From Shuttleworthella satelles DSM 14600 (GTDB lineage Bacteria > Bacillota > Clostridia > Lachnospirales > Lachnospiraceae): a stretch of DNA of 64,000 nucleotides. A model generated the notes under the pieces. That model worked only from the letters and a program-made list of their open reading frames with translations. It ran no database searches and was not told where the DNA came from. Within the stretch, counting starts at the first letter, position 1, and every line of letters begins with the position of its first letter. The stretch is from contig NZ_GG665867.1 in the NCBI RefSeq assembly GCF_000160115.1, positions 362,053 to 426,052 of the forward strand. Direction: 5' to 3'. This document shows positions 1 through 64,000 of this stretch, piece after piece. The translations under genes and the position numbers were made by a program.

Positions 1-1
1 A

Positions 2-2017
2 TTGCCAAGTGAGGAACAAAAAGAAATCCTAAAGAGCCTATCTGAAAGAGCTGATGATGTCAGAAATAGAGTTGTTGAGCCTGATGAGGATAATATGCTG
101 AAGATTACTAATGACGGAAAGAAACTTGCTTTAGATCAGCGTTTAATCAATCCTCTGCTACCTGATAATCCTGATAGTAAGGTCAATGTATGCGTAAAAA
201 ATGTGTTTGCCATTTGGGATAAGACAAAAGAAGATAGGTCAACACAGCTTCTATTTTCCGATATGTCAACTCCAAAAGGCGATGGAGAGTTTAATATATA
301 TGATGATATTAGAGAAAAACTTGTAGCAATGGGGATACCGAAAGAAGAAATTGCCTTTATCCATGAAGCTAATTCAGACAAACAAAAAGATGAACTCTTT
401 GCAAAGGTAAGAAAAGGAGATGTGAGGATATTACTCGGTTCTACTCAGAAGATGGGAGCCGGCACAAATGTGCAAAATAAGCTCATCGCTCTTCACGACC
501 TCGATGTTCCTTGGCGTCCTGCCGACCTTGAGCAGCGTGCAGGTAGAATTGTAAGACAGGGAAATGAAAATAAAGAAGTGAATATCTATCGTTATGTTAC
601 AGAGAATACCTTTGATGCCTATCTCTGGCAGACCATAGAGAATAAGCAGAAGTTCATATCTCAGATTATGACAAGTAAAACACCTGTCAGAGTAGCGGAA
701 GATGTGGACGAAAGCAGTTTAAATTATGCTGAAATAAAAGCACTTGCAACAGGTGACCCAAAGATTAAGGAAAAGATGGACTTGGATAATGAAGTTACAA
801 AACTTAAAATGCTGGAAGCAAACTTCAAGTCCAATCGTTATAGGTTAGAGGATAAGGTAGCGAAAAACTATCCGGAAGAAATAGCAAGGACGGAAAAGCT
901 GATTGAGGCTGTAAAGAAAGACATATCAGAAGTTGATCCGCAAGGAGAGGACGAAAATAAATTTACTTCGATAACCATAAAGGGAGAGAAGATATTTGAT
1001 AAAAAGGTCGCAGGAGAAAAGCTACTCGAAGCTATCAAGACCGTAAAAATCAATGAAAGTAAGATTATAGGAAAGTATAGAAATATGGACTTGGAAGTAA
1101 GCTATAACTTCTTTACCAATTCACATAACTTTAGCTTAAATGGTGCTGCAAAGCATTCAGGAGAGCTTGGAACAAGTGCAGATGGTAATATCACAAGACT
1201 GGATAATGCTCTTGAGAAAATGCCTGAGAAATTAAATAGGCTTGAAGAAAAACTTATCAGCACAAAGGAACAACTGGAAAATGCCAAAGAAGAATTAAAG
1301 AAACCTTTTGAGAAGGCAGATGAGCTGAAAACTAAGGTGTTAAGGCTTGCAGAACTGAATAAGCTCCTTGATATGGGAGAAGTGGAAGAAAGGAGAAATG
1401 ATAATCCACTTGTAGAAGATGTAAAACGAGCCATCATTGACTTCTGCAACAGAGAGTATGAGGAAAACCATAGTTATGATGAGTTTGACGCTCTATATCC
1501 TGATTTAAAGCACATAGGAATTGCTTATACTGATACACCGGATGAAAGACATGGCATACAGTTTGAGTTAGACCTTGAGAATTATACAGCAACTCAATAT
1601 GTAAATGATGTTGTAGTAAGTCATTATGATTATGTAAAGGAAAATGGAAGTGTTGAAAAGGCTCTTGATGTCATAAAATTTGAAATGGAAAATGGAGAGT
1701 TTAATACCTTTGTTTCGGTAGATGAAGAAGAATTAAAGCAAGCAATGGGACTTGAAATTGATGATGAAGGTAACTTCTATGATCCACTTTCTAAAGACCT
1801 TGATAATGATGGAATTGCTGACAGATATGACAATGACTTTAAGGACAGCGATTATTTTGAGTCAACCTATGATGTTGAAGATAATTTGCATACCAAAGAG
1901 GAAGCCACACAGAAAACGGGTGATAAACCATCTATCTTAGGACAGATAAGAGCCTATCAGGAAGAAAGTAAAACAGAAGAAAAACAAACTGCAAAAGAAC
2001 AGGAATATGTACGATAA
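2..2017 (+). CDS. SNF2/DEAD-type helicase, C-terminal part (partial at window start)
   Basis: The reading frame is open to the window edge, so the first codon shown is internal. The visible 671 residues begin in the second RecA-like helicase lobe: KMGAGTNVQ (motif V, near residue 150) and QRAGRIVRQG (motif VI, near residue 180). About 450 residues of charged, helix-rich sequence follow. The end resembles the large helicase/methylase-like proteins carried by many Firmicutes and Bacteroides ICEs, where a role in DNA processing is assumed rather than shown. An acidic stretch near residues 590-630 (DLDNDGIADRYDND) looks like the calcium-binding-type loops seen in some of these proteins. The C-terminus holds SILGQIRAYQEE, a motif also found at the end of the next protein. 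Confidence 0.8.
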   Translation: MPSEEQKEILKSLSERADDVRNRVVEPDEDNMLKITNDGKKLALDQRLINPLLPDNPDSKVNVCVKNVFAIWDKTKEDRSTQLLFSDMSTPKGDGEFNIYDDIREKLVAMGIPKEEIAFIHEANSDKQKDELFAKVRKGDVRILLGSTQKMGAGTNVQNKLIALHDLDVPWRPADLEQRAGRIVRQGNENKEVNIYRYVTENTFDAYLWQTIENKQKFISQIMTSKTPVRVAEDVDESSLNYAEIKALATGDPKIKEKMDLDNEVTKLKMLEANFKSNRYRLEDKVAKNYPEEIARTEKLIEAVKKDISEVDPQGEDENKFTSITIKGEKIFDKKVAGEKLLEAIKTVKINESKIIGKYRNMDLEVSYNFFTNSHNFSLNGAAKHSGELGTSADGNITRLDNALEKMPEKLNRLEEKLISTKEQLENAKEELKKPFEKADELKTKVLRLAELNKLLDMGEVEERRNDNPLVEDVKRAIIDFCNREYEENHSYDEFDALYPDLKHIGIAYTDTPDERHGIQFELDLENYTATQYVNDVVVSHYDYVKENGSVEKALDVIKFEMENGEFNTFVSVDEEELKQAMGLEIDDEGNFYDPLSKDLDNDGIADRYDNDFKDSDYFESTYDVEDNLHTKEEATQKTGDKPSILGQIRAYQEESKTEEKQTAKEQEYVR

Positions 2018-2037
2018 GGGAGGGAAACCTCCCTTTT
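2016..2037 (+). terminator. Short hairpin after the helicase gene
   Basis: GGGAGG (2018-2023) pairs with CCTCCC (2028-2033) around a GAAA loop, flanked by AA/TT and followed by a short T run. It lies between the helicase stop and the next start 41 bases on, so it may be a weak terminator or may modulate readthrough. The GGGAGG arm also resembles a ribosome binding site but is too far from the start to act as one. Confidence 0.4.
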
Positions 2038-2057
2038 ACCATGAAAGGAGATAAAAC

Positions 2058-2717
2058 ATGGATTACAAAACAATGAGAAATCAGATAGAAGATATGGTAA
2101 GTGATAATCACAAGGACTTTGTTAAGGCGGTTATCAGCATGGAAAAAGGTATCAACGATGAAAGTGCTTTGGATAAGCTCTATGAGGCTTATATGGACAA
2201 TGACACCGTTAATTTGCTACATGAAGAATTTGACTATATGATTGAGGATTTAAGGGAACAGGGGCAGATAAAAGACCTGCCTTATGTTAAGGAAGAAAAG
2301 GATAATCTTATCAATGTTGTAGGAAATATTGTCGGAGAGGTAGATATAGTAGAAAGGGAAAATAAGAACGGCGAAGCATTTCAAGTAGTAAACTTCTCTG
2401 TGGCATCTAAAGATGATGAGGGGAATAAGGTATATCATAATTGCTCGGCTTATGGAGAAAAGAGTGATATTCCAAAGGAGTTTAAGCAGGGAGATTTTGT
2501 TAAGCTCTTTGGACAAATCAGAACATCCATTGATGATAACGGCAAGGAGCATAGCAATATCAGAATACTTTCTTCAAAGCTGTTAAAAGCGAAGGAACAA
2601 ATGAAAGGACAAGAAGAAAAGAAAGAATCTGTACTTGGAGCTATTAAGAAATATCAGGCTGAAGATAAGGAAAAGCCAAAAGAAAAGAAAGAAGTAAACA
2701 AAGAAGCTGAGAGATAA
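2058..2717 (+). CDS. SSB-like OB-fold protein of the ICE
   Basis: A 219-residue protein with three parts. Residues 1-80 are helical and acidic. Residues about 88-175 look like a single-strand DNA binding OB fold (VVGNIVGEVDIVERE, then VVNFSVASKDDEGNKVYHNCSAYG, then GDFVKLFGQIRT). The tail is lysine/glutamate rich. It probably coats single-stranded DNA during conjugative transfer or element replication. AAAGGAG precedes ATG 2058. It is 41 bases downstream of the helicase gene and probably co-transcribed. Its tail motif SVLGAIKKYQAED matches the helicase tail SILGQIRAYQEES, which suggests a shared partner-binding peptide (inference). Confidence 0.7.
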   Translation: MDYKTMRNQIEDMVSDNHKDFVKAVISMEKGINDESALDKLYEAYMDNDTVNLLHEEFDYMIEDLREQGQIKDLPYVKEEKDNLINVVGNIVGEVDIVERENKNGEAFQVVNFSVASKDDEGNKVYHNCSAYGEKSDIPKEFKQGDFVKLFGQIRTSIDDNGKEHSNIRILSSKLLKAKEQMKGQEEKKESVLGAIKKYQAEDKEKPKEKKEVNKEAER

Positions 2718-2723
2718 ATTTAT

Positions 2724-2760
2724 GGTCGGTGTGGTCTTCGGACTGCACCGGCTCTTTTTG
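2724..2760 (+). terminator. Rho-independent terminator
   Basis: A 13-base-pair stem (2724-2736 with 2741-2753, several G-U pairs) is closed by a TTCG tetraloop and followed by a T-rich run at 2755-2759. It ends the helicase/SSB transcript and isolates the XRE-Thoeris operon that follows. Confidence 0.8.
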
Positions 2761-2783
2761 TTTTGGTGAAATTATGGTATAAT
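2755..2783 (+). promoter_or_regulatory. Promoter of the XRE-Thoeris operon
   Basis: A perfect TATAAT is at 2778-2783. The -35 is poor: TTTTTG sits 17 bases upstream within the terminator's T run. A weak -35 would fit an operon controlled by the XRE protein encoded 45 bases downstream. No clear palindromic operator was seen. Confidence 0.45.
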
Positions 2784-2827
2784 ATATAAAGTAAAAATTC
2801 AATTATACGAAGATTAAGGATGACAAT

Positions 2828-3037
2828 ATGAAAATAAACTATAATGGTTTGTGGAAACTTTTGATAGATAAGAACATGAATAAAAAAGATTTACAGAAGA
2901 AGGTTGGGATTGCTCCAGCAACTATAGCAAAAATGGGAAAAGGTGAATTTGTTAGCATGGAAATTTTGTACAGAATATGTATTTCTTTAGAGACTAATTT
3001 TGGAGAACTAATTTCGATTGTGGAGGAGAAGAAATGA
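2828..3037 (+). CDS. Small XRE-family regulator coupled to thsA
   Basis: A 69-residue Cro/CI-type helix-turn-helix protein with little beyond the DNA-binding domain (NKKDLQKKVGIAPATIAKMGKG at residues 19-40 is the HTH core). Its stop codon overlaps the thsA start in an ATGA arrangement (3034-3037), so the two are translationally coupled. That makes it the likely transcriptional regulator of the defence operon, though its targets are not shown by the sequence. It could instead be a generic ICE regulator that became coupled by insertion. Confidence 0.75.
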   Translation: MKINYNGLWKLLIDKNMNKKDLQKKVGIAPATIAKMGKGEFVSMEILYRICISLETNFGELISIVEEKK

Positions 3038-3258
3038 ACAATATAATTGATAAAAAAGAATTGGTTGGAATTATTGAGCAGGCATTATATAGTGATGAAT
3101 TAGCAATTTTCGCTGGTGCAGGACTTTCTATAGGTGCAGGATACTATAGTTGGGAGGAGTTATTAAAAAAACCTGCAAAGAATCTGAATTTAGATATATC
3201 CAAAGAAAAGCACGATTTGATTTCTTTGGCTCAGTTTTATTACAATAAACATATCACA
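3034..3258 (+). pseudogene. thsA: thsA 5' part (SIR2 domain N-terminus), interrupted by the Tn916-like element
   Basis: Encodes about 73 residues of a SIR2-type NAD-binding domain, including AIFAGAGLSIGAGYYSWEELL and LISLAQFYYNKH. The frame then enters element DNA and stops at 3279. The missing remainder resumes at about 19,924 with KNKRSAINELLSESF. Lining up both halves with Bacillus cereus ThsA as I remember it gives a near gap-free join at YYNKH/KNKRSAINE. ThsA is the NAD-depleting effector of Thoeris, activated by a signal made by TIR proteins. As it stands this half lacks the catalytic residues and should be inactive. Confidence 0.85.
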
Positions 3259-3263
3259 AATTT

Positions 3264-3272
3264 CCAATTATC
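3264..3272. repeat. Terminal inverted repeat core, int-side end
   Basis: CCAATTATC here is the inverse of GATAATTGG at 19892-19900. Sequence outward also matches imperfectly (AAATTT against AAAATC), as expected for the imperfect terminal repeats of Tn916-family elements. Confidence 0.7.
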
Positions 3273-3288
3273 ATTTTGAATATTCTTA

Positions 3289-3332
3289 AATGCTCGTAAA
3301 GCCTTGTTATGTAGGTTTTCGGGCATTTTTTC
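3289..3332 (+). terminator. Terminator-like hairpin just inside the element end
   Basis: AATGCTCG (3289-3296) pairs with CGGGCATT (3320-3327), one G-U pair, followed by TTTTTTCTTT. It would stop transcripts entering the element from the interrupted thsA operon. Confidence 0.55.
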
Positions 3333-3417
3333 TTTAGGAAGATACTTCACGTTTCTTTGTGTAATTTGTTATGAATTGATTGTTAAAAGTGGTAAAAGGG
3401 TAGTAAATTCATTTCTT

Positions 3418-4635
3418 TTAAAGGACTAAACATCTTGCTTGTTGTTCTTTTTCCAAGCGTTTCATTTCCTCCATAGCCGAATTACAGGTCGCATGTGCAT
3501 AATAGTTCAGTGTCATGGTTATGTTTGCGTGTCCCATAATATATTGCAGGGCTTTGGGATTCATACCGGCATTGGCACAGTTGGTGCAGAATGTATGCCT
3601 AAGTGTATGCGGTGTGATATGTGGCAATTTTTCCTCATGGCATTTGTTGTACTTTTTAATGAGGTTTCTTAGTATGCTGTTAAAATCACATGCCGTTTTA
3701 GGATAGCCATTTCTGTTGAGAAAAAGAAAGTTGCTATATCCATCAATCTCAACACATTCGTTTTGGTTTTGCACTGCCAATACTCTTTTCAATGCCTGAC
3801 ATGTAACTTCAACCATTGGTACTTGCCGCTCACTGCTTTTGGTTTTAGGTGTTTCAATGTAATACCCAAGCTCAGTGTTTCTTAGTAGCTGATGATTAAC
3901 CAAGATAAGATGATTTTCAAAATCCAAATCTGTAACAGTCATACCGCATAGCTCTGAAATACGAAGTCCGGTTTTTAACAGTATCAGAATTTCGTCATAA
4001 TTCTTGTGATAGACCGTATCAGACTTTGCGAAATCAAGCAGTCTTGCTTCCTGTTCCAGTGTCAATATCGTTTTAGGAACGGTATCATCATCAATAACGG
4101 TATTAAGCTGAAAATCAAATGGATTCTTTCTTACATAATCATCCTGTATCGCAATGTAAAAGGAAGCTCGCAGTGACCGCTTATAGTTATTGATGGTGGA
4201 ATAGGCAAATCCGTTTTCACTCATTCTAATAGCCCATTCCTTAGCGTCAGACGGTTTAATGCTGTCTATGCTTCTTGCGCCCAGCTTATCGTTCTTCAAA
4301 ATTTCCATCAGATATTTACGTCCGGTCTTTGTGTTTGCTTTTACATTAGGACGCTGAGCATTTTGCTTGGCGTAAAGCTGGCAAAGTGTCATCTTCTTGC
4401 CGATAACATCAATCCCATCTTGAACATCTTTTTGTATCTCTGCAATTTTTTCACGCAGTGCGATACAATCCCGCTTGCCTGCCGGTACTCTGTCCGTAGA
4501 TACCAGCTTCCATGAGTAGATAAACTGTGTTTCTCCGAATGAATCTATATATTTGTATAAGTATCTTCCGTCTTTTCTCTGGCTCTCTCCAGTCCTCAAA
4601 ATCCGACCTTTACGGTCACGTCTTTTTTCTGACAT
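3418..4635 (-). CDS. int: Tn916-type tyrosine integrase
   Basis: A 405-residue protein, the usual Tn916 Int length. The N-terminal arm-binding and SAM-like domains cover about residues 1-180. The catalytic domain shows the tyrosine recombinase set: Arg in TGLRISELCG, His and Arg in HTLRHTFCTN, His in MGHANI and the Tyr in TMTLNYYAHA. It excises and integrates the element through 6-base coupling sequences, generally in AT-rich, bent targets. GGAAAGGAGCAG precedes ATG 4635. It follows xis with an 82-base gap. The gene looks intact, so the element may still be able to excise from thsA. Confidence 0.97.
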   Translation of the reverse strand: MSEKRRDRKGRILRTGESQRKDGRYLYKYIDSFGETQFIYSWKLVSTDRVPAGKRDCIALREKIAEIQKDVQDGIDVIGKKMTLCQLYAKQNAQRPNVKANTKTGRKYLMEILKNDKLGARSIDSIKPSDAKEWAIRMSENGFAYSTINNYKRSLRASFYIAIQDDYVRKNPFDFQLNTVIDDDTVPKTILTLEQEARLLDFAKSDTVYHKNYDEILILLKTGLRISELCGMTVTDLDFENHLILVNHQLLRNTELGYYIETPKTKSSERQVPMVEVTCQALKRVLAVQNQNECVEIDGYSNFLFLNRNGYPKTACDFNSILRNLIKKYNKCHEEKLPHITPHTLRHTFCTNCANAGMNPKALQYIMGHANITMTLNYYAHATCNSAMEEMKRLEKEQQARCLVL

Positions 4636-4717
4636 GGTATCTGCTCCTTTCCTGTATGGAAAGAGCCTTGATACGACTTGATACGATTATACCATATCTA
4701 TTCAAGACCCTTATACC

Positions 4718-4921
4718 CTATATGACATCTAATGTATCTATCACTTTTTCAAATTGCTTTCGCTTGATCTGAATCCTGTTCCCGTTCATAATCAGCCAGC
4801 CTGCATTCTTGTTTTCTTCTGCTAAACGACGCAGCTTATTTTCACCGATACGGAAATATTTAGCAGCTTCTTCAATCGTCAGCGTGTAGCGTTCCCAGAT
4901 AGGAACATAAGCCTGATTCAT
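4718..4921 (-). CDS. xis: Tn916-type excisionase
   Basis: A 67-residue winged-helix/HTH protein ([23 protein letters not shown]) of exactly the Tn916 Xis size. It binds near the element ends and directs Int toward excision. AAAGGAGG lies upstream of ATG 4921. The roughly 330 bases before it form a structured, gene-free leader. Confidence 0.95.
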
Positions 4922-4924
4922 GTC

Positions 4925-5255
4925 ATCAATCCTCCTTTCAAATTTTTGGCTTTACAAGCAGTCAGACAGCCTTGGCAAGGCTCACGGGAATCTCACCCCT
5001 GCATGGTTCTCATGCAGCCGTACTCATTGCCTGCGACGGCTCACACAGGTTCTCTGTGCTTCAACGCTCGGACTGTGACTGTACGGGAGTATCATTATGT
5101 CGATAAAAAAGTCATGGCAATCATCTTGCTGATGATGACTTATGGAGTTCCGGTATCAATCGCTCACTGTCATTTCTGACAGGTCATGGCGTACCAGTCC
5201 ATCAGCTCGTTTCTTATCGCAACGTATCTGACCGCTTTATTCAGTTTTCAAAGAA
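4925..5255 (-). ncRNA. Structured RNA leader upstream of xis
   Basis: No protein gene is credible here, yet on the minus strand there are many strong stems. The outer stem joins 5227-5235 with 4958-4966 (9 bp, one G-U). Inside are CTGTCA-GAAA-TGACAG (5167-5182), a longer stem AAGTCAT...ATGACTT (about 5109-5141), and two hairpins that share an AGAAC loop: CACAG/CTGTG near 5045-5058 and CTGCATG/CATGCAG near 4999-5017. Sequence blocks TTTGAAAACTGAATA, GAAACGAGC, ATAATGATACT and GGTGAGATTCC recur in the same order in the outer ICE at 29,313-29,589. A regulatory role on xis/int is inferred. Confidence 0.6.
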
Positions 5256-5329
5256 CATAGGGGCTTATTCGCCTGCAAAAACACATATGGGAATATATGC
5301 TTTTGCAGAATAACAAGCCTCTCCAATCG

Positions 5330-5357
5330 GGAAGCGTGGAAACGTCATCACGCTTCC
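5330..5357 (-). terminator. Stem-loop downstream of orf8
   Basis: GGAAGCGTG (5330-5338) and CACGCTTCC (5349-5357) form a 9-bp stem. A second strong hairpin lies at about 5261-5316 (GGCTTATT and CTGCAAAA arms). No T run follows, so these may be processing or antitermination structures rather than simple terminators. Confidence 0.4.
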
Positions 5358-5375
5358 ACGAAAAGAGAGCGTGTG

Positions 5376-5606
5376 TCACTTGATTTCAAATGACAGAATC
5401 TTTGTAATCAGCCTTGTTTCCATTCGTCCACGCAAAACCTCATCAACAACCATGCTTTGGTTTCCGTATTCGTCTTTCATCAGACGCAGGGAGCGTTTTG
5501 TCATATATCCCCGATAGTGCCGGATAATCTGATTGATTGCTTCTGAATTGCCGTCAGCAGCTTTGACAATGAGAGGAAAGGGAACAAGAGGATAATTCTT
5601 CTTCAT
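5376..5606 (-). CDS. orf8: Tn916 Orf8-like helix-turn-helix protein
   Basis: A 76-residue protein (MKKNYPLVPFPLIVKAADGN start) matching Tn916 Orf8, related to the N-terminal part of sigma-like regulators. Its start overlaps the orf7 stop in an ATGA arrangement (5603-5606). In Tn916, transcription through orf7 and orf8 is reported to promote expression of xis, int and the transfer genes; I infer the same here. Confidence 0.85.
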   Translation of the reverse strand: MKKNYPLVPFPLIVKAADGNSEAINQIIRHYRGYMTKRSLRLMKDEYGNQSMVVDEVLRGRMETRLITKILSFEIK

Positions 5607-6025
5607 TCTTCAAATTCCTCCATAAACTTCTTCATCATGGCAAGTCCGCCGGTTCTGTGCCGGTAAACAGTGGAACGGTTTACTTTCAACATGTCTGCAA
5701 TCTCCGAATCGCTCATATTCATAAAATAGAACAGAAGCAGAATCTCACGCTTGTTGCTCGGCAAGTTCCGCAGTGCTTCGCTTAGCAGGTCATTTTCAAT
5801 GCTGATGGATATGCCGTTCAGCATAAAAATCTGAAAGTCCGTTACATAGCTGTCTGTTGTGGCAAACTGACTGACAAGATAATCGCCGATTTCCGAAAAG
5901 GACACTTCATGTTTTGCCAGTCTGGAAAGCTGTTTGAAATAGTCCTTTCGTTCATCTTCCATAGCCTGCTTGCAGATGTAGTCAAACTGGTTTTCTATCG
6001 TTGTCTGAAAAGATGACGGTTTCAT
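5603..6025 (-). CDS. orf7: Tn916 Orf7-like sigma factor
   Basis: A 140-residue sigma-70-like protein. The C-terminal region-4 HTH is clear (LPSNKREILLLFYFMNMSDSEIADMLKVNRSTVYRHR). It is the positive regulator of Tn916 conjugation functions. A strong minus-strand terminator lies 130-160 bases upstream of its start (6154-6185). In Tn916 the putative repressor gene orf9 lies next to orf7 on the other strand; it is absent here, so control of this operon may differ. Confidence 0.88.
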   Translation of the reverse strand: MKPSSFQTTIENQFDYICKQAMEDERKDYFKQLSRLAKHEVSFSEIGDYLVSQFATTDSYVTDFQIFMLNGISISIENDLLSEALRNLPSNKREILLLFYFMNMSDSEIADMLKVNRSTVYRHRTGGLAMMKKFMEEFEE

Positions 6026-6363
6026 GTTCTCACCCCCTTTCTCTGGATTGAAAGGAAGTGAGCCTTGCTCCTTTACCTCCTTTCACTCTTAGTCCCGACG
6101 TGAAAGGGGGATTTGTTGCATTACCAGTCAAAAAAATTTCGGATAAATAAAAAACACACAAACAGACCGTTCTCTGTTTATGTGTCCATGCAGTGTTGCT
6201 TATATTATTTGTGGAAGTGAAAAACCACGGAGGATTCTTTTGTATAGATAACTGTGTTTTATGTTTGTAAGCAAATGCCGTATAAAATCGGCTTGTAGTA
6301 TATATTTTTCATGATAATTCTCCTAATAAAAATAGCCGATAACATAAGATTTTATATCTTACA
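6026..6363. other. Intergenic control region between cargo and orf7
   Basis: About 340 bases without a gene. It holds two minus-strand terminators (6154-6185 and 6325-6372) and a purine-rich block with two AAAGGAG-like sequences before orf7. No ORF matching orf9 is present on either strand. Confidence 0.6.
6143..6185 (-). terminator. Strong terminator/attenuator upstream of orf7
   Basis: On the minus strand ACACATAAACAGA (6185-6173) pairs with TCTGTTTGTGTGT (6166-6154) with one mismatch. A long T-rich run follows (A-rich at 6143-6154 on the plus strand). Readthrough here would feed orf7/orf8, which matches the attenuation model proposed for Tn916. Confidence 0.7.
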
Positions 6364-6372
6364 TCATCGGCT
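6325..6372 (-). terminator. Terminator of the cargo operon
   Basis: On the minus strand AGCCGAT...TAAGAT pairs with ATCTTA...ATCGGCT (6366-6372 with 6334-6340; 6356-6361 with 6345-6350), followed by ATTTTTATT. It overlaps the last codons of the KTR gene. Confidence 0.75.
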
Positions 6373-6558
6373 CTGCGTCTTTGCGTCCGGCTCTTTAATG
6401 ATTGTGGTTTTAAACTCTTTTATACTAACTAAAGTTTCTAATTTACACTTAGGACAGTAAAGAGGAAAATTCCTTAATTCGGTATCTTTTCGTAGTTTTA
6501 TCCTCGTTTTACTTTTACATATAGGACATAACAACCATTCTGTTAGCAACATCGTCAT
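6364..6558 (-). CDS. Cysteine-rich KTR domain protein
   Basis: About 64 residues with two CxxC pairs (CPICKSKTRIKLRKDTEL and YCPKCKLETLVSI), a probable zinc ribbon with the KTR signature. A similar small protein lies downstream of tet(M) in Tn916. Its presence here suggests the cargo replaced tet(M) upstream of a conserved neighbour. ATG 6558 overlaps the hydrolase stop (TGATG), so it is translationally coupled. Its function is unknown. Confidence 0.75.
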   Translation of the reverse strand: MTMLLTEWLLCPICKSKTRIKLRKDTELRNFPLYCPKCKLETLVSIKEFKTTIIKEPDAKTQSR

Positions 6559-7592
6559 CACTCACCATTACATATAGAATTATCAGATACAATTTCTCTA
6601 AATTCTGATAATAGTTTAATATACTCTTTTGGCTTGAAAGTATGAATAACATGATTAGCGGAAACTTTTTTATATATTATTTGCGGAGCCAAGGAAATAG
6701 CATGATGAGCGTCATCATCATCAAATGCTCCTATAAGTCCGTAATTTTCGTAGCGTTTCCAATCGGCTTGAATAAGCAGTACGGGGCATTTGGTTTTTTC
6801 AAAAGCTTCTGCATGGTCAATACCATCATAAAACCTGCCATCTACAAAGGCTCTGGCAAAATCCGGGTCAAACATAGACAATGATTTAATTAGCAAACGT
6901 AAGCTATCTGGGAAGCCAATTTCAACCGGACTATCAGGGTATTTATCCTGAAACTTCTTTATCTTTCGTGATAACCAACTAACAAACCAATTTGGAATTC
7001 TTTTGATTCTCTTATCAGAAGCTGGTACTTCCATATTTTGAAAATAATTTGCTAAATCTCTATCTGGTATATTTCCGATTTGATTAACAAGGTGCTTTAG
7101 CCCGTTATATACGAATTTATCTTGTTCTTTAAATCGTGGCATTTCAGCAGAAAAAATGGGTGCGTCCTCAAGAATAATTCCGGAAATATATTCAGGAATA
7201 TTAGCAGCACACCAAAGAGCGATAATGCCACCTGATGAATTTCCGCTAATAATAACTTTTTGTTTTATTACATTTTCTATAAATATTTTTATGTCCTCAC
7301 CAATAATTTTCCATGAATAATGCCCCGGTGTCCAAGAAGACTTTCCATGACCTCTCACATCTATGGCATATACTTGGAAAATTTTTGATAGTGGCAAAAG
7401 TACTTTCTTATAACTTTCCCACATACCCATTTGAGCAGGAATCAATAATAAACTCGGTCCATTTTTAGGACCAACCACATAGTTCAGCTTAACGCTCCCT
7501 GTATCATAAGTTTTTTCTGAAAAACCAGCATTTACCAGTTTTCGATTATTTAGTTTTCCAGACAATTTTTCGTATGGATTTTTATAGTTCAT
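6558..7592 (-). CDS. Alpha/beta-fold hydrolase (cargo)
   Basis: A 344-residue alpha/beta hydrolase: LLLIPAQMGMWESYKKVLLPLS and YAIDVRGHGKSSW early, the nucleophile elbow ISGNSSGGIIALW (Ser near residue 119), and a late ASANHVIHTFKP that supplies the catalytic His. A cap domain lies between. The substrate cannot be read from the sequence. It is the second gene after the TetR regulator (34-base gap, good AGGAGG), so it is probably induced by whatever ligand TetR senses. It could detoxify a small molecule such as an ester or lactone; that is inference. Confidence 0.85.
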   Translation of the reverse strand: MNYKNPYEKLSGKLNNRKLVNAGFSEKTYDTGSVKLNYVVGPKNGPSLLLIPAQMGMWESYKKVLLPLSKIFQVYAIDVRGHGKSSWTPGHYSWKIIGEDIKIFIENVIKQKVIISGNSSGGIIALWCAANIPEYISGIILEDAPIFSAEMPRFKEQDKFVYNGLKHLVNQIGNIPDRDLANYFQNMEVPASDKRIKRIPNWFVSWLSRKIKKFQDKYPDSPVEIGFPDSLRLLIKSLSMFDPDFARAFVDGRFYDGIDHAEAFEKTKCPVLLIQADWKRYENYGLIGAFDDDDAHHAISLAPQIIYKKVSANHVIHTFKPKEYIKLLSEFREIVSDNSICNGE

Positions 7593-7626
7593 TCAACATT
7601 CCTCCTAACTATAATTCTTGAATGTT

Positions 7627-8265
7627 TTACTCGATAACAATTCCGTAAATCATTAAATCAAGATATTCTTTAACATCTTTTTTAAATTCATGAAAATTAT
7701 CAAATAACTCCATTGGCTTGTCTTGATACAAATGTAGATATTTCATTACAATTGCATCAATATACAAACTTAAACTCTCTATAATTTTTTGAGTATCTAT
7801 GTCTTGTCTTAGTTTCAATTTTTTAACAGCACTTAAAATAATCTTACTTGATTTTTCTTTTGATTTTTTATGATATATGCTTAAAATATTTCTAATATCT
7901 TTACTAACTTCTTTGTGTGTTTCCTTTGAAACCATATTTAAAAATTTTGTTTCATTTGGATATTTTGTGATTAAATTATATTTCATATCCATCATATAAA
8001 AAATTATTTCATAAAAATTATCATAAGTTCCTTCGTATTCTAAATCTTGTGTCAATAGGTCGACTGTATGTTTAAACAGGTATAAGTAAAAATTCTTTTT
8101 ATTGCCAAAATAATAAAATAATAAACCTTTAGAAATACCAGCTTCATGAGTGATTAAATCAGTCCGTGCTTCTACAAAGGAAAACTTTGAGAAAATTTCA
8201 ATTCCCTTGGTTATTATTTGCTCCTTTTTTTCATCTGAAATTTTTTCAAAATTCTTAGTAACCAT
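7627..8265 (-). CDS. TetR-family regulator (cargo)
   Basis: About 212 residues from ATG 8265, chosen over the upstream start at 8289 because AGGTG lies just before it and the family HTH then begins at a normal place. The N-terminal HTH reads IFSKFSFVEARTDLITHEAGISKGLLFYYFGNKKNFY; the rest is the helical ligand-binding domain. It sits directly downstream of a promoter framed by two perfect inverted operator copies (8279-8296 and 8325-8342), so it almost certainly represses itself and the hydrolase. Confidence 0.9.
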   Translation of the reverse strand: MVTKNFEKISDEKKEQIITKGIEIFSKFSFVEARTDLITHEAGISKGLLFYYFGNKKNFYLYLFKHTVDLLTQDLEYEGTYDNFYEIIFYMMDMKYNLITKYPNETKFLNMVSKETHKEVSKDIRNILSIYHKKSKEKSSKIILSAVKKLKLRQDIDTQKIIESLSLYIDAIVMKYLHLYQDKPMELFDNFHEFKKDVKEYLDLMIYGIVIE

Positions 8266-8278
8266 TAGACACCTCACT

Positions 8279-8342
8279 AAATTGACCAATCAGTCAGTAC
8301 TCTTGATTAGAGTATATCATATTTTGACTGATTGGTCAATTT
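8279..8342 (-). promoter_or_regulatory. TetR promoter with two operators
   Basis: An 18-base sequence at 8279-8296 is repeated as an exact inverse at 8325-8342. Each contains an inner dyad (TGAC-6-GTCA). On the minus strand TTGACC (8339-8334) and TATACT (8316-8311) form a sigma-A promoter with a 17-base spacer, and the -35 lies inside one operator. Binding at both copies would occlude the promoter. Confidence 0.88.
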
Positions 8343-8384
8343 CGGATGGTAAAGAGTGAAATGGTAATATTTTCTTTGATTAGA

Positions 8385-9296
8385 TTACTTCACAATCTTC
8401 CAATTCCCATCATTCTTTTCAAGTGTCAGACTGAACTGTGATACCTGCGTTGCTTTGGTCTGTGGGTCAAGATATTTAACCGATAAAGACACTGTAACCT
8501 GATTTTCTTTACGATTATAAATCGGATTGACCAGCTCCTGAAAAACATACTCTTTTCCAACCGGTTTTAGGATTCCATCTGTCACATAGTAGGACAGTTC
8601 CTTTTGCGTGGCAGTCGGGTAGAGCTTGAAGAAGGTGGTTAAAAAGTCATTGATTTCATTTGCAGTAACAGAATCCACCGTGCCGTCATTTTCTATTATC
8701 TTAGGCTGATAGGAAGACTTTGACGGTATGCTTGTAATGGTCGGATTCTTAATGATGACCATGTTTCCGGCACTGTCCACATAGACACTGACAGAATAAG
8801 CAGACTGCACGTTTTTCTTGCTTTCTCCCTCTGTAATAAGCTGTTCTACACTGTAGGTCATATCAAAGGTGTGATTCCCAGTATTTTTGACGCTCCATAT
8901 CTGAAAGTTTTGAAGCGAGGAGGACACCGGTATATCCTTTCGTACCGTGTCGTTATTAAGAGCTTGAAGCTCCTCTGTCAGATAGTTTTTCAGTGCTTTG
9001 GTTCGGTTGTCAATCGAGGTGCTGTTTTGCTCCCATGTGTAATAGACTTTCGCAAATTTCTCTACAAAATTTTCTATATTATGCGTATCCATATATTCTT
9101 TTTCGATGACCTTCGTTTCATGAATGGTATGGGTATCTATTGCCGTAAAATGCTTAAATACCGCAAAGCTGAAGCTGACTGCTAAGAGTATCCACAGGGC
9201 AATCACTATCTTTCTTCGAGGATTTATCTTATGAATACGGGGTTTCTTCTCTTTTGGAAGCTGTTTTTTATTGTTGTTATGATTGATGAATTTCAT
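8385..9296 (-). CDS. orf13: Conjugation protein Orf13 (TcpC/VirB8-like)
   Basis: A 303-residue protein with a basic N-terminus, one membrane segment at about residues 31-50 (IVIALWILLAVSFSFAVF) and two extracytoplasmic NTF2-like repeats. This is the TcpC/VirB8 layout of Gram-positive conjugation channels. It ends the transfer operon and is 15 bases from orf14. Confidence 0.9.
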   Translation of the reverse strand: MKFINHNNNKKQLPKEKKPRIHKINPRRKIVIALWILLAVSFSFAVFKHFTAIDTHTIHETKVIEKEYMDTHNIENFVEKFAKVYYTWEQNSTSIDNRTKALKNYLTEELQALNNDTVRKDIPVSSSLQNFQIWSVKNTGNHTFDMTYSVEQLITEGESKKNVQSAYSVSVYVDSAGNMVIIKNPTITSIPSKSSYQPKIIENDGTVDSVTANEINDFLTTFFKLYPTATQKELSYYVTDGILKPVGKEYVFQELVNPIYNRKENQVTVSLSVKYLDPQTKATQVSQFSLTLEKNDGNWKIVK

Positions 9297-9310
9297 ATTT
9301 TATTCCTTTC

Positions 9311-10312
9311 TTATCGTTTGATTCGTCCTGCTCCTGCCAAATGCTGCTGCCAGTAGGAGCTTGTCAAGTCGGTATAACCGATCGGGTCGCCTGCATGGTA
9401 CATACGGTTATTGCCGACATAGATTCCGACATGGGTAATGTATGTTCCGGAATTGTAAGTAGAATGGAAGAATATCAAATCTCCAGCCTTGGCTTCGGAT
9501 AGAGAGATGTGTTGGGTAGCGTCATACTGTGCCTGTGCGGTTCTTGGCAAAGAGATACCGGCTTTCCCATAGCACCACTGCACCAGTCCCGAACAGTCAA
9601 AAGAGGTAGTGGGAGAAGAACCGCCAAATACATATTTCCAGCCCTCATATTTAAGCGCTTCATTCATAATTGCCTGTGCGGTTTCATCATCAAACTGCGA
9701 TGTCACAAGATACTGTTTAACCAGAGCTACATAAAACATATTTCCATAGCTGTATCGCCAGCCCCCGTTCATAGAGATGGCAATAGAGTTGGGGTAGTCC
9801 ACCTTTACACCGCCGGAATGCTCCTTTGCAAAGCTCTGCGCCAGTTCAAAGCTGTATTTTTTGCCATGACGGGCGACATAATCTAAAAATCCACCGCCAT
9901 AGTTATAGGACTGTATGACACAATCGAAATCTACTTCCAGACGCTTACTGCCTGCCAGAAGCTCACTGAAATACTTTACGCCCTGTTTGATAGAGCTTTC
10001 CGTATCCAATGAGTTCGGAGGAAGCCCCAGCGATTCCGAAGACTGCATGACATCTTTTGCCGTACCGCCGGATTCCACCTGCATGATGGCAAGCAATACA
10101 TTTACATATTCACTCACACCATATTCCTTGGCGTATTTTTCTACCATAGGCTTGTGTGCCAGAACCTCCATGGAAACGGTCGCACCGCCAAATTGACTGT
10201 TCCCAAATCCGCCATCCTGTTCATCAGAAGATAAAATTGTGATAAACAAAAGTAGCGAGAATACAACTACGAAAAAACAGGAAAAGCCGATGAGAAGATG
10301 TTTTAATTTCAT
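9311..10312 (-). CDS. orf14: Orf14 cell wall hydrolase (lysozyme-like plus NlpC/P60)
   Basis: A 333-residue VirB1-type peptidoglycan hydrolase. An N-terminal membrane anchor covers about residues 7-27. A lysozyme-like domain follows (LLAIMQVESGGTAKDVMQSSES). The C-terminal NlpC/P60 peptidase has its Cys in TSFDCSGLVQWCYG and His in THVGIYVGNN. It opens the wall for the mating channel. Its ATG overlaps the orf15 stop. Confidence 0.93.
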   Translation of the reverse strand: MKLKHLLIGFSCFFVVVFSLLLFITILSSDEQDGGFGNSQFGGATVSMEVLAHKPMVEKYAKEYGVSEYVNVLLAIMQVESGGTAKDVMQSSESLGLPPNSLDTESSIKQGVKYFSELLAGSKRLEVDFDCVIQSYNYGGGFLDYVARHGKKYSFELAQSFAKEHSGGVKVDYPNSIAISMNGGWRYSYGNMFYVALVKQYLVTSQFDDETAQAIMNEALKYEGWKYVFGGSSPTTSFDCSGLVQWCYGKAGISLPRTAQAQYDATQHISLSEAKAGDLIFFHSTYNSGTYITHVGIYVGNNRMYHAGDPIGYTDLTSSYWQQHLAGAGRIKR

Positions 10313-12384
10313 GACGGCTTACCTTGGTCTTTTTTTATTCTGGCGGTTTGTAACGGTCTGCTTTTTGTGTTTACAGTCTGTGTTCTTGAAATAACAGGAG
10401 CTTGTCTTTTCGCTTTAAGCGGTGTTGAATTTTCTTTTAATCGGCTTGCTCTCTGGACAGACCATTCCTGTATATTTGCTGATTGAAATTCTCTTATCGT
10501 TTTTTGTGGTTCTTGTTTCTGAGCCGTTCGTTCCTGCCTAATTATCGGTCTTTCATGGACAGATGAAGCTACGCTGTTCTCTGATTTTGCCATTTCCATC
10601 CTCAAACGGCGTTCCGCAATCGTCTGTCGTCTTGCTTCCTGCTCCTGATTGCGTCTGTCTGCTCTGTATGTTCTTGCCTGAGTGATACCGCCGGTAAAAT
10701 CATTCATATTTTCTCTGATTTTGTTTTTACCTTGAAAGACGGCATATCTTGCGTTTGTCGGCAGGTCAGTGACCTGTTCCCTGAATTGATTGACAGATGC
10801 TGCTATCGTGTCTTTTGTATCGGCTATCGTTCCGACACCTTGTCCGAGCTTTGCTCCCAGTGAAGCCGAATGCTCACTTTGTGGTCGGCTATGGTCGGCT
10901 TGTGTTTTCGGAGAATGTGTTAAGCCATCTCTTTTCTGATTTCTTTTTCCGGCAATCGCAGAACCTACTCCATAAGCAGTCATGGAACGACCTAATGTTC
11001 TTTGTAGGCGGTGCATTTGTGCGTGCATAAGCATACGGGGTCTTCTCATCATACGGCTTCCGACACCTTGTGAATCATTGCTTTGCAGAGAAAACAGGCT
11101 CATCAAGTCACCAAGCTTAAAATAAATGCCTGCAAAGGTCACGATCTGCAAGAAAGCAACCATAAAGAACGGATAACCGGCAGACAGACTGTAAAGCATG
11201 GTGGAAATGCTAAAGGCAACAGTAATAATCAATGTAATGCCTGCACGGGTCAGGATGGTATTAAAGAGCTTTGTAATGGCTCTTTTGCTCATGCCCTCAA
11301 AGGTCGGCAGCATGCTGAGCAGGAAGCTGACCGGCAGGAACATGGCATAGATGATAAAGAGTATCTGTGAGAAAATCATAATGCCGGTCAGAAGAAAGAC
11401 AAAGATGGAAATACCAATATTAAAGAAGAACAGGAAAAATACCGTTCCTAACCTGCTGATTGTCTTTGTGATGGTCATATTGGCATTATCTTTATCCTCA
11501 ATTTCCTCTTTGATGATGTTTTCCCTGTCTTCACCGTTATTGGAATCGGGACTTGTGGACAAAAGATTTTCCACACGGTCGGTGCCAAGACTGTCTATGT
11601 CGGTTGTTCCGTACTGGAGCAGCAGCCAGGGCTGTTTCACCTGTATGGAAAACAGGCTGTCCCGGATTAAATCCACACTGTCTTTTCCTTTGGCTTCGGA
11701 ATCCGGCAAGGTGATTTTTGTGCCAAGCGATAAGCTGGCATTGCTGATGTCCGACGAAAAATCATTGATTTTCGCAATGTAATCCGGCGCATAGGCAATG
11801 AAGGAAGCGGACAGGATAAATACCAGTACGAAATTGACAATCGCATGAACCGCCTTTGTCGTTTCTCTTTTGATAAGTCCTGTATAGCTGACATAGATAC
11901 CGAGTACCAGAATAAAAATCAAAAGAAAACCGACATAAAAGCCCTCTGATGACAGACCGTCTGAAGTAACACCGGCTAAGGTCTGCATGTTTTTTCCGAT
12001 GGCATTCGCCGTGGAAGAAATGAAATCCAAGGAATACGCTTCTTTTACCAAGTAACCTGTGGCGTTTGAGATATACAGACTGATTGTCCAGATGAAATTG
12101 GTAATCGCATAAAGTCCATACATGACCTGCTTTCCAATGCCATCTGTCCAGTTCCACGGCAGCCAGTCCCAAGAATTATCGACATAAAAATCAAGCTGGT
12201 AGTTTGACAGCGGATATTTGCTGTATTCATTGGCAGTATTGACCGTATCGTCAACCAGTCCTGCGGCGTGTACTACGGTTCCGACCACAGACAGAAATAC
12301 TAAGGTGGCAATAAGAATCGCACCTGCTATCAGTATGACTTTCCCAATTCGCTTGACTACTTTTGCTATATTTTGCTGTTTCAT
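10309..12384 (-). CDS. orf15: Conjugation membrane protein Orf15 (VirB6-like)
   Basis: A 691-residue polytopic protein. Hydrophobic segments lie near residues 15-40, 85-110, 150-170, 180-205, 315-360 and 375-425. A long basic, glutamine-rich cytoplasmic tail follows from about residue 455. It is the channel core of the Tn916 type IV secretion system. It is separated from orf16 by two bases. Confidence 0.9.
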   Translation of the reverse strand: MKQQNIAKVVKRIGKVILIAGAILIATLVFLSVVGTVVHAAGLVDDTVNTANEYSKYPLSNYQLDFYVDNSWDWLPWNWTDGIGKQVMYGLYAITNFIWTISLYISNATGYLVKEAYSLDFISSTANAIGKNMQTLAGVTSDGLSSEGFYVGFLLIFILVLGIYVSYTGLIKRETTKAVHAIVNFVLVFILSASFIAYAPDYIAKINDFSSDISNASLSLGTKITLPDSEAKGKDSVDLIRDSLFSIQVKQPWLLLQYGTTDIDSLGTDRVENLLSTSPDSNNGEDRENIIKEEIEDKDNANMTITKTISRLGTVFFLFFFNIGISIFVFLLTGIMIFSQILFIIYAMFLPVSFLLSMLPTFEGMSKRAITKLFNTILTRAGITLIITVAFSISTMLYSLSAGYPFFMVAFLQIVTFAGIYFKLGDLMSLFSLQSNDSQGVGSRMMRRPRMLMHAQMHRLQRTLGRSMTAYGVGSAIAGKRNQKRDGLTHSPKTQADHSRPQSEHSASLGAKLGQGVGTIADTKDTIAASVNQFREQVTDLPTNARYAVFQGKNKIRENMNDFTGGITQARTYRADRRNQEQEARRQTIAERRLRMEMAKSENSVASSVHERPIIRQERTAQKQEPQKTIREFQSANIQEWSVQRASRLKENSTPLKAKRQAPVISRTQTVNTKSRPLQTARIKKDQGKPS

Positions 12385-12386
12385 GC

Positions 12387-14843
12387 TTACACCTCAATTC
12401 TTACCGGCGGTCTGGTATCAAAGGCATGGAGCAGTTCCTCAAACACAGGGTGAAACTGTATCACGCCGACACGCCCATATAAATCACTGATTAGACACTG
12501 CCCGTTTTCCAAGTTACGCAGACGCTTTTGGTTGTACTCATCTTCGGGGTCAACCCCAAAGAACGCCAAAGTCTTTTTTATCTCATTGATGTCCGTGGAG
12601 CGGAAAGCAAATTTCAGCCCCAGATTATTTTTGAGCTTTTCATCTAAGAGGTCGTCCGTATTTTGTGTCACGAAATAGACACCGGCATTCATGGCACGAC
12701 CGGCACGCACTAATTTCATGGATAGGGTCTTGCCCTGCGCCACCTGTAAAAAGCTCCATGCTTCGTCCAAGTCCACAATCTTGAAAATGCTTCTGTCCGT
12801 ATGGATAAAATCCAATGCAAAGGTGCTGATAACAATGAGCATTGCCACAGACAGCAGTTCCATAGTAGTATATTCTTCAAAATCGGTTTCCTTGTCCGGA
12901 AGCACCAAATCGGCAACCTGTATGATGTTTAGCTGTTTTTCCAAGCTGATGGACTGTTTTACCTCACCGTCACTAAAGAGAAGATGAGCAAAATCATAGT
13001 CGGTAAAACTTTCAATATGCTCTGCAATGCTTGTGGCGGTATCCGTTCCCTCAATTCTCAATTCTTCAATAACCTTTAATAAGCCCCTTACTTCACTGTT
13101 TGTTACGGCACGAATGGCTTTTCTAAGGACGGGGAAACGGTCGGAATCACGGGAAGAAATCCCTGTCAAAAAGGTCAATATATCAATCGCAAGAGATTCT
13201 GAATCCTTTGGATTTTTCATAATTACATAAGGGTCAAGTAATCCCATGTTTTTCTTTTCAGAGGTCAGATTGACAATATTTATTTCATGAGCGATTTCAG
13301 GCAGGGTTTCTTTCCAACTTCCACGTTCCGCTTTCGGGTCAACAATAAGAGCCTGTGCCCCGAAAAGCACCGCATAATAGACAATCAGATTATTGGCAAA
13401 GGATTTTCCACCGCCAAGAGAGCCGACAAAAGCGGAAGCCAAGGCATTCGTCACAGAGCCTTTTACTCCCTGTGAAGCAAGAGCCGGTTTCAGATAAACA
13501 TTTCTTCCCGTATCCAGATTGTAACCGACATAGATTCCGTCTTTTTCCCCAAGCATTTGTGTTGCCCCAAAGCCAAGTCCGGCAAGAAAATCCGAAGTCA
13601 CATACTGGATATAGTCATTCATATAGCGTTTGCTGGCTGGCAGAAATTCTCCCTGCAAGCCCAACATGTCGCCAAACGGTCGCACCAGCTTTACGCTTAA
13701 ATCATCGTAAAAATCCTTCACCTCATCACAACGTCGTTTCAGCTCATCCATATCATTAGCGGATACACGCACTACATAGGAGAGCTTATACATGGATTCC
13801 TTGCTCTGGTCTAAACTGCTTTCCAGCTCACTGACACTTTCTAAAGCGTCGGCGACATTGGTGCTGGTTTCATTGTCATTCTGCCAAGCGTGGTTATCCA
13901 AATCTTTCAGTTCCTTTTTCTTATTTCTGACTGTCCCCAAAGCCTTTTTATTGGCTACAATTTCTACATTCATGGATGTATCAATCGGAAACGTGAATTG
14001 CTGTTGCTGATAGTAGAAAATTTCACTTGATGGGAAATCCAGTTCTCCGACAACGCTGTTAATCGTAAAGTAAGCAACGTACACGGTTCTATCTTCCTGT
14101 TCCAGTTTCAAATATCGCTGCTTTTCTTCAATCAGGCAACGGGTCGGCTTAATCAGGTCATAGTATTTTACCAGTGTTTCTCCATCCGTCTTTTTCTTTG
14201 AAAGATGGTAGGTATAATCTTCATAGGCTGTGCCGGTCTGTCCATAGATGTGTTCAATGAGATAACCGAAATCATCTTTATTTAATGGTCGGATTTTAAA
14301 TCTTCTTGAAATCTTGTTCGAGAGCAGCTTTTCCATCTTTGAATAGCGTAAAATCTCATCATTGCTCATGCTGACAAAATCGCCCATCAGCTTATGGTTG
14401 ACATCATAGATAAAATCCAAAGCCGCATTTTTGGCTTCTTTTGTAAATTCCCTGACGGATACATCCTGTTCGCCAAAAAGGAGCTTAAAGCCGATATAAA
14501 AGCGGTAATCGACCTGATTTTCTCCAATCATGGAAATCAAAGCCTCTGTCTGCTCATCAATTCTTTTTTCGGCAACTTCTTTTAATTTCCCGACGATTCC
14601 CTTTTTGGAATTTTCCTGAATGGAACGTATGCTGGATTCCGTACTGATTTGCAGAGCATGAATTTTCCCGTTACGGTTTTGTGCGATAAGCTGTCTGAAA
14701 GAATCATGCACCTGTAATTTTTGCTCAGGGCTTAGAAAAGAATAGTTATAGGGAAGAAGTTCATAGTAGGCAAAGCATTCCCCGTCATTGTTCCAGACCA
14801 GATTGTTTTCAATATATTTAATGGGATATTTCATCGTATTCAC
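12387..14843 (-). CDS. orf16: Conjugation ATPase Orf16 (VirB4-like)
   Basis: An 818-residue ATPase that powers the mating channel. Walker A is SLGGGKSFANN (near residue 475) and Walker B is FKIVDLDEAW (near residue 690), followed by VTQNTDDLL. Its 5' end overlaps the orf17 stop at 14,818-14,843. A second start, ATG 14,834, is three codons in. Confidence 0.93.
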   Translation of the reverse strand: MNTMKYPIKYIENNLVWNNDGECFAYYELLPYNYSFLSPEQKLQVHDSFRQLIAQNRNGKIHALQISTESSIRSIQENSKKGIVGKLKEVAEKRIDEQTEALISMIGENQVDYRFYIGFKLLFGEQDVSVREFTKEAKNAALDFIYDVNHKLMGDFVSMSNDEILRYSKMEKLLSNKISRRFKIRPLNKDDFGYLIEHIYGQTGTAYEDYTYHLSKKKTDGETLVKYYDLIKPTRCLIEEKQRYLKLEQEDRTVYVAYFTINSVVGELDFPSSEIFYYQQQQFTFPIDTSMNVEIVANKKALGTVRNKKKELKDLDNHAWQNDNETSTNVADALESVSELESSLDQSKESMYKLSYVVRVSANDMDELKRRCDEVKDFYDDLSVKLVRPFGDMLGLQGEFLPASKRYMNDYIQYVTSDFLAGLGFGATQMLGEKDGIYVGYNLDTGRNVYLKPALASQGVKGSVTNALASAFVGSLGGGKSFANNLIVYYAVLFGAQALIVDPKAERGSWKETLPEIAHEINIVNLTSEKKNMGLLDPYVIMKNPKDSESLAIDILTFLTGISSRDSDRFPVLRKAIRAVTNSEVRGLLKVIEELRIEGTDTATSIAEHIESFTDYDFAHLLFSDGEVKQSISLEKQLNIIQVADLVLPDKETDFEEYTTMELLSVAMLIVISTFALDFIHTDRSIFKIVDLDEAWSFLQVAQGKTLSMKLVRAGRAMNAGVYFVTQNTDDLLDEKLKNNLGLKFAFRSTDINEIKKTLAFFGVDPEDEYNQKRLRNLENGQCLISDLYGRVGVIQFHPVFEELLHAFDTRPPVRIEV

Positions 14844-15210
14844 TCCTGACTGCTGTAATTGCTTCCTGCATATTGTTTTTTCTTAAATGTATGGTTTTGC
14901 CTGCATAAGTCAGCTTCGGTCTGAACCAAAAGGAAATTACCGACTTCAAAAATCCGTAAGGCTTTTTTCCGTCGAATGTTTTCTGGCTCATAAACCAAGT
15001 CAGGACGACCGGGATTCCAAAATATTTCAGGAATGCCCCATCAATAAAAGACAGTGGCGGAAGATTCCCAAGAAGTATGACTGCAAATACAGACACCACA
15101 AACCATGTCATTTGCGTAAAGGTGATAGGGAAAGGCAGCTTAAAGTCATTGATAGAGTAAAGCACCTTTTCCACCGACCAGATATTGGTATAGCTTCGTA
15201 TTTTTTTCAT
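14818..15210 (-). CDS. orf17: Conjugation protein Orf17 (TcpE-like)
   Basis: A 130-residue protein with two membrane segments (TWFVVSVFAVILLGNLPPL and an adjacent hydrophobic stretch) and a basic tail. It matches the TcpE/PrgI-like component that sits before VirB4 in Tn916-type systems. A hairpin terminator-like element precedes it. Confidence 0.85.
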   Translation of the reverse strand: MKKIRSYTNIWSVEKVLYSINDFKLPFPITFTQMTWFVVSVFAVILLGNLPPLSFIDGAFLKYFGIPVVLTWFMSQKTFDGKKPYGFLKSVISFWFRPKLTYAGKTIHLRKNNMQEAITAVRSEYDEISH

Positions 15211-15235
15211 TTTTATTTCTTTATCCTTTCATAAA

Positions 15236-15262
15236 AAGGGATAGTTTTTGGACTATCCCCTT
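15236..15262 (-). terminator. Hairpin between orf18 and orf17
   Basis: GGGATAGT (15238-15245) pairs with ACTATCCC (15252-15259). On the minus strand it is followed by TTTTTAT. It could partly separate ardA/orf19-orf23 from the mating-channel genes. Confidence 0.6.
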
Positions 15263-15294
15263 AAGTCAAACCAATCTGTCTGTGTCATCAGACA

Positions 15295-15792
15295 TCAGTA
15301 GATAATTTCAAAAATCCCACGGCTTGCATGGATAAAAGTTCCTGAAAGCTCTAAGTCACGCCCAAAGGATTCATAATCAATATAGTTTTGCAGACTTGCC
15401 GGAACTTCACCAAGCATACCCGTTTCCTCAATGTAGTAGCGTGCCACATCTGCCATATCATCACAGCCGGAATGCAGAATAATATCGTCCTGATGTTCGC
15501 TTAATTCTTCAATGCTGGGAAAGTGCGTAAGCAAGGCGGAAAGCTCTGACTGTAATTCTTCGGGCAGATCACATACCAGCTCATAAAGATGGTTCAGTTC
15601 TGCAAGGGAGGTGTATTCGTCAATGTCAAAGGGCAGCTCGTAATCATGAATGGCGTATTCCTCATACTCATCATTCAAGCCGATTTTTTCTTTGACTTCT
15701 TCAAAATCTACGGGGAGCTTAAACCAAGCTCCCACGAGTTCCCCCTCGTTATATTTGCCGAGGTTGGCAATATATACCTGCATATCGTCCAT
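15295..15792 (-). CDS. ardA: ArdA antirestriction protein (Orf18)
   Basis: A 165-residue, strongly acidic protein, the DNA-mimic ArdA of Tn916. It blocks type I restriction enzymes as the element enters a new host. Signature stretches include IANLGKYNEGELVGAW and EYAIHDYELPFDIDEYTSL. Confidence 0.93.
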   Translation of the reverse strand: MDDMQVYIANLGKYNEGELVGAWFKLPVDFEEVKEKIGLNDEYEEYAIHDYELPFDIDEYTSLAELNHLYELVCDLPEELQSELSALLTHFPSIEELSEHQDDIILHSGCDDMADVARYYIEETGMLGEVPASLQNYIDYESFGRDLELSGTFIHASRGIFEIIY

Positions 15793-15807
15793 TCATTTTC
15801 CTCCTCT

Positions 15808-16029
15808 CTAAGCTCCAATAATTTTATTGAACAGCTCCAGTAAAATGTCCTTGACACCGGCTGCGTTGAATACCAGTCCTACTGCAATAATCGCAATGAT
15901 AAGAAAGCCGATAAGTTTGGAAAATTCACGCTTAAAGCCAAGATATAAGCCAATCACAACAATAGCTAAAAGCACCAGTGATTGTGCGTTCGATAAAAAC
16001 CAGTTATAAAGATTTTGTCCAAAGTTCAT
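15808..16029 (-). CDS. orf19: Small membrane protein Orf19
   Basis: A 73-residue protein with two or three hydrophobic helices (SLVLLAIVVIGLYLGF and LIGFLIIAIIAVGLVFNAAG). It matches Tn916 Orf19, a probable small channel component, 15 bases upstream of ardA. Confidence 0.8.
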   Translation of the reverse strand: MNFGQNLYNWFLSNAQSLVLLAIVVIGLYLGFKREFSKLIGFLIIAIIAVGLVFNAAGVKDILLELFNKIIGA

Positions 16030-16067
16030 TGAAAAATATTCTCCTCTCTGTTAAAAATGAATTTGTG

Positions 16068-17255
16068 TCATACAATGACATTTTTGATATTTGCTGACTG
16101 TTGTTTGAGAATCTGCTTATGCTTGTCCGTCAGCTTTGCATGTGCAAGCAGAGTATTTACCGTCTGTGTCTGATTGATTTCGTCCAGCTTTAGTGCCACC
16201 TTTAAGGTAGGAGCGACCTGACGAGCCAGCCAGTTTAGCGTTCGCTCATAGGTATAGGGTTCCGGTTTTGTCGTGAGTTTTAAGCGGTCACGGTGATTGC
16301 CGATAAACCAAGCCCATTCATCATTCAATTTCCAGTCACAGCGAGGTCTGTTATCATCCCTGTCTACAAAACGGATATAGCGGTTGATAATCTTAAAGGC
16401 GGTCTGCTCCGGATTGTCAAAGATAAGCAGGTCACGAACGGCATAATAGGCACGCTCATTTTTCAGACGGATTTCAAAGCGGTTTTTCACTTCCGCTTCA
16501 CGGATGGGAATATGATTCTTCCTGTACTGCTCATAGTCCTTTTCATAAATGCAAAAGTAAACTTCGCTTTGAAGAGAACCAATATAGAGAGTATTTCCCA
16601 TACATTCCTTTTCATCTTTGCGTACCAGTTCACCGCTTCGGTAGCTTTTGAAACTGCGAAAGACGGAGATACATTCCTCATTCCTGCATTTTTCGGTAAG
16701 CATGGGAATATTCAAAATGCCGGTTCTGTCATTGATGGCTAAATCCAGTCGCTTCATCACACCGCCAGCCGATAAGGCGTCCATGAAAAATTCATACCAG
16801 CTTCGCTCCTGTGCCAGAAGATAGGCTTCAAACTGTCTGCACCCACGTCCCTTTAGTTCTACCAGCACACCCTTACTAAGCTCCGATGAACAGAGAACAA
16901 ATATATCTCCTAAAGCGTAATGCTCCGAATAGGAGTAGAAGCCGTAATCCTCATGAAGAAAATAGGACAGCTTTAATCGCAGGATTTGTTCTACCACATA
17001 TCTGACATCTGTTGTCGGAAAGCGAATCCTTACATAGTCAAAAATAAGCTCAAGCGGAGAGTTAGGATTGAACCGTTCCAAGGTTTCAAAGAGTACATGT
17101 TCCAGTTCCTTTGACGGTATGACTTTCCCTGTTTCAATATCACTTAAATACTGCCTTGTAATACCTGCTCCGGTTGCCAGACGGCTCTGTGAAATACCAT
17201 AAGCCAATCGTGTTTCTTTTATCTTTTCGATATGATTTTCTTTCTCCAGTAAAAT
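16068..17255 (-). CDS. orf20: MobT relaxase (Orf20)
   Basis: A rolling-circle-type relaxase that nicks Tn916 oriT. An N-terminal XRE-like HTH (GISQSRLATGAGITRQYLSDIETG) precedes the Rep_trans catalytic domain. The first in-frame TTG is at 17,207, but family-like sequence (EKENHIEKIKETRLAYG) extends upstream. The frame stays open back to AGGAGGG at about 17,257-17,263, where only ATT (17,255) or CTG (17,249) could start it. I place the start there with doubt. The oriT region lies just upstream. Confidence 0.85.
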   Translation of the reverse strand: MLLEKENHIEKIKETRLAYGISQSRLATGAGITRQYLSDIETGKVIPSKELEHVLFETLERFNPNSPLELIFDYVRIRFPTTDVRYVVEQILRLKLSYFLHEDYGFYSYSEHYALGDIFVLCSSELSKGVLVELKGRGCRQFEAYLLAQERSWYEFFMDALSAGGVMKRLDLAINDRTGILNIPMLTEKCRNEECISVFRSFKSYRSGELVRKDEKECMGNTLYIGSLQSEVYFCIYEKDYEQYRKNHIPIREAEVKNRFEIRLKNERAYYAVRDLLIFDNPEQTAFKIINRYIRFVDRDDNRPRCDWKLNDEWAWFIGNHRDRLKLTTKPEPYTYERTLNWLARQVAPTLKVALKLDEINQTQTVNTLLAHAKLTDKHKQILKQQSANIKNVIV

Positions 17256-17459
17256 CCCTCCTGTCTAAAAAGGCAGATGTCAACTTTGAAAGCTCACTTG
17301 ACACCTGCCGTAATTTCTATAATCCCTTGTCCTGTAAAGAATAAGAGATGATAAATAAATTGTTTTTTGTCGATTTGTACCCCCCTGTTAGATACGGGGG
17401 GTTGAATGGTTGGCGTGGCTGCCGCCACACCAACCGGCAAACCGTCCGCACGGCAAGGC
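17256..17459 (-). other. Tn916-type oriT region
   Basis: The gap between orf21 and orf20, where Tn916 oriT is known to lie. It holds three strong inverted repeats: 17,272-17,283 with 17,298-17,309 (11 of 12 pairs, followed on the minus strand by TTTTT, so also an attenuator for orf20), ACCCCCC/GGGGGGT (17,379-17,402), and 17,408-17,419 with 17,424-17,435. The nick site cannot be fixed by eye. Confidence 0.7.
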
Positions 17460-18836
17460 TTACGCTTCGCACGCCTTTTGTGCGTCCTGCCTGCCGTCTG
17501 TGAGTTTCCGTATCTCCTCTAAAAAATCATGTCCTTTGGGAACAAGGGGCGTATAAAATTCAGATATGACGCTTGTTCCCACATCAACATAGCCACGCCC
17601 TTTGATTTGTTTTGAGAAGAAATCCTTTTGCACATCACTTCCAAACATCATGCCGTATCCCATTTCAGACATACGACCTAAAGCTACTCTGAAATGAAAC
17701 TGGTCACGGATTCCGTCGCCAAGGTATTTTGCGTCCGGTCTTTGACAGGCTAATATTAGGAAAAATCCTGCCTGACGACCTAACATGACAATCTGCTTTA
17801 ATTTATTTAAGACGGCAGTATTCTCCTTTGTTCCCAGCATTTCCATAAAAGCGACATATTCATCAAAAATCAGGAAATGAGCCGGAAGCCCCAAGTAGGA
17901 ATAATTTTCGCCTGTTTTATAGTTTTCCATTTCTTTCATGGCGAGGCTTCGCTTCACCATTTCTTCATAGAATCTGTCAATGCAGGAAAGGATATCTTCC
18001 TTTTGAAAATACACCTCTTTCATAACAGAGCCTAAGTCGGCAAGATCGGCATTTTTCGGGTCAAGGATATACAGCTTTGCATTTGTACGGAGCAGGGCTT
18101 CAATCAGTGTCAGGATAAAATAGGTTTTACCGCCGCCTGTACCACCGGCAATTAACATATGAGGGAGCTTGTCATATTCCCACCATATATTTTTCATAAG
18201 GCGTAGCTTTCCGCTTTTTGCCTGTACCTCGTCAATGGAAATACGATTGGCAATCATGTCATAAAGCAGGGTATATTCCACATAGGAATCTTTCAGCTCC
18301 TTTTCGGTCAGCTCACAATATAAGCCGCTCTCCAGCTTTTTCTCCAAATGCAGGAGCTGTTCCTGATACTTGCCCAGCGTAATTTCTACACGTATCTGAA
18401 TCAGACCGTTTTTCATGCGGTAATAGACTTTCGGGAAGTAGCTTATCTTTTCTCTTGTCCGGCTGGAAGAATCTTTAAAAATCCCCTCTGATTTTACCTG
18501 CTTTGCTTCATACCATTTGTTTTCCAGTATCATTCTGGCTAATTTCTGACGATGATAGAGCTGTTTTATCCAGTCATAGCGATAGCGTTTAATCACCAAA
18601 ACAAGCAGCAGGCAGATAACACCGGAGCTAATACAGCTTATGGAAAGATAGGGAACATTGATTTCACCTGCTTTTGGTAAATGAAAATCCTGCCAGTTTA
18701 TCTCTGAGATTGTCTTTGCATGAAACAGGGCAACAACAAGAATAAAAACCGGCAGGAATATTGATACGGCTGTATGAAAGACCAAATCCTTATCGCTTGG
18801 TCGAATCCGTTTACCGGAAAGAAGCCACTGTTTCAT
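17460..18836 (-). CDS. orf21: FtsK/TcpA coupling protein (Orf21)
   Basis: A 458-residue DNA translocase/coupling protein that brings the relaxed strand to the channel. Two N-terminal membrane segments precede an FtsK/SpoIIIE ATPase: Walker A IAGGTGGGKTYFILTL (near residue 235) and Walker B HFLIFDEYVAFME. Confidence 0.93.
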   Translation of the reverse strand: MKQWLLSGKRIRPSDKDLVFHTAVSIFLPVFILVVALFHAKTISEINWQDFHLPKAGEINVPYLSISCISSGVICLLLVLVIKRYRYDWIKQLYHRQKLARMILENKWYEAKQVKSEGIFKDSSSRTREKISYFPKVYYRMKNGLIQIRVEITLGKYQEQLLHLEKKLESGLYCELTEKELKDSYVEYTLLYDMIANRISIDEVQAKSGKLRLMKNIWWEYDKLPHMLIAGGTGGGKTYFILTLIEALLRTNAKLYILDPKNADLADLGSVMKEVYFQKEDILSCIDRFYEEMVKRSLAMKEMENYKTGENYSYLGLPAHFLIFDEYVAFMEMLGTKENTAVLNKLKQIVMLGRQAGFFLILACQRPDAKYLGDGIRDQFHFRVALGRMSEMGYGMMFGSDVQKDFFSKQIKGRGYVDVGTSVISEFYTPLVPKGHDFLEEIRKLTDGRQDAQKACEA

Positions 18837-18871
18837 GTGCCTGTTTCTCCTTTCGATTTGCGTTCTTTACC

Positions 18872-19252
18872 TTACTTTTCAGATATGGGTTCTTTTTTAG
18901 GAGCTTCCCTCTTGAAATTTCCTGAATCCTTCGCCGGCACAATATCATCTGCCTTGATATACCAGTCCACCTCTGCTCCCTGAAAGGTTGCGGTCGCTAC
19001 CGTATCGGCTACCGGATTGATAAGCTCTACATGTGCGTTATAGTCAAATTCTTTCAGCGGAACGCTTGCAGGAATGCTCACCTGAATCATTCGTCCCTGT
19101 CCTTTGGATTTGAGGTCATAGGTACGCTCCTTAATTTCTTCCGAAAGCGTGCCATCTTCCTTTTGAATGCGTACCTCACGGCGAAGTGCGGAGAATTTCA
19201 ACTCTCCAAATGTCGCTTCCTTTTCTAAGACGATACCGTTTGCTAATCTCAT
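18872..19252 (-). CDS. orf22: Tn916 Orf22-like protein (YdcP family)
   Basis: A 126-residue protein of the YdcP-like family found at the head of Tn916 and ICEBs1 transfer operons. It is distantly similar to orf23, with a shared core (FGELKFS against FGNLEFAG). In related ICEs these proteins are reported to support element replication. Confidence 0.8.
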   Translation of the reverse strand: MRLANGIVLEKEATFGELKFSALRREVRIQKEDGTLSEEIKERTYDLKSKGQGRMIQVSIPASVPLKEFDYNAHVELINPVADTVATATFQGAEVDWYIKADDIVPAKDSGNFKREAPKKEPISEK

Positions 19253-19268
19253 TTCTTTTCCTCGCTTT

Positions 19269-19583
19269 CTATGCCTTTATCATGTCGTCGGCTTCCAGAA
19301 TGTAATTGGTAAATCCTCGTGTGCCGATTTTATATCCCTCTGCTCTGATACGGGGATGGATGAGTTTTACTTTTTCCTCAAAGGCAAAGTTCTTTTCGCC
19401 TGCTTCTGCCGGAAGTATCACGATAATATCGTCTGCTCTCTGCACATCGGAATAGAGGTTGTAGCTTCTTGATAAGACCGTAAGCTGTCCGTTGATTCTT
19501 CTTTGTATGACTTTATCCTCACCGGCAAATTCTAAGTTTCCAAAAGTCTTTTCCATGTTGGGAATAACAAATTTTAGTTCCAT
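19269..19583 (-). CDS. orf23: Tn916 Orf23-like protein (YdcP family)
   Basis: A 104-residue protein starting MELKFVIPNMEKTFG at 19,583, where AGGACG gives a ribosome site. A longer frame to 19,754 has no such signal. First gene of the transfer operon; orf24 is not seen. Confidence 0.8.
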   Translation of the reverse strand: MELKFVIPNMEKTFGNLEFAGEDKVIQRRINGQLTVLSRSYNLYSDVQRADDIIVILPAEAGEKNFAFEEKVKLIHPRIRAEGYKIGTRGFTNYILEADDMIKA

Positions 19584-19896
19584 ATTTTTTCGTCCTTTCT
19601 GTGATTTATTGATTTTTATGTTTTCAGCGTATCTTTCGTAGGAGAACGACATTTCCTTTCCAAAGTTTTTCTTTCCATCATTATCACGACCTTTCAAATT
19701 AAATACAAAAATAGACACCTCATTGTTGAAGTGTCTACCTTTATGAATATTCAATTTGTGCTGGAGGTATCTATTAAATCTTCACCTTTCAAGGAAAATC
19801 GTCGTACCAAAGCTCATTCATACGTAGTAAATCAGTAGTAATTTAATTGGTTTTATCCTTGATAAGGTGCAGTGTCTCCAGTGTTTATGCAGATAA
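19584..19896. other. Leader and end region of the Tn916-like element
   Basis: About 310 bases without a gene. It contains a hairpin (TAGACAC/GTGTCTA, about 19,711-19,737), the Int arm-site-like repeats GTAGTAAAT (19,824-19,832) and GTAGTAATT (19,835-19,843), and the terminal inverted repeat at 19,892-19,900. The promoter for the transfer operon should lie here, but no strong -35/-10 pair was found. Confidence 0.55.
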
Positions 19897-19900
19897 TTGG
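19892..19900. repeat. Terminal inverted repeat core, transfer-gene end
   Basis: GATAATTGG is the inverse of CCAATTATC at 3264-3272 and marks the other end of the Tn916-like element. The element boundary lies 6-20 bases further right. Confidence 0.7.
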
Positions 19901-19923
19901 GATTTTATGATGTTTTTAAGTTT

Positions 19924-21171
19924 AAAAATAAAAGAAGTGCTATTAATGAACTCTTATCAGAATCATTTCCTTCTAATAAAAAACCAACGGAAAATCATAG
20001 AATACTATCACAGCTTCCAATTTCCACATATTGGACAACAAATTTTGATACGTTAATTGAGGATGCGTTGAAAAAGAATAATAAAAATGTTTCTGTAAGA
20101 AAGGATGATAAGGATTTACAGCTTTCATACAAAAATTATGATGCAGTTGTATATAAAATGCATGGAGATATTCAATGTCCATCTGAAGCAGTAATAACTA
20201 GAGATGATTATGAAGAATATGGAGTTAATAGTAGAAAATTATTTAGAGATGTTTTAGAAGGAACATTATTAACAAAAACTTTTTTGTTTTTAGGATTTAG
20301 CTTTAGTGATCCTAATTTTAATTTTGTACTCAGCAAAATGAGAGTTTTATTGGGGGATGATAATAGACCGCATTATTATATATTAAAAAAAATTACTGAA
20401 CCTAATAGAGACAATTTTGAAGACGAAGAATACAAAAAAGCACTAGAAGAATACAAATATGATTTAATTAAACAAGAACTGCAGATTGCAGATTTAGACA
20501 GATATGGAATAAAAATATGCTTGATTGATAGCTATGAAGAAATCACGGAGATATTAGAAATTATATTAAATAGATATAAAAGAAAAACTGTGTTCCTTTC
20601 AGGAAGTGCAGAAACTTATGCTCCGTTAGATATACAAGTAGCTAAGGATTTTATCAGGAAACTATCTTTTGAACTTGTTAAGAACGGATATAAAGTTGTT
20701 AATGGATATGGATTAGGTGTAGGGACTTATGTAATAAATGGAATCACTGAATATTGCTATGACCACAGGAATATTAAAATTGAAGATAGTTTAAAACTAA
20801 TGCCATTCCCATTAAGTGCAATAAATAGTGAGCAACTTCGGACAACTTGGGAAAAATATAGAGAAGAAATGATTTCCCAATGTGGTATAGCAATATATAT
20901 GTTTGGTAATAAACAAAAGGATGGAGAAATTATTAAAGCTGATGGTGTAAAAAGAGAATTTAATATTGCTGAATCATATCAATTAGTGAATATACCATTA
21001 GCATTTACTGGGTCTATGGCTCAGGAATTATATTCTGAAAATGGTGATATGGTTGAAAATGTTTTAAATAATGATGAAATTGAGTATATTGCTAATTTTC
21101 ATGATATAGACACTAATGTTGATAAAATAATTAAAATGATAAATAGACTTAACAATAAGGAGGAATGTTAA
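19924..21171 (+). pseudogene. thsA: thsA 3' part (rest of SIR2 plus SLOG domain)
   Basis: Continues the SIR2 domain cut at 3258: YWTTNFDTLIED carries the conserved Asn and YKMHGDI the catalytic His, followed by FLFLGFSFSDPNF. From about VFLSGSAE onward is a SLOG-type domain (GYGLGVGTYVINGITEY, MFGNKQKDG). In Thoeris the SLOG domain senses a signal nucleotide and switches on the SIR2 NADase. A TTG at 19,897 opens a frame, but eight or nine of its first codons are element DNA and the GAGLS loop is missing. So any product should be dead. It overlaps nothing and is followed by thsB after one base. Confidence 0.88.
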
Positions 21172-21172
21172 T

Positions 21173-21664
21173 ATGGCAAGAAGAGTATTTTTTAGCTTTC
21201 ATTATGATGAGGATATTAATAGATCAATGACAGTGAGAAATAGTTGGGTTACTCAAGGCAAAGAAGCTGCAGGTTTTATTGATAAGGCGGAATTTGAAAA
21301 GGTTAAAAGGAATGGTGAAAATGCTGTTTACAAATGGATAGATAAGCAACTAGAAGGAACTTCAGTTACTGTAGTCCTAATTGGCAAAGAAACATTAAAA
21401 CGTCCATTTGTCCAATATGAAATACGAAAAAGCATTGAAAGAGGAAATGCAATAATTGGGATTTATATACATAACATTAGAGATATGAGAACTCAAAGAA
21501 CATCAGTAAAGGGCAATTCACATACTGTTATTGGATACTATAATGATGATACACCTGCGTATTTTGACTCTATTTGTGATGGTTTGTATGACTATTCGCA
21601 AGACAATGGATATTATAATTTGGGAAGCTGGATCGAAAAAGCAGCACGAAAAAAAGGAAAATAA
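21173..21664 (+). CDS. thsB: ThsB-type TIR protein 1 (Thoeris)
   Basis: A 163-residue TIR-like protein closely resembling Bacillus cereus ThsB (RRVFFSFHYDEDINRS, VRNSWVTQ, SVTVVLIGKETLKRPFVQYEI, GNAIIGIYIHNI). Such proteins sense phage and make a cyclic ADP-ribose-type signal that activates ThsA. The likely catalytic Glu is in FVQYEIRKSIERG. AAGGAGG overlaps the end of thsA, and the start is one base past the thsA stop, so the operon is tight. Confidence 0.9.
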   Translation: MARRVFFSFHYDEDINRSMTVRNSWVTQGKEAAGFIDKAEFEKVKRNGENAVYKWIDKQLEGTSVTVVLIGKETLKRPFVQYEIRKSIERGNAIIGIYIHNIRDMRTQRTSVKGNSHTVIGYYNDDTPAYFDSICDGLYDYSQDNGYYNLGSWIEKAARKKGK

Positions 21665-21701
21665 CTGTAGTAAGTTGATAAAAATAGCGAGGTGATGGGT
21701 T

Positions 21702-22271
21702 ATGAAAGAGATTTTTGAGCAAGGAGAATTTAGTGAATATAGGATTAATAACTTACAAAAATCTAGGGGTGTTATTAACGAGTCTTTTGCTTTTTTTGAG
21801 GAAAAAGTTCCTGTCTTTATATCACATAAACATGATGATTTAGATGATTTAAAGGGTATTATAGGATTTCTTGAAAAAAATTTTAATGTTATTGCATATA
21901 TTGATAGTAGAGATTTATCTATGCCTAAAATAACATCTGGAGAGACTGCTGAAAAAATTAAAGATAGAATAAAAAAATGCAAAAGGTTTATTTTATTAGC
22001 CACTGATGGAGCAGTCGAATCAAAATGGTGTAATTGGGAGTTGGGATTTGCTGATGCGATTAAAGGAAAAAAAGCTGTACTTTTTCCTATGAAAGAGAAG
22101 GGGAGTAACTATAAAGGAAATGAGTATATGGAAATATATTCATATATAACATATTTCGATGGGCGAGAGGAATATGATTCAGGGAAAAAAGTGGAGGCAG
22201 GATATTATGTTATGACAAAATCTAAAGATAAAAAATCTATAATTCCACTTTCAAGTTGGCTAAAAGAGTAA
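21702..22271 (+). CDS. ThsB-like TIR protein 2
   Basis: A 189-residue protein whose TIR domain begins at about residue 33 (VPVFISHKHDDLDDLKGIIGF). It has the strand-D region RFILLATDGAVESKWCNWELGFADA, where Glu in WCNWELG is the probable catalytic residue. It belongs to a different TIR branch from the first ThsB. Thoeris loci with several TIR proteins are known; each may recognise a different phage trigger. It is 37 bases after thsB and joined directly to the next gene. Confidence 0.87.
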   Translation: MKEIFEQGEFSEYRINNLQKSRGVINESFAFFEEKVPVFISHKHDDLDDLKGIIGFLEKNFNVIAYIDSRDLSMPKITSGETAEKIKDRIKKCKRFILLATDGAVESKWCNWELGFADAIKGKKAVLFPMKEKGSNYKGNEYMEIYSYITYFDGREEYDSGKKVEAGYYVMTKSKDKKSIIPLSSWLKE

Positions 22272-23408
22272 TTGGTTATGGGAAAAACAGCAAGGCAATT
22301 TAATAAAATTTATATTGATTATAAAAAGAAATTTAAAAAGCCAATTCAACAAGTTTTGATGTTAATGCCATATACTTTTTCAGACGATGATATTGTTAAT
22401 ACATTTAAAGAGTTATATCCACATATGTGGGATGATTTGAATAAACAGTATAATTTTTGGCATAACAAAAATATGGTTCTGATTAAGTATGGGAAAAAGA
22501 GCAGATATAATTTTAGAAAACCATATAATTTTATTTTAGATTGTGCTTTTCATAGTGTGAATAAACTTAGAAAAGATAAGAACAGAATTATTTTGGGAAA
22601 AGATGAGGTGGGAAATTTAAAGAATGAAATAAAGCAGCTATCAAAATCCAAATTTGATAAAAGAAAACAAAAAGTCGACGGCACATTAAGATTTATTCAA
22701 GAAATAGAACCATCATATACATCATTTTTTATAGATAGATATTTTAATACTTACGACTTGCATCAAAAATTAGAGATAATGAGAGAGCTTTCAAAATATA
22801 AATCATCAAATATTACGGAGTTTTTTTACAAGGTTAATTCATGTACGAGAAATTTTTCTTTAAAAATAGAAGCCCAAAACTATATTCAATCTATTGGATT
22901 ACCATTTATGTTAAGACGTAAGAAAAAAGGTAAGAAAAATTATATTGATAACGAAATTGTAAAAAACAATTCAGGTCCTGAAGTTTTAAAACAGAGACTG
23001 TACGTAGATGATTTAGAAAAGGTGAAAAGATTTGATGTTTTTATATCTCATAACTCTAGTGATATGAATCAAATAGTTGAATTATATAAAAACCTAAATA
23101 CAAAAGGATATGTGGCTTATATAGATTGGGTTAATGATAAATATGATTTGAAACGAGAATGGTGTAATGCTTCAACATCAGAAATTATTAAGCTAAGAAT
23201 ACAGCAAAGTAAGATTTTTATAATCTTTTTAACAGAATCAACATTTAAATCGCAGTGGTGTCCATGGGAACTTGGATATGCAGATGCTTTGAATAAAAAA
23301 ATTTATGTTTATATTTCACCTAATTTTAAAAATGTAGATATTCCTATTTTCTATAGAAGTTACACTGAAATAAAAAGTGTTGATGAAATTATAATAGAAA
23401 ATAATTAA
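22272..23408 (+). CDS. ThsB-like TIR protein 3 with long N-terminal domain
   Basis: A 378-residue protein. Residues about 250-375 are a TIR domain (KRFDVFISHNSSDMNQIVELY; FLTESTFKSQWCPWELGYADAL with the probable catalytic Glu). Residues 1-245 are basic and helical and match no family I recognise. Start: GTG or ATG near 22,272-22,278 right after the previous stop, with no clear independent ribosome site, so it is coupled to TIR protein 2. The N-terminal part could be the phage-sensing module. Confidence 0.82.
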   Translation: MVMGKTARQFNKIYIDYKKKFKKPIQQVLMLMPYTFSDDDIVNTFKELYPHMWDDLNKQYNFWHNKNMVLIKYGKKSRYNFRKPYNFILDCAFHSVNKLRKDKNRIILGKDEVGNLKNEIKQLSKSKFDKRKQKVDGTLRFIQEIEPSYTSFFIDRYFNTYDLHQKLEIMRELSKYKSSNITEFFYKVNSCTRNFSLKIEAQNYIQSIGLPFMLRRKKKGKKNYIDNEIVKNNSGPEVLKQRLYVDDLEKVKRFDVFISHNSSDMNQIVELYKNLNTKGYVAYIDWVNDKYDLKREWCNASTSEIIKLRIQQSKIFIIFLTESTFKSQWCPWELGYADALNKKIYVYISPNFKNVDIPIFYRSYTEIKSVDEIIIENN

Positions 23409-23432
23409 AGAAATATGAGTTGTGTGAATGTA

Positions 23433-23460
23433 AAGGAGATGGTTACCTCTCCATCTCCTT
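23433..23460. terminator. Convergent hairpin between the Thoeris operon and the relaxase
   Basis: AAGGAGATGG (23,433-23,442) and CCATCTCCTT (23,451-23,460) form a perfect 10-bp stem that overlaps the relaxase stop. No long T run on either side, so termination is plausible but not certain. Confidence 0.5.
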
Positions 23461-24774
23461 GCCCATATATTTCTCATAATTTTTTCTGATTTGATACAGT
23501 TTTTTCATGTCAGATTTTGATGAAGAATACTCTTGCATTAGGGTATTCTTTTTTTCGTGAAGTAAATCAAGCTCTTTCAAAATAGCTTTAGAATTAGGTA
23601 GTTTGGAGTAAGATTTTTTTAGGTCTGCAATGGCATTTTGGTACAAGATAATCTGTGATTTGTACTCTTCATAGAATGCCTTATCAGACGGCTCTTTATT
23701 ATAAGTTAGATAGATTTGGCGATACTTTGTAACGCTATGAACTTGCTCCATAGTAGATGATAAGGTAGAAATTTTGCTATCAATCACTTTGATTTTATCT
23801 TGTAAGCTCTGCCTTTCTTCAGCACTTTCCTTGATGAAATTATCAAGTTGAGCGAGGGATTTAAAACCAAGTTCATGCATCAAAATGACGGTATCGGCAG
23901 CTGTTTTAAGGTTATGTTTGGTTGCCCAATATTCATAGCCTTTGCTTTCTTTTACTTTAACATTTGTGTTCATATCAATAACATTGCCAATGCGTTTTTT
24001 GACGGCAGGGGTTTTAATAGACGATATTTCTGCAATGCGTTCTTTTAACCTTTCTTCAGTATAATCTTCTCCGATTGTTTTAGATCTTGTAAATCTCGGC
24101 TTATCTTTCGGTTTAAAAGCAATGTGTTTGCCATACTTAATTTCATAGCCAAGATCAGCCATTGTCTTTAGAAAATCGTCCCAATCCTTAGACTGTTTAA
24201 TCATTCTGTCAATGTCAAATTGAAGTCTACTTTTCCAAGAAGTACCACGCTTTGCCTGTTCATTCTCATACCAAGATTTACCGTTAGTCTTGTATTTTTT
24301 CTTATAATTTTCGTAAAACTCATCAATGACAGATAGGTTGTTTTCTTTGCATAGCTTATCGCTTTGATACCTGATTTGATGATAGCTTTTCTTGTTGGAT
24401 TGGTAGCATCTACCCGTTACCATATTTACATTATTGAAGATGATGTGATTGTGAATATGTCCTTTGTCTATGTGAGTAGATAAGACAAATTCATACTCAT
24501 TTTTTAATATCTTTTTACACAGCTCCATGCCGATCTGGTGTGCTATTTCAGGCGTAGTTTCTCCCGGTAAAAAGGATTGAATAAGATGTCTTGCAAGAAC
24601 ATTTCCCTTTGTTCCTACATCATTTCGTGTCCTTAAAAATTGTGTATGGGCAGTTTCTTGATGGCATTTATGAGTGCTGACTAAAATCTGCTCATCTGTT
24701 TTATCTCCATTTACAATGTAGTCGATAGCAAGATTAAGAGTCGATTTTATTGGATGTATTTTTGTAATAGCCAT
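23443..24774 (-). CDS. MOBP-type relaxase of the outer ICE
   Basis: A 443-residue relaxase/mobilisation nuclease. The metal-binding His motif is STHIDKGHIHNHIIFNNVN (near residue 100). A Tyr early in the chain (LAIDYIVNG) is a nick-residue candidate. The C-terminal half is helical and probably coiled coil. It nicks oriT and pilots the strand. It follows mobC after five bases. Note that the outer ICE now carries a second, unrelated relaxase inside the Tn916-like insert. Confidence 0.88.
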   Translation of the reverse strand: MAITKIHPIKSTLNLAIDYIVNGDKTDEQILVSTHKCHQETAHTQFLRTRNDVGTKGNVLARHLIQSFLPGETTPEIAHQIGMELCKKILKNEYEFVLSTHIDKGHIHNHIIFNNVNMVTGRCYQSNKKSYHQIRYQSDKLCKENNLSVIDEFYENYKKKYKTNGKSWYENEQAKRGTSWKSRLQFDIDRMIKQSKDWDDFLKTMADLGYEIKYGKHIAFKPKDKPRFTRSKTIGEDYTEERLKERIAEISSIKTPAVKKRIGNVIDMNTNVKVKESKGYEYWATKHNLKTAADTVILMHELGFKSLAQLDNFIKESAEERQSLQDKIKVIDSKISTLSSTMEQVHSVTKYRQIYLTYNKEPSDKAFYEEYKSQIILYQNAIADLKKSYSKLPNSKAILKELDLLHEKKNTLMQEYSSSKSDMKKLYQIRKNYEKYMGKEMER

Positions 24775-24779
24775 AAAAA

Positions 24780-25130
24780 CTAATCACCTCCCGAAGTCCT
24801 GTTGAGCAGCAGCGAATGAATTTGCCATAGCTCTTTTGAGAAATGTTCAATCTCTTTTTTTATGTCATTGATGTCCTCTTTATAGATTATGCCTGTTGAA
24901 TTAACTCGCTTTGCAATCTGATTGATGTTGTTTGTAGCATTGGAAAGCAAGCCTTGTAAATCTCTGAAAGGTTCTAAATCTACTTGATATATTTCCTTTT
25001 CTAAAACGCATTTGCGGATAAAATGGCTCATATTTCTGCACTTCGCAAGTTTTCGTTTCTCTTCAAAAAGAGTCTTTTCTTCTTCGGTCAATTTAATTTC
25101 AAGTCTTTCATTTCGTATTCTATTTGCCAT
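24780..25130 (-). CDS. mobC: MobC-like relaxosome protein
   Basis: A 116-residue accessory protein with an N-terminal ribbon-helix-helix-like part (RLEIKLTEEEKTLFEEKRKLAKCRNMS) and the MobC stretch LSNATNNINQIAKRVNSTG. It helps melt oriT and load the relaxase. AGGAGG precedes ATG 25,130. Confidence 0.85.
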   Translation of the reverse strand: MANRIRNERLEIKLTEEEKTLFEEKRKLAKCRNMSHFIRKCVLEKEIYQVDLEPFRDLQGLLSNATNNINQIAKRVNSTGIIYKEDINDIKKEIEHFSKELWQIHSLLLNRTSGGD

Positions 25131-25149
25131 AGGTAATTCCTCCTTTAGA

Positions 25150-25345
25150 TGTATTTCGGGGTCTTAGGGTTCTCCCTAACAAGTCAAAAATTGATAAAAA
25201 AAGAAGCAGATCCCAAAGGGCTGCTTCATCAAATTTTCCGTAAGTGTCCGTACACTTACTGTGCTTGCTACAAAAGAATAATTAAGGTAGCAGGCATTAA
25301 GCATGTTTTAAATTTTAATTATATTATACCACAAAAGAGTAATTA
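25150..25345. other. Candidate oriT of the outer ICE
   Basis: Upstream of mobC, where oriT normally sits in MobC/MOBP modules. GTAAGTGT (25,240-25,247) and ACACTTAC (25,252-25,259) form a perfect inverted repeat with a 4-base loop. GAAGCAG/CTGCTTC (25,203-25,227) forms a second hairpin with CCC/GGG inside. The nick site is not determinable by eye. Confidence 0.55.
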
Positions 25346-25417
25346 ACTTAAATTTCGATATAAAAGTTGAGGTTTCATGATAGTTGATTTTCGGCTAAAA
25401 AATCAACCAATAGTTTC

Positions 25418-25447
25418 TTGAAAGTTAATAAAGTTAACTGCTATAAT
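25418..25447 (+). promoter_or_regulatory. Promoter of the ABC transporter cassette
   Basis: TTGAAA (25,418-25,423) and TATAAT (25,442-25,447) with an 18-base spacer, 37 bases before the first start. Just upstream, GTTGATTTT and AAAATCAAC form an inverted repeat (about 25,383-25,407) that may be the operator for the cassette's XRE regulator. Confidence 0.65.
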
Positions 25448-25483
25448 ATAAATAACATAAGGATAATGTAAGGAGGACTTAAA

Positions 25484-25684
25484 ATGGAGTTTATTAGAGA
25501 ATATTTACCAATATTAATACCGATAGTTGTTTTGGAAATTGGGCTTATGATTTACGCATTGAGCCATGTATTAAAACACAACAAGTTTAAATTTGGAAAC
25601 AAGACAATGTGGATTGTTATAGTTGTTTTAATACAAATTATTGGTCCTATTTTGTATCTAACGATAGGAAAGGATAATGAATAA
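25484..25684 (+). CDS. PLDc_N-domain small membrane protein
   Basis: A 66-residue protein with two membrane helices and the phospholipase D nuclease N-terminal pattern (ends IIGPILYLTIGKDNE). Such proteins often accompany ABC exporters in Firmicutes. AAGGAGG precedes ATG, and its TAA overlaps the next ATG (TAATG). Confidence 0.82.
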   Translation: MEFIREYLPILIPIVVLEIGLMIYALSHVLKHNKFKFGNKTMWIVIVVLIQIIGPILYLTIGKDNE

Positions 25685-26598
25685 TGGATGCTCTTAAAAT
25701 AGAAAATCTATCTAAATCTTTTGGAAGTCATAATATTTTGAATGGACTGTCTTTAGCTATTCCTGAAAAAACAATATTTGGATTTTTGGGAAAAAATGGT
25801 GCGGGTAAGACGACAACAATGAAAATGATTTTGGGATTTTTGAAAATTGATGAGGGTTCTATTGAAGTATTTGGAGAAAAAGTAAAATATGGTCAGACAA
25901 ACACTAATAGATTTATAGGTTATTTGCCAGATGTGCCTGAGTTTTATGATTACATGACACCAAAAGAATATCTTAAATTATGTGGTTCTATAACTGGGCT
26001 TAATAATGATGAGATAGTAAAAAAAAGTAAGGAATTATTAGAATTAGTTGGATTGAATGGAATTGACAAAAGAATACATGGTTTTTCTAGAGGTATGAAA
26101 CAACGTTTAGGAATTGCACAAGCTCTTTTAAATAGTCCTAAATTATTGATTTGTGACGAACCTACTTCGGCTCTTGATCCGGTGGGCAGAAAAGAAATAT
26201 TAGAGATCATTAGAAAAATAAAATCAACAACGACGGTTGTTTTTTCTACGCATATTTTATCTGATGTTGAAGCAATTTGTGATCATGTTGTTGTCTTAGA
26301 TGGCGGTAAAAACGTATTAGAAGGCTCAATAGATGAGCTGAAGAATATGAAACGTACAAATGAAATTGAGATAAGGTTTAAATCTATTGATGAGTTGAAT
26401 AAGTTTAAAAACAACAATGTTATTTCGAAAATGAATTTTAAGGAGGAAGAAAGTACGCTTAGTTTTTTAGAAGTAGATTCCGAAAAGAAAGCATTTGATA
26501 TATTATCTGAACTTCATAATGAGAATATTCTCCCTATTGAGTTTAGTGTAAAAGAGCCAACACTAGAAAATATTTTTATGGAGGTAATTAAGTCATGA
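25684..26598 (+). CDS. ABC transporter ATP-binding protein
   Basis: A 304-residue ATPase: Walker A FLGKNGAGKTTTMKM, signature FSRGMKQRLG, Walker B LLICDEPTSALDP, and a switch His in FSTHILSD. It pairs with the permease that overlaps it by four bases. Relatives protect against peptide antibiotics or export small peptides; the substrate here is unknown. Confidence 0.92.
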   Translation: MDALKIENLSKSFGSHNILNGLSLAIPEKTIFGFLGKNGAGKTTTMKMILGFLKIDEGSIEVFGEKVKYGQTNTNRFIGYLPDVPEFYDYMTPKEYLKLCGSITGLNNDEIVKKSKELLELVGLNGIDKRIHGFSRGMKQRLGIAQALLNSPKLLICDEPTSALDPVGRKEILEIIRKIKSTTTVVFSTHILSDVEAICDHVVVLDGGKNVLEGSIDELKNMKRTNEIEIRFKSIDELNKFKNNNVISKMNFKEEESTLSFLEVDSEKKAFDILSELHNENILPIEFSVKEPTLENIFMEVIKS

Positions 26599-27362
26599 GA
26601 ATATTTTTTTCACTGATAAAAAAAGAATCAATTGAAAATATTAGGACAAAAAAGATGTTGGGACTTTTATTGTTGTTTATATTTATTGGATTGATAAGTC
26701 CACTTACAGCAAAACTGACTCCTCAAATCTTTCAAGCTATTGCAACTGATGGCATTGATATCAAGGCTAATACTCCAACAGAAATTGATTCTTGGGTACA
26801 ATTTTTTAAGAACGTTAACCAGATAGGAATGTTTGGTCTTGTGATTATGTTCAGTACACAAGTTACGAATGAGATTCAAAAAGGAACTTTAATAAATTTG
26901 CTATCAAAGGGGTTACCAAGATATCAAGTAATAATATCAAAATGTTTTTTTAATGCAATCATGTGGATTCTTTCATATTGTATTTGCTTTCTTATAGCAT
27001 TTGGATATACAAAGTATTTTTTTGGCAATAAATTTCTCATTGAGAATATTCTCTTGGCAGTATTACTTCCGCTAATTTTTGGAATATTTTTGATTGCATT
27101 AGAGATACTAGGCAGTGTCATTACTGAAAATGTGATAGGGACATTATTATTCGTCGCAGGTGCTGTAGTGATACAATTTATTCTTTCTCTAAAAGAAGAA
27201 ATTGTAAAATATATGCCGATTGCGTTACTTGTAAAGCCTATAAATATAATTAAGGGGATCGGGTTTAATGACTATTTTATCTATATTTTTACAACATTTG
27301 GTTTAATAATTATTTGTATTATTAGTTCTATTATTGTATTAAATAAAAAGGAAATGTCATAA
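26595..27362 (+). CDS. ABC-2 type permease
   Basis: A 255-residue protein with about six membrane helices (first at residues 23-40). Its start overlaps the ATPase stop (ATGA). It forms the channel of the transporter encoded with the ATPase. Confidence 0.88.
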   Translation: MRIFFSLIKKESIENIRTKKMLGLLLLFIFIGLISPLTAKLTPQIFQAIATDGIDIKANTPTEIDSWVQFFKNVNQIGMFGLVIMFSTQVTNEIQKGTLINLLSKGLPRYQVIISKCFFNAIMWILSYCICFLIAFGYTKYFFGNKFLIENILLAVLLPLIFGIFLIALEILGSVITENVIGTLLFVAGAVVIQFILSLKEEIVKYMPIALLVKPINIIKGIGFNDYFIYIFTTFGLIIICIISSIIVLNKKEMS

Positions 27363-27377
27363 AAAGGAGTGAATCAT

Positions 27378-28481
27378 ATGTTGAAAATTGCGGAGAATAT
27401 TTATCAAAGAAGAAAAGAAAAAAATATAACACAGGAAGAACTAGCTGATTTCATGATGGTTACAAAAGCTTCTGTTTCAAAATGGGAGACCGGTCAGAGT
27501 TATCCGGATATTTTATTGTTACCAAAACTTGCAACATTTTTTAACGTTACAGTAGATGAGTTGATTGGTTATGAGCCTCAATTATCACTAGAACAAATAA
27601 AAAAAATATATGAGGATTTTTCAAAAGATATTACAAAGAATGGAATTGATGAAGTTATTAGGGATATTAAATTGACAATAAATCAATATTATTCATGCTT
27701 TGAATTGCTTTATTATATGGGAACATTGATAGTTAATCACTGTGATTTGGTTGGTGAAGGAGATAAAAAGCAAGAATACTTAAAATATGCAAATGAAATA
27801 TTTAAAAGGGTAATTGATCACTCTAAGAATAATACATTAACTAAAAAAGCACTAAATATGAGAGGGGTATGCCTTCTTCAATTAGGTCAGGCAAAAGAGA
27901 CGATTGAAATTTTACCTTCATCGGACGAATTACTTTTATCAACAGAATGCTTGCTTGCATCTGCTTATCTGCAAACTCAAGAGGATGAATTTGTGGATGC
28001 AAAATTACAGGTGTTCATTCTAAAAAATGTTGTTGAGCTAGTCACCTTATTGCTAATGAAAAGCAATCTTAAAAATGATAATTGGTGTGCAACTTGTGAA
28101 AAAACTGAAGATTTAATAGAAACATTTAACTTGGTAGAAATTAATGTAGCTATGGCTTTGAATTTTTATTTGGCCTTAGCTATGCATTATAACAATGATA
28201 AAAACTTTAATTTAGCTAATAAGTATATAGAAAAGTACTTACAAATTCTTTTGGAGAGAGGGAAACAATCTTTTGAAATCAAAGGGGATCAATATTTTAA
28301 TAAAATTGATAACTGGATTGAAGAGAACTTGCTTTTAGGAGGTAAGCCTAATAGAAATCATGAGATAGTTTATAGTTCATATTTAGATGCTGTAATTAAA
28401 AATACAGAATTGGAGAATTCAATTGATTTCGATAGTACAAAAAAACTAATAGAAAAAGCAAAAGATATAATTAGTTATTAA
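27378..28481 (+). CDS. XRE regulator with TPR-like C-terminal domain
   Basis: 367 residues from ATG 27,378 (AAAGGAGT eight bases upstream; the GTG at 27,369 sits in that site). The N-terminal HTH reads ITQEELADFMMVTKASVSKWETGQSYPD. The rest is helical with TPR-like repeats, the layout of peptide- or ligand-sensing regulators. It ends the transporter cassette and probably controls it. Confidence 0.85.
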   Translation: MLKIAENIYQRRKEKNITQEELADFMMVTKASVSKWETGQSYPDILLLPKLATFFNVTVDELIGYEPQLSLEQIKKIYEDFSKDITKNGIDEVIRDIKLTINQYYSCFELLYYMGTLIVNHCDLVGEGDKKQEYLKYANEIFKRVIDHSKNNTLTKKALNMRGVCLLQLGQAKETIEILPSSDELLLSTECLLASAYLQTQEDEFVDAKLQVFILKNVVELVTLLLMKSNLKNDNWCATCEKTEDLIETFNLVEINVAMALNFYLALAMHYNNDKNFNLANKYIEKYLQILLERGKQSFEIKGDQYFNKIDNWIEENLLLGGKPNRNHEIVYSSYLDAVIKNTELENSIDFDSTKKLIEKAKDIISY

Positions 28482-28759
28482 GTATTCAATTACATGAATT
28501 AGCTAAGATAGGAGATATGTTTATGAGGGGAAAATGGATTGAATAACGGGGGTAATTGCTATGTGTTATTTAGGGTCTGTTATTCATATAGAAAAAAACA
28601 ATAGACCTTTTTGGCACTGGTAATTATCATGAAAAATTAAATTTAAAATATAGAGAAAGAACAAGTTTCTTTCATTTTCGAGGACTTCTTATGCCTATGT
28701 GCAGGAGTCCTCCTTTTTTGTCTTAAAACGCAGACAAAAAAGAAATGGAGGAAACATAT
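28482..28759 (+). promoter_or_regulatory. Gap with two terminators before the sigma-like gene
   Basis: No gene seen. Two terminators: GGTCTGTT...AACAATAGACC then TTTTT (28,573-28,612), and GAGGACT...AGTCCTC then TTTTTT (28,680-28,719). The second sits 41 bases before the next start and may act as an attenuator, as upstream of orf7 in the inner ICE. Confidence 0.65.
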
Positions 28760-29170
28760 ATGTCAAAAGAATATTACCTTTATGTCAACGGGCAAAAGGT
28801 CAGAGTCAGCAAGCAGATATACAAAGTCTACTGGCGGGAAAGAGAACACGAGAAGTATTTAGAGCAGGTGGACAAGAAAAACCACTTGCTCTTTTTTTCA
28901 TCATTGGACCATGACGGACACTTTGTAGATAATATTGTTGATGAAAGTGTTGATGTAGAAAAGATTGTTGAAACACAGATGATGATTGAAGCAGTCAAAA
29001 ATGCTATATCAAGACTTAATGCAGAAGAAAAGGATATTATTGAACGTTTGTATTTTAATGATGAAACTGTTCGTTCAGTGGCAAAGCTCAAAAGTATTAC
29101 ACATCCGGCTTTAATCAAAAGAAGAAACAAAATTCTTGAAAAGCTGAAAAAAATTATCGAAGAACTTTAA
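28760..29170 (+). CDS. Sigma-70-like regulator of the outer ICE
   Basis: 136 residues from ATG 28,760 (GGAGG at 28,747-28,751). The C-terminal half is a region-4-type HTH (AISRLNAEEKDIIERLYFNDETVRSVAKL). It is analogous in position to orf7/orf8 of the Tn916-like element: sigma-like gene, structured RNA, then recombination genes. A role in switching on excision is inferred. Confidence 0.75.
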   Translation: MSKEYYLYVNGQKVRVSKQIYKVYWREREHEKYLEQVDKKNHLLFFSSLDHDGHFVDNIVDESVDVEKIVETQMMIEAVKNAISRLNAEEKDIIERLYFNDETVRSVAKLKSITHPALIKRRNKILEKLKKIIEEL

Positions 29171-29186
29171 AACTTCGGTAACCAAA

Positions 29187-29236
29187 GGGGTCAAATTTTC
29201 CTTATGTAAAGTGAAGGGGAGTTTGACCTCCTTTAC
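29187..29236 (+). promoter_or_regulatory. Alternative hairpins after the sigma-like gene
   Basis: GGTCAAA (29,189-29,195) can pair with TTTGACC (29,222-29,228). Alternatively GTAAAG (29,206-29,211) with an inner GGAG pairs with CTCC...CTTTAC ending at 29,236. The two are mutually exclusive, so a switch is possible. Confidence 0.35.
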
Positions 29237-29312
29237 TTTCTTGGGTAAGAGATATGCTTGTTTATGGCAAATAGGAAAATGTAAAGAAAACAATCCCTTT
29301 CAAATATTGCTC

Positions 29313-29589
29313 TTTGACAACTGAATAGACCAAGGTAGGACTTTATCCATTTACTGAGAGTTATGACCTACGCCAAGACTTTTCTGCTGATGAAAATCGG
29401 TTTAAATGAGTACCGGCATATTGTCGAGGTTAGAAGAAAACGAGCGATAGATAGGAATACATAAAAGATAAGCGTGGCAGCTTATTTCGATGATGTAAGT
29501 GGTGATAATGATACTTCAATAGTTTAAGCTGCCTCGTCTGGAACAAGGGGCAGAGGTGAGATTCCTATGTAGCAGCCAATGCACCTACC
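29313..29589 (+). ncRNA. Structured RNA upstream of the recombinase, same family as the xis leader
   Basis: A gene-free stretch with nested pairing: GGTAGG (29,334-29,339) with CCTACC (29,584-29,589), ATAGGAAT (29,451-29,458) with ATTCCTAT (29,561-29,568), and GGCAGCTTA (29,476-29,484) with TAAGCTGCC (29,525-29,533). It shares TTTGACAACTGAATA (29,313), GAAAACGAGC (29,436), ATAATGATACT (29,505) and GGTGAGATTCC (29,555) with the minus-strand leader at 4,925-5,255, in the same order. Both lie between a sigma-like gene and recombination genes. Function unknown. Confidence 0.6.
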
Positions 29590-29658
29590 AATGTCATAAA
29601 ACTTAGTAAGAAAAATAATATGTGATTATAGACGATTTAAAGCGGAGGAGGTGTCTTA

Positions 29659-29820
29659 GTGGATAATGACTGGAATGGATTGGCTGATTTGATAGCAAAT
29701 CTGATTACAAAATATGCTGGAGTTTTAGATTTAGATAATCTTCCAAATCCAACTCCAGTAAAAAGTACAGAAGGTAAAAATAAATTTGACATGGTAAAAA
29801 CACAGATTGAGGGAAAGTAA
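29659..29820 (+). CDS. 53-residue ORF before the recombinase
   Basis: GTG 29,659 has a strong GGAGGAGG seven bases upstream. The product (starts MDNDWNGLADLIANLI, ends DMVKTQIEGK) is unrecognised. It holds the position that xis holds in the inner ICE, so a recombination directionality factor is one possibility; its small size and lack of an HTH argue against certainty. Confidence 0.6.
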   Translation: MDNDWNGLADLIANLITKYAGVLDLDNLPNPTPVKSTEGKNKFDMVKTQIEGK

Positions 29821-29910
29821 TAAAAGTGATATAATATACTTGATATATAAGTCCAAACCATAATTGGAAAAAATATAAAGATATAGAAAAAGGATATTGA
29901 GGTTAATGCT

Positions 29911-31728
29911 ATGTCAAAAGAAAAAATAAAAGTATACCTCTATACAAGAGTATCTACATCAATACAGATAGACGGTTATTCTTTAGAGGCACAAAAATCA
30001 AGAATGAAAGCTTTTGCTCTCTATAATGATTATGAGATTGTTGGTGAATACGAAGATGCGGGCAAGTCTGGAAAATCTATTGAGGGAAGAATACAGTTTA
30101 CTCGCATGATGGAAGATATAAAATCCGGAAAGGATGGAGTATCTTTTGTTCTTGTGTTTAAGCTGTCAAGATTTGCAAGAAATGCTGCTGATGTTTTATC
30201 AACTCTACAAACAATGCAAGATTTTGGAGTCAATTTGATTTGTGTTGAGGATGGGATTGATTCATCCAAAGATGCAGGTAAATTGATGATTTCAGTTTTA
30301 TCAGCTGTGGCTGAAATTGAAAGAGAAAATATTCGTGTTCAAACAATGGAAGGTCGCATTCAAAAGGCAAGAGAGGGAAAATGGAACGGAGGGTTTGCCC
30401 CGTATGGGTATCAGCTTGTCGATGGAAAACTGTTTATCAATGAAGAAGAAGCTGTAGCTATAAGAACTATTTTCGATCAATATGTTAACACAACCATTGG
30501 AGCGAATGGACTTTCTAAATACCTAGAAAATCATGGAATAAGAAAAATTCCAAGACAGAATGGGAAAAATCCATTATTTGATGCGGGTCTTATAAGAAAG
30601 ATATTAAAGAATCCTGTATATAACGGGAAGATAGCCTTTGGAAGAAGAACTTTAGAAAAAGTTCATGGTACAAGAAATGAATATAAGCAAGTTGAACAAG
30701 ATGAATATTTAATAGCTGAAGGTATTCATGAAGCTATAATTTCTGATGAGCTGTGGCAGGCTGCTCAGGTTAAATTAAAATCACAAGCAAAGAAATATGA
30801 GCATGTGAATAAGGGAAAAGATGTTAGAACCCATTTGTTATCAGGAATTGTAAAATGCCCGATATGTGGAGTGGGAATGTTTGGAAACAAATGTATCAAG
30901 AAAAAGAAAGATGGTACAAAGTATAAAGATTTTTATTACTATGGCTGTAAACATAGGCATATGATAAGAGGTCATAAATGTACTTACAATAAACAAATCA
31001 GAGAAGAATTGTTAGATGATGCAGTTGCTGAGGTAATTATAAAGATAGTAAGCAATCCCAAATTTGCTTCTATGATGCAAGAAAAAATTAACATGAAGGT
31101 AGATACCTCTGAAATAGAAAAAGAGATAGATAATTACCAGAAAGAATTGAGGAAGAGCCATTCTACGAAATTTAAGCTAATTGAGGAAATAGATAATTTA
31201 GATGCTGATGATAAGCACTACAAACGAAGAAAACAGGACTTAGACGATAGACTTTATCGTATGTATGATAAGATTGAAGACTTAGAATCATTGTTAATTG
31301 ATGCGAAAGCAAAGAAACAAACTATTGAAGCTGAGAAACTTACAGGAGATAACATATATAAGATTTTGATCTATTTTGATAAAATTTACAAGGTAATGAA
31401 TGATGTAGAGCGTAGACAGTTAATTACAGCTTTGATTTCTGAAATTCAAATTTACGAAGAAAAGCAACCGAATGGGCAATGGCTAAAATCAATTACTTTT
31501 AAACTTCCTATCATCGATGAAGATTTAAATATAGGTTTGGACAATGATAAGCAAGTTGAGACGGTGTGCTTATTATCCAAACTCTCCGAAGCTAAGAATC
31601 ATATCCGCCTGAAGGTCGATATGGATGAGATGGATGTGACGGCGGCGGAGAATAAGGGGATCTATCGGGAGATCCAGGAGTGGGTGCAGGAAAAAGAAGG
31701 GGCAGGCAGCTACAGTGTCCGGAGGTAA
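29911..31728 (+). CDS. Large serine recombinase of the outer ICE
   Basis: A 605-residue recombinase. The resolvase domain has YTRVSTSIQIDGYSLEAQ (catalytic Ser near residue 12) and KLSRFARNAADVLS. The recombinase domain has GFAPYGYQLV. A zinc ribbon follows (KCPICGVGM...YYGCKHR...HKC) and then a coiled coil at about residues 390-470. The last roughly 55 residues, from VETVCLLSKL onward, are encoded by GC-rich host DNA and are the tail of the rumA-like target gene. The natural protein in the excised form therefore ends differently. Confidence 0.93.
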   Translation: MSKEKIKVYLYTRVSTSIQIDGYSLEAQKSRMKAFALYNDYEIVGEYEDAGKSGKSIEGRIQFTRMMEDIKSGKDGVSFVLVFKLSRFARNAADVLSTLQTMQDFGVNLICVEDGIDSSKDAGKLMISVLSAVAEIERENIRVQTMEGRIQKAREGKWNGGFAPYGYQLVDGKLFINEEEAVAIRTIFDQYVNTTIGANGLSKYLENHGIRKIPRQNGKNPLFDAGLIRKILKNPVYNGKIAFGRRTLEKVHGTRNEYKQVEQDEYLIAEGIHEAIISDELWQAAQVKLKSQAKKYEHVNKGKDVRTHLLSGIVKCPICGVGMFGNKCIKKKKDGTKYKDFYYYGCKHRHMIRGHKCTYNKQIREELLDDAVAEVIIKIVSNPKFASMMQEKINMKVDTSEIEKEIDNYQKELRKSHSTKFKLIEEIDNLDADDKHYKRRKQDLDDRLYRMYDKIEDLESLLIDAKAKKQTIEAEKLTGDNIYKILIYFDKIYKVMNDVERRQLITALISEIQIYEEKQPNGQWLKSITFKLPIIDEDLNIGLDNDKQVETVCLLSKLSEAKNHIRLKVDMDEMDVTAAENKGIYREIQEWVQEKEGAGSYSVRR

Positions 31729-31778
31729 AAGCTGCGGCGATTGAAAATGCATTGAAATATTTTCAGATGATTGGATAA
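31554..31778 (+). pseudogene. 3' remnant of rumA/rlmD-like gene (right attachment site)
   Basis: Reads VETVCLLSKLSEAKNHIRLKVDMDEMDVTAAENKGIYREIQ in the recombinase frame. After a deletion of about 35 codons and a frame change it reads QCPEVKAAAIENALKYFQMIG to TAA at 31,778. Both parts match the C-terminal extension of Clostridial RumA/RlmD-type 23S rRNA methyltransferases as I remember it. So the ICE entered this gene, and the cut-off tail has since decayed. The main part of the gene should lie left of the ICE, outside the window. Confidence 0.75.
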
Positions 31779-31810
31779 AAATTGCAATGAATAGTCATTT
31801 GTAATGTATA

Positions 31811-31846
31811 CAGCTGATGGAATCCTCTGTTTCCGTCAGCTGTTTT
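31811..31846 (+). terminator. Terminator of the former rumA-like gene
   Basis: CAGCTGATGGA (31,811-31,821) pairs with TCCGTCAGCTG (31,832-31,842), one G-U, followed by TTTT. It lies 33 bases past the remnant's stop. Confidence 0.7.
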
Positions 31847-31865
31847 CAGTTGTTCATTCAGCGGA

Positions 31866-32125
31866 AGCAGCTATTACGGTCAGCTGATGGAGAAGATTCA
31901 GACGGGATCCTCTGAGTTTATCACCGGCAGGGATTCTATACTGATAGATCTGTCATCGTGGTACAGAGATTCGCTTGCTCCTAAGATATAGACCATACAG
32001 GACGCGATCGGAGACAGGCATTTGATCAAGTTTCTGTATTACGCCCCCTCAGGTGAAAGTGAGCGGACGGTTGAACCATATTATCTGGTGTTCCGATGGT
32101 CGAGCTGGTATCTTTGGGGCTGGTA
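31866..32125 (+). pseudogene. WYL-domain regulator fragment
   Basis: A frame reading LMEKIQTGSSEFITGRDSI, then a stop codon (TAG near 31,988), then IGDRHLIKFLYYAPSGESER and TVEPYYLVFRWSSWYLWGW, then another stop. The second part is a typical WYL domain core. The N-terminal HTH and C-terminal end are missing, so this is a decayed transcriptional regulator. Confidence 0.75.
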
Positions 32126-32129
32126 ACTG

Positions 32130-32250
32130 AAAAGGCGGGATTTCAGGCTATTCAAGCTGAACCTCTTGAGCTCTTCTGCAATTGTATCCATAAGACAGGA
32201 TTTGCCACAGTGCCGGACGCCGGTGATCACTTTAATGATACATGAGGTTT
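32130..32250 (-). pseudogene. AAA-family ATPase fragment
   Basis: The minus strand reads CIIKVITGVRHCGKSCLMDT then IAEELKRFSLNSL. The Walker A GVRHCGKS and its context match ATPases of the AAA_14 (DUF4143-linked) type. Only about 40 residues remain. Confidence 0.65.
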
Positions 32251-32470
32251 ACATTTCAGGATCCTGGCCTTCTGCATCTGCTTGCAGACAACTTTAATAT
32301 AGATGAGCACATGTTCCCCAAAACGATCTTGGGAGTTGAGAAATGATATGATAAATTATAGGTGCAGACGAATTTAAGAAGGCCCGGCATAGATGCTGCA
32401 TAGAATAGATGATTGCAAACATTAGCGGATAAAAATAATGGCATCGTTCGTCCTGTGCAGAGATATTTGA
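32251..32470. other. Intergenic remnant DNA
   Basis: No supported gene. Part of the decay zone next to the ICE attachment site. Confidence 0.5.
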
Positions 32471-32492
32471 TTTGCTGGTATGGAGGTCGATC

Positions 32493-32996
32493 GTGTTAAC
32501 TTATAAATTCAAATCAGGAACGTCAAAATCTGACATGATCATGGGATTAGGGCTTCCGGTAATTGTTGGGATGCCGGCTTTGATAACATATCTCATCTTG
32601 TTTTACACAAGAGGGAATATGTTTTCGGAACACAGACTGTCAGGGCTTATTGCATTTTTACCGGGATTAGTTGTGACATGTTTTCTTATGAAAAGAATGC
32701 GAAATCATCTGGTGAAAGACTATGTAGTTGAACTTGTCGGTGCCGATATTAAGATTTGGGAGAATGGAAGGCAAATTGTGTCCGGACCGATTTTGCATTG
32801 CAGAATGAATGCCGTCCGGGACAGGGTGATCAGAATAGATATATTTTCTGATGTTGGCCAGATATCCTTTCGAGCCAGACCAGAAGAGTATAGGACAATC
32901 AACGGATTTTTATCGTTCAATCCCTTTGGTACGAGCAGTTCAAGTGACATGGAAACTTTATTATCACTGGGCGTGAAAATACGGAGTGCTGTCTGA
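32493..32996 (+). CDS. Two-helix membrane protein of unknown function
   Basis: 167 residues from GTG 32,493, chosen because GGAGG lies six bases upstream; a TTG frame extends to 32,472. Two membrane segments (LGLPVIVGMPALITYLILFY and LSGLIAFLPGLVVTCFLMK) are followed by a soluble beta-rich domain (VVELVGADIKIWENGRQIVSG), a layout like bacterial PH-type membrane proteins. I do not recognise the family. Confidence 0.65.
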   Translation: MLTYKFKSGTSKSDMIMGLGLPVIVGMPALITYLILFYTRGNMFSEHRLSGLIAFLPGLVVTCFLMKRMRNHLVKDYVVELVGADIKIWENGRQIVSGPILHCRMNAVRDRVIRIDIFSDVGQISFRARPEEYRTINGFLSFNPFGTSSSSDMETLLSLGVKIRSAV

Positions 32997-33028
32997 TGGT
33001 CTGTCGGCAGTCTGCTATGATAGGAAGG

Positions 33029-33069
33029 CATGGAGGGAGGAGAGACGCATGGAGGGAGGAGAGACGCAT
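33029..33069 (+). repeat. 19-base tandem repeat with start signals
   Basis: A 19-base unit (ATGGAGGGAGGAGAGACGC) occurs twice at 33,030-33,067 and is followed by a third ATGGAG. Each copy carries a ribosome-site-like GGAGG and an ATG. Only the first ATG is in frame with the HAD gene, and 19 is not a multiple of three. Confidence 0.8.
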
Positions 33070-33863
33070 GGAGATATCCCGGGAGGAATCAGATAAAAAC
33101 ATATATATTTGACTTGTATGGAACTTTGATTGATATTCATACCGAATTACAGAATGGCGAGATATGGGAAACGCTATCGGACATATATGCATGTTATGGT
33201 GCCATCTATACACCGGAAGAGTTCAGACAAGCATATTTAAAGTTTGATCAAGAGGAATGGAAACGTGTTGAAGCGATTCATCCCGGCACATATGTTGATA
33301 TTCAGTTTAAAAATGTATTTCAACGTCTGTATGATGAAGCTCCTAGGCGCGAAGGAGACCGATTGGCAATCCGGGATTTTGATACATGGCTTTTATTTGT
33401 AGAGACAGAGTTCAGACGTCTGACAAGAGTTCGCTGCAAACCATATAAAAATACAGTACGTGTGCTGCAAATGTTGAAGGAAGAGGGAAATCAAGTGATC
33501 TTACTGTCCAATGCCCAGCGTTCCTTCGTCATAGTCGAGATGGGAATCTGTGGATTGACACCGTATTTTGACGATATGTATATCTCTGCTGATTATGGAA
33601 TGCGTAAGCCGGAGACGGCGTTTATGCAGAAATTGCTTGATGACAATGAGCTGAATGCAAGTAATTGTGTCATGATCGGCAATGAGGTTGCCAGTGATAT
33701 GCAGGTTGCGGCATCTTGTGGCATTCCTGGTGTATTATTGAATACAGATCATCGCAAAGAAAAAGAGATTCAAGAAGAACTAAAAGAAATAGAGCGGGAG
33801 TACCCAAAGTTTCAGTATCAAATTATCCTCTCGGGAGATATTTTAGAAATCGCAGGGAAATAA
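33030..33863 (+). CDS. HAD-superfamily hydrolase
   Basis: A phosphatase-type HAD protein: motif I YIFDLYGTLIDI, motif II LLSNAQRS, Lys in DYGMRKPETAF, and motif IV MIGNEVASDMQVA. The substrate is unknown. The start is odd. The only in-frame ATG (33,030) has its AGGAAGG one base away and opens with low-complexity codons made by a 19-base tandem repeat. The family-like start (KTYIFDLYGTLID) would be an ATA at 33,093 preceded by GGGAGG. The gene may therefore be poorly expressed or use an unusual start. Confidence 0.8.
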   Translation: MEGGETHGGRRDAWRYPGRNQIKTYIFDLYGTLIDIHTELQNGEIWETLSDIYACYGAIYTPEEFRQAYLKFDQEEWKRVEAIHPGTYVDIQFKNVFQRLYDEAPRREGDRLAIRDFDTWLLFVETEFRRLTRVRCKPYKNTVRVLQMLKEEGNQVILLSNAQRSFVIVEMGICGLTPYFDDMYISADYGMRKPETAFMQKLLDDNELNASNCVMIGNEVASDMQVAASCGIPGVLLNTDHRKEKEIQEELKEIEREYPKFQYQIILSGDILEIAGK

Positions 33864-33866
33864 GTT

Positions 33867-34007
33867 ATGCCAACGCGGTTGACAGAGACGGTATTTTACG
33901 AGTTTTGTCTACAGTCATTTCATGATATAAATGGCGACAGTATCGGGGATTTCGCAGGTATGATTCAAAAGATACAAGCGGTGTCACAGAACCGGATGAG
34001 GAGTTGA
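33867..34007 (+). pseudogene. GH13 amylase/glucosidase N-terminal fragment
   Basis: 46 codons reading LTETVFYEFCLQSFHDINGD then SIGDFAGMIQKI, the conserved first strand of family 13 glycosidases (compare YEIFVQSF.DSNGDGIGDL.G). It then stops. No further GH13 sequence follows, so it is a truncated remnant. Confidence 0.7.
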
Positions 34008-34121
34008 GGAGTTGTTGATAAGATTAGAAAAGCATCGATAACGTTAGACAATAGTCGGAATATAACACAGCGACGAGAGAGAAAATAAATCCAGGTTTAC
34101 AGGGACAAAAAGAGGAGACGA

Positions 34122-34508
34122 ATGGATAAGCTGATTGGTTTTTTGAAAAATAAAATAACGGAGAGAAGTTCATTAGAGGAAATCGTCAATGTATTTGAGC
34201 GGATGTGCAGTATACCGCTTGAGGAAGATATGATTTTGTTTGAAACAGGAACATTTACATCTTTTGCAGATGAGCCCATGTTTCAAATTTCCCTGGTCAG
34301 ACAATTTCCAAATGAAGATGAAGAATTTTATCAAGTCCATGTCGATATTTTCTATGAGACGGATGATGAGAATAAAAAGATGAGTGAGTCAATATGGGAT
34401 GAGGATTTAAGCGAAAATATATTTGACTATATTCGAAATTCAAAAGCCTTTGCCTACGCCAAAAGCAAAGAATATCGTAAGGTAAAAATATGGTGTGATG
34501 AAACATAG
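34122..34508 (+). CDS. Acidic protein of unknown function
   Basis: 128 residues, acidic, no membrane segment, with AAGAGGAGACGA before ATG. Sequence such as FQISLVRQFPNEDEEFYQVH looks like a small alpha/beta fold. I do not recognise it; immunity-type proteins can look like this, but there is no toxin partner nearby. Confidence 0.6.
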   Translation: MDKLIGFLKNKITERSSLEEIVNVFERMCSIPLEEDMILFETGTFTSFADEPMFQISLVRQFPNEDEEFYQVHVDIFYETDDENKKMSESIWDEDLSENIFDYIRNSKAFAYAKSKEYRKVKIWCDET

Positions 34509-34604
34509 ATGGGTAACCCCGCTTTATCGGAACAGGAAGCCGGCTCCTTCGCTTGACAGGACAAGGAGAAAGAGTATATGTATTGGGCTAAGGAGGAAAC
34601 GCGA

Positions 34605-35882
34605 ATGGAAAATTATCATATCAATACAATCTGCGTACAGGGAGGCTATGAGCCGAAAAATGGAGAACCCAGGGTCCTTCCCATTGTGCAGTCGACAACT
34701 TACAAGTACGAGTCATCGAAGCAGATGGGTGACCTCTTCGACTTAAAGGAGTCGGGATATTTCTATACAAGGCTTGCCAATCCGACAAATGATGCGGTTG
34801 CGGACAAGATCTGCAAGCTGGAAGGCGGAGTGGCGGCCATTTTAACATCATCGGGCCAGGCGGCGAATTTTTATGCCATATTCAATATCGCGGATGCGGG
34901 CGACCATGTTATTGCGTCTTCCGCCATTTACGGCGGGACCTATAATCTGATTGCGAACACGATGAAAAATATGGGCATCGAGGCTACTTTTGTAGATCCC
35001 GATATTTCCGAAGAAGAGTTGGAGTCCAAGTTTAAGCCCAACACCAAGCTGGTCTTTGGAGAAGTGATTTCGAATCCATCTCTGCAAATCCTGGATATTG
35101 AGAAATTTGCGAAAGCTGCCCATAAGCATGGGGTGCCGCTCATTGTAGACAACACCTTTCCTACGCCGGTCTTCTGCAGACCCTTTACATGGGGAGCAGA
35201 TATTGTCACACACTCCACGACAAAGTATATGAATGGCACAGCGAATGCTGTCGGCGGAGCCATTGTGGATTCCGGCAATTTCGATTGGACGAAGTACAGT
35301 GAGAAATTTCCCGGGCTGACAAGTCCCGACGAGACATACCATGGCACCGTATATAGCAAGAGCTTTGGAAAGGCGGCATATATTGTCAAAATGACAACGA
35401 ACCTGATGCGCGATCTGGGATCCATTCCCTCTCCGCAAAATGCCTTCTACCTCGGTGTCGGACTGGAAACCCTGCACTTGCGAATGGAAAGACACTATGA
35501 AAATGCCCTGGCTCTTGCCCGGCATTTAAAAGAGCATCCCAAGGTGTCCTGGGTTTCCTTCCCTGGTCTGGAAAATGACAGCCAGTATGCCCTGGCTAAG
35601 AAATATCTGCCCAAGGGATCCTGTGGTGTGATTTCATTCGGTATTGCAGGCGGCAGAGAGGCAGCGGTTCAGTTCATGGATTCTCTTACGTTAGCTGCCA
35701 TTGTCACTCATGTGGCTGACACGAGAACCTGTGTCCTGCACCCGGCATCTACGACACATCGGCAGATGAATGATGAGGAACTGATGGCAGCCGGTGTATC
35801 CCCGGATCTGATCCGTATGTCTGTGGGGATTGAAGATATTCGCGATATCATTGCGGATGTCGACCAGGCTCTGGAAAAATAA
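34605..35882 (+). CDS. metY: O-acetylhomoserine sulfhydrylase-type PLP enzyme
   Basis: 425 residues from ATG 34,605 (AAGGAGG just upstream). Cys/Met metabolism PLP enzyme: SGQAANFYAIF and IVDNTFPTPVFCRPF, with the PLP Lys in THSTTKYMNGTANAVGG and the C-terminal TRTCVLHPASTTHRQMNDEE, SPDLIRMSVGIEDI. It makes homocysteine from O-acetylhomoserine and sulfide, feeding the MetH genes further right. No riboswitch was seen in the 97-base leader. Confidence 0.93.
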   Translation: MENYHINTICVQGGYEPKNGEPRVLPIVQSTTYKYESSKQMGDLFDLKESGYFYTRLANPTNDAVADKICKLEGGVAAILTSSGQAANFYAIFNIADAGDHVIASSAIYGGTYNLIANTMKNMGIEATFVDPDISEEELESKFKPNTKLVFGEVISNPSLQILDIEKFAKAAHKHGVPLIVDNTFPTPVFCRPFTWGADIVTHSTTKYMNGTANAVGGAIVDSGNFDWTKYSEKFPGLTSPDETYHGTVYSKSFGKAAYIVKMTTNLMRDLGSIPSPQNAFYLGVGLETLHLRMERHYENALALARHLKEHPKVSWVSFPGLENDSQYALAKKYLPKGSCGVISFGIAGGREAAVQFMDSLTLAAIVTHVADTRTCVLHPASTTHRQMNDEELMAAGVSPDLIRMSVGIEDIRDIIADVDQALEK

Positions 35883-36035
35883 GAGGAGTATTTTGCTGCT
35901 TTTTAGTTGAAAATTTCATCACCGATCTTGTGTGATTCTGCGGAGGGAAAGGATGAAACTGTCAGCGTCCTGCTCTTTCTATCTCAGCACAGAATGATTT
36001 AATCAGTGGTTAAGAAAATAACCTCATAATTAATA

Positions 36036-36095
36036 ACCGCTTAATATAAATGCGGTCTTTACTGCTATATAATTGAGACACAAGGAGGTCGATGG
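36036..36095 (+). promoter_or_regulatory. Promoter of the broken XRE gene
   Basis: TATAAT at 36,068-36,073, an inverted repeat ACCGC/GCGGT (36,036-36,056) upstream, and AAGGAGG before ATG 36,097. Confidence 0.5.
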
Positions 36096-36096
36096 T

Positions 36097-36547
36097 ATGC
36101 AGATCAACGAACAAATCAAGAAATACAGGAAGGATGCTGGCCTGACCCAGGAGCAGATTGCAAATTATCTGGGCGTATCTACACCTGCCGTCAACAAATC
36201 AAATCAGTGAAATGATTTAGAAGATGATTTCTCAATTTGGACTGTGGCAGTATGGGAGCGCCGTTCCCCGTCTGCAAATAGCACTCTATGAGAAAGACAA
36301 GCAAAAAAGCCTTGCCGCAATAAAAGAAATTATGAGGGCGGTAAACACTCCGTGGGCCATGTCGGATTTCCCGGTGTTCTATCGAATTGCGCATGAAACC
36401 GTCAGGAATGATTGGAAATCATTTATTCCGATGTTTATTGCTGAATTAAGAACCAGCGCGGAGTACGATTTTCTACGAGATGACTCGGAGTTTCAAAAGT
36501 ATCTGGCAGACTTTGATGAAGATAAGGTCATCCTGAATAACAAATAA
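36097..36547 (+). pseudogene. XRE-family regulator, broken
   Basis: Starts as a normal HTH (INEQIKKYRKDAGLTQEQIA and NYLGVSTPAVNK) but stops at 36,210, before the usual WExG turn. A second frame (36,224-36,547) carries the helical C-terminal end (FIPMFIAELRTSAEYDFLRDD). The middle is deleted and the frame is lost. Confidence 0.7.
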
Positions 36548-36655
36548 ATAGTTGTGCCTGACACAACGGTATATAAAGCAGTAAGCCGGAAAAGACTTAT
36601 CGGATGATCTGCTGATTGTAAGGAACATGATCAGATATTCATCTTGTTAGTGTAA

Positions 36656-37198
36656 TTAATTTTTGCCTTGCATGTGCAGAGAATCCAGTAGCTTAAGCAC
36701 ATGGCTGATATCCTCCTTGCCCTTCCTTGTTTTTTCTCTGTGGATGTCCCTTTTATAGCGATTTGTTCCTTTTTTGGGGACGGATTTTTCTGCCTTATGC
36801 CTTAGGGCAGGATTTCTATCCCGATATAGGTCATGTGCGACAATGTATTCGAGATAACCTATAATCGTGGTCCTTCTGCACTTTTGTGAATGGTATCCCG
36901 GAACAAGCTCATGAATCGGGTCTTCTGTGCTTCCGATGTCATTTTTATGATAGAGAAAAAGGAAGTGCTTTTGACCATTTACAATAATCTTCCATAAGCT
37001 GACAGGAGTTTCGATAACCAGTTCTTTGCCGGAAATGAAGCAGGAGATGCAGTTCTCCTGACAGAAAGCTAGAATTTCGTCTTCTTCTACATCATAATAT
37101 TTGTGAATGTAGGCATTGGTATCTTCTGATGCACCAGACTTTGTCTCTTCTGCGTTGACGGCAATATAGTGTTTATATTCGTTGATTCGTTTACTCAA
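36656..37198 (-). CDS. Hypothetical protein
   Basis: A 180-residue soluble protein with an acidic N-terminal half (LVIETPVSLWKIIVNGQKHFLFLYHKN) and a very basic C-terminal third. No known domain recognised. It is the only minus-strand gene in this chromosomal part. Confidence rests on frame length alone. Confidence 0.55.
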   Translation of the reverse strand: MSKRINEYKHYIAVNAEETKSGASEDTNAYIHKYYDVEEDEILAFCQENCISCFISGKELVIETPVSLWKIIVNGQKHFLFLYHKNDIGSTEDPIHELVPGYHSQKCRRTTIIGYLEYIVAHDLYRDRNPALRHKAEKSVPKKGTNRYKRDIHREKTRKGKEDISHVLKLLDSLHMQGKN

Positions 37199-37455
37199 AA
37201 TACAGATCTCCCAATTATGGCTTGATAACGAACGGTTCTTTTTTATTCTACTTCTTTTATCACTTCAGGAGGTACTATGATCGTATAAACATAGACACCT
37301 ACGTGTAAAGCAGATCTTTGGGAAGTAATAAAATCCCCATCATAGGACAGGAGAAACTGAAATATGGCGCCAAGAGTGTTTTATCAGTCATTGTCAGAGT
37401 ATACTAACAACATAAGGGATCAATAAAGGCTTTTATTTTAAATCAACGCAGAAGG
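37199..37455. other. Divergent intergenic region
   Basis: Separates the minus-strand hypothetical from the MBL gene. Promoters for both should lie here, but none is strong by eye. Confidence 0.4.
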
Positions 37456-37473
37456 GTGAAAGGGGATTTACAG

Positions 37474-38352
37474 ATGGCAAGGAAGGACTCGGAGAAACAG
37501 AAGAAATTCATGAGCCGTGTGTTTCGCGGTAAGGAGATTTTTAAACCACTGAATACGGGCTGGATCGATGAACATGTTGCCTGCGTGAGGGAATGGGTTG
37601 CGAATATTTTCTTCTATACGAAGAATGGCAGGACAATTATGATTGATGCCGGGTACAATTACGAGCGGCTGGGTGAAAAGATGGGATGGCTGGATATAGA
37701 TCCCGTGTCCATTCAAAACATTCTCATCACCCATCAGGATACGGACCATGTCGGCGCCCTGGAAGAGGACAGTAATCTTCTGTTCAAAGACGCAACCGTA
37801 TATCTCAGTGAGATAGAAAACCGCTATCTGACCGGCCGAGTAAGACGGAAAGTACTCTACGGCTTTTATAAACTTCCCATGGTGAAAATGGATAACAGGC
37901 GGGTTCTGCTGACGGATGGGCAGGTCATTACGATTGACGGAATCAAGATCGAATGTATTCTGGTTCCCGGTCATACCTGGGGGCACATGGTCTACCTGAT
38001 TGATGATCAGTACCTGTTTACGGGTGATACGATCTGGTTTGGCGCGGACGGGGGCTACAGCTTCATCAGTACTCTGGCGGAGAGCAATCAGCTCTCAGTC
38101 AAATCACTGGCTGCGCTTGAAAGAAAGCTGAAAAGAAGGACAGGAGCCATAAAGATTATCACCGGTCACACGGGCTGGACGGACGATTTGGAATTTGCCT
38201 TTCGGCACAGGACAGAACTTTGCGCCCCGTTCAGGAAGCGTATGCATGACCCGAATGCGCCCTATGACGGATACGAAGAGGAAGGGGATACGGAGCAAAA
38301 TGCGCGCGGAATAAGGCTTATCAAACAAATTGATTATGCGGCAAAGCGGTAG
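37474..38352 (+). CDS. MBL-fold metallohydrolase
   Basis: 292 residues from ATG 37,474 (AAAGGGGA seven bases upstream). Metal motif is THQDTDHVGAL: the second His of the usual HxHxDH is Asp. Other ligands are in LVPGHTWGHMVYL and LFTGDTIWF and the late IITGHTGW. It resembles lactonase/glyoxalase II-type hydrolases. The substrate is unknown. Confidence 0.85.
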   Translation: MARKDSEKQKKFMSRVFRGKEIFKPLNTGWIDEHVACVREWVANIFFYTKNGRTIMIDAGYNYERLGEKMGWLDIDPVSIQNILITHQDTDHVGALEEDSNLLFKDATVYLSEIENRYLTGRVRRKVLYGFYKLPMVKMDNRRVLLTDGQVITIDGIKIECILVPGHTWGHMVYLIDDQYLFTGDTIWFGADGGYSFISTLAESNQLSVKSLAALERKLKRRTGAIKIITGHTGWTDDLEFAFRHRTELCAPFRKRMHDPNAPYDGYEEEGDTEQNARGIRLIKQIDYAAKR

Positions 38353-38485
38353 CGTATATCCATCTTTTCCCAGTGCTCATCTTCGATAAGAAGATTTCCA
38401 TCTTCTGTGGAAGCGAAGCCGCATTGAGGACTCAATGCAGGCTTTAAAAGATACAATAAAGAATGAAATGCGGTGAAGAATATGC

Positions 38486-38516
38486 TTGACTCTGTACCTG
38501 GTTCATGGTCTATTCT
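38486..38516 (+). promoter_or_regulatory. Orphan MerR-type promoter (19-base spacer)
   Basis: The spacer shares ACCTGGTTCATGGTC with the promoter at 45,596-45,626, which drives the MutS-like/MerR operon. The long spacer and the GAC...GTC dyad are typical of MerR-activated promoters. Confidence 0.7.
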
Positions 38517-38541
38517 TCAGGGGAAAAGAGGAGGAATCAGC

Positions 38542-38604
38542 ATGCTTGAACGCAGAAAAAGGAGAATCGAATTGACGTATGAAATGACTTCTTTTAAGCT
38601 GTAA
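38542..38604 (+). pseudogene. 20-codon remnant of a MutS-like gene start
   Basis: Reads MLERRKRRIELTYEMTSFKL. Its first codons and upstream GAGGAGG...ATCAGC match the start of the MutS-like gene at 45,652 (MFGRRKKRIES). It looks like a duplicated and truncated copy of that operon's head. Confidence 0.6.
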
Positions 38605-38668
38605 GATCTAAAAAGATGAGAACATCTTAAGAGCATGAATTATCATAGAGGCGGAGGAAAACGAAAAA

Positions 38669-39697
38669 ATGATCTTATACATCGCTACCGGAGTTGTTTT
38701 TCTGCTGCTGCTTCTGTCAATATGGAGGGACAGCCGCAGCCTTTTAAATCCTGCCCTCTTGATTATCAGCCTGCTTTTTGCTCTTGTGTCAGTAATACAG
38801 CTTAGCTATCTGTCCGGGAACAGCAATTCCTATATGCTGGCTCTGATGGTCTGCTTTTTGGGAATTCCCTTTTTGATTTTTCTCAGCGGCATATTCCTCG
38901 TTTATAACGGGATTGTCCTATTGAAGCGTGAGGGTAAATCCAAGGCGAATTTTCTTTCGCTTATTATGGGGATTCTGATCTTCGCCTTTTTTGGAGTGAT
39001 ACTGATTCGGGCATATGGAAGCAATCTGTATTTTTATCAGAATCACTGGATCAACATTTTTTTTATCTTCTTTGTTTATTCCTATCTGATCTTTGGCTTT
39101 GCATTTGCCGGTTTTATGCTTTATTCCATTTTGTATCTGCTGATTCCAAAGCGAAAGCACTATGACTTTATCATTATTCATGGCGCAGGTCTCTTAGACG
39201 GAGAAAGAGTGACGCCTCTCTTAAAACGCAGGATCGACAAGGCGGTAGAGGCATATAAGAAGTCTAATAATCCCAATATGAAGCTGATTGCGAGCGGAGG
39301 TCAGGGACCGGATGAGAAGATTTCGGAGGCGCAGGCGATCTTGAATTATCTGCTGGAAGAGACAGACATTCCCAAAGAGGCGGTTTTACTAGAGGATCAA
39401 TCAAAAACAACCTATGAGAACCTGCTGTTTTCCAAGCGAATAGGAGAGAAGCTGGTGGATCAGCCCCGCTTTTTATTTGTGACCAACGATTATCACGTGT
39501 TTCGCACGAGCACTTATGCCAAGAAGATTGGAATCAAGGGAGACGGCCTGGGCTGTTCAACGGCAGGCTATTATATTCCATCGGCATTTATTCGCGAATT
39601 TATTGCTCTATGTGTGAAAATGAAATGGATGTTTGTCGCTTTTTATGCGCTCCTTTTTGCGGCACTGCTGATTTCCTATCATGGAATTTTGTGGTGA
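38669..39697 (+). CDS. YdcF-like (DUF218) membrane protein
   Basis: A 342-residue protein. Five or so N-terminal membrane helices (residues 1-165) precede a DUF218 domain (YDFIIIHGAGLLDGERVTPLL, ASGGQGPDEKISEAQAI, FVTNDYHVFRTSTYAKK). A C-terminal helix ends it. ElyC/SanA-type relatives act in envelope maintenance; the exact role is unknown. Confidence 0.85.
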   Translation: MILYIATGVVFLLLLLSIWRDSRSLLNPALLIISLLFALVSVIQLSYLSGNSNSYMLALMVCFLGIPFLIFLSGIFLVYNGIVLLKREGKSKANFLSLIMGILIFAFFGVILIRAYGSNLYFYQNHWINIFFIFFVYSYLIFGFAFAGFMLYSILYLLIPKRKHYDFIIIHGAGLLDGERVTPLLKRRIDKAVEAYKKSNNPNMKLIASGGQGPDEKISEAQAILNYLLEETDIPKEAVLLEDQSKTTYENLLFSKRIGEKLVDQPRFLFVTNDYHVFRTSTYAKKIGIKGDGLGCSTAGYYIPSAFIREFIALCVKMKWMFVAFYALLFAALLISYHGILW

Positions 39698-39949
39698 GAT
39701 GTTGGCCTGTCTGTAAGGTTCCGAAGCATTGACTGCGGCTGTGTGTCTGACCTTTTAAGGAAACGCTGAGAGTGACAGAATTTCATCGAAATGGTATGAT
39801 GAGCCTGTAACAAAGGGGATAATGGAATGATGCGGAAACGGATATCAGGATATCAATGATCATGTATGGTATCTGGATTGAATTGCAGCTGTGATATGTG
39901 AGTGATATCTGACGTTTTCTTACATTCCTGCTCATGCAGGGAGGTTTCT

Positions 39950-40264
39950 ATGCTGCTTACGACAACAGAGGCTATTGAAGGCAAGGAACTTATGACGCTT
40001 GGTATGGTTAAGGGTTCTACCATCCAGACCGTCAACGCTTTTAAGGATATCGGCGCTGGTTTTAAGACCCTGGTTGGCGGAGAACTCAAGAACTACAACA
40101 AGATGATGGCAGAGGCGAGAGACAAGGCTGACAGCAGAATGATCGAGGAGGCAGAAAAGCTGGGGGCAGATGCAATCGTCGGAGTTCGCTATGCTTCTTC
40201 TTCGATTATGCAAAGCGCGGCAGAGATTATGGTTTACGGTACAGCTGTAAAATTCAGAGTCTGA
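39950..40264 (+). CDS. UPF0145/YbjQ-family protein
   Basis: 104 residues from ATG 39,950 (GGGAGG upstream). Conserved blocks GSTIQTVNAFKDIGAGFKTL and LGADAIVGVRYASSSIM. The family forms pentamers and has no firm function. Confidence 0.88.
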   Translation: MLLTTTEAIEGKELMTLGMVKGSTIQTVNAFKDIGAGFKTLVGGELKNYNKMMAEARDKADSRMIEEAEKLGADAIVGVRYASSSIMQSAAEIMVYGTAVKFRV

Positions 40265-40336
40265 TCCTGCCGCCTCCTGACCTTGCCTCTGGCTGGCTCC
40301 GGGCCTTGCGTGCGCAGGATCGCCATGAATATGAGG

Positions 40337-40398
40337 GCTGACTCCATACTCTGTCTGCGTGTTTTGATGTATGCACAGAATGTGGAGTCAGCTCTTTT
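40337..40398 (+). terminator. Long-stem terminator after the YbjQ-like gene
   Basis: GCTGACTCCA (40,337-40,346) pairs with TGGAGTCAGC (40,383-40,392). A second stem CTCTGT/ACAGA extends it, and TCTTTT follows. Confidence 0.8.
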
Positions 40399-40464
40399 GC
40401 TGTAAAAGGTTAGACAAAATATAGCAATGAGAATATGATGTGGGAGACAGAGGGCAGAGATGAG

Positions 40465-41109
40465 ATGAGGACAAGAGAAGATGCAATCCAATATGGTCTG
40501 ACCTTTGATGGAGCCTATACGGACAGGCCCTTTCCAAGGGCGGACTGGCAGCTGGTTCGGGTAAGGGGGAGCAAGAAGACCTTTTTGGCCGTTTATGAGA
40601 GAAATGGCCTGGTCAATCTCAATGTCAAGGTCGACCCGGAATGGCGCGATTTCTGGAGAAATGCCTATGCCTCTGTTCTTCTCGGCTGGCATCAGAACAA
40701 GGAACACTGGAATACGATTCTGCTTGACGGAAGCATTCCGGAGCAGGAGATGAAAAGGATGATTGCGGAGAGCTATGATCTCGTGACGGACTCTCCGGCA
40801 AAGCGCATCTATCAGGCGGTCAGAAAGATCCCAAAGGGGTGTGTGGCAACATATGGGCAGGTGGCGCAGATGGCCGGGAATCCAAAGATGGCTAGGGCAG
40901 TCGGCAACGCCTTGCACAGGAATCCGGATCCCCTGCATATTCCCTGTTTCCGCGTGGTCAACGCTAAGGGAGAACTGGCGGGAGAATTTGCCTTTGGAGG
41001 AGCGGGGCAGCAGGCCAAATTGCTTGAGCAAGAGGGAGTCCATGTGGAGGACGGTCGGGTCGATCTGAAGAAGTATGGGATTTGTCTGCAGAACAAGGGG
41101 CTGACCTGA
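40465..41109 (+). CDS. MmcQ/YjbR-MGMT fusion protein, copy 1
   Basis: 214 residues from ATG 40,465. Residues 1-105 are an MmcQ/YjbR domain (HQNKEHWNTILLDGSIPEQE). Residues about 110-190 are the DNA-binding domain of O6-alkylguanine-DNA alkyltransferases (VATYGQVAQMAGNPKMARAVG). The active-site motif is IPCFRVVN: the acceptor Cys is present, but the usual His is Phe. It probably recognises alkylated DNA, though transfer activity is uncertain. It is followed by cytidine deaminase, and the pair recurs at 47,988-49,201. Confidence 0.85.
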   Translation: MRTREDAIQYGLTFDGAYTDRPFPRADWQLVRVRGSKKTFLAVYERNGLVNLNVKVDPEWRDFWRNAYASVLLGWHQNKEHWNTILLDGSIPEQEMKRMIAESYDLVTDSPAKRIYQAVRKIPKGCVATYGQVAQMAGNPKMARAVGNALHRNPDPLHIPCFRVVNAKGELAGEFAFGGAGQQAKLLEQEGVHVEDGRVDLKKYGICLQNKGLT

Positions 41110-41212
41110 AAAAGCATGGAATTTACATTGAGGCCGGAGAATTTCATTTAGAATATCATTTACAGTGGTGCGAAGACGGTAACTGGGATAGATACAGATA
41201 TGGAGACTGCCT

Positions 41213-41638
41213 GTGGCGAAATATCGAGTGAGTGATTTGATCCGAGAGGCAATGGCAGCTAGAGAGAGAGCCTATGCTCCCTATTCCGGGTTTCGGGTGG
41301 GAGCCGCCCTTCTTGCGGATGGGAAGATCTACCGGGGTTGCAACATTGAGAATGCTTCCTATGGCGCCAGCAATTGCGCCGAGCGAACGGCTGCCTTTGC
41401 CGCGGTTGCCGCCGGGGCCGGGCATTTCCAGGCGATCGCCATCATTGGCGGAAGAGAAGAGAGAGCAGAAAGCTACGCCTGGCCCTGCGGGATATGCAGA
41501 CAGGTCTTAAGCGAGTTCGCAGATGAAGAGATGCAGGTGATTGCGGCCAAGAGCGAGAGCGACTATCGGATCTGCTCTTTTAAGAGCCTTCTCCCACACG
41601 GCTTTTCTCGGGAGACCCTGTTTGAATCGACGAAATAG
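41213..41638 (+). CDS. cdd: Cytidine deaminase, copy 1
   Basis: A 141-residue homotetrameric-type deaminase starting at GTG 41,213. Zinc ligands and the catalytic Glu are in SNCAERTAAF and PCGICRQVLSEF. Substrate-binding CNIENASYG is present. It converts cytidine/deoxycytidine to uridine forms in salvage. The same gene pair occurs again 7.5 kb on. Confidence 0.93.
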   Translation: MAKYRVSDLIREAMAARERAYAPYSGFRVGAALLADGKIYRGCNIENASYGASNCAERTAAFAAVAAGAGHFQAIAIIGGREERAESYAWPCGICRQVLSEFADEEMQVIAAKSESDYRICSFKSLLPHGFSRETLFESTK

Positions 41639-41715
41639 GAAGCCAGTGATCATCACAGATCAAAGCTGTGGATAAGGGTACTTGCGAGAAAGTGAGAAGA
41701 GAGAGGGAGAAAAAC

Positions 41716-42432
41716 GTGCATCCATATTATGCTGAAAATAGGGATAAGCTGAAAAAAGACATGAATAAGCTGCTTTTTCTGATCCGCCCTGAGCTGGAAG
41801 AAGCCAGCAGAAGAAAATATGGTGATGTGTTTGCCGAAATATGGACCTATTATGAGACGAAACTGCTGGAAAGGTTTCCGTATATCGGCGGAGAGCATGT
41901 CAGCGGCACACGTAACCTGACGGGTGCATACTGCTTTGTTGCCATGGGTGAAGTACTTCAAAAATACGGTGTCGATCCAGAAGAAACGGGACATCTCATG
42001 GTGATGAGCTATGAGCGTATGACTATGAAAATGCCGTGGATCGTCCGGAAAAGCATAGGTAAGTTATGCGGGAACACAAGGCTTTTGAACAAGATATTTA
42101 GGAAAAAGGACGCCAAAAATGCTGCCAATGCAGCGAAAAACCCTGGCAGCTTTGAAACAAAGACACAGATCCCGCCGGAAGAGGGATCTGATTTCAGCTA
42201 TCACAACCTGGTCTGTCCGCTGGCTGATTTTGCAAAGCAGTACGGATATGAAGCATATATGCCCTATCTCTGTAATCTGGATTATGTCATGTTCAGCGTT
42301 CTCGGTGTGCCGCTCTTTCGCGAACATACCTGCTTTGAAGATGGCGATTTCTGTGATTTCAGAATAAAGCTTGGCGAAAAGCCGATGGAATATTGGCCGC
42401 CTGTTTTCACACAGGGAAGGGGGTATAAGTAA
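41716..42432 (+). CDS. ATC-hydrolase-like protein 1
   Basis: About 238 residues from GTG 41,716 (GAGAGGGAG upstream; a GTG frame starts at 41,668). Its C-terminal core CPLADFAKQYGYEAYMPYLC then NLDYVMFSVLGVPLFREHT matches the L-2-amino-thiazoline-4-carboxylic acid hydrolase family. Many family members have unknown substrates. A second member lies at 44,917. Confidence 0.78.
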   Translation: MHPYYAENRDKLKKDMNKLLFLIRPELEEASRRKYGDVFAEIWTYYETKLLERFPYIGGEHVSGTRNLTGAYCFVAMGEVLQKYGVDPEETGHLMVMSYERMTMKMPWIVRKSIGKLCGNTRLLNKIFRKKDAKNAANAAKNPGSFETKTQIPPEEGSDFSYHNLVCPLADFAKQYGYEAYMPYLCNLDYVMFSVLGVPLFREHTCFEDGDFCDFRIKLGEKPMEYWPPVFTQGRGYK

Positions 42433-42434
42433 AA

Positions 42435-42674
42435 ATGAAGTCTGACTACAAAAACCGGGTGCCGGAAGGCCCTTCTCGGTGGGGGAAGAACCTTGGAAAA
42501 GTTATCACAGAACACGATCATCGAGTATCTTCAATATATAGTATTGGTGCTGGGATCAATTATCATTTGAATGTAAAAGCTTTTTGACATGTTTTTTCAG
42601 AGATGTCCAGGCAATTTGATAGATGTCGGAGGATGACTGCTCTAAGATTTATATAACAAGAGGGGGTGAGGCAG
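42435..42674 (+). other. Intergenic region
   Basis: A 50-codon ORF starts at 42,435 (MKSDYKNRVPEG) without a well-placed ribosome site, and it is not recognised. Nothing else stands out. Confidence 0.35.
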
Positions 42675-43310
42675 ATGGATATTGGGAGCAAGATTCGAAA
42701 GTCGCGAGTGGATGCAAAGCTCACACAGGAGCAGGCGGCAGAAGCCCTTGGCATCAGCAGACAGACTATATCCAACTGGGAAAACGAGAAGTCGTACCCG
42801 GATATTGTCAGCGTACTGAAGATGAGCGATCTCTATCGGGTCAGCCTTGATTATTTATTGAAAGGAGAATCCTCAATGAGCAGTTATATGGACTATCTTG
42901 ACGAGAGCACAAATCAGGTAAAAAGCAGACGTCGCTTATCAGCATTGATAGTGGTTTTATCTTATTTGACTATCTGGACCCTGGCGATCTTGTGGTTCTG
43001 GTTTTCGCCGGATGAAACGGGAAAAGCCATGGTCTATGCCTTAGGTGTCATATGGATTATCATTCCGCTGACGACCTTTATTCTCTCTCTCCTCATTGGC
43101 GAAATGGACTTATGGGGAAGGTGTAAATGGTTTGCATCGATCGCCTTCGGCATCATGTACATGCTGCTGGCATATATGAGTTTTAGCTTGGCGAACAATA
43201 TTGCGACTGGAAAAGTGAATGAGCCGAATTGGACGCTGCTTCTTGTCGGAACGGTTATTTCTCTTCTTGGCATAGGGGTTGGACATCTGATTTCTATCTT
43301 AAAAAAATAA
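42675..43310 (+). CDS. XRE regulator with membrane domain
   Basis: 211 residues from ATG 42,675 (AGAGGGGG upstream). HTH: LTQEQAAEALGISRQTISNW. Four membrane helices fill residues about 85-208. Such regulators often respond to envelope stress and control neighbouring genes. The targets may be the DUF4230 gene cluster just downstream. Confidence 0.85.
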   Translation: MDIGSKIRKSRVDAKLTQEQAAEALGISRQTISNWENEKSYPDIVSVLKMSDLYRVSLDYLLKGESSMSSYMDYLDESTNQVKSRRRLSALIVVLSYLTIWTLAILWFWFSPDETGKAMVYALGVIWIIIPLTTFILSLLIGEMDLWGRCKWFASIAFGIMYMLLAYMSFSLANNIATGKVNEPNWTLLLVGTVISLLGIGVGHLISILKK

Positions 43311-43367
43311 TATGAAGGGTGAACTTTTGGCAATTGCCTATGACGCGTCAGGGAAAAAAATGGATCA

Positions 43368-43394
43368 GTATTTGTGGCAGGCGCCCACAAATAC
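43368..43394 (+). other. Perfect 10-bp hairpin before the DUF4230 gene
   Basis: GTATTTGTGG (43,368-43,377) and CCACAAATAC (43,385-43,394). No T run, so a regulatory site or mRNA structure. Just downstream, two near-identical 18-base units (43,463-43,499) each contain TTATAAT- or TTACAAT-like hexamers. Confidence 0.5.
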
Positions 43395-43519
43395 GAGTAG
43401 GATTGCAATTCACCACCATCTAAAAAAGGATGAGGAAGGTCTAAGGTCATCTCCCCTCATAGAGATTGTCTGTTATAATGGGATCGTCTGTTACAATAGA
43501 TGCTTACAAGGGAGAACCA

Positions 43520-44170
43520 ATGGAAGAGCAGGAAAAGAAGAGAAAGGGCAGAAGAATTAGCGGAATACTTAAGAAAATACCGCTGACGGTTAGGATTGTC
43601 TTTTTTTTATGTATCATGGTTTTATGCATCGGGATAGGGACCTTGGTTCCCACGAAATTCATGCACAGGGAAACGGTGTTGGATTTCGGCTTTAAGGATG
43701 TGGGCTTTCTTGTGACGCAAGAGTGGTATGGCAGAGTTTTAGAGGATGGTTCCAAGGAAAGAAAACTCTTTGATTCCATATCAATCCCCTTTACCAAAAG
43801 CTATCTGATATTCAGTCTGGATGTTGAGGTCTTGGCAGGGACGAATTTTGAGGAGATCGAGTATAAAAGCAAAAAAGATGCAGAGGGGAACAATATCATA
43901 AGCATAAATCTGCCCCATGCAGTGCTCTATAAATCATATGAAGTAAAGGATTCCTTTGTAAGCTACCTGGATCAGGAGAGCTGGTTTACAAATATCAGTG
44001 CCGAAGAACAGCAAAAGCTAAAGGATGCCATTGTCAAAAAGGGAGAGGAACAGGCATTACAGTCAGGGGTATTGGGAAAAGCAGATCAAAACACACAGAA
44101 GGTAATTGCCAACATGATCAAGAGCAATGAGTTAACAAGAAATTATAAGGTTGAGTTTGAATATAAATAA
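43520..44170 (+). CDS. DUF4230-family membrane-anchored protein
   Basis: 216 residues from ATG 43,520 (AAGGGAG upstream). One membrane segment (IVFFLCIMVLCIGIGTLV) and an outer domain of the DUF4230 type. Function unknown. It is followed closely by a small membrane protein. Confidence 0.78.
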   Translation: MEEQEKKRKGRRISGILKKIPLTVRIVFFLCIMVLCIGIGTLVPTKFMHRETVLDFGFKDVGFLVTQEWYGRVLEDGSKERKLFDSISIPFTKSYLIFSLDVEVLAGTNFEEIEYKSKKDAEGNNIISINLPHAVLYKSYEVKDSFVSYLDQESWFTNISAEEQQKLKDAIVKKGEEQALQSGVLGKADQNTQKVIANMIKSNELTRNYKVEFEYK

Positions 44171-44180
44171 GGAGAATCAT

Positions 44181-44273
44181 ATGAACAAAATGAGGGGAAC
44201 TTTGCTTAAAATACTGCTTGTTGTAGGTGTGGTGGCAGGTTTATTTTACATCTTCTTGTTCCTGACAAGATGA
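44181..44273 (+). CDS. 30-residue membrane peptide
   Basis: AAGGAGA lies eight bases before ATG. The product is a short basic N-terminus plus one hydrophobic helix (LLKILLVVGVVAGLFYIFLF). It is 10 bases after the DUF4230 gene and probably co-transcribed. Confidence 0.6.
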   Translation: MNKMRGTLLKILLVVGVVAGLFYIFLFLTR

Positions 44274-44324
44274 GAGAGAAAACTTAGCAGATTCGGAGAA
44301 ATAATCGAGAAGAAGGCTATAAAA

Positions 44325-44671
44325 GTGCTTGGAATTACATTGCTGGTAGTCGTTTTATTCTTGGCTGTGATATCGGCAGTGCTTGCCGGTTCCATTGCAT
44401 ACTGTAATGAGGTCTGGAATTGTCCGGTTTTGTTTTATACCGGCACAAAATATGACAATAAAAATTATGAGTCTATGGTAAGCGCTCTGCTTTCGCTTCA
44501 AAAGAAATAGAATATGAATGTTCTTGATCTTTGGGATGACGCTGATATGAATGCAGTATCAAAAGAAGATTACAAGCTTTATATGTATGATGGCATTCAT
44601 CCTTCCAGGGCGGGTACCTGCTATGGTGGACACCAAAGTTTGAAGAAGTCCTTTCTGAAATGGTGAAATAA
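44325..44671 (+). pseudogene. SGNH/GDSL hydrolase remnant
   Basis: An N-terminal anchor (LLVVVLFLAVISAVLAG) runs directly into the C-terminal part of an SGNH hydrolase (CPVLFYTGTKYDNKNYESMV). A TAG at 44,508 stands where relatives have Trp (probably TGG to TAG). The frame then continues VLDLWDDADMN and KEDYKLYMYDGIHPSRAG and, after a one-base shift, YLLWWTPKFEEVLSEMVK. The catalytic Asp-His pair (DGIHP) is visible; the Ser region is deleted. Confidence 0.75.
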
Positions 44672-44916
44672 GTGGGATGATGCCATGAAATTTGAAATCC
44701 TGGGCTGTATTTCATCTCGCAAAGGAAGTATGGACGGAGGAATAAATAATGCCCCGGCGTCGGAAAAGCGCATAGAATGATATCCTCAATTGGTGCATAA
44801 TCGTAAATAATATAGAGGATAATCGTCAATATAGAGGAGACGAGGTCATTTTGTACCGGAGTCATAGTATCCACGCTCAGATAGCTGCTGTTCATGTATA
44901 GAGATGAGGGCGGGCG
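44672..44916. other. Intergenic region
   Basis: No credible gene and no clear regulatory element beyond AT-rich sequence before the next start. Confidence 0.4.
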
Positions 44917-45552
44917 ATGAAATATCGAGGGATCTATTGGACGCTGTTTGCGCCGATGATAAAAAAGAGTATTGCAAAGCGCTTTGACCGAAAACTGGCT
45001 GACCGGTCAATCCGCCAGGGCAAAGAGGAATACAGGAGGCTTCTCTCCCGCGCGGACGATCTGGGCCCCGGCAACCCGATGGCGGCAAACGCGTACTTTG
45101 CCTATGCTTTCGCGGCGGCATGGCTGGGAAGCGGCAAAAAGATCAGCCCTGATGAAATGGCTCATGTGATGATAGACGTGCTGACAAGTCCGCTTCTTCG
45201 AACTTTATTCGGAATGATAGATCTGAACAAGTCACCGAAAAAATGGTACAGGAGCATGAAGAAGTATGAGACATGGTATCGGAAAAGGGGGAAAGAATAT
45301 CCGGTCAATTGGGTCGTACACTTCAATGAGGGACTGCACAGAGATGGCAGTTACTATTATTTTTCCCGCTGCCCGATCTGCGAATTCTGTGAGAGGGAGG
45401 GAATCGGTGAACTGATGCCCGCTCTCTGCGCGACAGACGAGGTCATGCTGCGGCTCCAGCATGGAAGGCTTCATCGGGAACACACGATCTCAAACGGTGA
45501 CGGCATCTGTGACTACGGGATTGTCGGAGATAAGGTCACGGATGAAAAGTGA
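44917..45552 (+). CDS. ATC-hydrolase-like protein 2
   Basis: 211 residues. The core CPICEFCEREGIGELMPALC and ATDEVMLRLQHGRLHREHTI matches the same family as the gene at 41,716. A hydrophobic N-terminus may associate with the membrane. No sequence motif reveals the substrate. Confidence 0.78.
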   Translation: MKYRGIYWTLFAPMIKKSIAKRFDRKLADRSIRQGKEEYRRLLSRADDLGPGNPMAANAYFAYAFAAAWLGSGKKISPDEMAHVMIDVLTSPLLRTLFGMIDLNKSPKKWYRSMKKYETWYRKRGKEYPVNWVVHFNEGLHRDGSYYYFSRCPICEFCEREGIGELMPALCATDEVMLRLQHGRLHREHTISNGDGICDYGIVGDKVTDEK

Positions 45553-45595
45553 GGATACCGAAGGAATGGAATTTGATGCTTTTTGAAGAATAAAC

Positions 45596-45626
45596 TTGAC
45601 CCTCCACCTGGTTCATGGTCTATGTT
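45596..45626 (+). promoter_or_regulatory. MerR-type promoter of the MutS-like operon
   Basis: TTGACC (45,596-45,601), 19-base spacer, TATGTT (45,621-45,626), with a GACC...GGTC dyad across the spacer. A MerR regulator is the last gene of this operon, so autoregulation is likely. Confidence 0.75.
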
Positions 45627-45651
45627 TTAAGGGAATCGAGGAGGTATCAGC

Positions 45652-47252
45652 ATGTTTGGACGCCGAAAAAAGAGAATCGAATCCATGATCAGAAGACAGT
45701 GGGGCTGTGATCCGAGGGACCTGCCAACAGCTTATATGGTAGAGGATCGAATGAAATCGATCCGTATGTATCAAGAGGAGTATGGACAGGACGGGATCGA
45801 TGCGATCACATGGTCTGATCTTGAAATGGATGAGGTCTTTTACAGAATTAATAACACACGAAGTTTTGTCGGAGAGCAGGTGCTCTACCGACAATTGCAT
45901 GAGCCCGGGACAGGGGAAAGGCAGCAATTATTTTCAAAATTGGTTTCCGCCTTTGCAAAGGATGAGAAAAGGAGGCTGGTATTTGAGAGAAAATTCTGCG
46001 GAATCGGGAAAAGACAGAGCAGCTACTTCCTCCCATTGATGTTAAAAATGTTGGACGACCGGGGATGGGCCGAATTGGTATTTTATCGACTTCTGCAGCT
46101 TTTATTCATCTGCGCTATTTTGGGGACGTTTCTTTTTCGCCTTCCACAGGCAAGTTTTTTTCTGATCCTGATGGTGAGCTGCAACCTGACCATTTATATC
46201 ATAAAAAAGGAAAAGCAGGAATATACATTTTACAGTCTGTATGATGTGTGCGTGATTGTTAAATTTTGCCGGTATCTTGAGAAAAACTGGCCATTGGATG
46301 ATGTTTCATGTGCAGAAGAAATCAGAAAGGACTTAAAAAACTGAGGAGGGTGGAAAAGGCGGTAGGCGGTTTTTCGGTGCGAAAAGCCTTTGAACTCAAC
46401 GATCCAAATAATTTCCTGCTCGATTATCTCTTTGGGATCACGCTGATCGATCTAGTAAGCTACATTAAGCTGTCGCGGGCTATTTTAGGAAATGAAGAGG
46501 CGATTCTGCATTTATTTGATCTGGCGGGGACGGTGGATTCTGCCATCTCTTGCGCTTCCTTTCAAAAGGGAATGAAATGTGGCTGTCATCCGACTTTAAC
46601 AAAAAAAGAGGAGATTTGCTGTGAGGATCTGCTGCATCCGCTGCTCAGAGATGCGGTTGGAAACGACCTTGTATTGACAAAAAACACAATCATTACAGGG
46701 GCAAATGCGTCCGGGAAATCAACCCTGATGAAGGCCCTGGCAGTCAATGTGATTCTCGCGCAGACAATTGATTTCTGCACCGCTTCGAAATTTGAAATTC
46801 CCGAAATGGATGTGATGTCATCAATGGCGATTCGCGATGATCTCATCTCAGGGGAAAGCTATTATGTTCGTGAAGTCAAATACATGAGGCGAATGGTAAA
46901 AAGATTAGAGTCGGGTAAAATGGTTTTATTTGTCGTAGATGAAATCATGAAGGGGACCAACCAAAGAGAGAGACTTGCCGTATCAGAAGCCCTATTGCAT
47001 TTTTTCTCAGATAAGACTTGTTTTATCATAGTGGCGACGCACGATCATGAACTGGCGGAGAGAGTCCGCGATGCATACAAGTGCTATTATTTTGATTGTT
47101 TTTATGATGAGGGAACGATAACATTTGACTATAAGATAAAAGCGGGGCTTGGGGGAGAAAGCAATGCGATCCTCTTACTGGAGCAGTTTGATTTTCCTGA
47201 GGAAGTCCTTAGTGACGCGAAAGAGATCCTGAGCCATGAGGGGGATTTATGA
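45652..47252 (+). CDS. MutS-related ATPase, split by a -1 frame change
   Basis: The first frame (45,652-46,344, 230 residues) gives the N-terminal core with two membrane-like helices. The second (in frame from 46,341) gives the MutS-type ATPase: Walker A ITGANASGKSTLMK, Walker B MVLFVVDEIMKGT, then VATHDHELAERV. The two join seamlessly (RKDLK/KLRRVEK) by a -1 shift at A AAA AAC (46,335-46,341), a classic slippery heptamer, giving about 533 residues. Either programmed frameshifting or a lost A in the run could explain it. Such stand-alone MutS-like ATPases have no proven mismatch repair role. Confidence 0.8.
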
Positions 47253-47929
47253 AAATAGGAGAAGTGGCAGAAAAAACGGGATTGGATATCAGCACCATCC
47301 GTTTTTATGAGAGGAAGGAACTGATTGCACCTGCAAGAATAAGCACTAACAGCTATCGATCTTATACACAAGAAGATATCAAGTGCCTGGATACGATAGT
47401 ACTGTATCGGAAAATGGATCTTTCACTTGAACAGATTAGAAATCTCCTTCAGAAAAATGCCAATTTGCAAGGTGTATTAAAAGAGCAGATAAATATACTC
47501 AAGGAGGAACGAGAGCACTTGGATGGAGCACTTAGTCTGTGTCAAAAAATGATTGATGATCAGGCAGATATATCATTTGATGTAAAATACTATCTGAATT
47601 ATGTCAAAACAAAAGAGGCAGAGGGAAGAAAATATCCTGATATCATGGGAGTTATCGATCGTGCGGTTGAGCAAACAGATATTGACGGATATCTGGGCCT
47701 TCCAATTTCGGTATATTTCATGAGATATACATGGGTGAGACGTCTGTTCGGAATTATCTCTATCTTATTCTTGACTGTTTTCCCCCTGGTTATGATTGCG
47801 GAGTGGTGGATGAGATGGAGGCACAATCAGACGGGACTTCTCTCGATTTTGATTTGGGTGCTTCTGATGATTTTCTTTTGGGGGATTTCAATTGAAATTT
47901 TCCGAAGAGGAAAAGGCAGCAAGCCCTGA
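47249..47929 (+). CDS. MerR-family regulator with membrane tail
   Basis: 226 residues, overlapping the MutS-like gene by ATGA. N-terminal MerR HTH (GEVAEKTGLDISTIRFYERK), dimerisation helix, and two C-terminal membrane helices (residues about 170-220). It probably activates the 19-base-spacer promoters at 45,596 and 38,486. A membrane-bound MerR could sense envelope-active compounds. Confidence 0.88.
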   Translation: MKIGEVAEKTGLDISTIRFYERKELIAPARISTNSYRSYTQEDIKCLDTIVLYRKMDLSLEQIRNLLQKNANLQGVLKEQINILKEEREHLDGALSLCQKMIDDQADISFDVKYYLNYVKTKEAEGRKYPDIMGVIDRAVEQTDIDGYLGLPISVYFMRYTWVRRLFGIISILFLTVFPLVMIAEWWMRWRHNQTGLLSILIWVLLMIFFWGISIEIFRRGKGSKP

Positions 47930-47987
47930 AAAGATGTGTGTGTTTCTGACGGGGTTTTTGTGCTGAGATGATTGAGGCAGATCTGAG

Positions 47988-48629
47988 ATGAGAACAAGAG
48001 AAGAGGCCATACAATACGGACTGACCTTTGACGAAGCCTATGCGGATAAGCCTTTTCCCAGGGCGGACTGGCAGCTGATCCGAGTGAAGACGAGTAAGAA
48101 GACCTTTCTGGCTGTCTACGAGAGAAATGGACTTGTCAACATCAACGTCAAGGTGGATTCGAGCTGGCGGGATTTCTGGAGGAATGCCTATGCGTCAGTT
48201 CTGCCGGGCTGGCACCAGAACAAAGAGCATTGGAACACCATCCTCCTGGACGGGAGCATTCCGGAGCAAGAGATCAAGCGGATGATCGCGGAGAGCTATG
48301 ACCTTGTGACGGATTCTCCCGCAAAACGTATTTATCAGGCGGTCAGGGAGATTCCCGCGGGCCATGTGGCAACTTACGGACAGGTGGCGCAGATGGCGGG
48401 AAATCCTCGGATGGCACGGGCGGTCGGAAATGCCCTGCACAAAAATCCAGATCCGCTGGGTATTCCCTGTTTTCGCGTGGTCAATGCCCAAGGTGAGTTG
48501 GCAGGAGAATTCGCCTTTGGCGGGGCAGGACAGCAGGCTAAATTGCTGGAGAGAGAGGGAGTGCGTGTAAAAGATGGTCGGGTCGATCTGAAGAAGTATG
48601 GAATTCAGGTGAAGAGAGACCTGACTTGA
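47988..48629 (+). CDS. MmcQ/YjbR-MGMT fusion protein, copy 2
   Basis: 213 residues, nearly the same as the protein at 40,465. It has the same IPCFRVVN active-site variant and the same HTH. Differences are scattered single residues, so both copies seem to be maintained. Confidence 0.85.
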   Translation: MRTREEAIQYGLTFDEAYADKPFPRADWQLIRVKTSKKTFLAVYERNGLVNINVKVDSSWRDFWRNAYASVLPGWHQNKEHWNTILLDGSIPEQEIKRMIAESYDLVTDSPAKRIYQAVREIPAGHVATYGQVAQMAGNPRMARAVGNALHKNPDPLGIPCFRVVNAQGELAGEFAFGGAGQQAKLLEREGVRVKDGRVDLKKYGIQVKRDLT

Positions 48630-48772
48630 CAGTGCGATACAATGGTTCTATCTTTTTCTTTGCGTTCGTAGAATGGGTTTTTGTGAGCAGTGACCGGCGG
48701 TCCGGATCGCAGAGATGCAGAGGCGAAAAGTCGGATGGATATGAGTAGATAGTGTGGAGGAGAGGACTGCTT

Positions 48773-49201
48773 GTGACGGAATATCAAGTGGAAGATCTGA
48801 TTCATGAGGCGATGAAGGCCAGAGAAAGGGCCTATGCTCCTTACTCGAAGTTCAGGGTCGGAGCTGCCCTTCTCGCGGACGGAAAGATCTACCAGGGCTG
48901 CAATATTGAAAATGCCTCTTATGGCGCAAGCAATTGCGCCGAGAGAACCGCTGTCTTTGCCGCGGTCGCTGACGGAGCCAGACATTTTCAGGCAATTGCG
49001 ATCACGGGGGGGAAAGAGGAAGAGGCGGATGATGCAATATGGCCCTGCGGGATCTGCAGGCAGGTCTTAAGCGAGTTTGCGGATGAGAATATGCAGGTGA
49101 TTGCCGCAAAGAACGAGAGGGACTATCAGGTCTGTTCCCTGAAGAAGCTTCTTCCCCATGGTTTTTCTTCGGACGCCTTATCCGAATCGGCAGAGCGATA
49201 G
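48773..49201 (+). CDS. cdd: Cytidine deaminase, copy 2
   Basis: 142 residues from GTG 48,773 (GGAGGAG nine bases upstream; a GTG frame starts at 48,752). Zinc motifs SNCAERTAVF and PCGICRQVLSEF are intact. Second member of the duplicated pair. Confidence 0.92.
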   Translation: MTEYQVEDLIHEAMKARERAYAPYSKFRVGAALLADGKIYQGCNIENASYGASNCAERTAVFAAVADGARHFQAIAITGGKEEEADDAIWPCGICRQVLSEFADENMQVIAAKNERDYQVCSLKKLLPHGFSSDALSESAER

Positions 49202-49356
49202 GTGTTTTCGGGAAACGTCAAGAATCTATATGAAGCGATAGGTATTTTTATGAAAAGACAGGCATCTATGCGAAGTGACAGGTATTTGCAGGAAACAACA
49301 GGTATCTATGAGAAGAGATCAGTTTTTGTATGAGATGCAGGCACTTGCCTGATTGG
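49197..49356 (+). repeat. Degenerate 20-base tandem repeat
   Basis: Seven to eight consecutive 20-base units, consensus about GACAGGTATCTATGAGAAGA, beginning at the cdd stop. The best copies are 49,257-49,316. There are no spacers, so it is not CRISPR. It fills most of the gap to the ZIP gene. Confidence 0.8.
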
Positions 49357-49379
49357 AAGAAAAGAGGATCAACTGACAG

Positions 49380-50159
49380 ATGTATCAGGAAATCATACAG
49401 GGACTTTCCGTCCCTTTTATTGGAACAACTGCCGGCGCGGCCATGGTCTTCATCTTAAGAGGGAGCATGACCGTGCGGCTCCAGAAGATTCTGACCGGTT
49501 TTGCCGCCGGGGTCATGACGGCAGCCAGTTTTTGGAGTCTTCTGGCTCCTGCCATTGAGCAGGCGGAGTATTTGGGAAAGCTGGCCTTTCTGCCGGCGGC
49601 GATCGGCTTCATGATTGGCGTCGGCTTTCTGCTTTTGCTGGATTATATCACACCGCATATGCATATGGATCAGGTGGAGGAAGGACCAAGAACCGGCTTA
49701 AAGCGCACAACCAAGTTGATCCTGGCGGTGACCCTGCACAATATCCCGGAGGGGATGGCGGTCGGTGTGGTCTATGCCGGCTGGCTCTACGGAGACAATC
49801 AGATTACGGCGGCAGCCGCTTTCGCCCTTGCCCTTGGCATTGCCATCCAGAACTTCCCGGAGGGAGCCATTGTTGCCATGCCCCTTCGGGCAGAGGGGAT
49901 GGGGAAGATAAAGACCTTCATTTATGGGACTCTCTCCGGCATCGTCGAGCCTATTGCAGGGCTGATTACCCTTGTCGCGGCCGGTTATGTGGTTCCGGTG
50001 ATGCCCTATCTGCTCAGTTTCGCCGCGGGGGCTATGATCTATGTCGTTGTCGAGGAACTGATTCCGGAGATGTCCGAGGGAGAACACTCCAATCTGGGGA
50101 CGGTCTTCTTCTCCCTGGGTTTTGTACTCATGATGATTCTTGATATTAGCTTTGGATGA
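49380..50159 (+). CDS. ZIP-family metal transporter
   Basis: 259 residues with eight membrane helices. Metal-site motifs are LHNIPEGMAVG, IQNFPEGAIVAM and VVEELIPEM. Probably imports zinc or another divalent metal. Confidence 0.92.
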   Translation: MYQEIIQGLSVPFIGTTAGAAMVFILRGSMTVRLQKILTGFAAGVMTAASFWSLLAPAIEQAEYLGKLAFLPAAIGFMIGVGFLLLLDYITPHMHMDQVEEGPRTGLKRTTKLILAVTLHNIPEGMAVGVVYAGWLYGDNQITAAAAFALALGIAIQNFPEGAIVAMPLRAEGMGKIKTFIYGTLSGIVEPIAGLITLVAAGYVVPVMPYLLSFAAGAMIYVVVEELIPEMSEGEHSNLGTVFFSLGFVLMMILDISFG

Positions 50160-50233
50160 TCCGAAGAGATGAATTATGATGTATCGATCAGGAATATGAA
50201 GTTTACCTGTATTTCTATCTGAAGGGGAGAAAA

Positions 50234-51271
50234 ATGAAATTTACAGTTACAGCGCTGGTCTTTGTTCTTATCACGCTCGCAGGCGCGTTTTTCACCATTT
50301 ATCTCTATTTTAGGCTCCTTGGCACAGCCAGACGGGGCGGAGACTTGCCCCGATGGTTTTATCAAATCGGACACGCCATCAAGGGGCGGGGAATCGAGTA
50401 CTCGGAAGATCTGCTCGACGATTGTGCTGTTAAGGAGGCGACCTACTATATTCTCGCTTTCCCGCTGGGAATGGTTCTTGTCGTCGGCTTTCGTCTCCTG
50501 CAGGGGAATCATCTGTATGAATCCATTCTTTTTGCCCTGCAGGCATCCTTCGTTATTGCTATTGTCATTCAGATGCTGAAGTCTGTCTTTCGCCTGATAC
50601 TGTTTCTGCTGAGGCACAGTGCATCCGACCATGTTTATGCTTCTTCCAAGGCTGTCTGGGGAATGGGGTTTATAGCTTCCTTTACTCTAACCCTGACCAT
50701 GTCCATAATCGGCCTTCCTGCGAAGCCGGTGCATTTTCAGTTGCAGGACAAAGACTATACGGCAGGACTTTCCAGGGGGGCTGACCTGCTTAACGATGGG
50801 TGGACACTCATGGATACGCATAGCAAGATACAAAGAGGAGCCGGGGATATCATTCGAAATGAGCGAAAGGATCATTTCTATTATGGACAGGCAATGGAAG
50901 TCCTGCGGGACGGTAAGAGTTACGGGGTTGTCAACCTGACACCGCCCCTGTCTGATGAATCTCCTCTTGAGGATTGTCTGCTGACCTCCTACACCGTCCG
51001 GCCGGAAAATGACGGATGGGAGGAGGTCTCGATTCAGGGAAGAAAGATTGCGGGGTTGAGGCAGACAGATTATCAGGAGAAGTCACTGGCGGACTTCTTT
51101 CATGTGGAGTCGGCGGATACCAAGAGCCGTGTGAGTGAGGGAACTGTTGACGTATCCATGCAGAATCATGACTATGTGCTCTTTCCAAGATATACGATCA
51201 AAGGCAGCTTTCAGGCGGACGGAAGCCCTTACAGATATACGGTGTACTGTCAGCATACGATCTGGGAATGA
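50234..51271 (+). CDS. Membrane protein of unknown function
   Basis: 345 residues: helices at about residues 5-26, 70-88, 95-115 and 145-165, then a 185-residue outer domain. AAGGGGAG precedes ATG. No family recognised. Confidence 0.7.
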   Translation: MKFTVTALVFVLITLAGAFFTIYLYFRLLGTARRGGDLPRWFYQIGHAIKGRGIEYSEDLLDDCAVKEATYYILAFPLGMVLVVGFRLLQGNHLYESILFALQASFVIAIVIQMLKSVFRLILFLLRHSASDHVYASSKAVWGMGFIASFTLTLTMSIIGLPAKPVHFQLQDKDYTAGLSRGADLLNDGWTLMDTHSKIQRGAGDIIRNERKDHFYYGQAMEVLRDGKSYGVVNLTPPLSDESPLEDCLLTSYTVRPENDGWEEVSIQGRKIAGLRQTDYQEKSLADFFHVESADTKSRVSEGTVDVSMQNHDYVLFPRYTIKGSFQADGSPYRYTVYCQHTIWE

Positions 51272-51554
51272 AGAATGCAGATGACAGTCACTGTCGGCGT
51301 CGGCAGCTGTTCTGAGCAAGAGCGGGCATATGGGGATTGGAGTTGACTATGACTTTTTCGCAATATGGGCAGTGAAAAGTGGCTGGCCGTTTGTTCCGTC
51401 CATCAAAGATCATGGCTGCTCCTGTCGGCGGTTGTTGTTTTCAGATAATGTTAAGATAAAGAAAGCCTTCGCTTAAACTTCAGGGCTTTTTCTTGCGTTA
51501 TACTAACTGACAGCGTGGCAAGAATGAAAGTATCAAATCCATTGGGGAAATGAC
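51272..51554 (+). other. Intergenic region with a terminator
   Basis: AAAGCC (51,472-51,477) pairs with GGCTTT (51,484-51,489) before TTTTTC. A TATACT at about 51,499 may be the -10 of the next gene. Confidence 0.55.
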
Positions 51555-53498
51555 ATGTTGCAGGGAATCAACAGAAAAAATAAGCAGGATAAGGACAGGA
51601 GGGAAACGGTCAAAGAGGGTGAGAGCCAGGGGGAAGAACTCTCCTCAATCGTCGGGAAGAAGGTCAAGAAGAAGAAACAGCATTTTTCCTCCTATCTCAG
51701 AGTTGTCCCTCAGCTCCTGGAGTACAAGCTGATTGCCTTTGTTCTCCTGCAGGTGGTTGTATTTGGTCTGAAGAAGCTGGGAATGCTTCTGATCTATTCA
51801 ACCGGCCGTGTCGCGGTTACCAGCGGCGATTACCACTTTCTTTTTCGTACCTGGCAGGGCTGGCTGATTATGCTGATTACCTTCCTGGCATTTTTCTTTG
51901 CCATGTCTGTAGATATCAATGGGACTTTCCTTCTGTCCGCCAGACTTCTGCGCAAGGAGAAGGTGCAGATGCCCTCTCTTATCAGAGAGACTTTCGCATC
52001 AATCCCCAAATTCATCAATAAACATGGAATTCTGCTCTGTCTCTACGTCGCTCTGGGGGCCCCTTTTTTAGGTGTCGGATTCAATCTGACTCTGACCAAG
52101 CACTATTATATTCCAAGCTTTGTGGTGGATGCCATCCGGACAAGCCCCCGCTATATGTGTATCTATGTGGCGATCATGGCTTTTTTAGTCTTCTTTGGGG
52201 TGAGAAATACATTGGCCTTTCCCTATATTCTAGTGGATGGAAAGACAGCCCATGAGGCGACAATCCTGTCACATCGAATGATTCGGAAGAAATGGAGGCC
52301 GATTGCCAGTCGTCTGCTGATCTTCACTCTGCAGCTGGTGGCCCTGCTTTTGCTTCTCTCATTTCTGATTGCCCTGCTTGGGACACTGGTGACCTCGATT
52401 ACTGATTTACCGCGCTATTTTAATCGTTTTATCTTCATTTTTGCATATGGGGGAGGCGTGCTTTTGCTCATCTTTTTTACCTTGTCTTTCCCGGCCATGG
52501 AAGCCCTGGAGATCACCCGGATTTTTATGAACTTTGACGCGAAAGAGGAAATTTTCTTTGAGAAAGAGCTTCCAAAACGCTCCTTCCTGCCACTTCGCGT
52601 ATGGAGTTGCTGTCTGATAGCCTCTATGCTCTTTCTTTCTTTTCTGGGGACGCTCTTTTTCGATGAGCTCTTCCCGGCCAGAACAGACACGAAGATTGTG
52701 GCGCACAGGCTTGGCGGATACGCAGCGCCGGAGAATTCCCTTCTGGGCTTTGACAGCGCCCTCAACCAGTCTGCGTATGGGTTTGAAACCGATATCCAGA
52801 GGTCAAAAGACGGGGTATACGTGATCAACCACGATAATACTTTCGCCAGGACATGCGGGGTCAACCGCTTGGTCTCCGATATGACCTGGGAGGAAATTCA
52901 GCGATTGCGGATTGCAGATCCGACAGGAAAACCATCTAGCCAACATCCTCCATCACTGGAGGAGCTTCTGGATTACGCCAGGGGCAAGGGGAAACTTTAT
53001 TTGGAATTAAAGGGGCCGACAGCGGATCTGAAAATGGCGGATGATGTCAGCCGCATGGTTCGGGAAAGGGGAATGACGGATCAGTGTGTGATTACCTCGC
53101 TCAAATACAGCCTGGTAGCTCATGTCTATCATAAGTACCCCGAGATTGAGACCGGCTATATTTATTATTTTTCTTTTGGGGATAGGGCTGCTCTGGACTG
53201 TGACGATATGATTATGGAAGAGGAGGCGGCCACAGAGTCCGCGATCAATACCGTCCACAATGCGGGGAAGAAGGTGCTGGTCTGGACGGTAAATTCGCCG
53301 GAATCGGCCTACCGCTTTATGGATTCTGATGCAGATGCGGTGATTACAGATCAGGTCTCTATGTGTAAGGATGTCGAGAAGGGGCTTGAGGCCCGTTCTG
53401 ATACGGAGAGGGTCATTGATTACTTGTCCAGAAATCCGCTCTTCGGGGTCAATATCTCTCAGCCCATTAAGCTGGGAGGGATCCTGCAGGCAAGATAG
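51555..53498 (+). CDS. Membrane glycerophosphodiester phosphodiesterase
   Basis: 647 residues. A seven- or eight-helix membrane domain (about 45-375) precedes a GDPD domain: VAHRLGGYAAPENSLLGFD, FETDIQRSKDGVYVINHDNT, KLYLELKGP and VLVWTVNSPESAYRFMD. The catalytic HR and H-x-N pairs are present, though Gly-Gly replaces the usual Gly-Ala. It cleaves glycerophosphodiesters or polyglycerol-type lipids/teichoic acids at the membrane. Confidence 0.9.
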   Translation: MLQGINRKNKQDKDRRETVKEGESQGEELSSIVGKKVKKKKQHFSSYLRVVPQLLEYKLIAFVLLQVVVFGLKKLGMLLIYSTGRVAVTSGDYHFLFRTWQGWLIMLITFLAFFFAMSVDINGTFLLSARLLRKEKVQMPSLIRETFASIPKFINKHGILLCLYVALGAPFLGVGFNLTLTKHYYIPSFVVDAIRTSPRYMCIYVAIMAFLVFFGVRNTLAFPYILVDGKTAHEATILSHRMIRKKWRPIASRLLIFTLQLVALLLLLSFLIALLGTLVTSITDLPRYFNRFIFIFAYGGGVLLLIFFTLSFPAMEALEITRIFMNFDAKEEIFFEKELPKRSFLPLRVWSCCLIASMLFLSFLGTLFFDELFPARTDTKIVAHRLGGYAAPENSLLGFDSALNQSAYGFETDIQRSKDGVYVINHDNTFARTCGVNRLVSDMTWEEIQRLRIADPTGKPSSQHPPSLEELLDYARGKGKLYLELKGPTADLKMADDVSRMVRERGMTDQCVITSLKYSLVAHVYHKYPEIETGYIYYFSFGDRAALDCDDMIMEEEAATESAINTVHNAGKKVLVWTVNSPESAYRFMDSDADAVITDQVSMCKDVEKGLEARSDTERVIDYLSRNPLFGVNISQPIKLGGILQAR

Positions 53499-53593
53499 CA
53501 AGCCGGGGCAGACAAGAGAAGACAGAGGATTTTATGGGCTGAGCAAGGCGAAAACGGACCCTGGATGAAAGCAGAAAATGTATCGGAGTGTGA

Positions 53594-53637
53594 GGCAAAG
53601 ACTGGAGCTGGTTCTAGGCTTTGCCCGCACTTTTTTT
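53594..53637 (+). terminator. Rho-independent terminator
   Basis: GGCAAAG (53,594-53,600) pairs with CTTTGCC (53,619-53,625), followed after CGCAC by seven T. Confidence 0.75.
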
Positions 53638-53765
53638 GCCCTGTTTTCTCTGATAGAATAATAGCCGTGCGCCGCTTGTATCTGTCTGCCGGATCCCTTG
53701 CGGCAGACAATGTCGGGACGGCTTGACCATAAACAGATCAGTTGAGATCAAAGGCGGGTGATCAC

Positions 53766-54440
53766 ATGGAGCAGGTAACATTGGGACCGCAGGATCGATC
53801 CGAAGTTCTGCGCTATCTGGAGTACCGGGGACAGGAGCTTCCGGCAGAGCTGACAGACCAGGTGGATTACTGCATGGATCAGGTCAACCGGGCAGCTGAT
53901 CCCCGTTGCCTGATGAAGATCTTTTCAAGGAAAGACAGGGATGATTACCCTCCCGAACTTGCATTTCTGACCGGCGAGGATATCAGGCGTCATCTGGACG
54001 GCTGTGAAGAGATTATCTGCCTGGCGGCTACGCTGGGAAGCGGGATCGACAGTCTGCTCCGAAAGACGCAGATCAGAGATATGGCGGATGCCCTCATCAT
54101 GGATTCCTGCGCTTCTACCCTGATAGAGGCAGTCTGTGACTCGTTAGACGCAGAACTTCGAGCTCAATATCAGAAGAGGGGGAAGTATCTGACATTTCGC
54201 TTCTCACCCGGATACGGAGACCTGCCCATCGGCATCAATTCTCAGTTCGCGGCTCTGATGGAGAGCCGACGGATCGGCCTTACAGTCAGTGCTTCCGGGA
54301 TTATGATCCCCCGCAAATCGGTAACGGCGATGATCGGTGTGTCCAGGCAACCGAGAGAGAAGAAACAGAAATCATGCGCGGCCTGTAACCTGAATGGTTC
54401 CTGTCGCTTTCGAATGAATGGAGTGACCTGTGGACAATAA
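53766..54440 (+). CDS. MetH activation-domain protein
   Basis: 224 residues from ATG 53,766. Contains the reactivation-domain motif RFSPGYGDLPIG and a Cys-rich tail (CAACNLNGSC). It regenerates oxidised cobalamin in the adjacent MetH, which lacks this domain. Its stop overlaps the metH start by 11 bases. Confidence 0.88.
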   Translation: MEQVTLGPQDRSEVLRYLEYRGQELPAELTDQVDYCMDQVNRAADPRCLMKIFSRKDRDDYPPELAFLTGEDIRRHLDGCEEIICLAATLGSGIDSLLRKTQIRDMADALIMDSCASTLIEAVCDSLDAELRAQYQKRGKYLTFRFSPGYGDLPIGINSQFAALMESRRIGLTVSASGIMIPRKSVTAMIGVSRQPREKKQKSCAACNLNGSCRFRMNGVTCGQ

Positions 54441-56955
54441 GATCATCGTATTGGACGGAGGGATGGGGACCATGCTGCAGGCGGCCGGTATGCCGGCCGG
54501 TCAGCATCCGGAGGTCTTTGGTCATCAGCATCCCGAGATCGTTGAACAGATTCATCGCCAGTATATTGAGGCGGGATCCAATGTCATCTATGCCAATACC
54601 TTCGGGGCGAATGCCAGAAAGCTGCAGGGTTGTTCGATAGATACAGGGAAAGCCGTCTTTTCGGCGATCCGGACGGCCAAAAGGGCGGCCCAAAAGGCGG
54701 CAAAAGAGACGGTCAGAGTTGCTCTGGATCTCGGCCCGGTCGGAGAACTCTTAGAACCCTTGGGCACGCTCTCTTTTGAGGAGGCTTATGAAATTTACAG
54801 AGAGGCAGTTGTCGCCGGCTATGAGGCGGGAGCCGATCTGATTGTTGCAGAGACCTTCACAGATCTGTTAGATATCAAGGCTCTGGTTCTGGCAGCAAAA
54901 GAGAACACTCCTCTGCCTGTCTGGACGACAATGACTTTCGAGCGGTCCGGACGAACCTTCACAGGGACAACCATTGCTTCCATGGCTCTGACTCTGACCG
55001 GTCTTGGCGTTGATGCCATCGGGATCAACTGCTCTTTGGGGCCTACGGAGATTCTTCCGCTGATTGAAGAACTGAGGGAGTGGACCCATCTTCCTGTCAT
55101 CGCAAAACCCAATGCCGGCCTGCCGGATCCGAGAACAGGGGTCTATGACCTGACAGCGGAAGATTTCGGAAAACAGATGCAGGCTTATGCCGAACTTGGA
55201 GTAAGCGTTCTTGGGGGATGCTGCGGTACAGATCCTGACTACATTCGCTGTCTGGTCAGTCGCCTGAGAGAGGCCGGATATATCAGTGGATGGCAGGATC
55301 TAAGTCAGGCATCTGCCGGGGCAGACCGGTCGAAAGTCAGAAAGGGAATCTGTTCCACGACAAATGTCTGTGAGTTCGGCGGGGTCAGAGTCATTGGAGA
55401 GCGCATTAACCCCACGGGGAAGAAGCGCTTTCAACAGGCCCTGCGTGAGCACGATATGGAGTATATCTGCAAGATGGCTCTGGACGAGGAGGAGGCCGGG
55501 GCAGATCTGCTGGATGTCAATGTAGGACTGCCCGGCGCCGAGGAGAAGCCGCTGATGCTGGAGGTCGTGCGGGCTCTGCAGGGGGTGGTGTCTGTTCCCC
55601 TGCAGATTGATTCTTCGGATCCGGAGGTGATTGAAGCTGCTCTGCGCATTTATGCCGGTAAGGCAATTATCAATTCAGTCAATGCAGATGATGCTAAATT
55701 GGAGGCTATCCTTCCTGTTGCCAGGAAGTACGGTGCGGCGGTGATCGGTCTGGCTTTAGACGAGGGGGGAATTCCGCAGACGGCCCGGGAGCGTTTTGAA
55801 AAGGCGGCCTACATTAAGGAAAAATGTCTAAAAGCGGGCATGGAGGCGGATGACATTATCATTGACGCCTTAACACTGACAGTGTCTGCTCAGCAGGAAC
55901 AGGCGAGAGAAACCCTGGAGGCGGTTGAGAGAATCAGCAGGGAACTGGGGCTGCACACGGCGCTGGGCGTCAGCAATATCTCCTTTGGCCTGCCTGCCAG
56001 AGAACATGTCACAGAGAATTTTCTCATTCAGGCCATGTACTGCGGTCTGGATTTTCCCATCATCAATCCAAACATCCTGTCCCTGATGGATGCAGTGGCT
56101 TCTTTCAAGGCCCTGTCCGGGGAGGATATTTCCTGCATGCATTATATTGACCGTTTCGCCGGACGCAAAGAGATTAAGACGTCTGTTTCAGACAGCAGGC
56201 CTCAGGCTGAGTCGGCAGAAGGAGCCGTCGCCGGGGACGCTTCGAACGGGGAGAGGGGAATATCAGATCAGGGGAAGTCTTCCGTCGGATTGTCCGGCAA
56301 AAAAGAAGAGGATTCTTTTAAGACAGCCATTGATCAGGCGATCTTAAAGGGTCTGAAGCAGGAGACCAGAAAACTTGCCGAGGGACTGTTGGAGCAGGGC
56401 CTGACCGAGGTGGAGGTCATCAACCGTTACCTGATTCCGGCACTTGACCTGGTAGGAGATCAGTATGAAAAGCAGACCATTTTTCTTCCTCAGCTGATTA
56501 ATTCGGCCAATGCGGCCTCAGCCGCCTTCGACATGATCAAGGACCGCATTGCAGCCAGAGGTCAGGGAGCCTCCGGCAAAGAGGACAAGAAGATTGTTGT
56601 CTGTACAGTCAAGGGAGATATTCACGATATTGGCAAGAACATTGTCAAGGTCATCCTGGAGAACTATGGCTACAAGGTATTTGATCTGGGCCGGGATGTC
56701 CCTGCCGGGAAGGTGGTTGATACAGTGGTCGCAGAAGACGTCCGGCTGGTCGGTCTGTCAGCCCTTATGACGACAACGCTGCCCGCGATGCAGGAGACCA
56801 TTGATCGGCTGCGCGAGGCTTCCCCCCATACCAAGGTCTGGGTCGGCGGGGCTGTTCTGACCCGCGAATACGCCAGGGAGATGGGGGCGGACTTCTATGC
56901 GGATGACGCCAGGGAGTCCGTAGAAATTGCCCAGAGGGTACTGGGCGAGGCTTAA
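54430..56955 (+). CDS. metH: Cobalamin-dependent methionine synthase (no activation domain)
   Basis: 841 residues from GTG 54,430. Order: homocysteine-binding domain with zinc Cys (GINCSLG, LGGCCGTDPDYI), pterin-binding domain (RVIGERINPTGKKRF, DVNVG, QIDSSDPEVIEAAL), a linker, B12 cap helices, and B12 domain (KGDIHDIGKNIV, with the cobalt His). It transfers methyl from methyltetrahydrofolate to homocysteine. The gene ends with 36-base repeats, then the HMT/MTHFR gene. Confidence 0.95.
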   Translation: MDNKIIVLDGGMGTMLQAAGMPAGQHPEVFGHQHPEIVEQIHRQYIEAGSNVIYANTFGANARKLQGCSIDTGKAVFSAIRTAKRAAQKAAKETVRVALDLGPVGELLEPLGTLSFEEAYEIYREAVVAGYEAGADLIVAETFTDLLDIKALVLAAKENTPLPVWTTMTFERSGRTFTGTTIASMALTLTGLGVDAIGINCSLGPTEILPLIEELREWTHLPVIAKPNAGLPDPRTGVYDLTAEDFGKQMQAYAELGVSVLGGCCGTDPDYIRCLVSRLREAGYISGWQDLSQASAGADRSKVRKGICSTTNVCEFGGVRVIGERINPTGKKRFQQALREHDMEYICKMALDEEEAGADLLDVNVGLPGAEEKPLMLEVVRALQGVVSVPLQIDSSDPEVIEAALRIYAGKAIINSVNADDAKLEAILPVARKYGAAVIGLALDEGGIPQTARERFEKAAYIKEKCLKAGMEADDIIIDALTLTVSAQQEQARETLEAVERISRELGLHTALGVSNISFGLPAREHVTENFLIQAMYCGLDFPIINPNILSLMDAVASFKALSGEDISCMHYIDRFAGRKEIKTSVSDSRPQAESAEGAVAGDASNGERGISDQGKSSVGLSGKKEEDSFKTAIDQAILKGLKQETRKLAEGLLEQGLTEVEVINRYLIPALDLVGDQYEKQTIFLPQLINSANAASAAFDMIKDRIAARGQGASGKEDKKIVVCTVKGDIHDIGKNIVKVILENYGYKVFDLGRDVPAGKVVDTVVAEDVRLVGLSALMTTTLPAMQETIDRLREASPHTKVWVGGAVLTREYAREMGADFYADDARESVEIAQRVLGEA

Positions 56956-57107
56956 GAGAAGGTTGGGGAATGATCGGAGAAGACACAGCAAGAGAAGGCC
57001 GGGGAATGATCAGTAAAGACACAGCAAGAGAAGGCCGGGGAATGATCGGGAAAGACACAGCAAGTGAAGGCCGGGGAATGATCGAGGAAGACACGGCAAG
57101 TGAAGGA
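56955..57107 (+). repeat. 36-base tandem repeat
   Basis: Four copies of a 36-base unit plus a partial fifth (units at 56,955, 56,991, 57,027, 57,063, partial from 57,099), each with GAAGG and GGGGAATGATC. No spacers. It begins at the metH stop and runs to the ribosome site of the next gene. Confidence 0.88.
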
Positions 57108-57123
57108 AGACAGGAGTGCGTCC

Positions 57124-59136
57124 ATGCAAATCAGAGAGTATCTTAAGGAACACACCCTCCTTTTTGATGGGGCCTTTGGAACCTATTACACAAAACAGTT
57201 TCGTCCGGAGAAGGAGGAGAGCTTTTTCCCGGAGTACGTCAACGTATCCAGACCGGACCGGGTCAAGGCGATTCATCGCAAATATCTGTCAGCAGGTGCC
57301 CATGCCATCAAAACCAATACCTTCGGAGCCTATCCCGGGATTCTAATGAAAGACGCCGGGGAAACGAAAAAGCTGATTACAGCCGGCTTTTCTCTTGCTG
57401 AGGAAGCGCTTTTGAATCACCTGAGCAAGGATGTAAAAAACCGCCCCGAGACGACCGGAGAATTTGCAAGGAGAGCCGGACAGGAGAGATCTGCAGAAGC
57501 TTCGGGCGAAGAGGACTACTTTATCTTTGCGGATCTGGGTCCGGCGCCTGGCGAAGAGGAAAAAGAGCGAATTCTGGCTTATCAGATGGCGATTGACTCC
57601 TTTCTGGAGACGGGGGCAAGGTATTTCCTCTTTGAGACCCTGCCCGAGGAGAAAACCGTTTTAGAGGCGATCCGCTATTTAAAAGACCAATGTCCCGGGG
57701 CCTACACGATCAGCTCCTTTGCCGTGATGCCCGACGGATTCAGCAGCGAGGGCTGCAATTACAGAGATATGCTTGCGGCGGCCGCAGGGGAGAGTGCGGT
57801 CGATGCGGTCGGTCTCAACTGCATGTCCTCGGTCTGGCATATGGATCATCTGATTCGACAGATCCCGGATCCGGGGAAACCTCTGCTTCTGATGCCCAAT
57901 GCCGGTTATCCGGTTGTCCGCGGATACCGGACGGTTTTCGAGGGCAATGCCGATTACTTTGCCAGAATTCTGGCAAGAGATGCCGGCCAGGGAGTCGCTA
58001 TGGTGGGCGGCTGCTGTGGAACAACCCCCGATCATATCAGGCTTCTGGCAGATCGCCTGAGAGAGAATCCGGTCAGACATCAAGGGGGACAAGGACCTGT
58101 TTTCAAGGAGCCGGATCCTGCCCTCGGGCAGGATCATGGCAAGAGAAGCGATCAGCACTTATATGCTGCTACAGGAAGTGACGGGAATTCAAGTGATAAG
58201 GGCTCAAGAGACAGTGGTTTAAGCGACAGGGGCTTGTCTGTGTCAAAAGATCAGGATGCCTTCTACCAAAAGCTCATGTCCGGCAGGAAGGTCGTCGCGG
58301 TGGAACTGGATTCTCCCAGGGGCTGTGACATCACGAGGTTCATGGAGGCGGCAGAGAATCTGAAGGAGGCCGGGGCAGACATTATTACCATTGCGGATAA
58401 TCCGATTGCCAAGGCCCGCATGGACTCCTCCATCGTGGCGGGAATCATTCGCCGGCAAGTCGGTCTGGACGCTCTGCCACATATGACCTGCAGGGATCGC
58501 AACCTCAACGCGACGAAAAGTCTGCTCCTGGGAAACTACGCGCAGGGAATCCGCAATGTTCTGGTGATTACCGGGGATCCCATTCCGAGCGCCCGGCGCG
58601 ATGAGGTCAAGGTCGTCTATCAATTCAACTCCCGTAAGCTGATGGCCTATATGAAGGCCCTCGGACAAGAGGAGGGGACCTTTCCAAGTCCCATGCATAT
58701 TTTCGGAGCGCTCAATGTCAATGCCAGAAATTTTGAAATTGAACTGGACAGGGCCCGGGAGAAGGTGCAGGCCGGAGCGGTCGGTTTTCTGACCCAGCCG
58801 GCGCTGACCACAGAGGCAATCGCAAATATCTGCAGGGCCTCGGAGACTCTGCGAGCAGAGAATTCAAGGATCAGACTTCTCGGGGGAATCATTCCCGTCA
58901 TCAGTGAGAGAAACGGGCGCTTCATGCAGTCAGAGATTTCAGGGATCGATGTGCCGGACGCGCTGATTGAGCGATATGTGGGAAAGGACCGCGCAGACTG
59001 TGAAGAGATCGCGGTGGACTCCTCGCTGGAATTGGCGAAAACGATGGAGGACGCGGTGGACGGCTACTATCTGGTGACGCCTTTTATGCGGGATTATCTG
59101 ATCCGACGGATTATGGAGCGCCTTCCGGGACGATAG
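57124..59136 (+). CDS. Homocysteine methyltransferase / methylenetetrahydrofolate reductase fusion
   Basis: 670 residues from ATG 57,124 (AGGAG upstream). The N-terminal homocysteine-binding barrel has zinc Cys (GLNCMSS, VGGCCGTTPDHI). The C-terminal MTHFR domain starts at about residue 385 (VVAVELDSPRGCDI, VLVITGDPIPS, GAVGFLTQPALTTEA). It makes methyl-THF for MetH and may itself methylate homocysteine. A low-complexity linker joins the two. Confidence 0.92.
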   Translation: MQIREYLKEHTLLFDGAFGTYYTKQFRPEKEESFFPEYVNVSRPDRVKAIHRKYLSAGAHAIKTNTFGAYPGILMKDAGETKKLITAGFSLAEEALLNHLSKDVKNRPETTGEFARRAGQERSAEASGEEDYFIFADLGPAPGEEEKERILAYQMAIDSFLETGARYFLFETLPEEKTVLEAIRYLKDQCPGAYTISSFAVMPDGFSSEGCNYRDMLAAAAGESAVDAVGLNCMSSVWHMDHLIRQIPDPGKPLLLMPNAGYPVVRGYRTVFEGNADYFARILARDAGQGVAMVGGCCGTTPDHIRLLADRLRENPVRHQGGQGPVFKEPDPALGQDHGKRSDQHLYAATGSDGNSSDKGSRDSGLSDRGLSVSKDQDAFYQKLMSGRKVVAVELDSPRGCDITRFMEAAENLKEAGADIITIADNPIAKARMDSSIVAGIIRRQVGLDALPHMTCRDRNLNATKSLLLGNYAQGIRNVLVITGDPIPSARRDEVKVVYQFNSRKLMAYMKALGQEEGTFPSPMHIFGALNVNARNFEIELDRAREKVQAGAVGFLTQPALTTEAIANICRASETLRAENSRIRLLGGIIPVISERNGRFMQSEISGIDVPDALIERYVGKDRADCEEIAVDSSLELAKTMEDAVDGYYLVTPFMRDYLIRRIMERLPGR

Positions 59137-59228
59137 GGACAGAATACAGGAAACGCGCAAGCAGAGGACAAGAAGGTCGCGGAGAAAAAAGATAGCTCAG
59201 CGGGCCATAGGAGGCAGAGGTGACTTAC

Positions 59229-59942
59229 ATGTCGGAAGAGTTTTCCAGAACCAGACTTCTCTTTGGAGAGGAGAAGATGAAGAAGATAGCTGCGTCCAGA
59301 GTCGCTGTCTTTGGAATCGGCGGGGTCGGCGGATATGTAGTCGAGGGGCTGGTCAGATCCGGAGTGTCCCGGCTTGCTCTTGTTGACAGCGACCGGGTCA
59401 GCCTGTCCAATCTCAATCGGCAGATCATCGCGACTCACTCCTCCTTGGGCAAATACAAGGTAGACGTCATGCGTGACAGGATCTTTGACATCAACCCCCG
59501 GGCTGAGGTAGAGACCTTCAAGTGCTTTTATCTTCCAAAGATGGCGTGGCAGTTTGATTTTTCCGCCTATGATTATGTTGTGGACGCAGTGGATACGGTG
59601 ACCGCCAAATTAGAGATCATCGCGCAGGCGAGGCGGTGCGGGGTCCCGGTGATCTCATCGATGGGGGCGGGCAACAGGACAGATCCCGGATGTTTTCGGG
59701 TGAAAGATATTTCGGAGACCAGCATGGATCCCCTGGCCAGGGTTATGCGCAGGGAGTGCAGAAGGAGGGGGATTGACAGGCTCAAGGTCGTCTGCTCCGA
59801 TGAGAAGCCTATAAAAACCTGTGCATCTGTTCCCGGATCAACGGTATTCGCCCCCTCTGTCGCTGGAATGATTCTGGCGGCAGAGCTGGTGAAAGATTTG
59901 ATGGGCGATCGTGTTGATGAAAGGGCTGATTTTAGAGATTGA
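59229..59942 (+). CDS. tcdA: tRNA threonylcarbamoyladenosine dehydratase
   Basis: 237 residues from ATG 59,229 (a GTG lies three codons upstream). ThiF/E1-like: VAVFGIGGVGGYVVEGLVRS, DSDRVSLSNLNRQI and ISSMGAGNRTDPG. It cyclises t6A in tRNA using ATP. Confidence 0.92.
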   Translation: MSEEFSRTRLLFGEEKMKKIAASRVAVFGIGGVGGYVVEGLVRSGVSRLALVDSDRVSLSNLNRQIIATHSSLGKYKVDVMRDRIFDINPRAEVETFKCFYLPKMAWQFDFSAYDYVVDAVDTVTAKLEIIAQARRCGVPVISSMGAGNRTDPGCFRVKDISETSMDPLARVMRRECRRRGIDRLKVVCSDEKPIKTCASVPGSTVFAPSVAGMILAAELVKDLMGDRVDERADFRD

Positions 59943-59960
59943 GGAAAGATCTGATTTTGG

Positions 59961-59989
59961 GTGACAAATTTTTCTGATACGCTTATAAT
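59961..59989 (+). promoter_or_regulatory. Promoter of the surface protein gene
   Basis: GTGACA (59,961-59,966), 17-base spacer, TATAAT (59,984-59,989): a near-consensus sigma-A promoter about 100 bases before ATG 60,088. Confidence 0.85.
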
Positions 59990-60087
59990 ATATGTGTCGT
60001 GCATGCGATCATTGCTTGAAATTATTGTGAAATATTTTGGATTAGAGACGCAAATTGGAGAGCAATTGATTTAGGAAAGGAGACGAA

Positions 60088-61707
60088 ATGAAAAGACACA
60101 AGAATATTCTGGCAAGGTCATTTGCCTGGGTTATGGCTCTGGCCATGGTCGGAGGATTGCTTTTGCCTGGGGTAAGGACTGTAGAGGCAGCCGAGAATGT
60201 GACGCAGGCGGTCGATATTGACGCTGATCTGAAGCTGGGCAGCGACACCGGGAACAATACGATCACGGTTCAGAAGACGGATAACATGGACTTCGTCGGT
60301 GTGATCAATGCCAAGACCATCAAGGATCAGATGGCTCAGATTGAAGCTAATTATCACACGGATGCGGACAAAATCGCCCTGTCCAACCTCAAGACGGGCT
60401 TTACGGCCAAGATCACGCTTCCCAATGAGCTGACCTTCGCGTCTAAGAATGCCGTTTTAGACGGAGCCAACGGTTCCTTTAAGATCGAGAGCGTTACGGG
60501 AGACGACCACTCCGCTACCGTGACCTTCCGTCTGGTCAATGATGATCAGATCGATACCTTTGCCAAGCTCAAGGCTGCTGTCAACAAGGTGGACGACGAG
60601 CTCAAGGTGACCTTTAAGACCGCGAAGTTCAATGGGAATGCGCAGGCCAACACGGACTACGAGGTCACAGGCAGCATCTCAGGAGATCTGACGGCGACGG
60701 CGACTAACAAGGTCAGCGGCAGGCAGATCAACTTTAACCTGACCTGGAACGGCAAGCAGACCGAGGCAGGTAAGAGCGTGCATAATCCAAGTCAGATTGC
60801 CCTGTCCGTAAGATACGCAGAGTCTACAGAGCAGGTATTCCATGCAGATGTGAAGCTTCCGGGCGATATCCTGGTCGGAGATGAGACAGAGCACAATCAG
60901 GTCTATGAGGTCGCTGAGGGAAGCAAGGTTGCCTTTACGGGAGCTCTTGATGTGACTCCGGTCAAGAAGCAGTTAAAGCAGGTGGAGGCGCAATTTAACC
61001 AGTCTCACCTGGATCCGGCTTCCATTGCCGTCTCTGACTACAGCTCCACCTTTACCGCCAAGCTGACCCTTCCCGATCAGATGGACTTCGACGGGACGCC
61101 GGACGTATCTCTTTTGAACGACAACGGCAAGTACAAGATCATCAGCAGCCAGGTGACCGGCAGGACCATTACCGTGACTATGACGGTTAATAAGAATGTG
61201 ACCTCCTTCGCTGATCTGAAGGATGCCGTCAACGGCATGGACGATCAGCTCAAGGTCCTTGTCAACGGCACGGTCTTCAACAGCCAGGCAAAGGCCGACA
61301 CCAATTACACGGTTCGCGGAATCATGAACGGCCAGCTGAAGGCAAGGGCGACCAATCCCCTGAGCGGGACGACCATCCGCTTCAGCTTTAACTGGGAGGC
61401 AGAGCAGCTGCCTTCAGGCGCGGACGCGATCAATCCGACCAGCAAGGATATCAGCTTTACCCTCAAGTATAAGGCTGCCCCTGCCCCCAAGCCAGAGCCT
61501 AAGCCAGAGCTTAAGCCAGAGCCCAACAAGCCTGTAAAGCCCGCAGATCCCGCTAAGCCCAACAAGCCTGTGGTTCCTGTCAAGGATAGCAAGATCGCGC
61601 CCAAGACGGGTGACCAGACACATCTTCCCATCTATGCAAGCATTCTGCTCGGGGCATTGGTTATCGGAACGGTTGCGTTTGGCAGGAAGAGAAAGACCGA
61701 CAGATAA
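60088..61707 (+). CDS. Wall-anchored surface protein with two repeats
   Basis: 539 residues. A signal peptide (cut near VEAAE) is followed by two related domains of about 200 residues (46-245 and 255-450), each with FTAKITLP/FTAKLTLP, a KLKAAVNKVDDEL/DLKDAVNGMDDQL segment, and an ending like RQINFNLTWNGKQ/TTIRFSFNWEAEQ. A proline-lysine-rich wall spanner and a sorting signal come last. That signal reads APKTGD, with Ala in place of the Leu of LPxTG, then a membrane helix and a basic tail. Ligand unknown. Confidence 0.88.
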   Translation: MKRHKNILARSFAWVMALAMVGGLLLPGVRTVEAAENVTQAVDIDADLKLGSDTGNNTITVQKTDNMDFVGVINAKTIKDQMAQIEANYHTDADKIALSNLKTGFTAKITLPNELTFASKNAVLDGANGSFKIESVTGDDHSATVTFRLVNDDQIDTFAKLKAAVNKVDDELKVTFKTAKFNGNAQANTDYEVTGSISGDLTATATNKVSGRQINFNLTWNGKQTEAGKSVHNPSQIALSVRYAESTEQVFHADVKLPGDILVGDETEHNQVYEVAEGSKVAFTGALDVTPVKKQLKQVEAQFNQSHLDPASIAVSDYSSTFTAKLTLPDQMDFDGTPDVSLLNDNGKYKIISSQVTGRTITVTMTVNKNVTSFADLKDAVNGMDDQLKVLVNGTVFNSQAKADTNYTVRGIMNGQLKARATNPLSGTTIRFSFNWEAEQLPSGADAINPTSKDISFTLKYKAAPAPKPEPKPELKPEPNKPVKPADPAKPNKPVVPVKDSKIAPKTGDQTHLPIYASILLGALVIGTVAFGRKRKTDR

Positions 61708-61764
61708 AGAATTCTGAGGATTGAATTCACAGAACCTGAGCGAGAGCTCTGATGATAAGAGATC

Positions 61765-61822
61765 GACTGTCCAGCTCGTATCTTTCCATTGAGGGAAAGA
61801 GCGAGTTGGACAGTCATTTTTG
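61765..61822 (+). terminator. Strong terminator
   Basis: GACTGTCCAGCTCG (from 61,765) pairs with CGAGTTGGACAGTC (to 61,815) with inner CTTTCC/GGGAAAG, followed by ATTTTTGG. Confidence 0.88.
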
Positions 61823-61872
61823 GTTCATCATAATTGAATCCTCGCGGGAAATGTGTTTTGTTAAAAAAGAAA

Positions 61873-61901
61873 TTGCGAAAAAAGTGTGAAAAATGTATAA
61901 T
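61873..61901 (+). promoter_or_regulatory. Promoter of the second surface protein
   Basis: TTGCGA (61,873-61,878), 17-base spacer, TG-extended TATAAT (61,896-61,901). Confidence 0.75.
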
Positions 61902-61953
61902 GTCCTTTGAAGCGCAGGCAACTTTTTAAAAGGCAGATCAGTAAAGGAGTGTT

Positions 61954-64000
61954 ATGAAAAAAGGAAAGAAACTATTGGCTTTTGCCATCTCCTTGCTGAC
62001 AATGGTCACTACGATATTCAGTAATACCATGTCAGTACACGCAGAAGACACGACCGGCCTGAAATTCACGAAAATTGAAGTGACAGACACGGCAGGAAAT
62101 GTCAAGGCAGATCTTTTGGCTGGCGGGAAGCCCAGTCTGGAGGCGGGAAAGGACTACTATCTGAATGTAGCCTACTCCGTACCGGCTGGTCTGCAGTTCT
62201 CCCATACCTATATGGATCTGACCCTGGGCAATGGACTCTACTATATGTCTCTGCCCGGTTCAACCTGGAAGACAGGACCGATCAGCAGTACGGGATTTGA
62301 GGAGCTGACTCTGTCGCCGACGGGCAACGCGGACTCACCCTATGGGTATCCAGCGTCCACAGCAGATCCGTCCGCGACTCCTCCGACGGTGGGCAAATCC
62401 AAGACAGGAAAGATTTCATTTAAGAGCAAGTACTCCCTGACCAATGTTGCCTCTACCAAGGAGATTCAGTTCCGCCTGGATGACGCCTATGAGAATATGG
62501 ACGCCAACCAGATTCTCGCCAATGTCATCAAGCTGAACCTGCGGACAGACAGCAGCAGCTCTGTCGACGCCAAGTCCTATCCGGTCAACGCGAAGGACGC
62601 ACCGACACTCGGCTTCTGGCCCGATGTCAGCTCAGAGGTTGTCACCAAAGGCGGACAGACCAGCCAGTTGTCTGTAGGGACAACCGGGGCCGGAACAGGA
62701 TTTCTGACCAAGGCCGGAAGCAGCACTACAATTGATGTCGTCTATCCCAGCGACATACAGTTCGATGGACTGAGAGAGGACAGCATCTATCACATGGACG
62801 GCGTCATTGGCGCCACCACAGATGATGGGACCAACAAGACGACGAGGGTGACCTTCCCGGAGAGCGGGCGTCTTATGGGCAATTTGAGTCTGAAACCCAG
62901 ATTCACAGTTCCGAGCACAACGACCCGTCCCAATGGTTCAACCTTCCCCGTCAAGCTCAAGAATTTGAGCCAGACAGTCTGGAACGAGAATATCGGCCGG
63001 ACTTCTACGACGAAGGAGCAGGATCTGTCGATCACCATTCTGGACGGTTCCACTCCGGAGCTTCTCACCAAGGTCAATGTGCGCGATACCATGCCTAACT
63101 GGGCCAAGAAAAAGTATGACACCTATAACGTGCGCTTTGGCGGTCTGATGATTCGCAATGAGATGGGTACCGCCTCTCGTCCCAAAACTCTGGAGATGAA
63201 TCTGGATGAAGCTAATACGGCGATTATCCGTGGCGTCACGATCCCTTATGCGGCCGGGATGCATTACGGAATGCTGACCTGGACTTCCGCAGACGGCAGG
63301 AGCGGGACGATTGATCCGAACTCACTCCAGCACGATGGGGTTTCGACTCTAATTAAGAATACCGACCTGGGTCTGGGGATCAACGACTCCATCAAGACCA
63401 TCAAGGTTGATCTCGGGACGATCCCCGGAAGCTGGAACGGGATAAGGTATGAGGACAATACCAACTACGACTATAATCCCGAGACAAAGGCTTACAATGT
63501 CAAGCCCGGCGGCCGCAATTCAGCTTTCATTGATGAGAGCGCCTATTACGGCTGGTCATATATGCCCGGCGGCGTCTTCGGAAGCTGGAAGAAGGGGACT
63601 GATGCCGACGTCAAGAGTACCATTAAGTTCTATAACACGGGAACCACGCCTCAGGCTGCGAATACCTATGAAGTGCTGGGCAAATCAGGACCTCCCAAGG
63701 TTGTCAACGGGATCGGAACCATTGACAAGTCCCAGATCAACGGAGGAGATAAGTTCCACATCTCCGGTAAGACCAGCGACGCGAACTGGGACTGGAATCC
63801 CCTGCAGGAGCCTGTCTTCTATGTGACGATGCCCGAGGGATTCAGTTACTCCAACCTCAAGGTAACCAATGGAAAACTGTCCAAGCCCGTCTATGTAGGT
63901 GAGTTCATGCATGGTACCGAGAAGGTCAAGGTATGGAAGTATACCCTTGATATCGGGCAGGAGACCAGGGGCCAGTATCAGCCTGATTTCACCTGGAAGA
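61954..64000 (+). CDS. Large secreted surface protein (partial at window end)
   Basis: AAAGGAGTG precedes ATG 61,954. The frame is open to the window end (about 682 residues). A signal peptide (KKLLAFAISLLTMVTTIFSN, cut near VHAE) leads into a beta-rich extracellular region with repeated phrases such as FKFTKIEVTDTAG-like and VRDTMPNW segments. No catalytic motif seen. It is probably an adhesin or S-layer-like protein, perhaps wall-anchored beyond the window. Confidence 0.85.
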   Translation, partial: MKKGKKLLAFAISLLTMVTTIFSNTMSVHAEDTTGLKFTKIEVTDTAGNVKADLLAGGKPSLEAGKDYYLNVAYSVPAGLQFSHTYMDLTLGNGLYYMSLPGSTWKTGPISSTGFEELTLSPTGNADSPYGYPASTADPSATPPTVGKSKTGKISFKSKYSLTNVASTKEIQFRLDDAYENMDANQILANVIKLNLRTDSSSSVDAKSYPVNAKDAPTLGFWPDVSSEVVTKGGQTSQLSVGTTGAGTGFLTKAGSSTTIDVVYPSDIQFDGLREDSIYHMDGVIGATTDDGTNKTTRVTFPESGRLMGNLSLKPRFTVPSTTTRPNGSTFPVKLKNLSQTVWNENIGRTSTTKEQDLSITILDGSTPELLTKVNVRDTMPNWAKKKYDTYNVRFGGLMIRNEMGTASRPKTLEMNLDEANTAIIRGVTIPYAAGMHYGMLTWTSADGRSGTIDPNSLQHDGVSTLIKNTDLGLGINDSIKTIKVDLGTIPGSWNGIRYEDNTNYDYNPETKAYNVKPGGRNSAFIDESAYYGWSYMPGGVFGSWKKGTDADVKSTIKFYNTGTTPQAANTYEVLGKSGPPKVVNGIGTIDKSQINGGDKFHISGKTSDANWDWNPLQEPVFYVTMPEGFSYSNLKVTNGKLSKPVYVGEFMHGTEKVKVWKYTLDIGQETRGQYQPDFTWK

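Follow-up and report, generated by a model that had tools for sequence, protein, structure and literature searches.

The stretch of Shuttleworthella satelles DSM 14600 DNA analysed here (64,000 nucleotides; hereafter the window) carries a canT-type RNA of about 290 nt in a mobile DNA element, at about 29308-29595 on the plus strand. This RNA, hereafter the outer RNA, very probably (at roughly 85%) serves an integrative element as a processive antiterminator of the canT type, acting in cis. The present analysis establishes its homology, its structure by covariation, its box and its gene order. Its most likely role is to load RNA polymerase to pass terminators after excision, and not to control excision.

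The RNA lies between a sigma-70 region-4-like gene (28745-29170, +) and a small ORF of 53 aa with a GTG start (29659-29820, +), followed by a large serine recombinase (29911-31728, +; Pfam Resolvase, Recombinase and Zn_ribbon_recom). An earlier sequence-only reading had placed a structured RNA in this ORF-free interval, and it is indeed there. The sigma-like gene scores 29.9 bits against TIGR02937, below the cut-off of 42.9, and its plasmid homologs are annotated as sigma-70 family. The small ORF has homologs in the corresponding position of related loci, with E values down to 1e-29. By eye, the recombinase ORF seems to extend beyond the element, its tail becoming rlmD-like near 31558.

A scan of the window against Rfam at gathering scores, a comparison that the earlier reading had proposed, returned only RF02913 (pemK RNA, type Cis-reg), and no match with another role. 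There were two matches, 29505-29570 in the outer RNA (47.7 bits) and 4982-5098 on the minus strand (67.3 bits), both above the gathering score of 34.8. No tested role for RF02913 was found. Its model of 61 positions covers the 3' core, which in the outer RNA begins with ATAATGATACT. The full RNA is far larger, with the box, the helices P1 and P2 and further helices lying outside the model. The second match belongs to an inner copy of the RNA (4956-5257, -; boxA-like element at 5238-5257) in a Tn916-like element, where it lies between orf7/orf8-type genes (5376-6025, -) and a xis-type gene (4718-4921, -; E value of 2.8e-38 to the Tn916-type xis) and tyrosine integrase (3418-4635, -). The parallel that had been drawn between the two elements, sigma-like gene, RNA, small ORF and recombinase in one and orf7/orf8, RNA, xis and int in the other, is thus borne out by membership of both RNAs in one family.

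A third RF02913 copy occurs in the same genome at C4:323736. The element that carries it is a neighbour of similar layout (G000:C4:316001-362100; L177-L179), with the order relaxase, MobC, cargo, sigma-like gene, RNA and serine recombinase (324072-325865). After it come insertion sequences, a type I restriction system and a VirB4-type gene that is truncated. Insertion sequences interrupt the outer element in its left half. This outer element is probably no longer intact, as a VirB4-type gene is cut short beside an insertion sequence and the left end could not be located: a PF05958 search for the left junction in rlmD turned up no fragment further upstream on the contig. The inner element (3279-19897) is apparently inserted in a Sir2-like gene, the halves of which are recognised by eye as an ORF at 3034-3279 and an ORF starting at 19897. 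The ORFs adjoining this gene at 21173-23408 resemble, again by eye, TIR-type defence proteins.

The reference for this family is canT, a 452-bp region of the conjugative transposon Tn916 between orf8 and xis, which is a cis-acting processive antiterminator that lets RNA polymerase pass terminators (Wirachman and Grossman 2024, PMC11658703). It works without any other Tn916 gene, acts on heterologous terminators, and is needed for conjugation gene expression after excision but not for excision itself (PMC11658703). We transferred the published offsets from the orf8 stop to the Tn916-type element of pCF10 (L032), in which RF02913 matches 3543-3643. The mutation canT(S3) alters 3 bp at 283 nt past the orf8 stop; it eliminates antitermination in Tn916 and has little effect in a 400-bp canT fragment (PMC11658703). 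On L032 it falls at 3543-3545, that is, at RF02913 model positions 1-3; the counterpart in the outer RNA is the ATA at 29505-29507. The deletion canT(Delta162), which spans 229-390 nt after the stop (PMC11658703), corresponds to 3489-3650 and removes the whole match. We therefore regard RF02913 as the core of canT. Both copies in the window contain this core, lie at the recombination end of their element downstream of one or more sigma-like genes, are co-directional with xis or the recombinase, and share the higher-order structure P1 and P2. The Tn916-type sequence likewise has a boxA-like tag, P1 and P2. The outer RNA is only distantly similar to canT in sequence, and its partners are a 53-aa ORF and a large serine recombinase, where canT has xis and a tyrosine integrase. 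Sequence comparison argues strongly that it is a divergent canT homologue in a serine-recombinase element.

The structural evidence is comparative, since single-sequence folding of the interval was no better than that of shuffles (z = -0.01). The RNA is closed by a long-range helix (P1) and has about eight helices in all. In diverse sequences its elements follow the order box, P1, an ACGTT/ACTTT motif, P2, P3, CGCCAWGAC, P4, GAGCGA, P5, ATAATGATACT, P6, P7, P8 and P1'. In the outer RNA (all on the plus strand), P1 pairs 29328-29339 (GAC..GGTAGG) with 29584-29595 (CCTACC..GTC), and P2 pairs CCATTTAC (29347-29354) with GTAAGTGG (29495-29502). Hairpins are formed at 29468-29485 (P5), 29529-29553 (P6), 29554-29566 (P7, AGG-TGAGATT-CCT, whose closing pairs are AU and UA) and 29572-29582 (P8). 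Two motifs are conserved, CGCCAAGAC at 29371-29379 (CGCCAWGAC in the family; found with at most 3 mismatches in 78 of 84 diverse sequences) and GAGCGA at 29442-29447 (74/84 with at most one mismatch; near-invariant in A1).

Covariation was measured in 19 sequences of the outer copy's type, namely the outer copy and 18 relatives, over seven helices: P1 in two parts (helices 1 and 2), P2 (helix 3) and P5 to P8 (helices 4 to 7), with P3 and P4 left out. Paired cells amounted to 92.7%, versus 80.6% in shuffles, a percentage biased towards the model, which was drawn up by eye on these very sequences. More weight falls on the compensatory changes. Both sides changed in 21 of the 36 pairs, including 7/8 pairs of P2 (98.7% paired) and 4 pairs of P5 (79% paired), and the covariation score was 0.471 against 0.222 in shuffles. 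On four of five measures none of 500 shuffles was as high as the real alignment, and on the fifth one of 500 was. Controls in which the partner strand was slid gave 50% paired cells or less. When partner strands were swapped among sequences (54-83 sequences), P1, P2, P3, P4 and P8 each scored higher with their own partner than with those taken from other sequences, and for P1 and P2 far higher (p about 1e-15). Folding the whole family with MAFFT and RNAalifold yielded few helices; the clade alignment and the partner-swap tests were informative instead. The structure P1, P2 and P5 to P8 is strongly supported by covariation. Three nested stems had been proposed for the interval, and only the 6-bp stem (29334-29339/29584-29589) survives, as part of P1, with 98.2% of cells paired and both-side changes in 4 of 6 pairs in the 19 sequences. 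The 8-bp stem, presumed to be 29451-29458/29561-29568, was 76% paired with no pair changed on both sides, the 9-bp stem, presumed to be 29476-29484/29525-29533, was 49% paired, and other helices are conserved in their stead.

At the 5' end of the RNA lies a 20-nt boxA-like element, TGCTCTTTGACAACTGAATA (29308-29327, +), which resembles the box in the rRNA leaders of the same genome. The family form upstream of the core is TGWWCYTTGAMAAYTGAATA. With at most 2 mismatches, a 15-nt form of the box was found at 112 of 157 loci, whereas shuffles had it in 0.4% of cases and none of 106 windows far upstream had it; with at most one mismatch it occurs at only 3 sites in the 2.17-Mb genome, each upstream of an RF02913 copy. 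The rRNA leaders of the window's genome carry GTTCTTTGATAACTGAACA or GAACCTTGATAACTGAACA, and those of this and two further genomes match the family box at 15-17 of 20 positions, although there the box is not followed by a canT-type RNA; the leaders of the fourth genome examined, G057, had no clear box. Among 22 checked loci found by the Rfam search, 7 had no recognisable box, several of them with orf7/orf8-type neighbours. RF02913 loci in which the box has diverged or is absent include L007, L014, L015, L019, L022, L026, L027 and L029. A reading of the box as the -35 part of a promoter was rejected, as no promoter-like pair starting within 29308-29327 was listed. In rRNA antitermination boxA acts as a NusB/S10 site, and by analogy the box may recruit NusB/S10 here. 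By the coordinates given for it (PMC11658703), the working 452-bp canT fragment starts inside the box and lacks the first 6 of its 20 nt, so the full box may be dispensable. Among shorter published canT fragments, those of 341-400 bp are active and one of 291 bp is inactive.

A search with the core pattern yielded 15 loci on viral contigs and at least 117 on genome contigs; with other loci, 160 were surveyed. A sigma-like gene (a phmmer match to sigOuter or orf7) lies upstream at 75 of the 160 and a recombinase downstream at 78 (47 serine, 32 tyrosine; phmmer), counts that are lower bounds, since Pfam identifies recombinases at several loci that lack a phmmer match, and many loci are short. 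The first large downstream ORF is co-directional with the RNA at 121 of 126 loci. In a second layout, ParA and ParB genes lie downstream. One such element (G005), followed over 60 kb, has the RNA at the head of about 32 kb of mostly co-directional ORFs of the types ParA, ParB, surface protein, SNF2-type, relaxase, VirD4, VirB6, VirB4, sortase and CHAP, with a Tet-type gene and a tyrosine integrase beyond them; the ParA and ParB types were confirmed by Pfam on close homologs and the rest were named by eye. Terminator-like sites exist on the sense strand of this operon, and strand counts show no enrichment. In both layouts the RNA stands first in the transcription order of a long operon of the element, be it directly or by way of the junction in the circle. 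At L186-L188 (G005:C37) an RNA with a box heads an element with an opposite-strand Tet-type ribosomal protection gene and a PemK/MazF-like ORF. The canT-type RNA is also present on a Streptococcus agalactiae plasmid record with erm(B) and on Anaerococcus prevotii pAPRE01 (L034, L033). At L140 an RF02913-type core lies beside chromosomal-looking genes (a YtxK-like methylase and acetate kinase), with no recombinase found nearby.

Antitermination by the outer copy is likely from its sequence relationships. Transcription would enter from the sigma-like gene, the protein product of which may itself drive transcription. The nascent RNA would expose the boxA-like tag and fold into the P1-closed domain, and the RNA complex would render RNA polymerase resistant to terminators. 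The modified polymerase would transcribe the small ORF and the recombinase and, in the circular element, cross the junction into the left-end genes. We infer that the divergent outer copy is active, and that its element still uses the RNA despite a damaged-looking left half.

Other roles fit less well. The RNA stands in the presumed 5' UTR of the recombinase operon and its Rfam type is Cis-reg, as would be expected of a leader attenuator or riboswitch that regulates the adjacent small ORF and recombinase locally, but this is improbable: unrelated genes follow the RNA (serine recombinases, tyrosine integrases, ParA/ParB), no sense-strand terminator-like site is listed between RNA and recombinase, and canT acts on heterologous terminators in Tn916 (PMC11658703). 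Still less probable is the proposal of the sequence-only reading that the RNA or the sigma-like protein is a switch controlling excision. The RNA does precede xis/int or small ORF/recombinase in both elements, and the 75 loci with an upstream sigma-like gene, many on short contigs, would suit such a switch. Against it, excision is normal in canT mutants of Tn916, whose defect is in conjugation gene expression after excision, the 452-bp fragment antiterminates without other element genes, the sigma-like ones included (PMC11658703), and in G005 the RNA stands before a conjugation operon at a long distance from the integrase. What stands of that proposal is its other half, a principle shared by the two elements and antitermination through the RNA, as the RF02913 core common to both is that of canT. 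A trans-acting small RNA or boxA decoy titrating NusB/S10, which the autonomous-looking fold with its boxA-like tag might suggest, is very hard to credit, as gene order and orientation are strongly constrained and canT in trans neither complements nor interferes (PMC11658703).

Another Gram-positive system in which antitermination serves conjugation genes and involves RNA is conAn (ConAn1/conAn2) of plasmid pLS20, which in contrast to the canT-type RNA has a protein partner. We rejected conAn as a homolog, as pLS20 1-40000 contains neither an RF02913 match nor the box-plus-core arrangement. The EAR (eps operon) and put (HK022) RNAs are likewise RNA-based processive antiterminators; the scan of the window at gathering scores returned nothing but RF02913. 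Neither 'boxA' nor 'pemK' appears in the text of the canT paper (PMC11658703), and we found no paper joining RF02913, canT and boxA in the open-access literature, which is weak evidence of novelty.

The canT authors noted that interpreting folding predictions was complicated (PMC11658703); a covariation-supported structure, missing from that paper, is now supplied for the canT-type RNA. RF02913 gains a likely function, and the Tn916 antiterminator turns out to be one example of an RNA shared by many mobile elements of Bacillota. We offer tentatively, as something short of probable, a broader reading in which RF02913 with its previously unrecognised 5' parts, widespread in Bacillota, would serve integrative and conjugative elements in general as their antiterminator. 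It would act from the start of the conjugation operon or through the junction in the circle, and would capture the host rRNA antitermination machinery by means of a copied boxA. The boxA-like tag suggests how the canT-type RNA could work and makes the mechanism directly testable.
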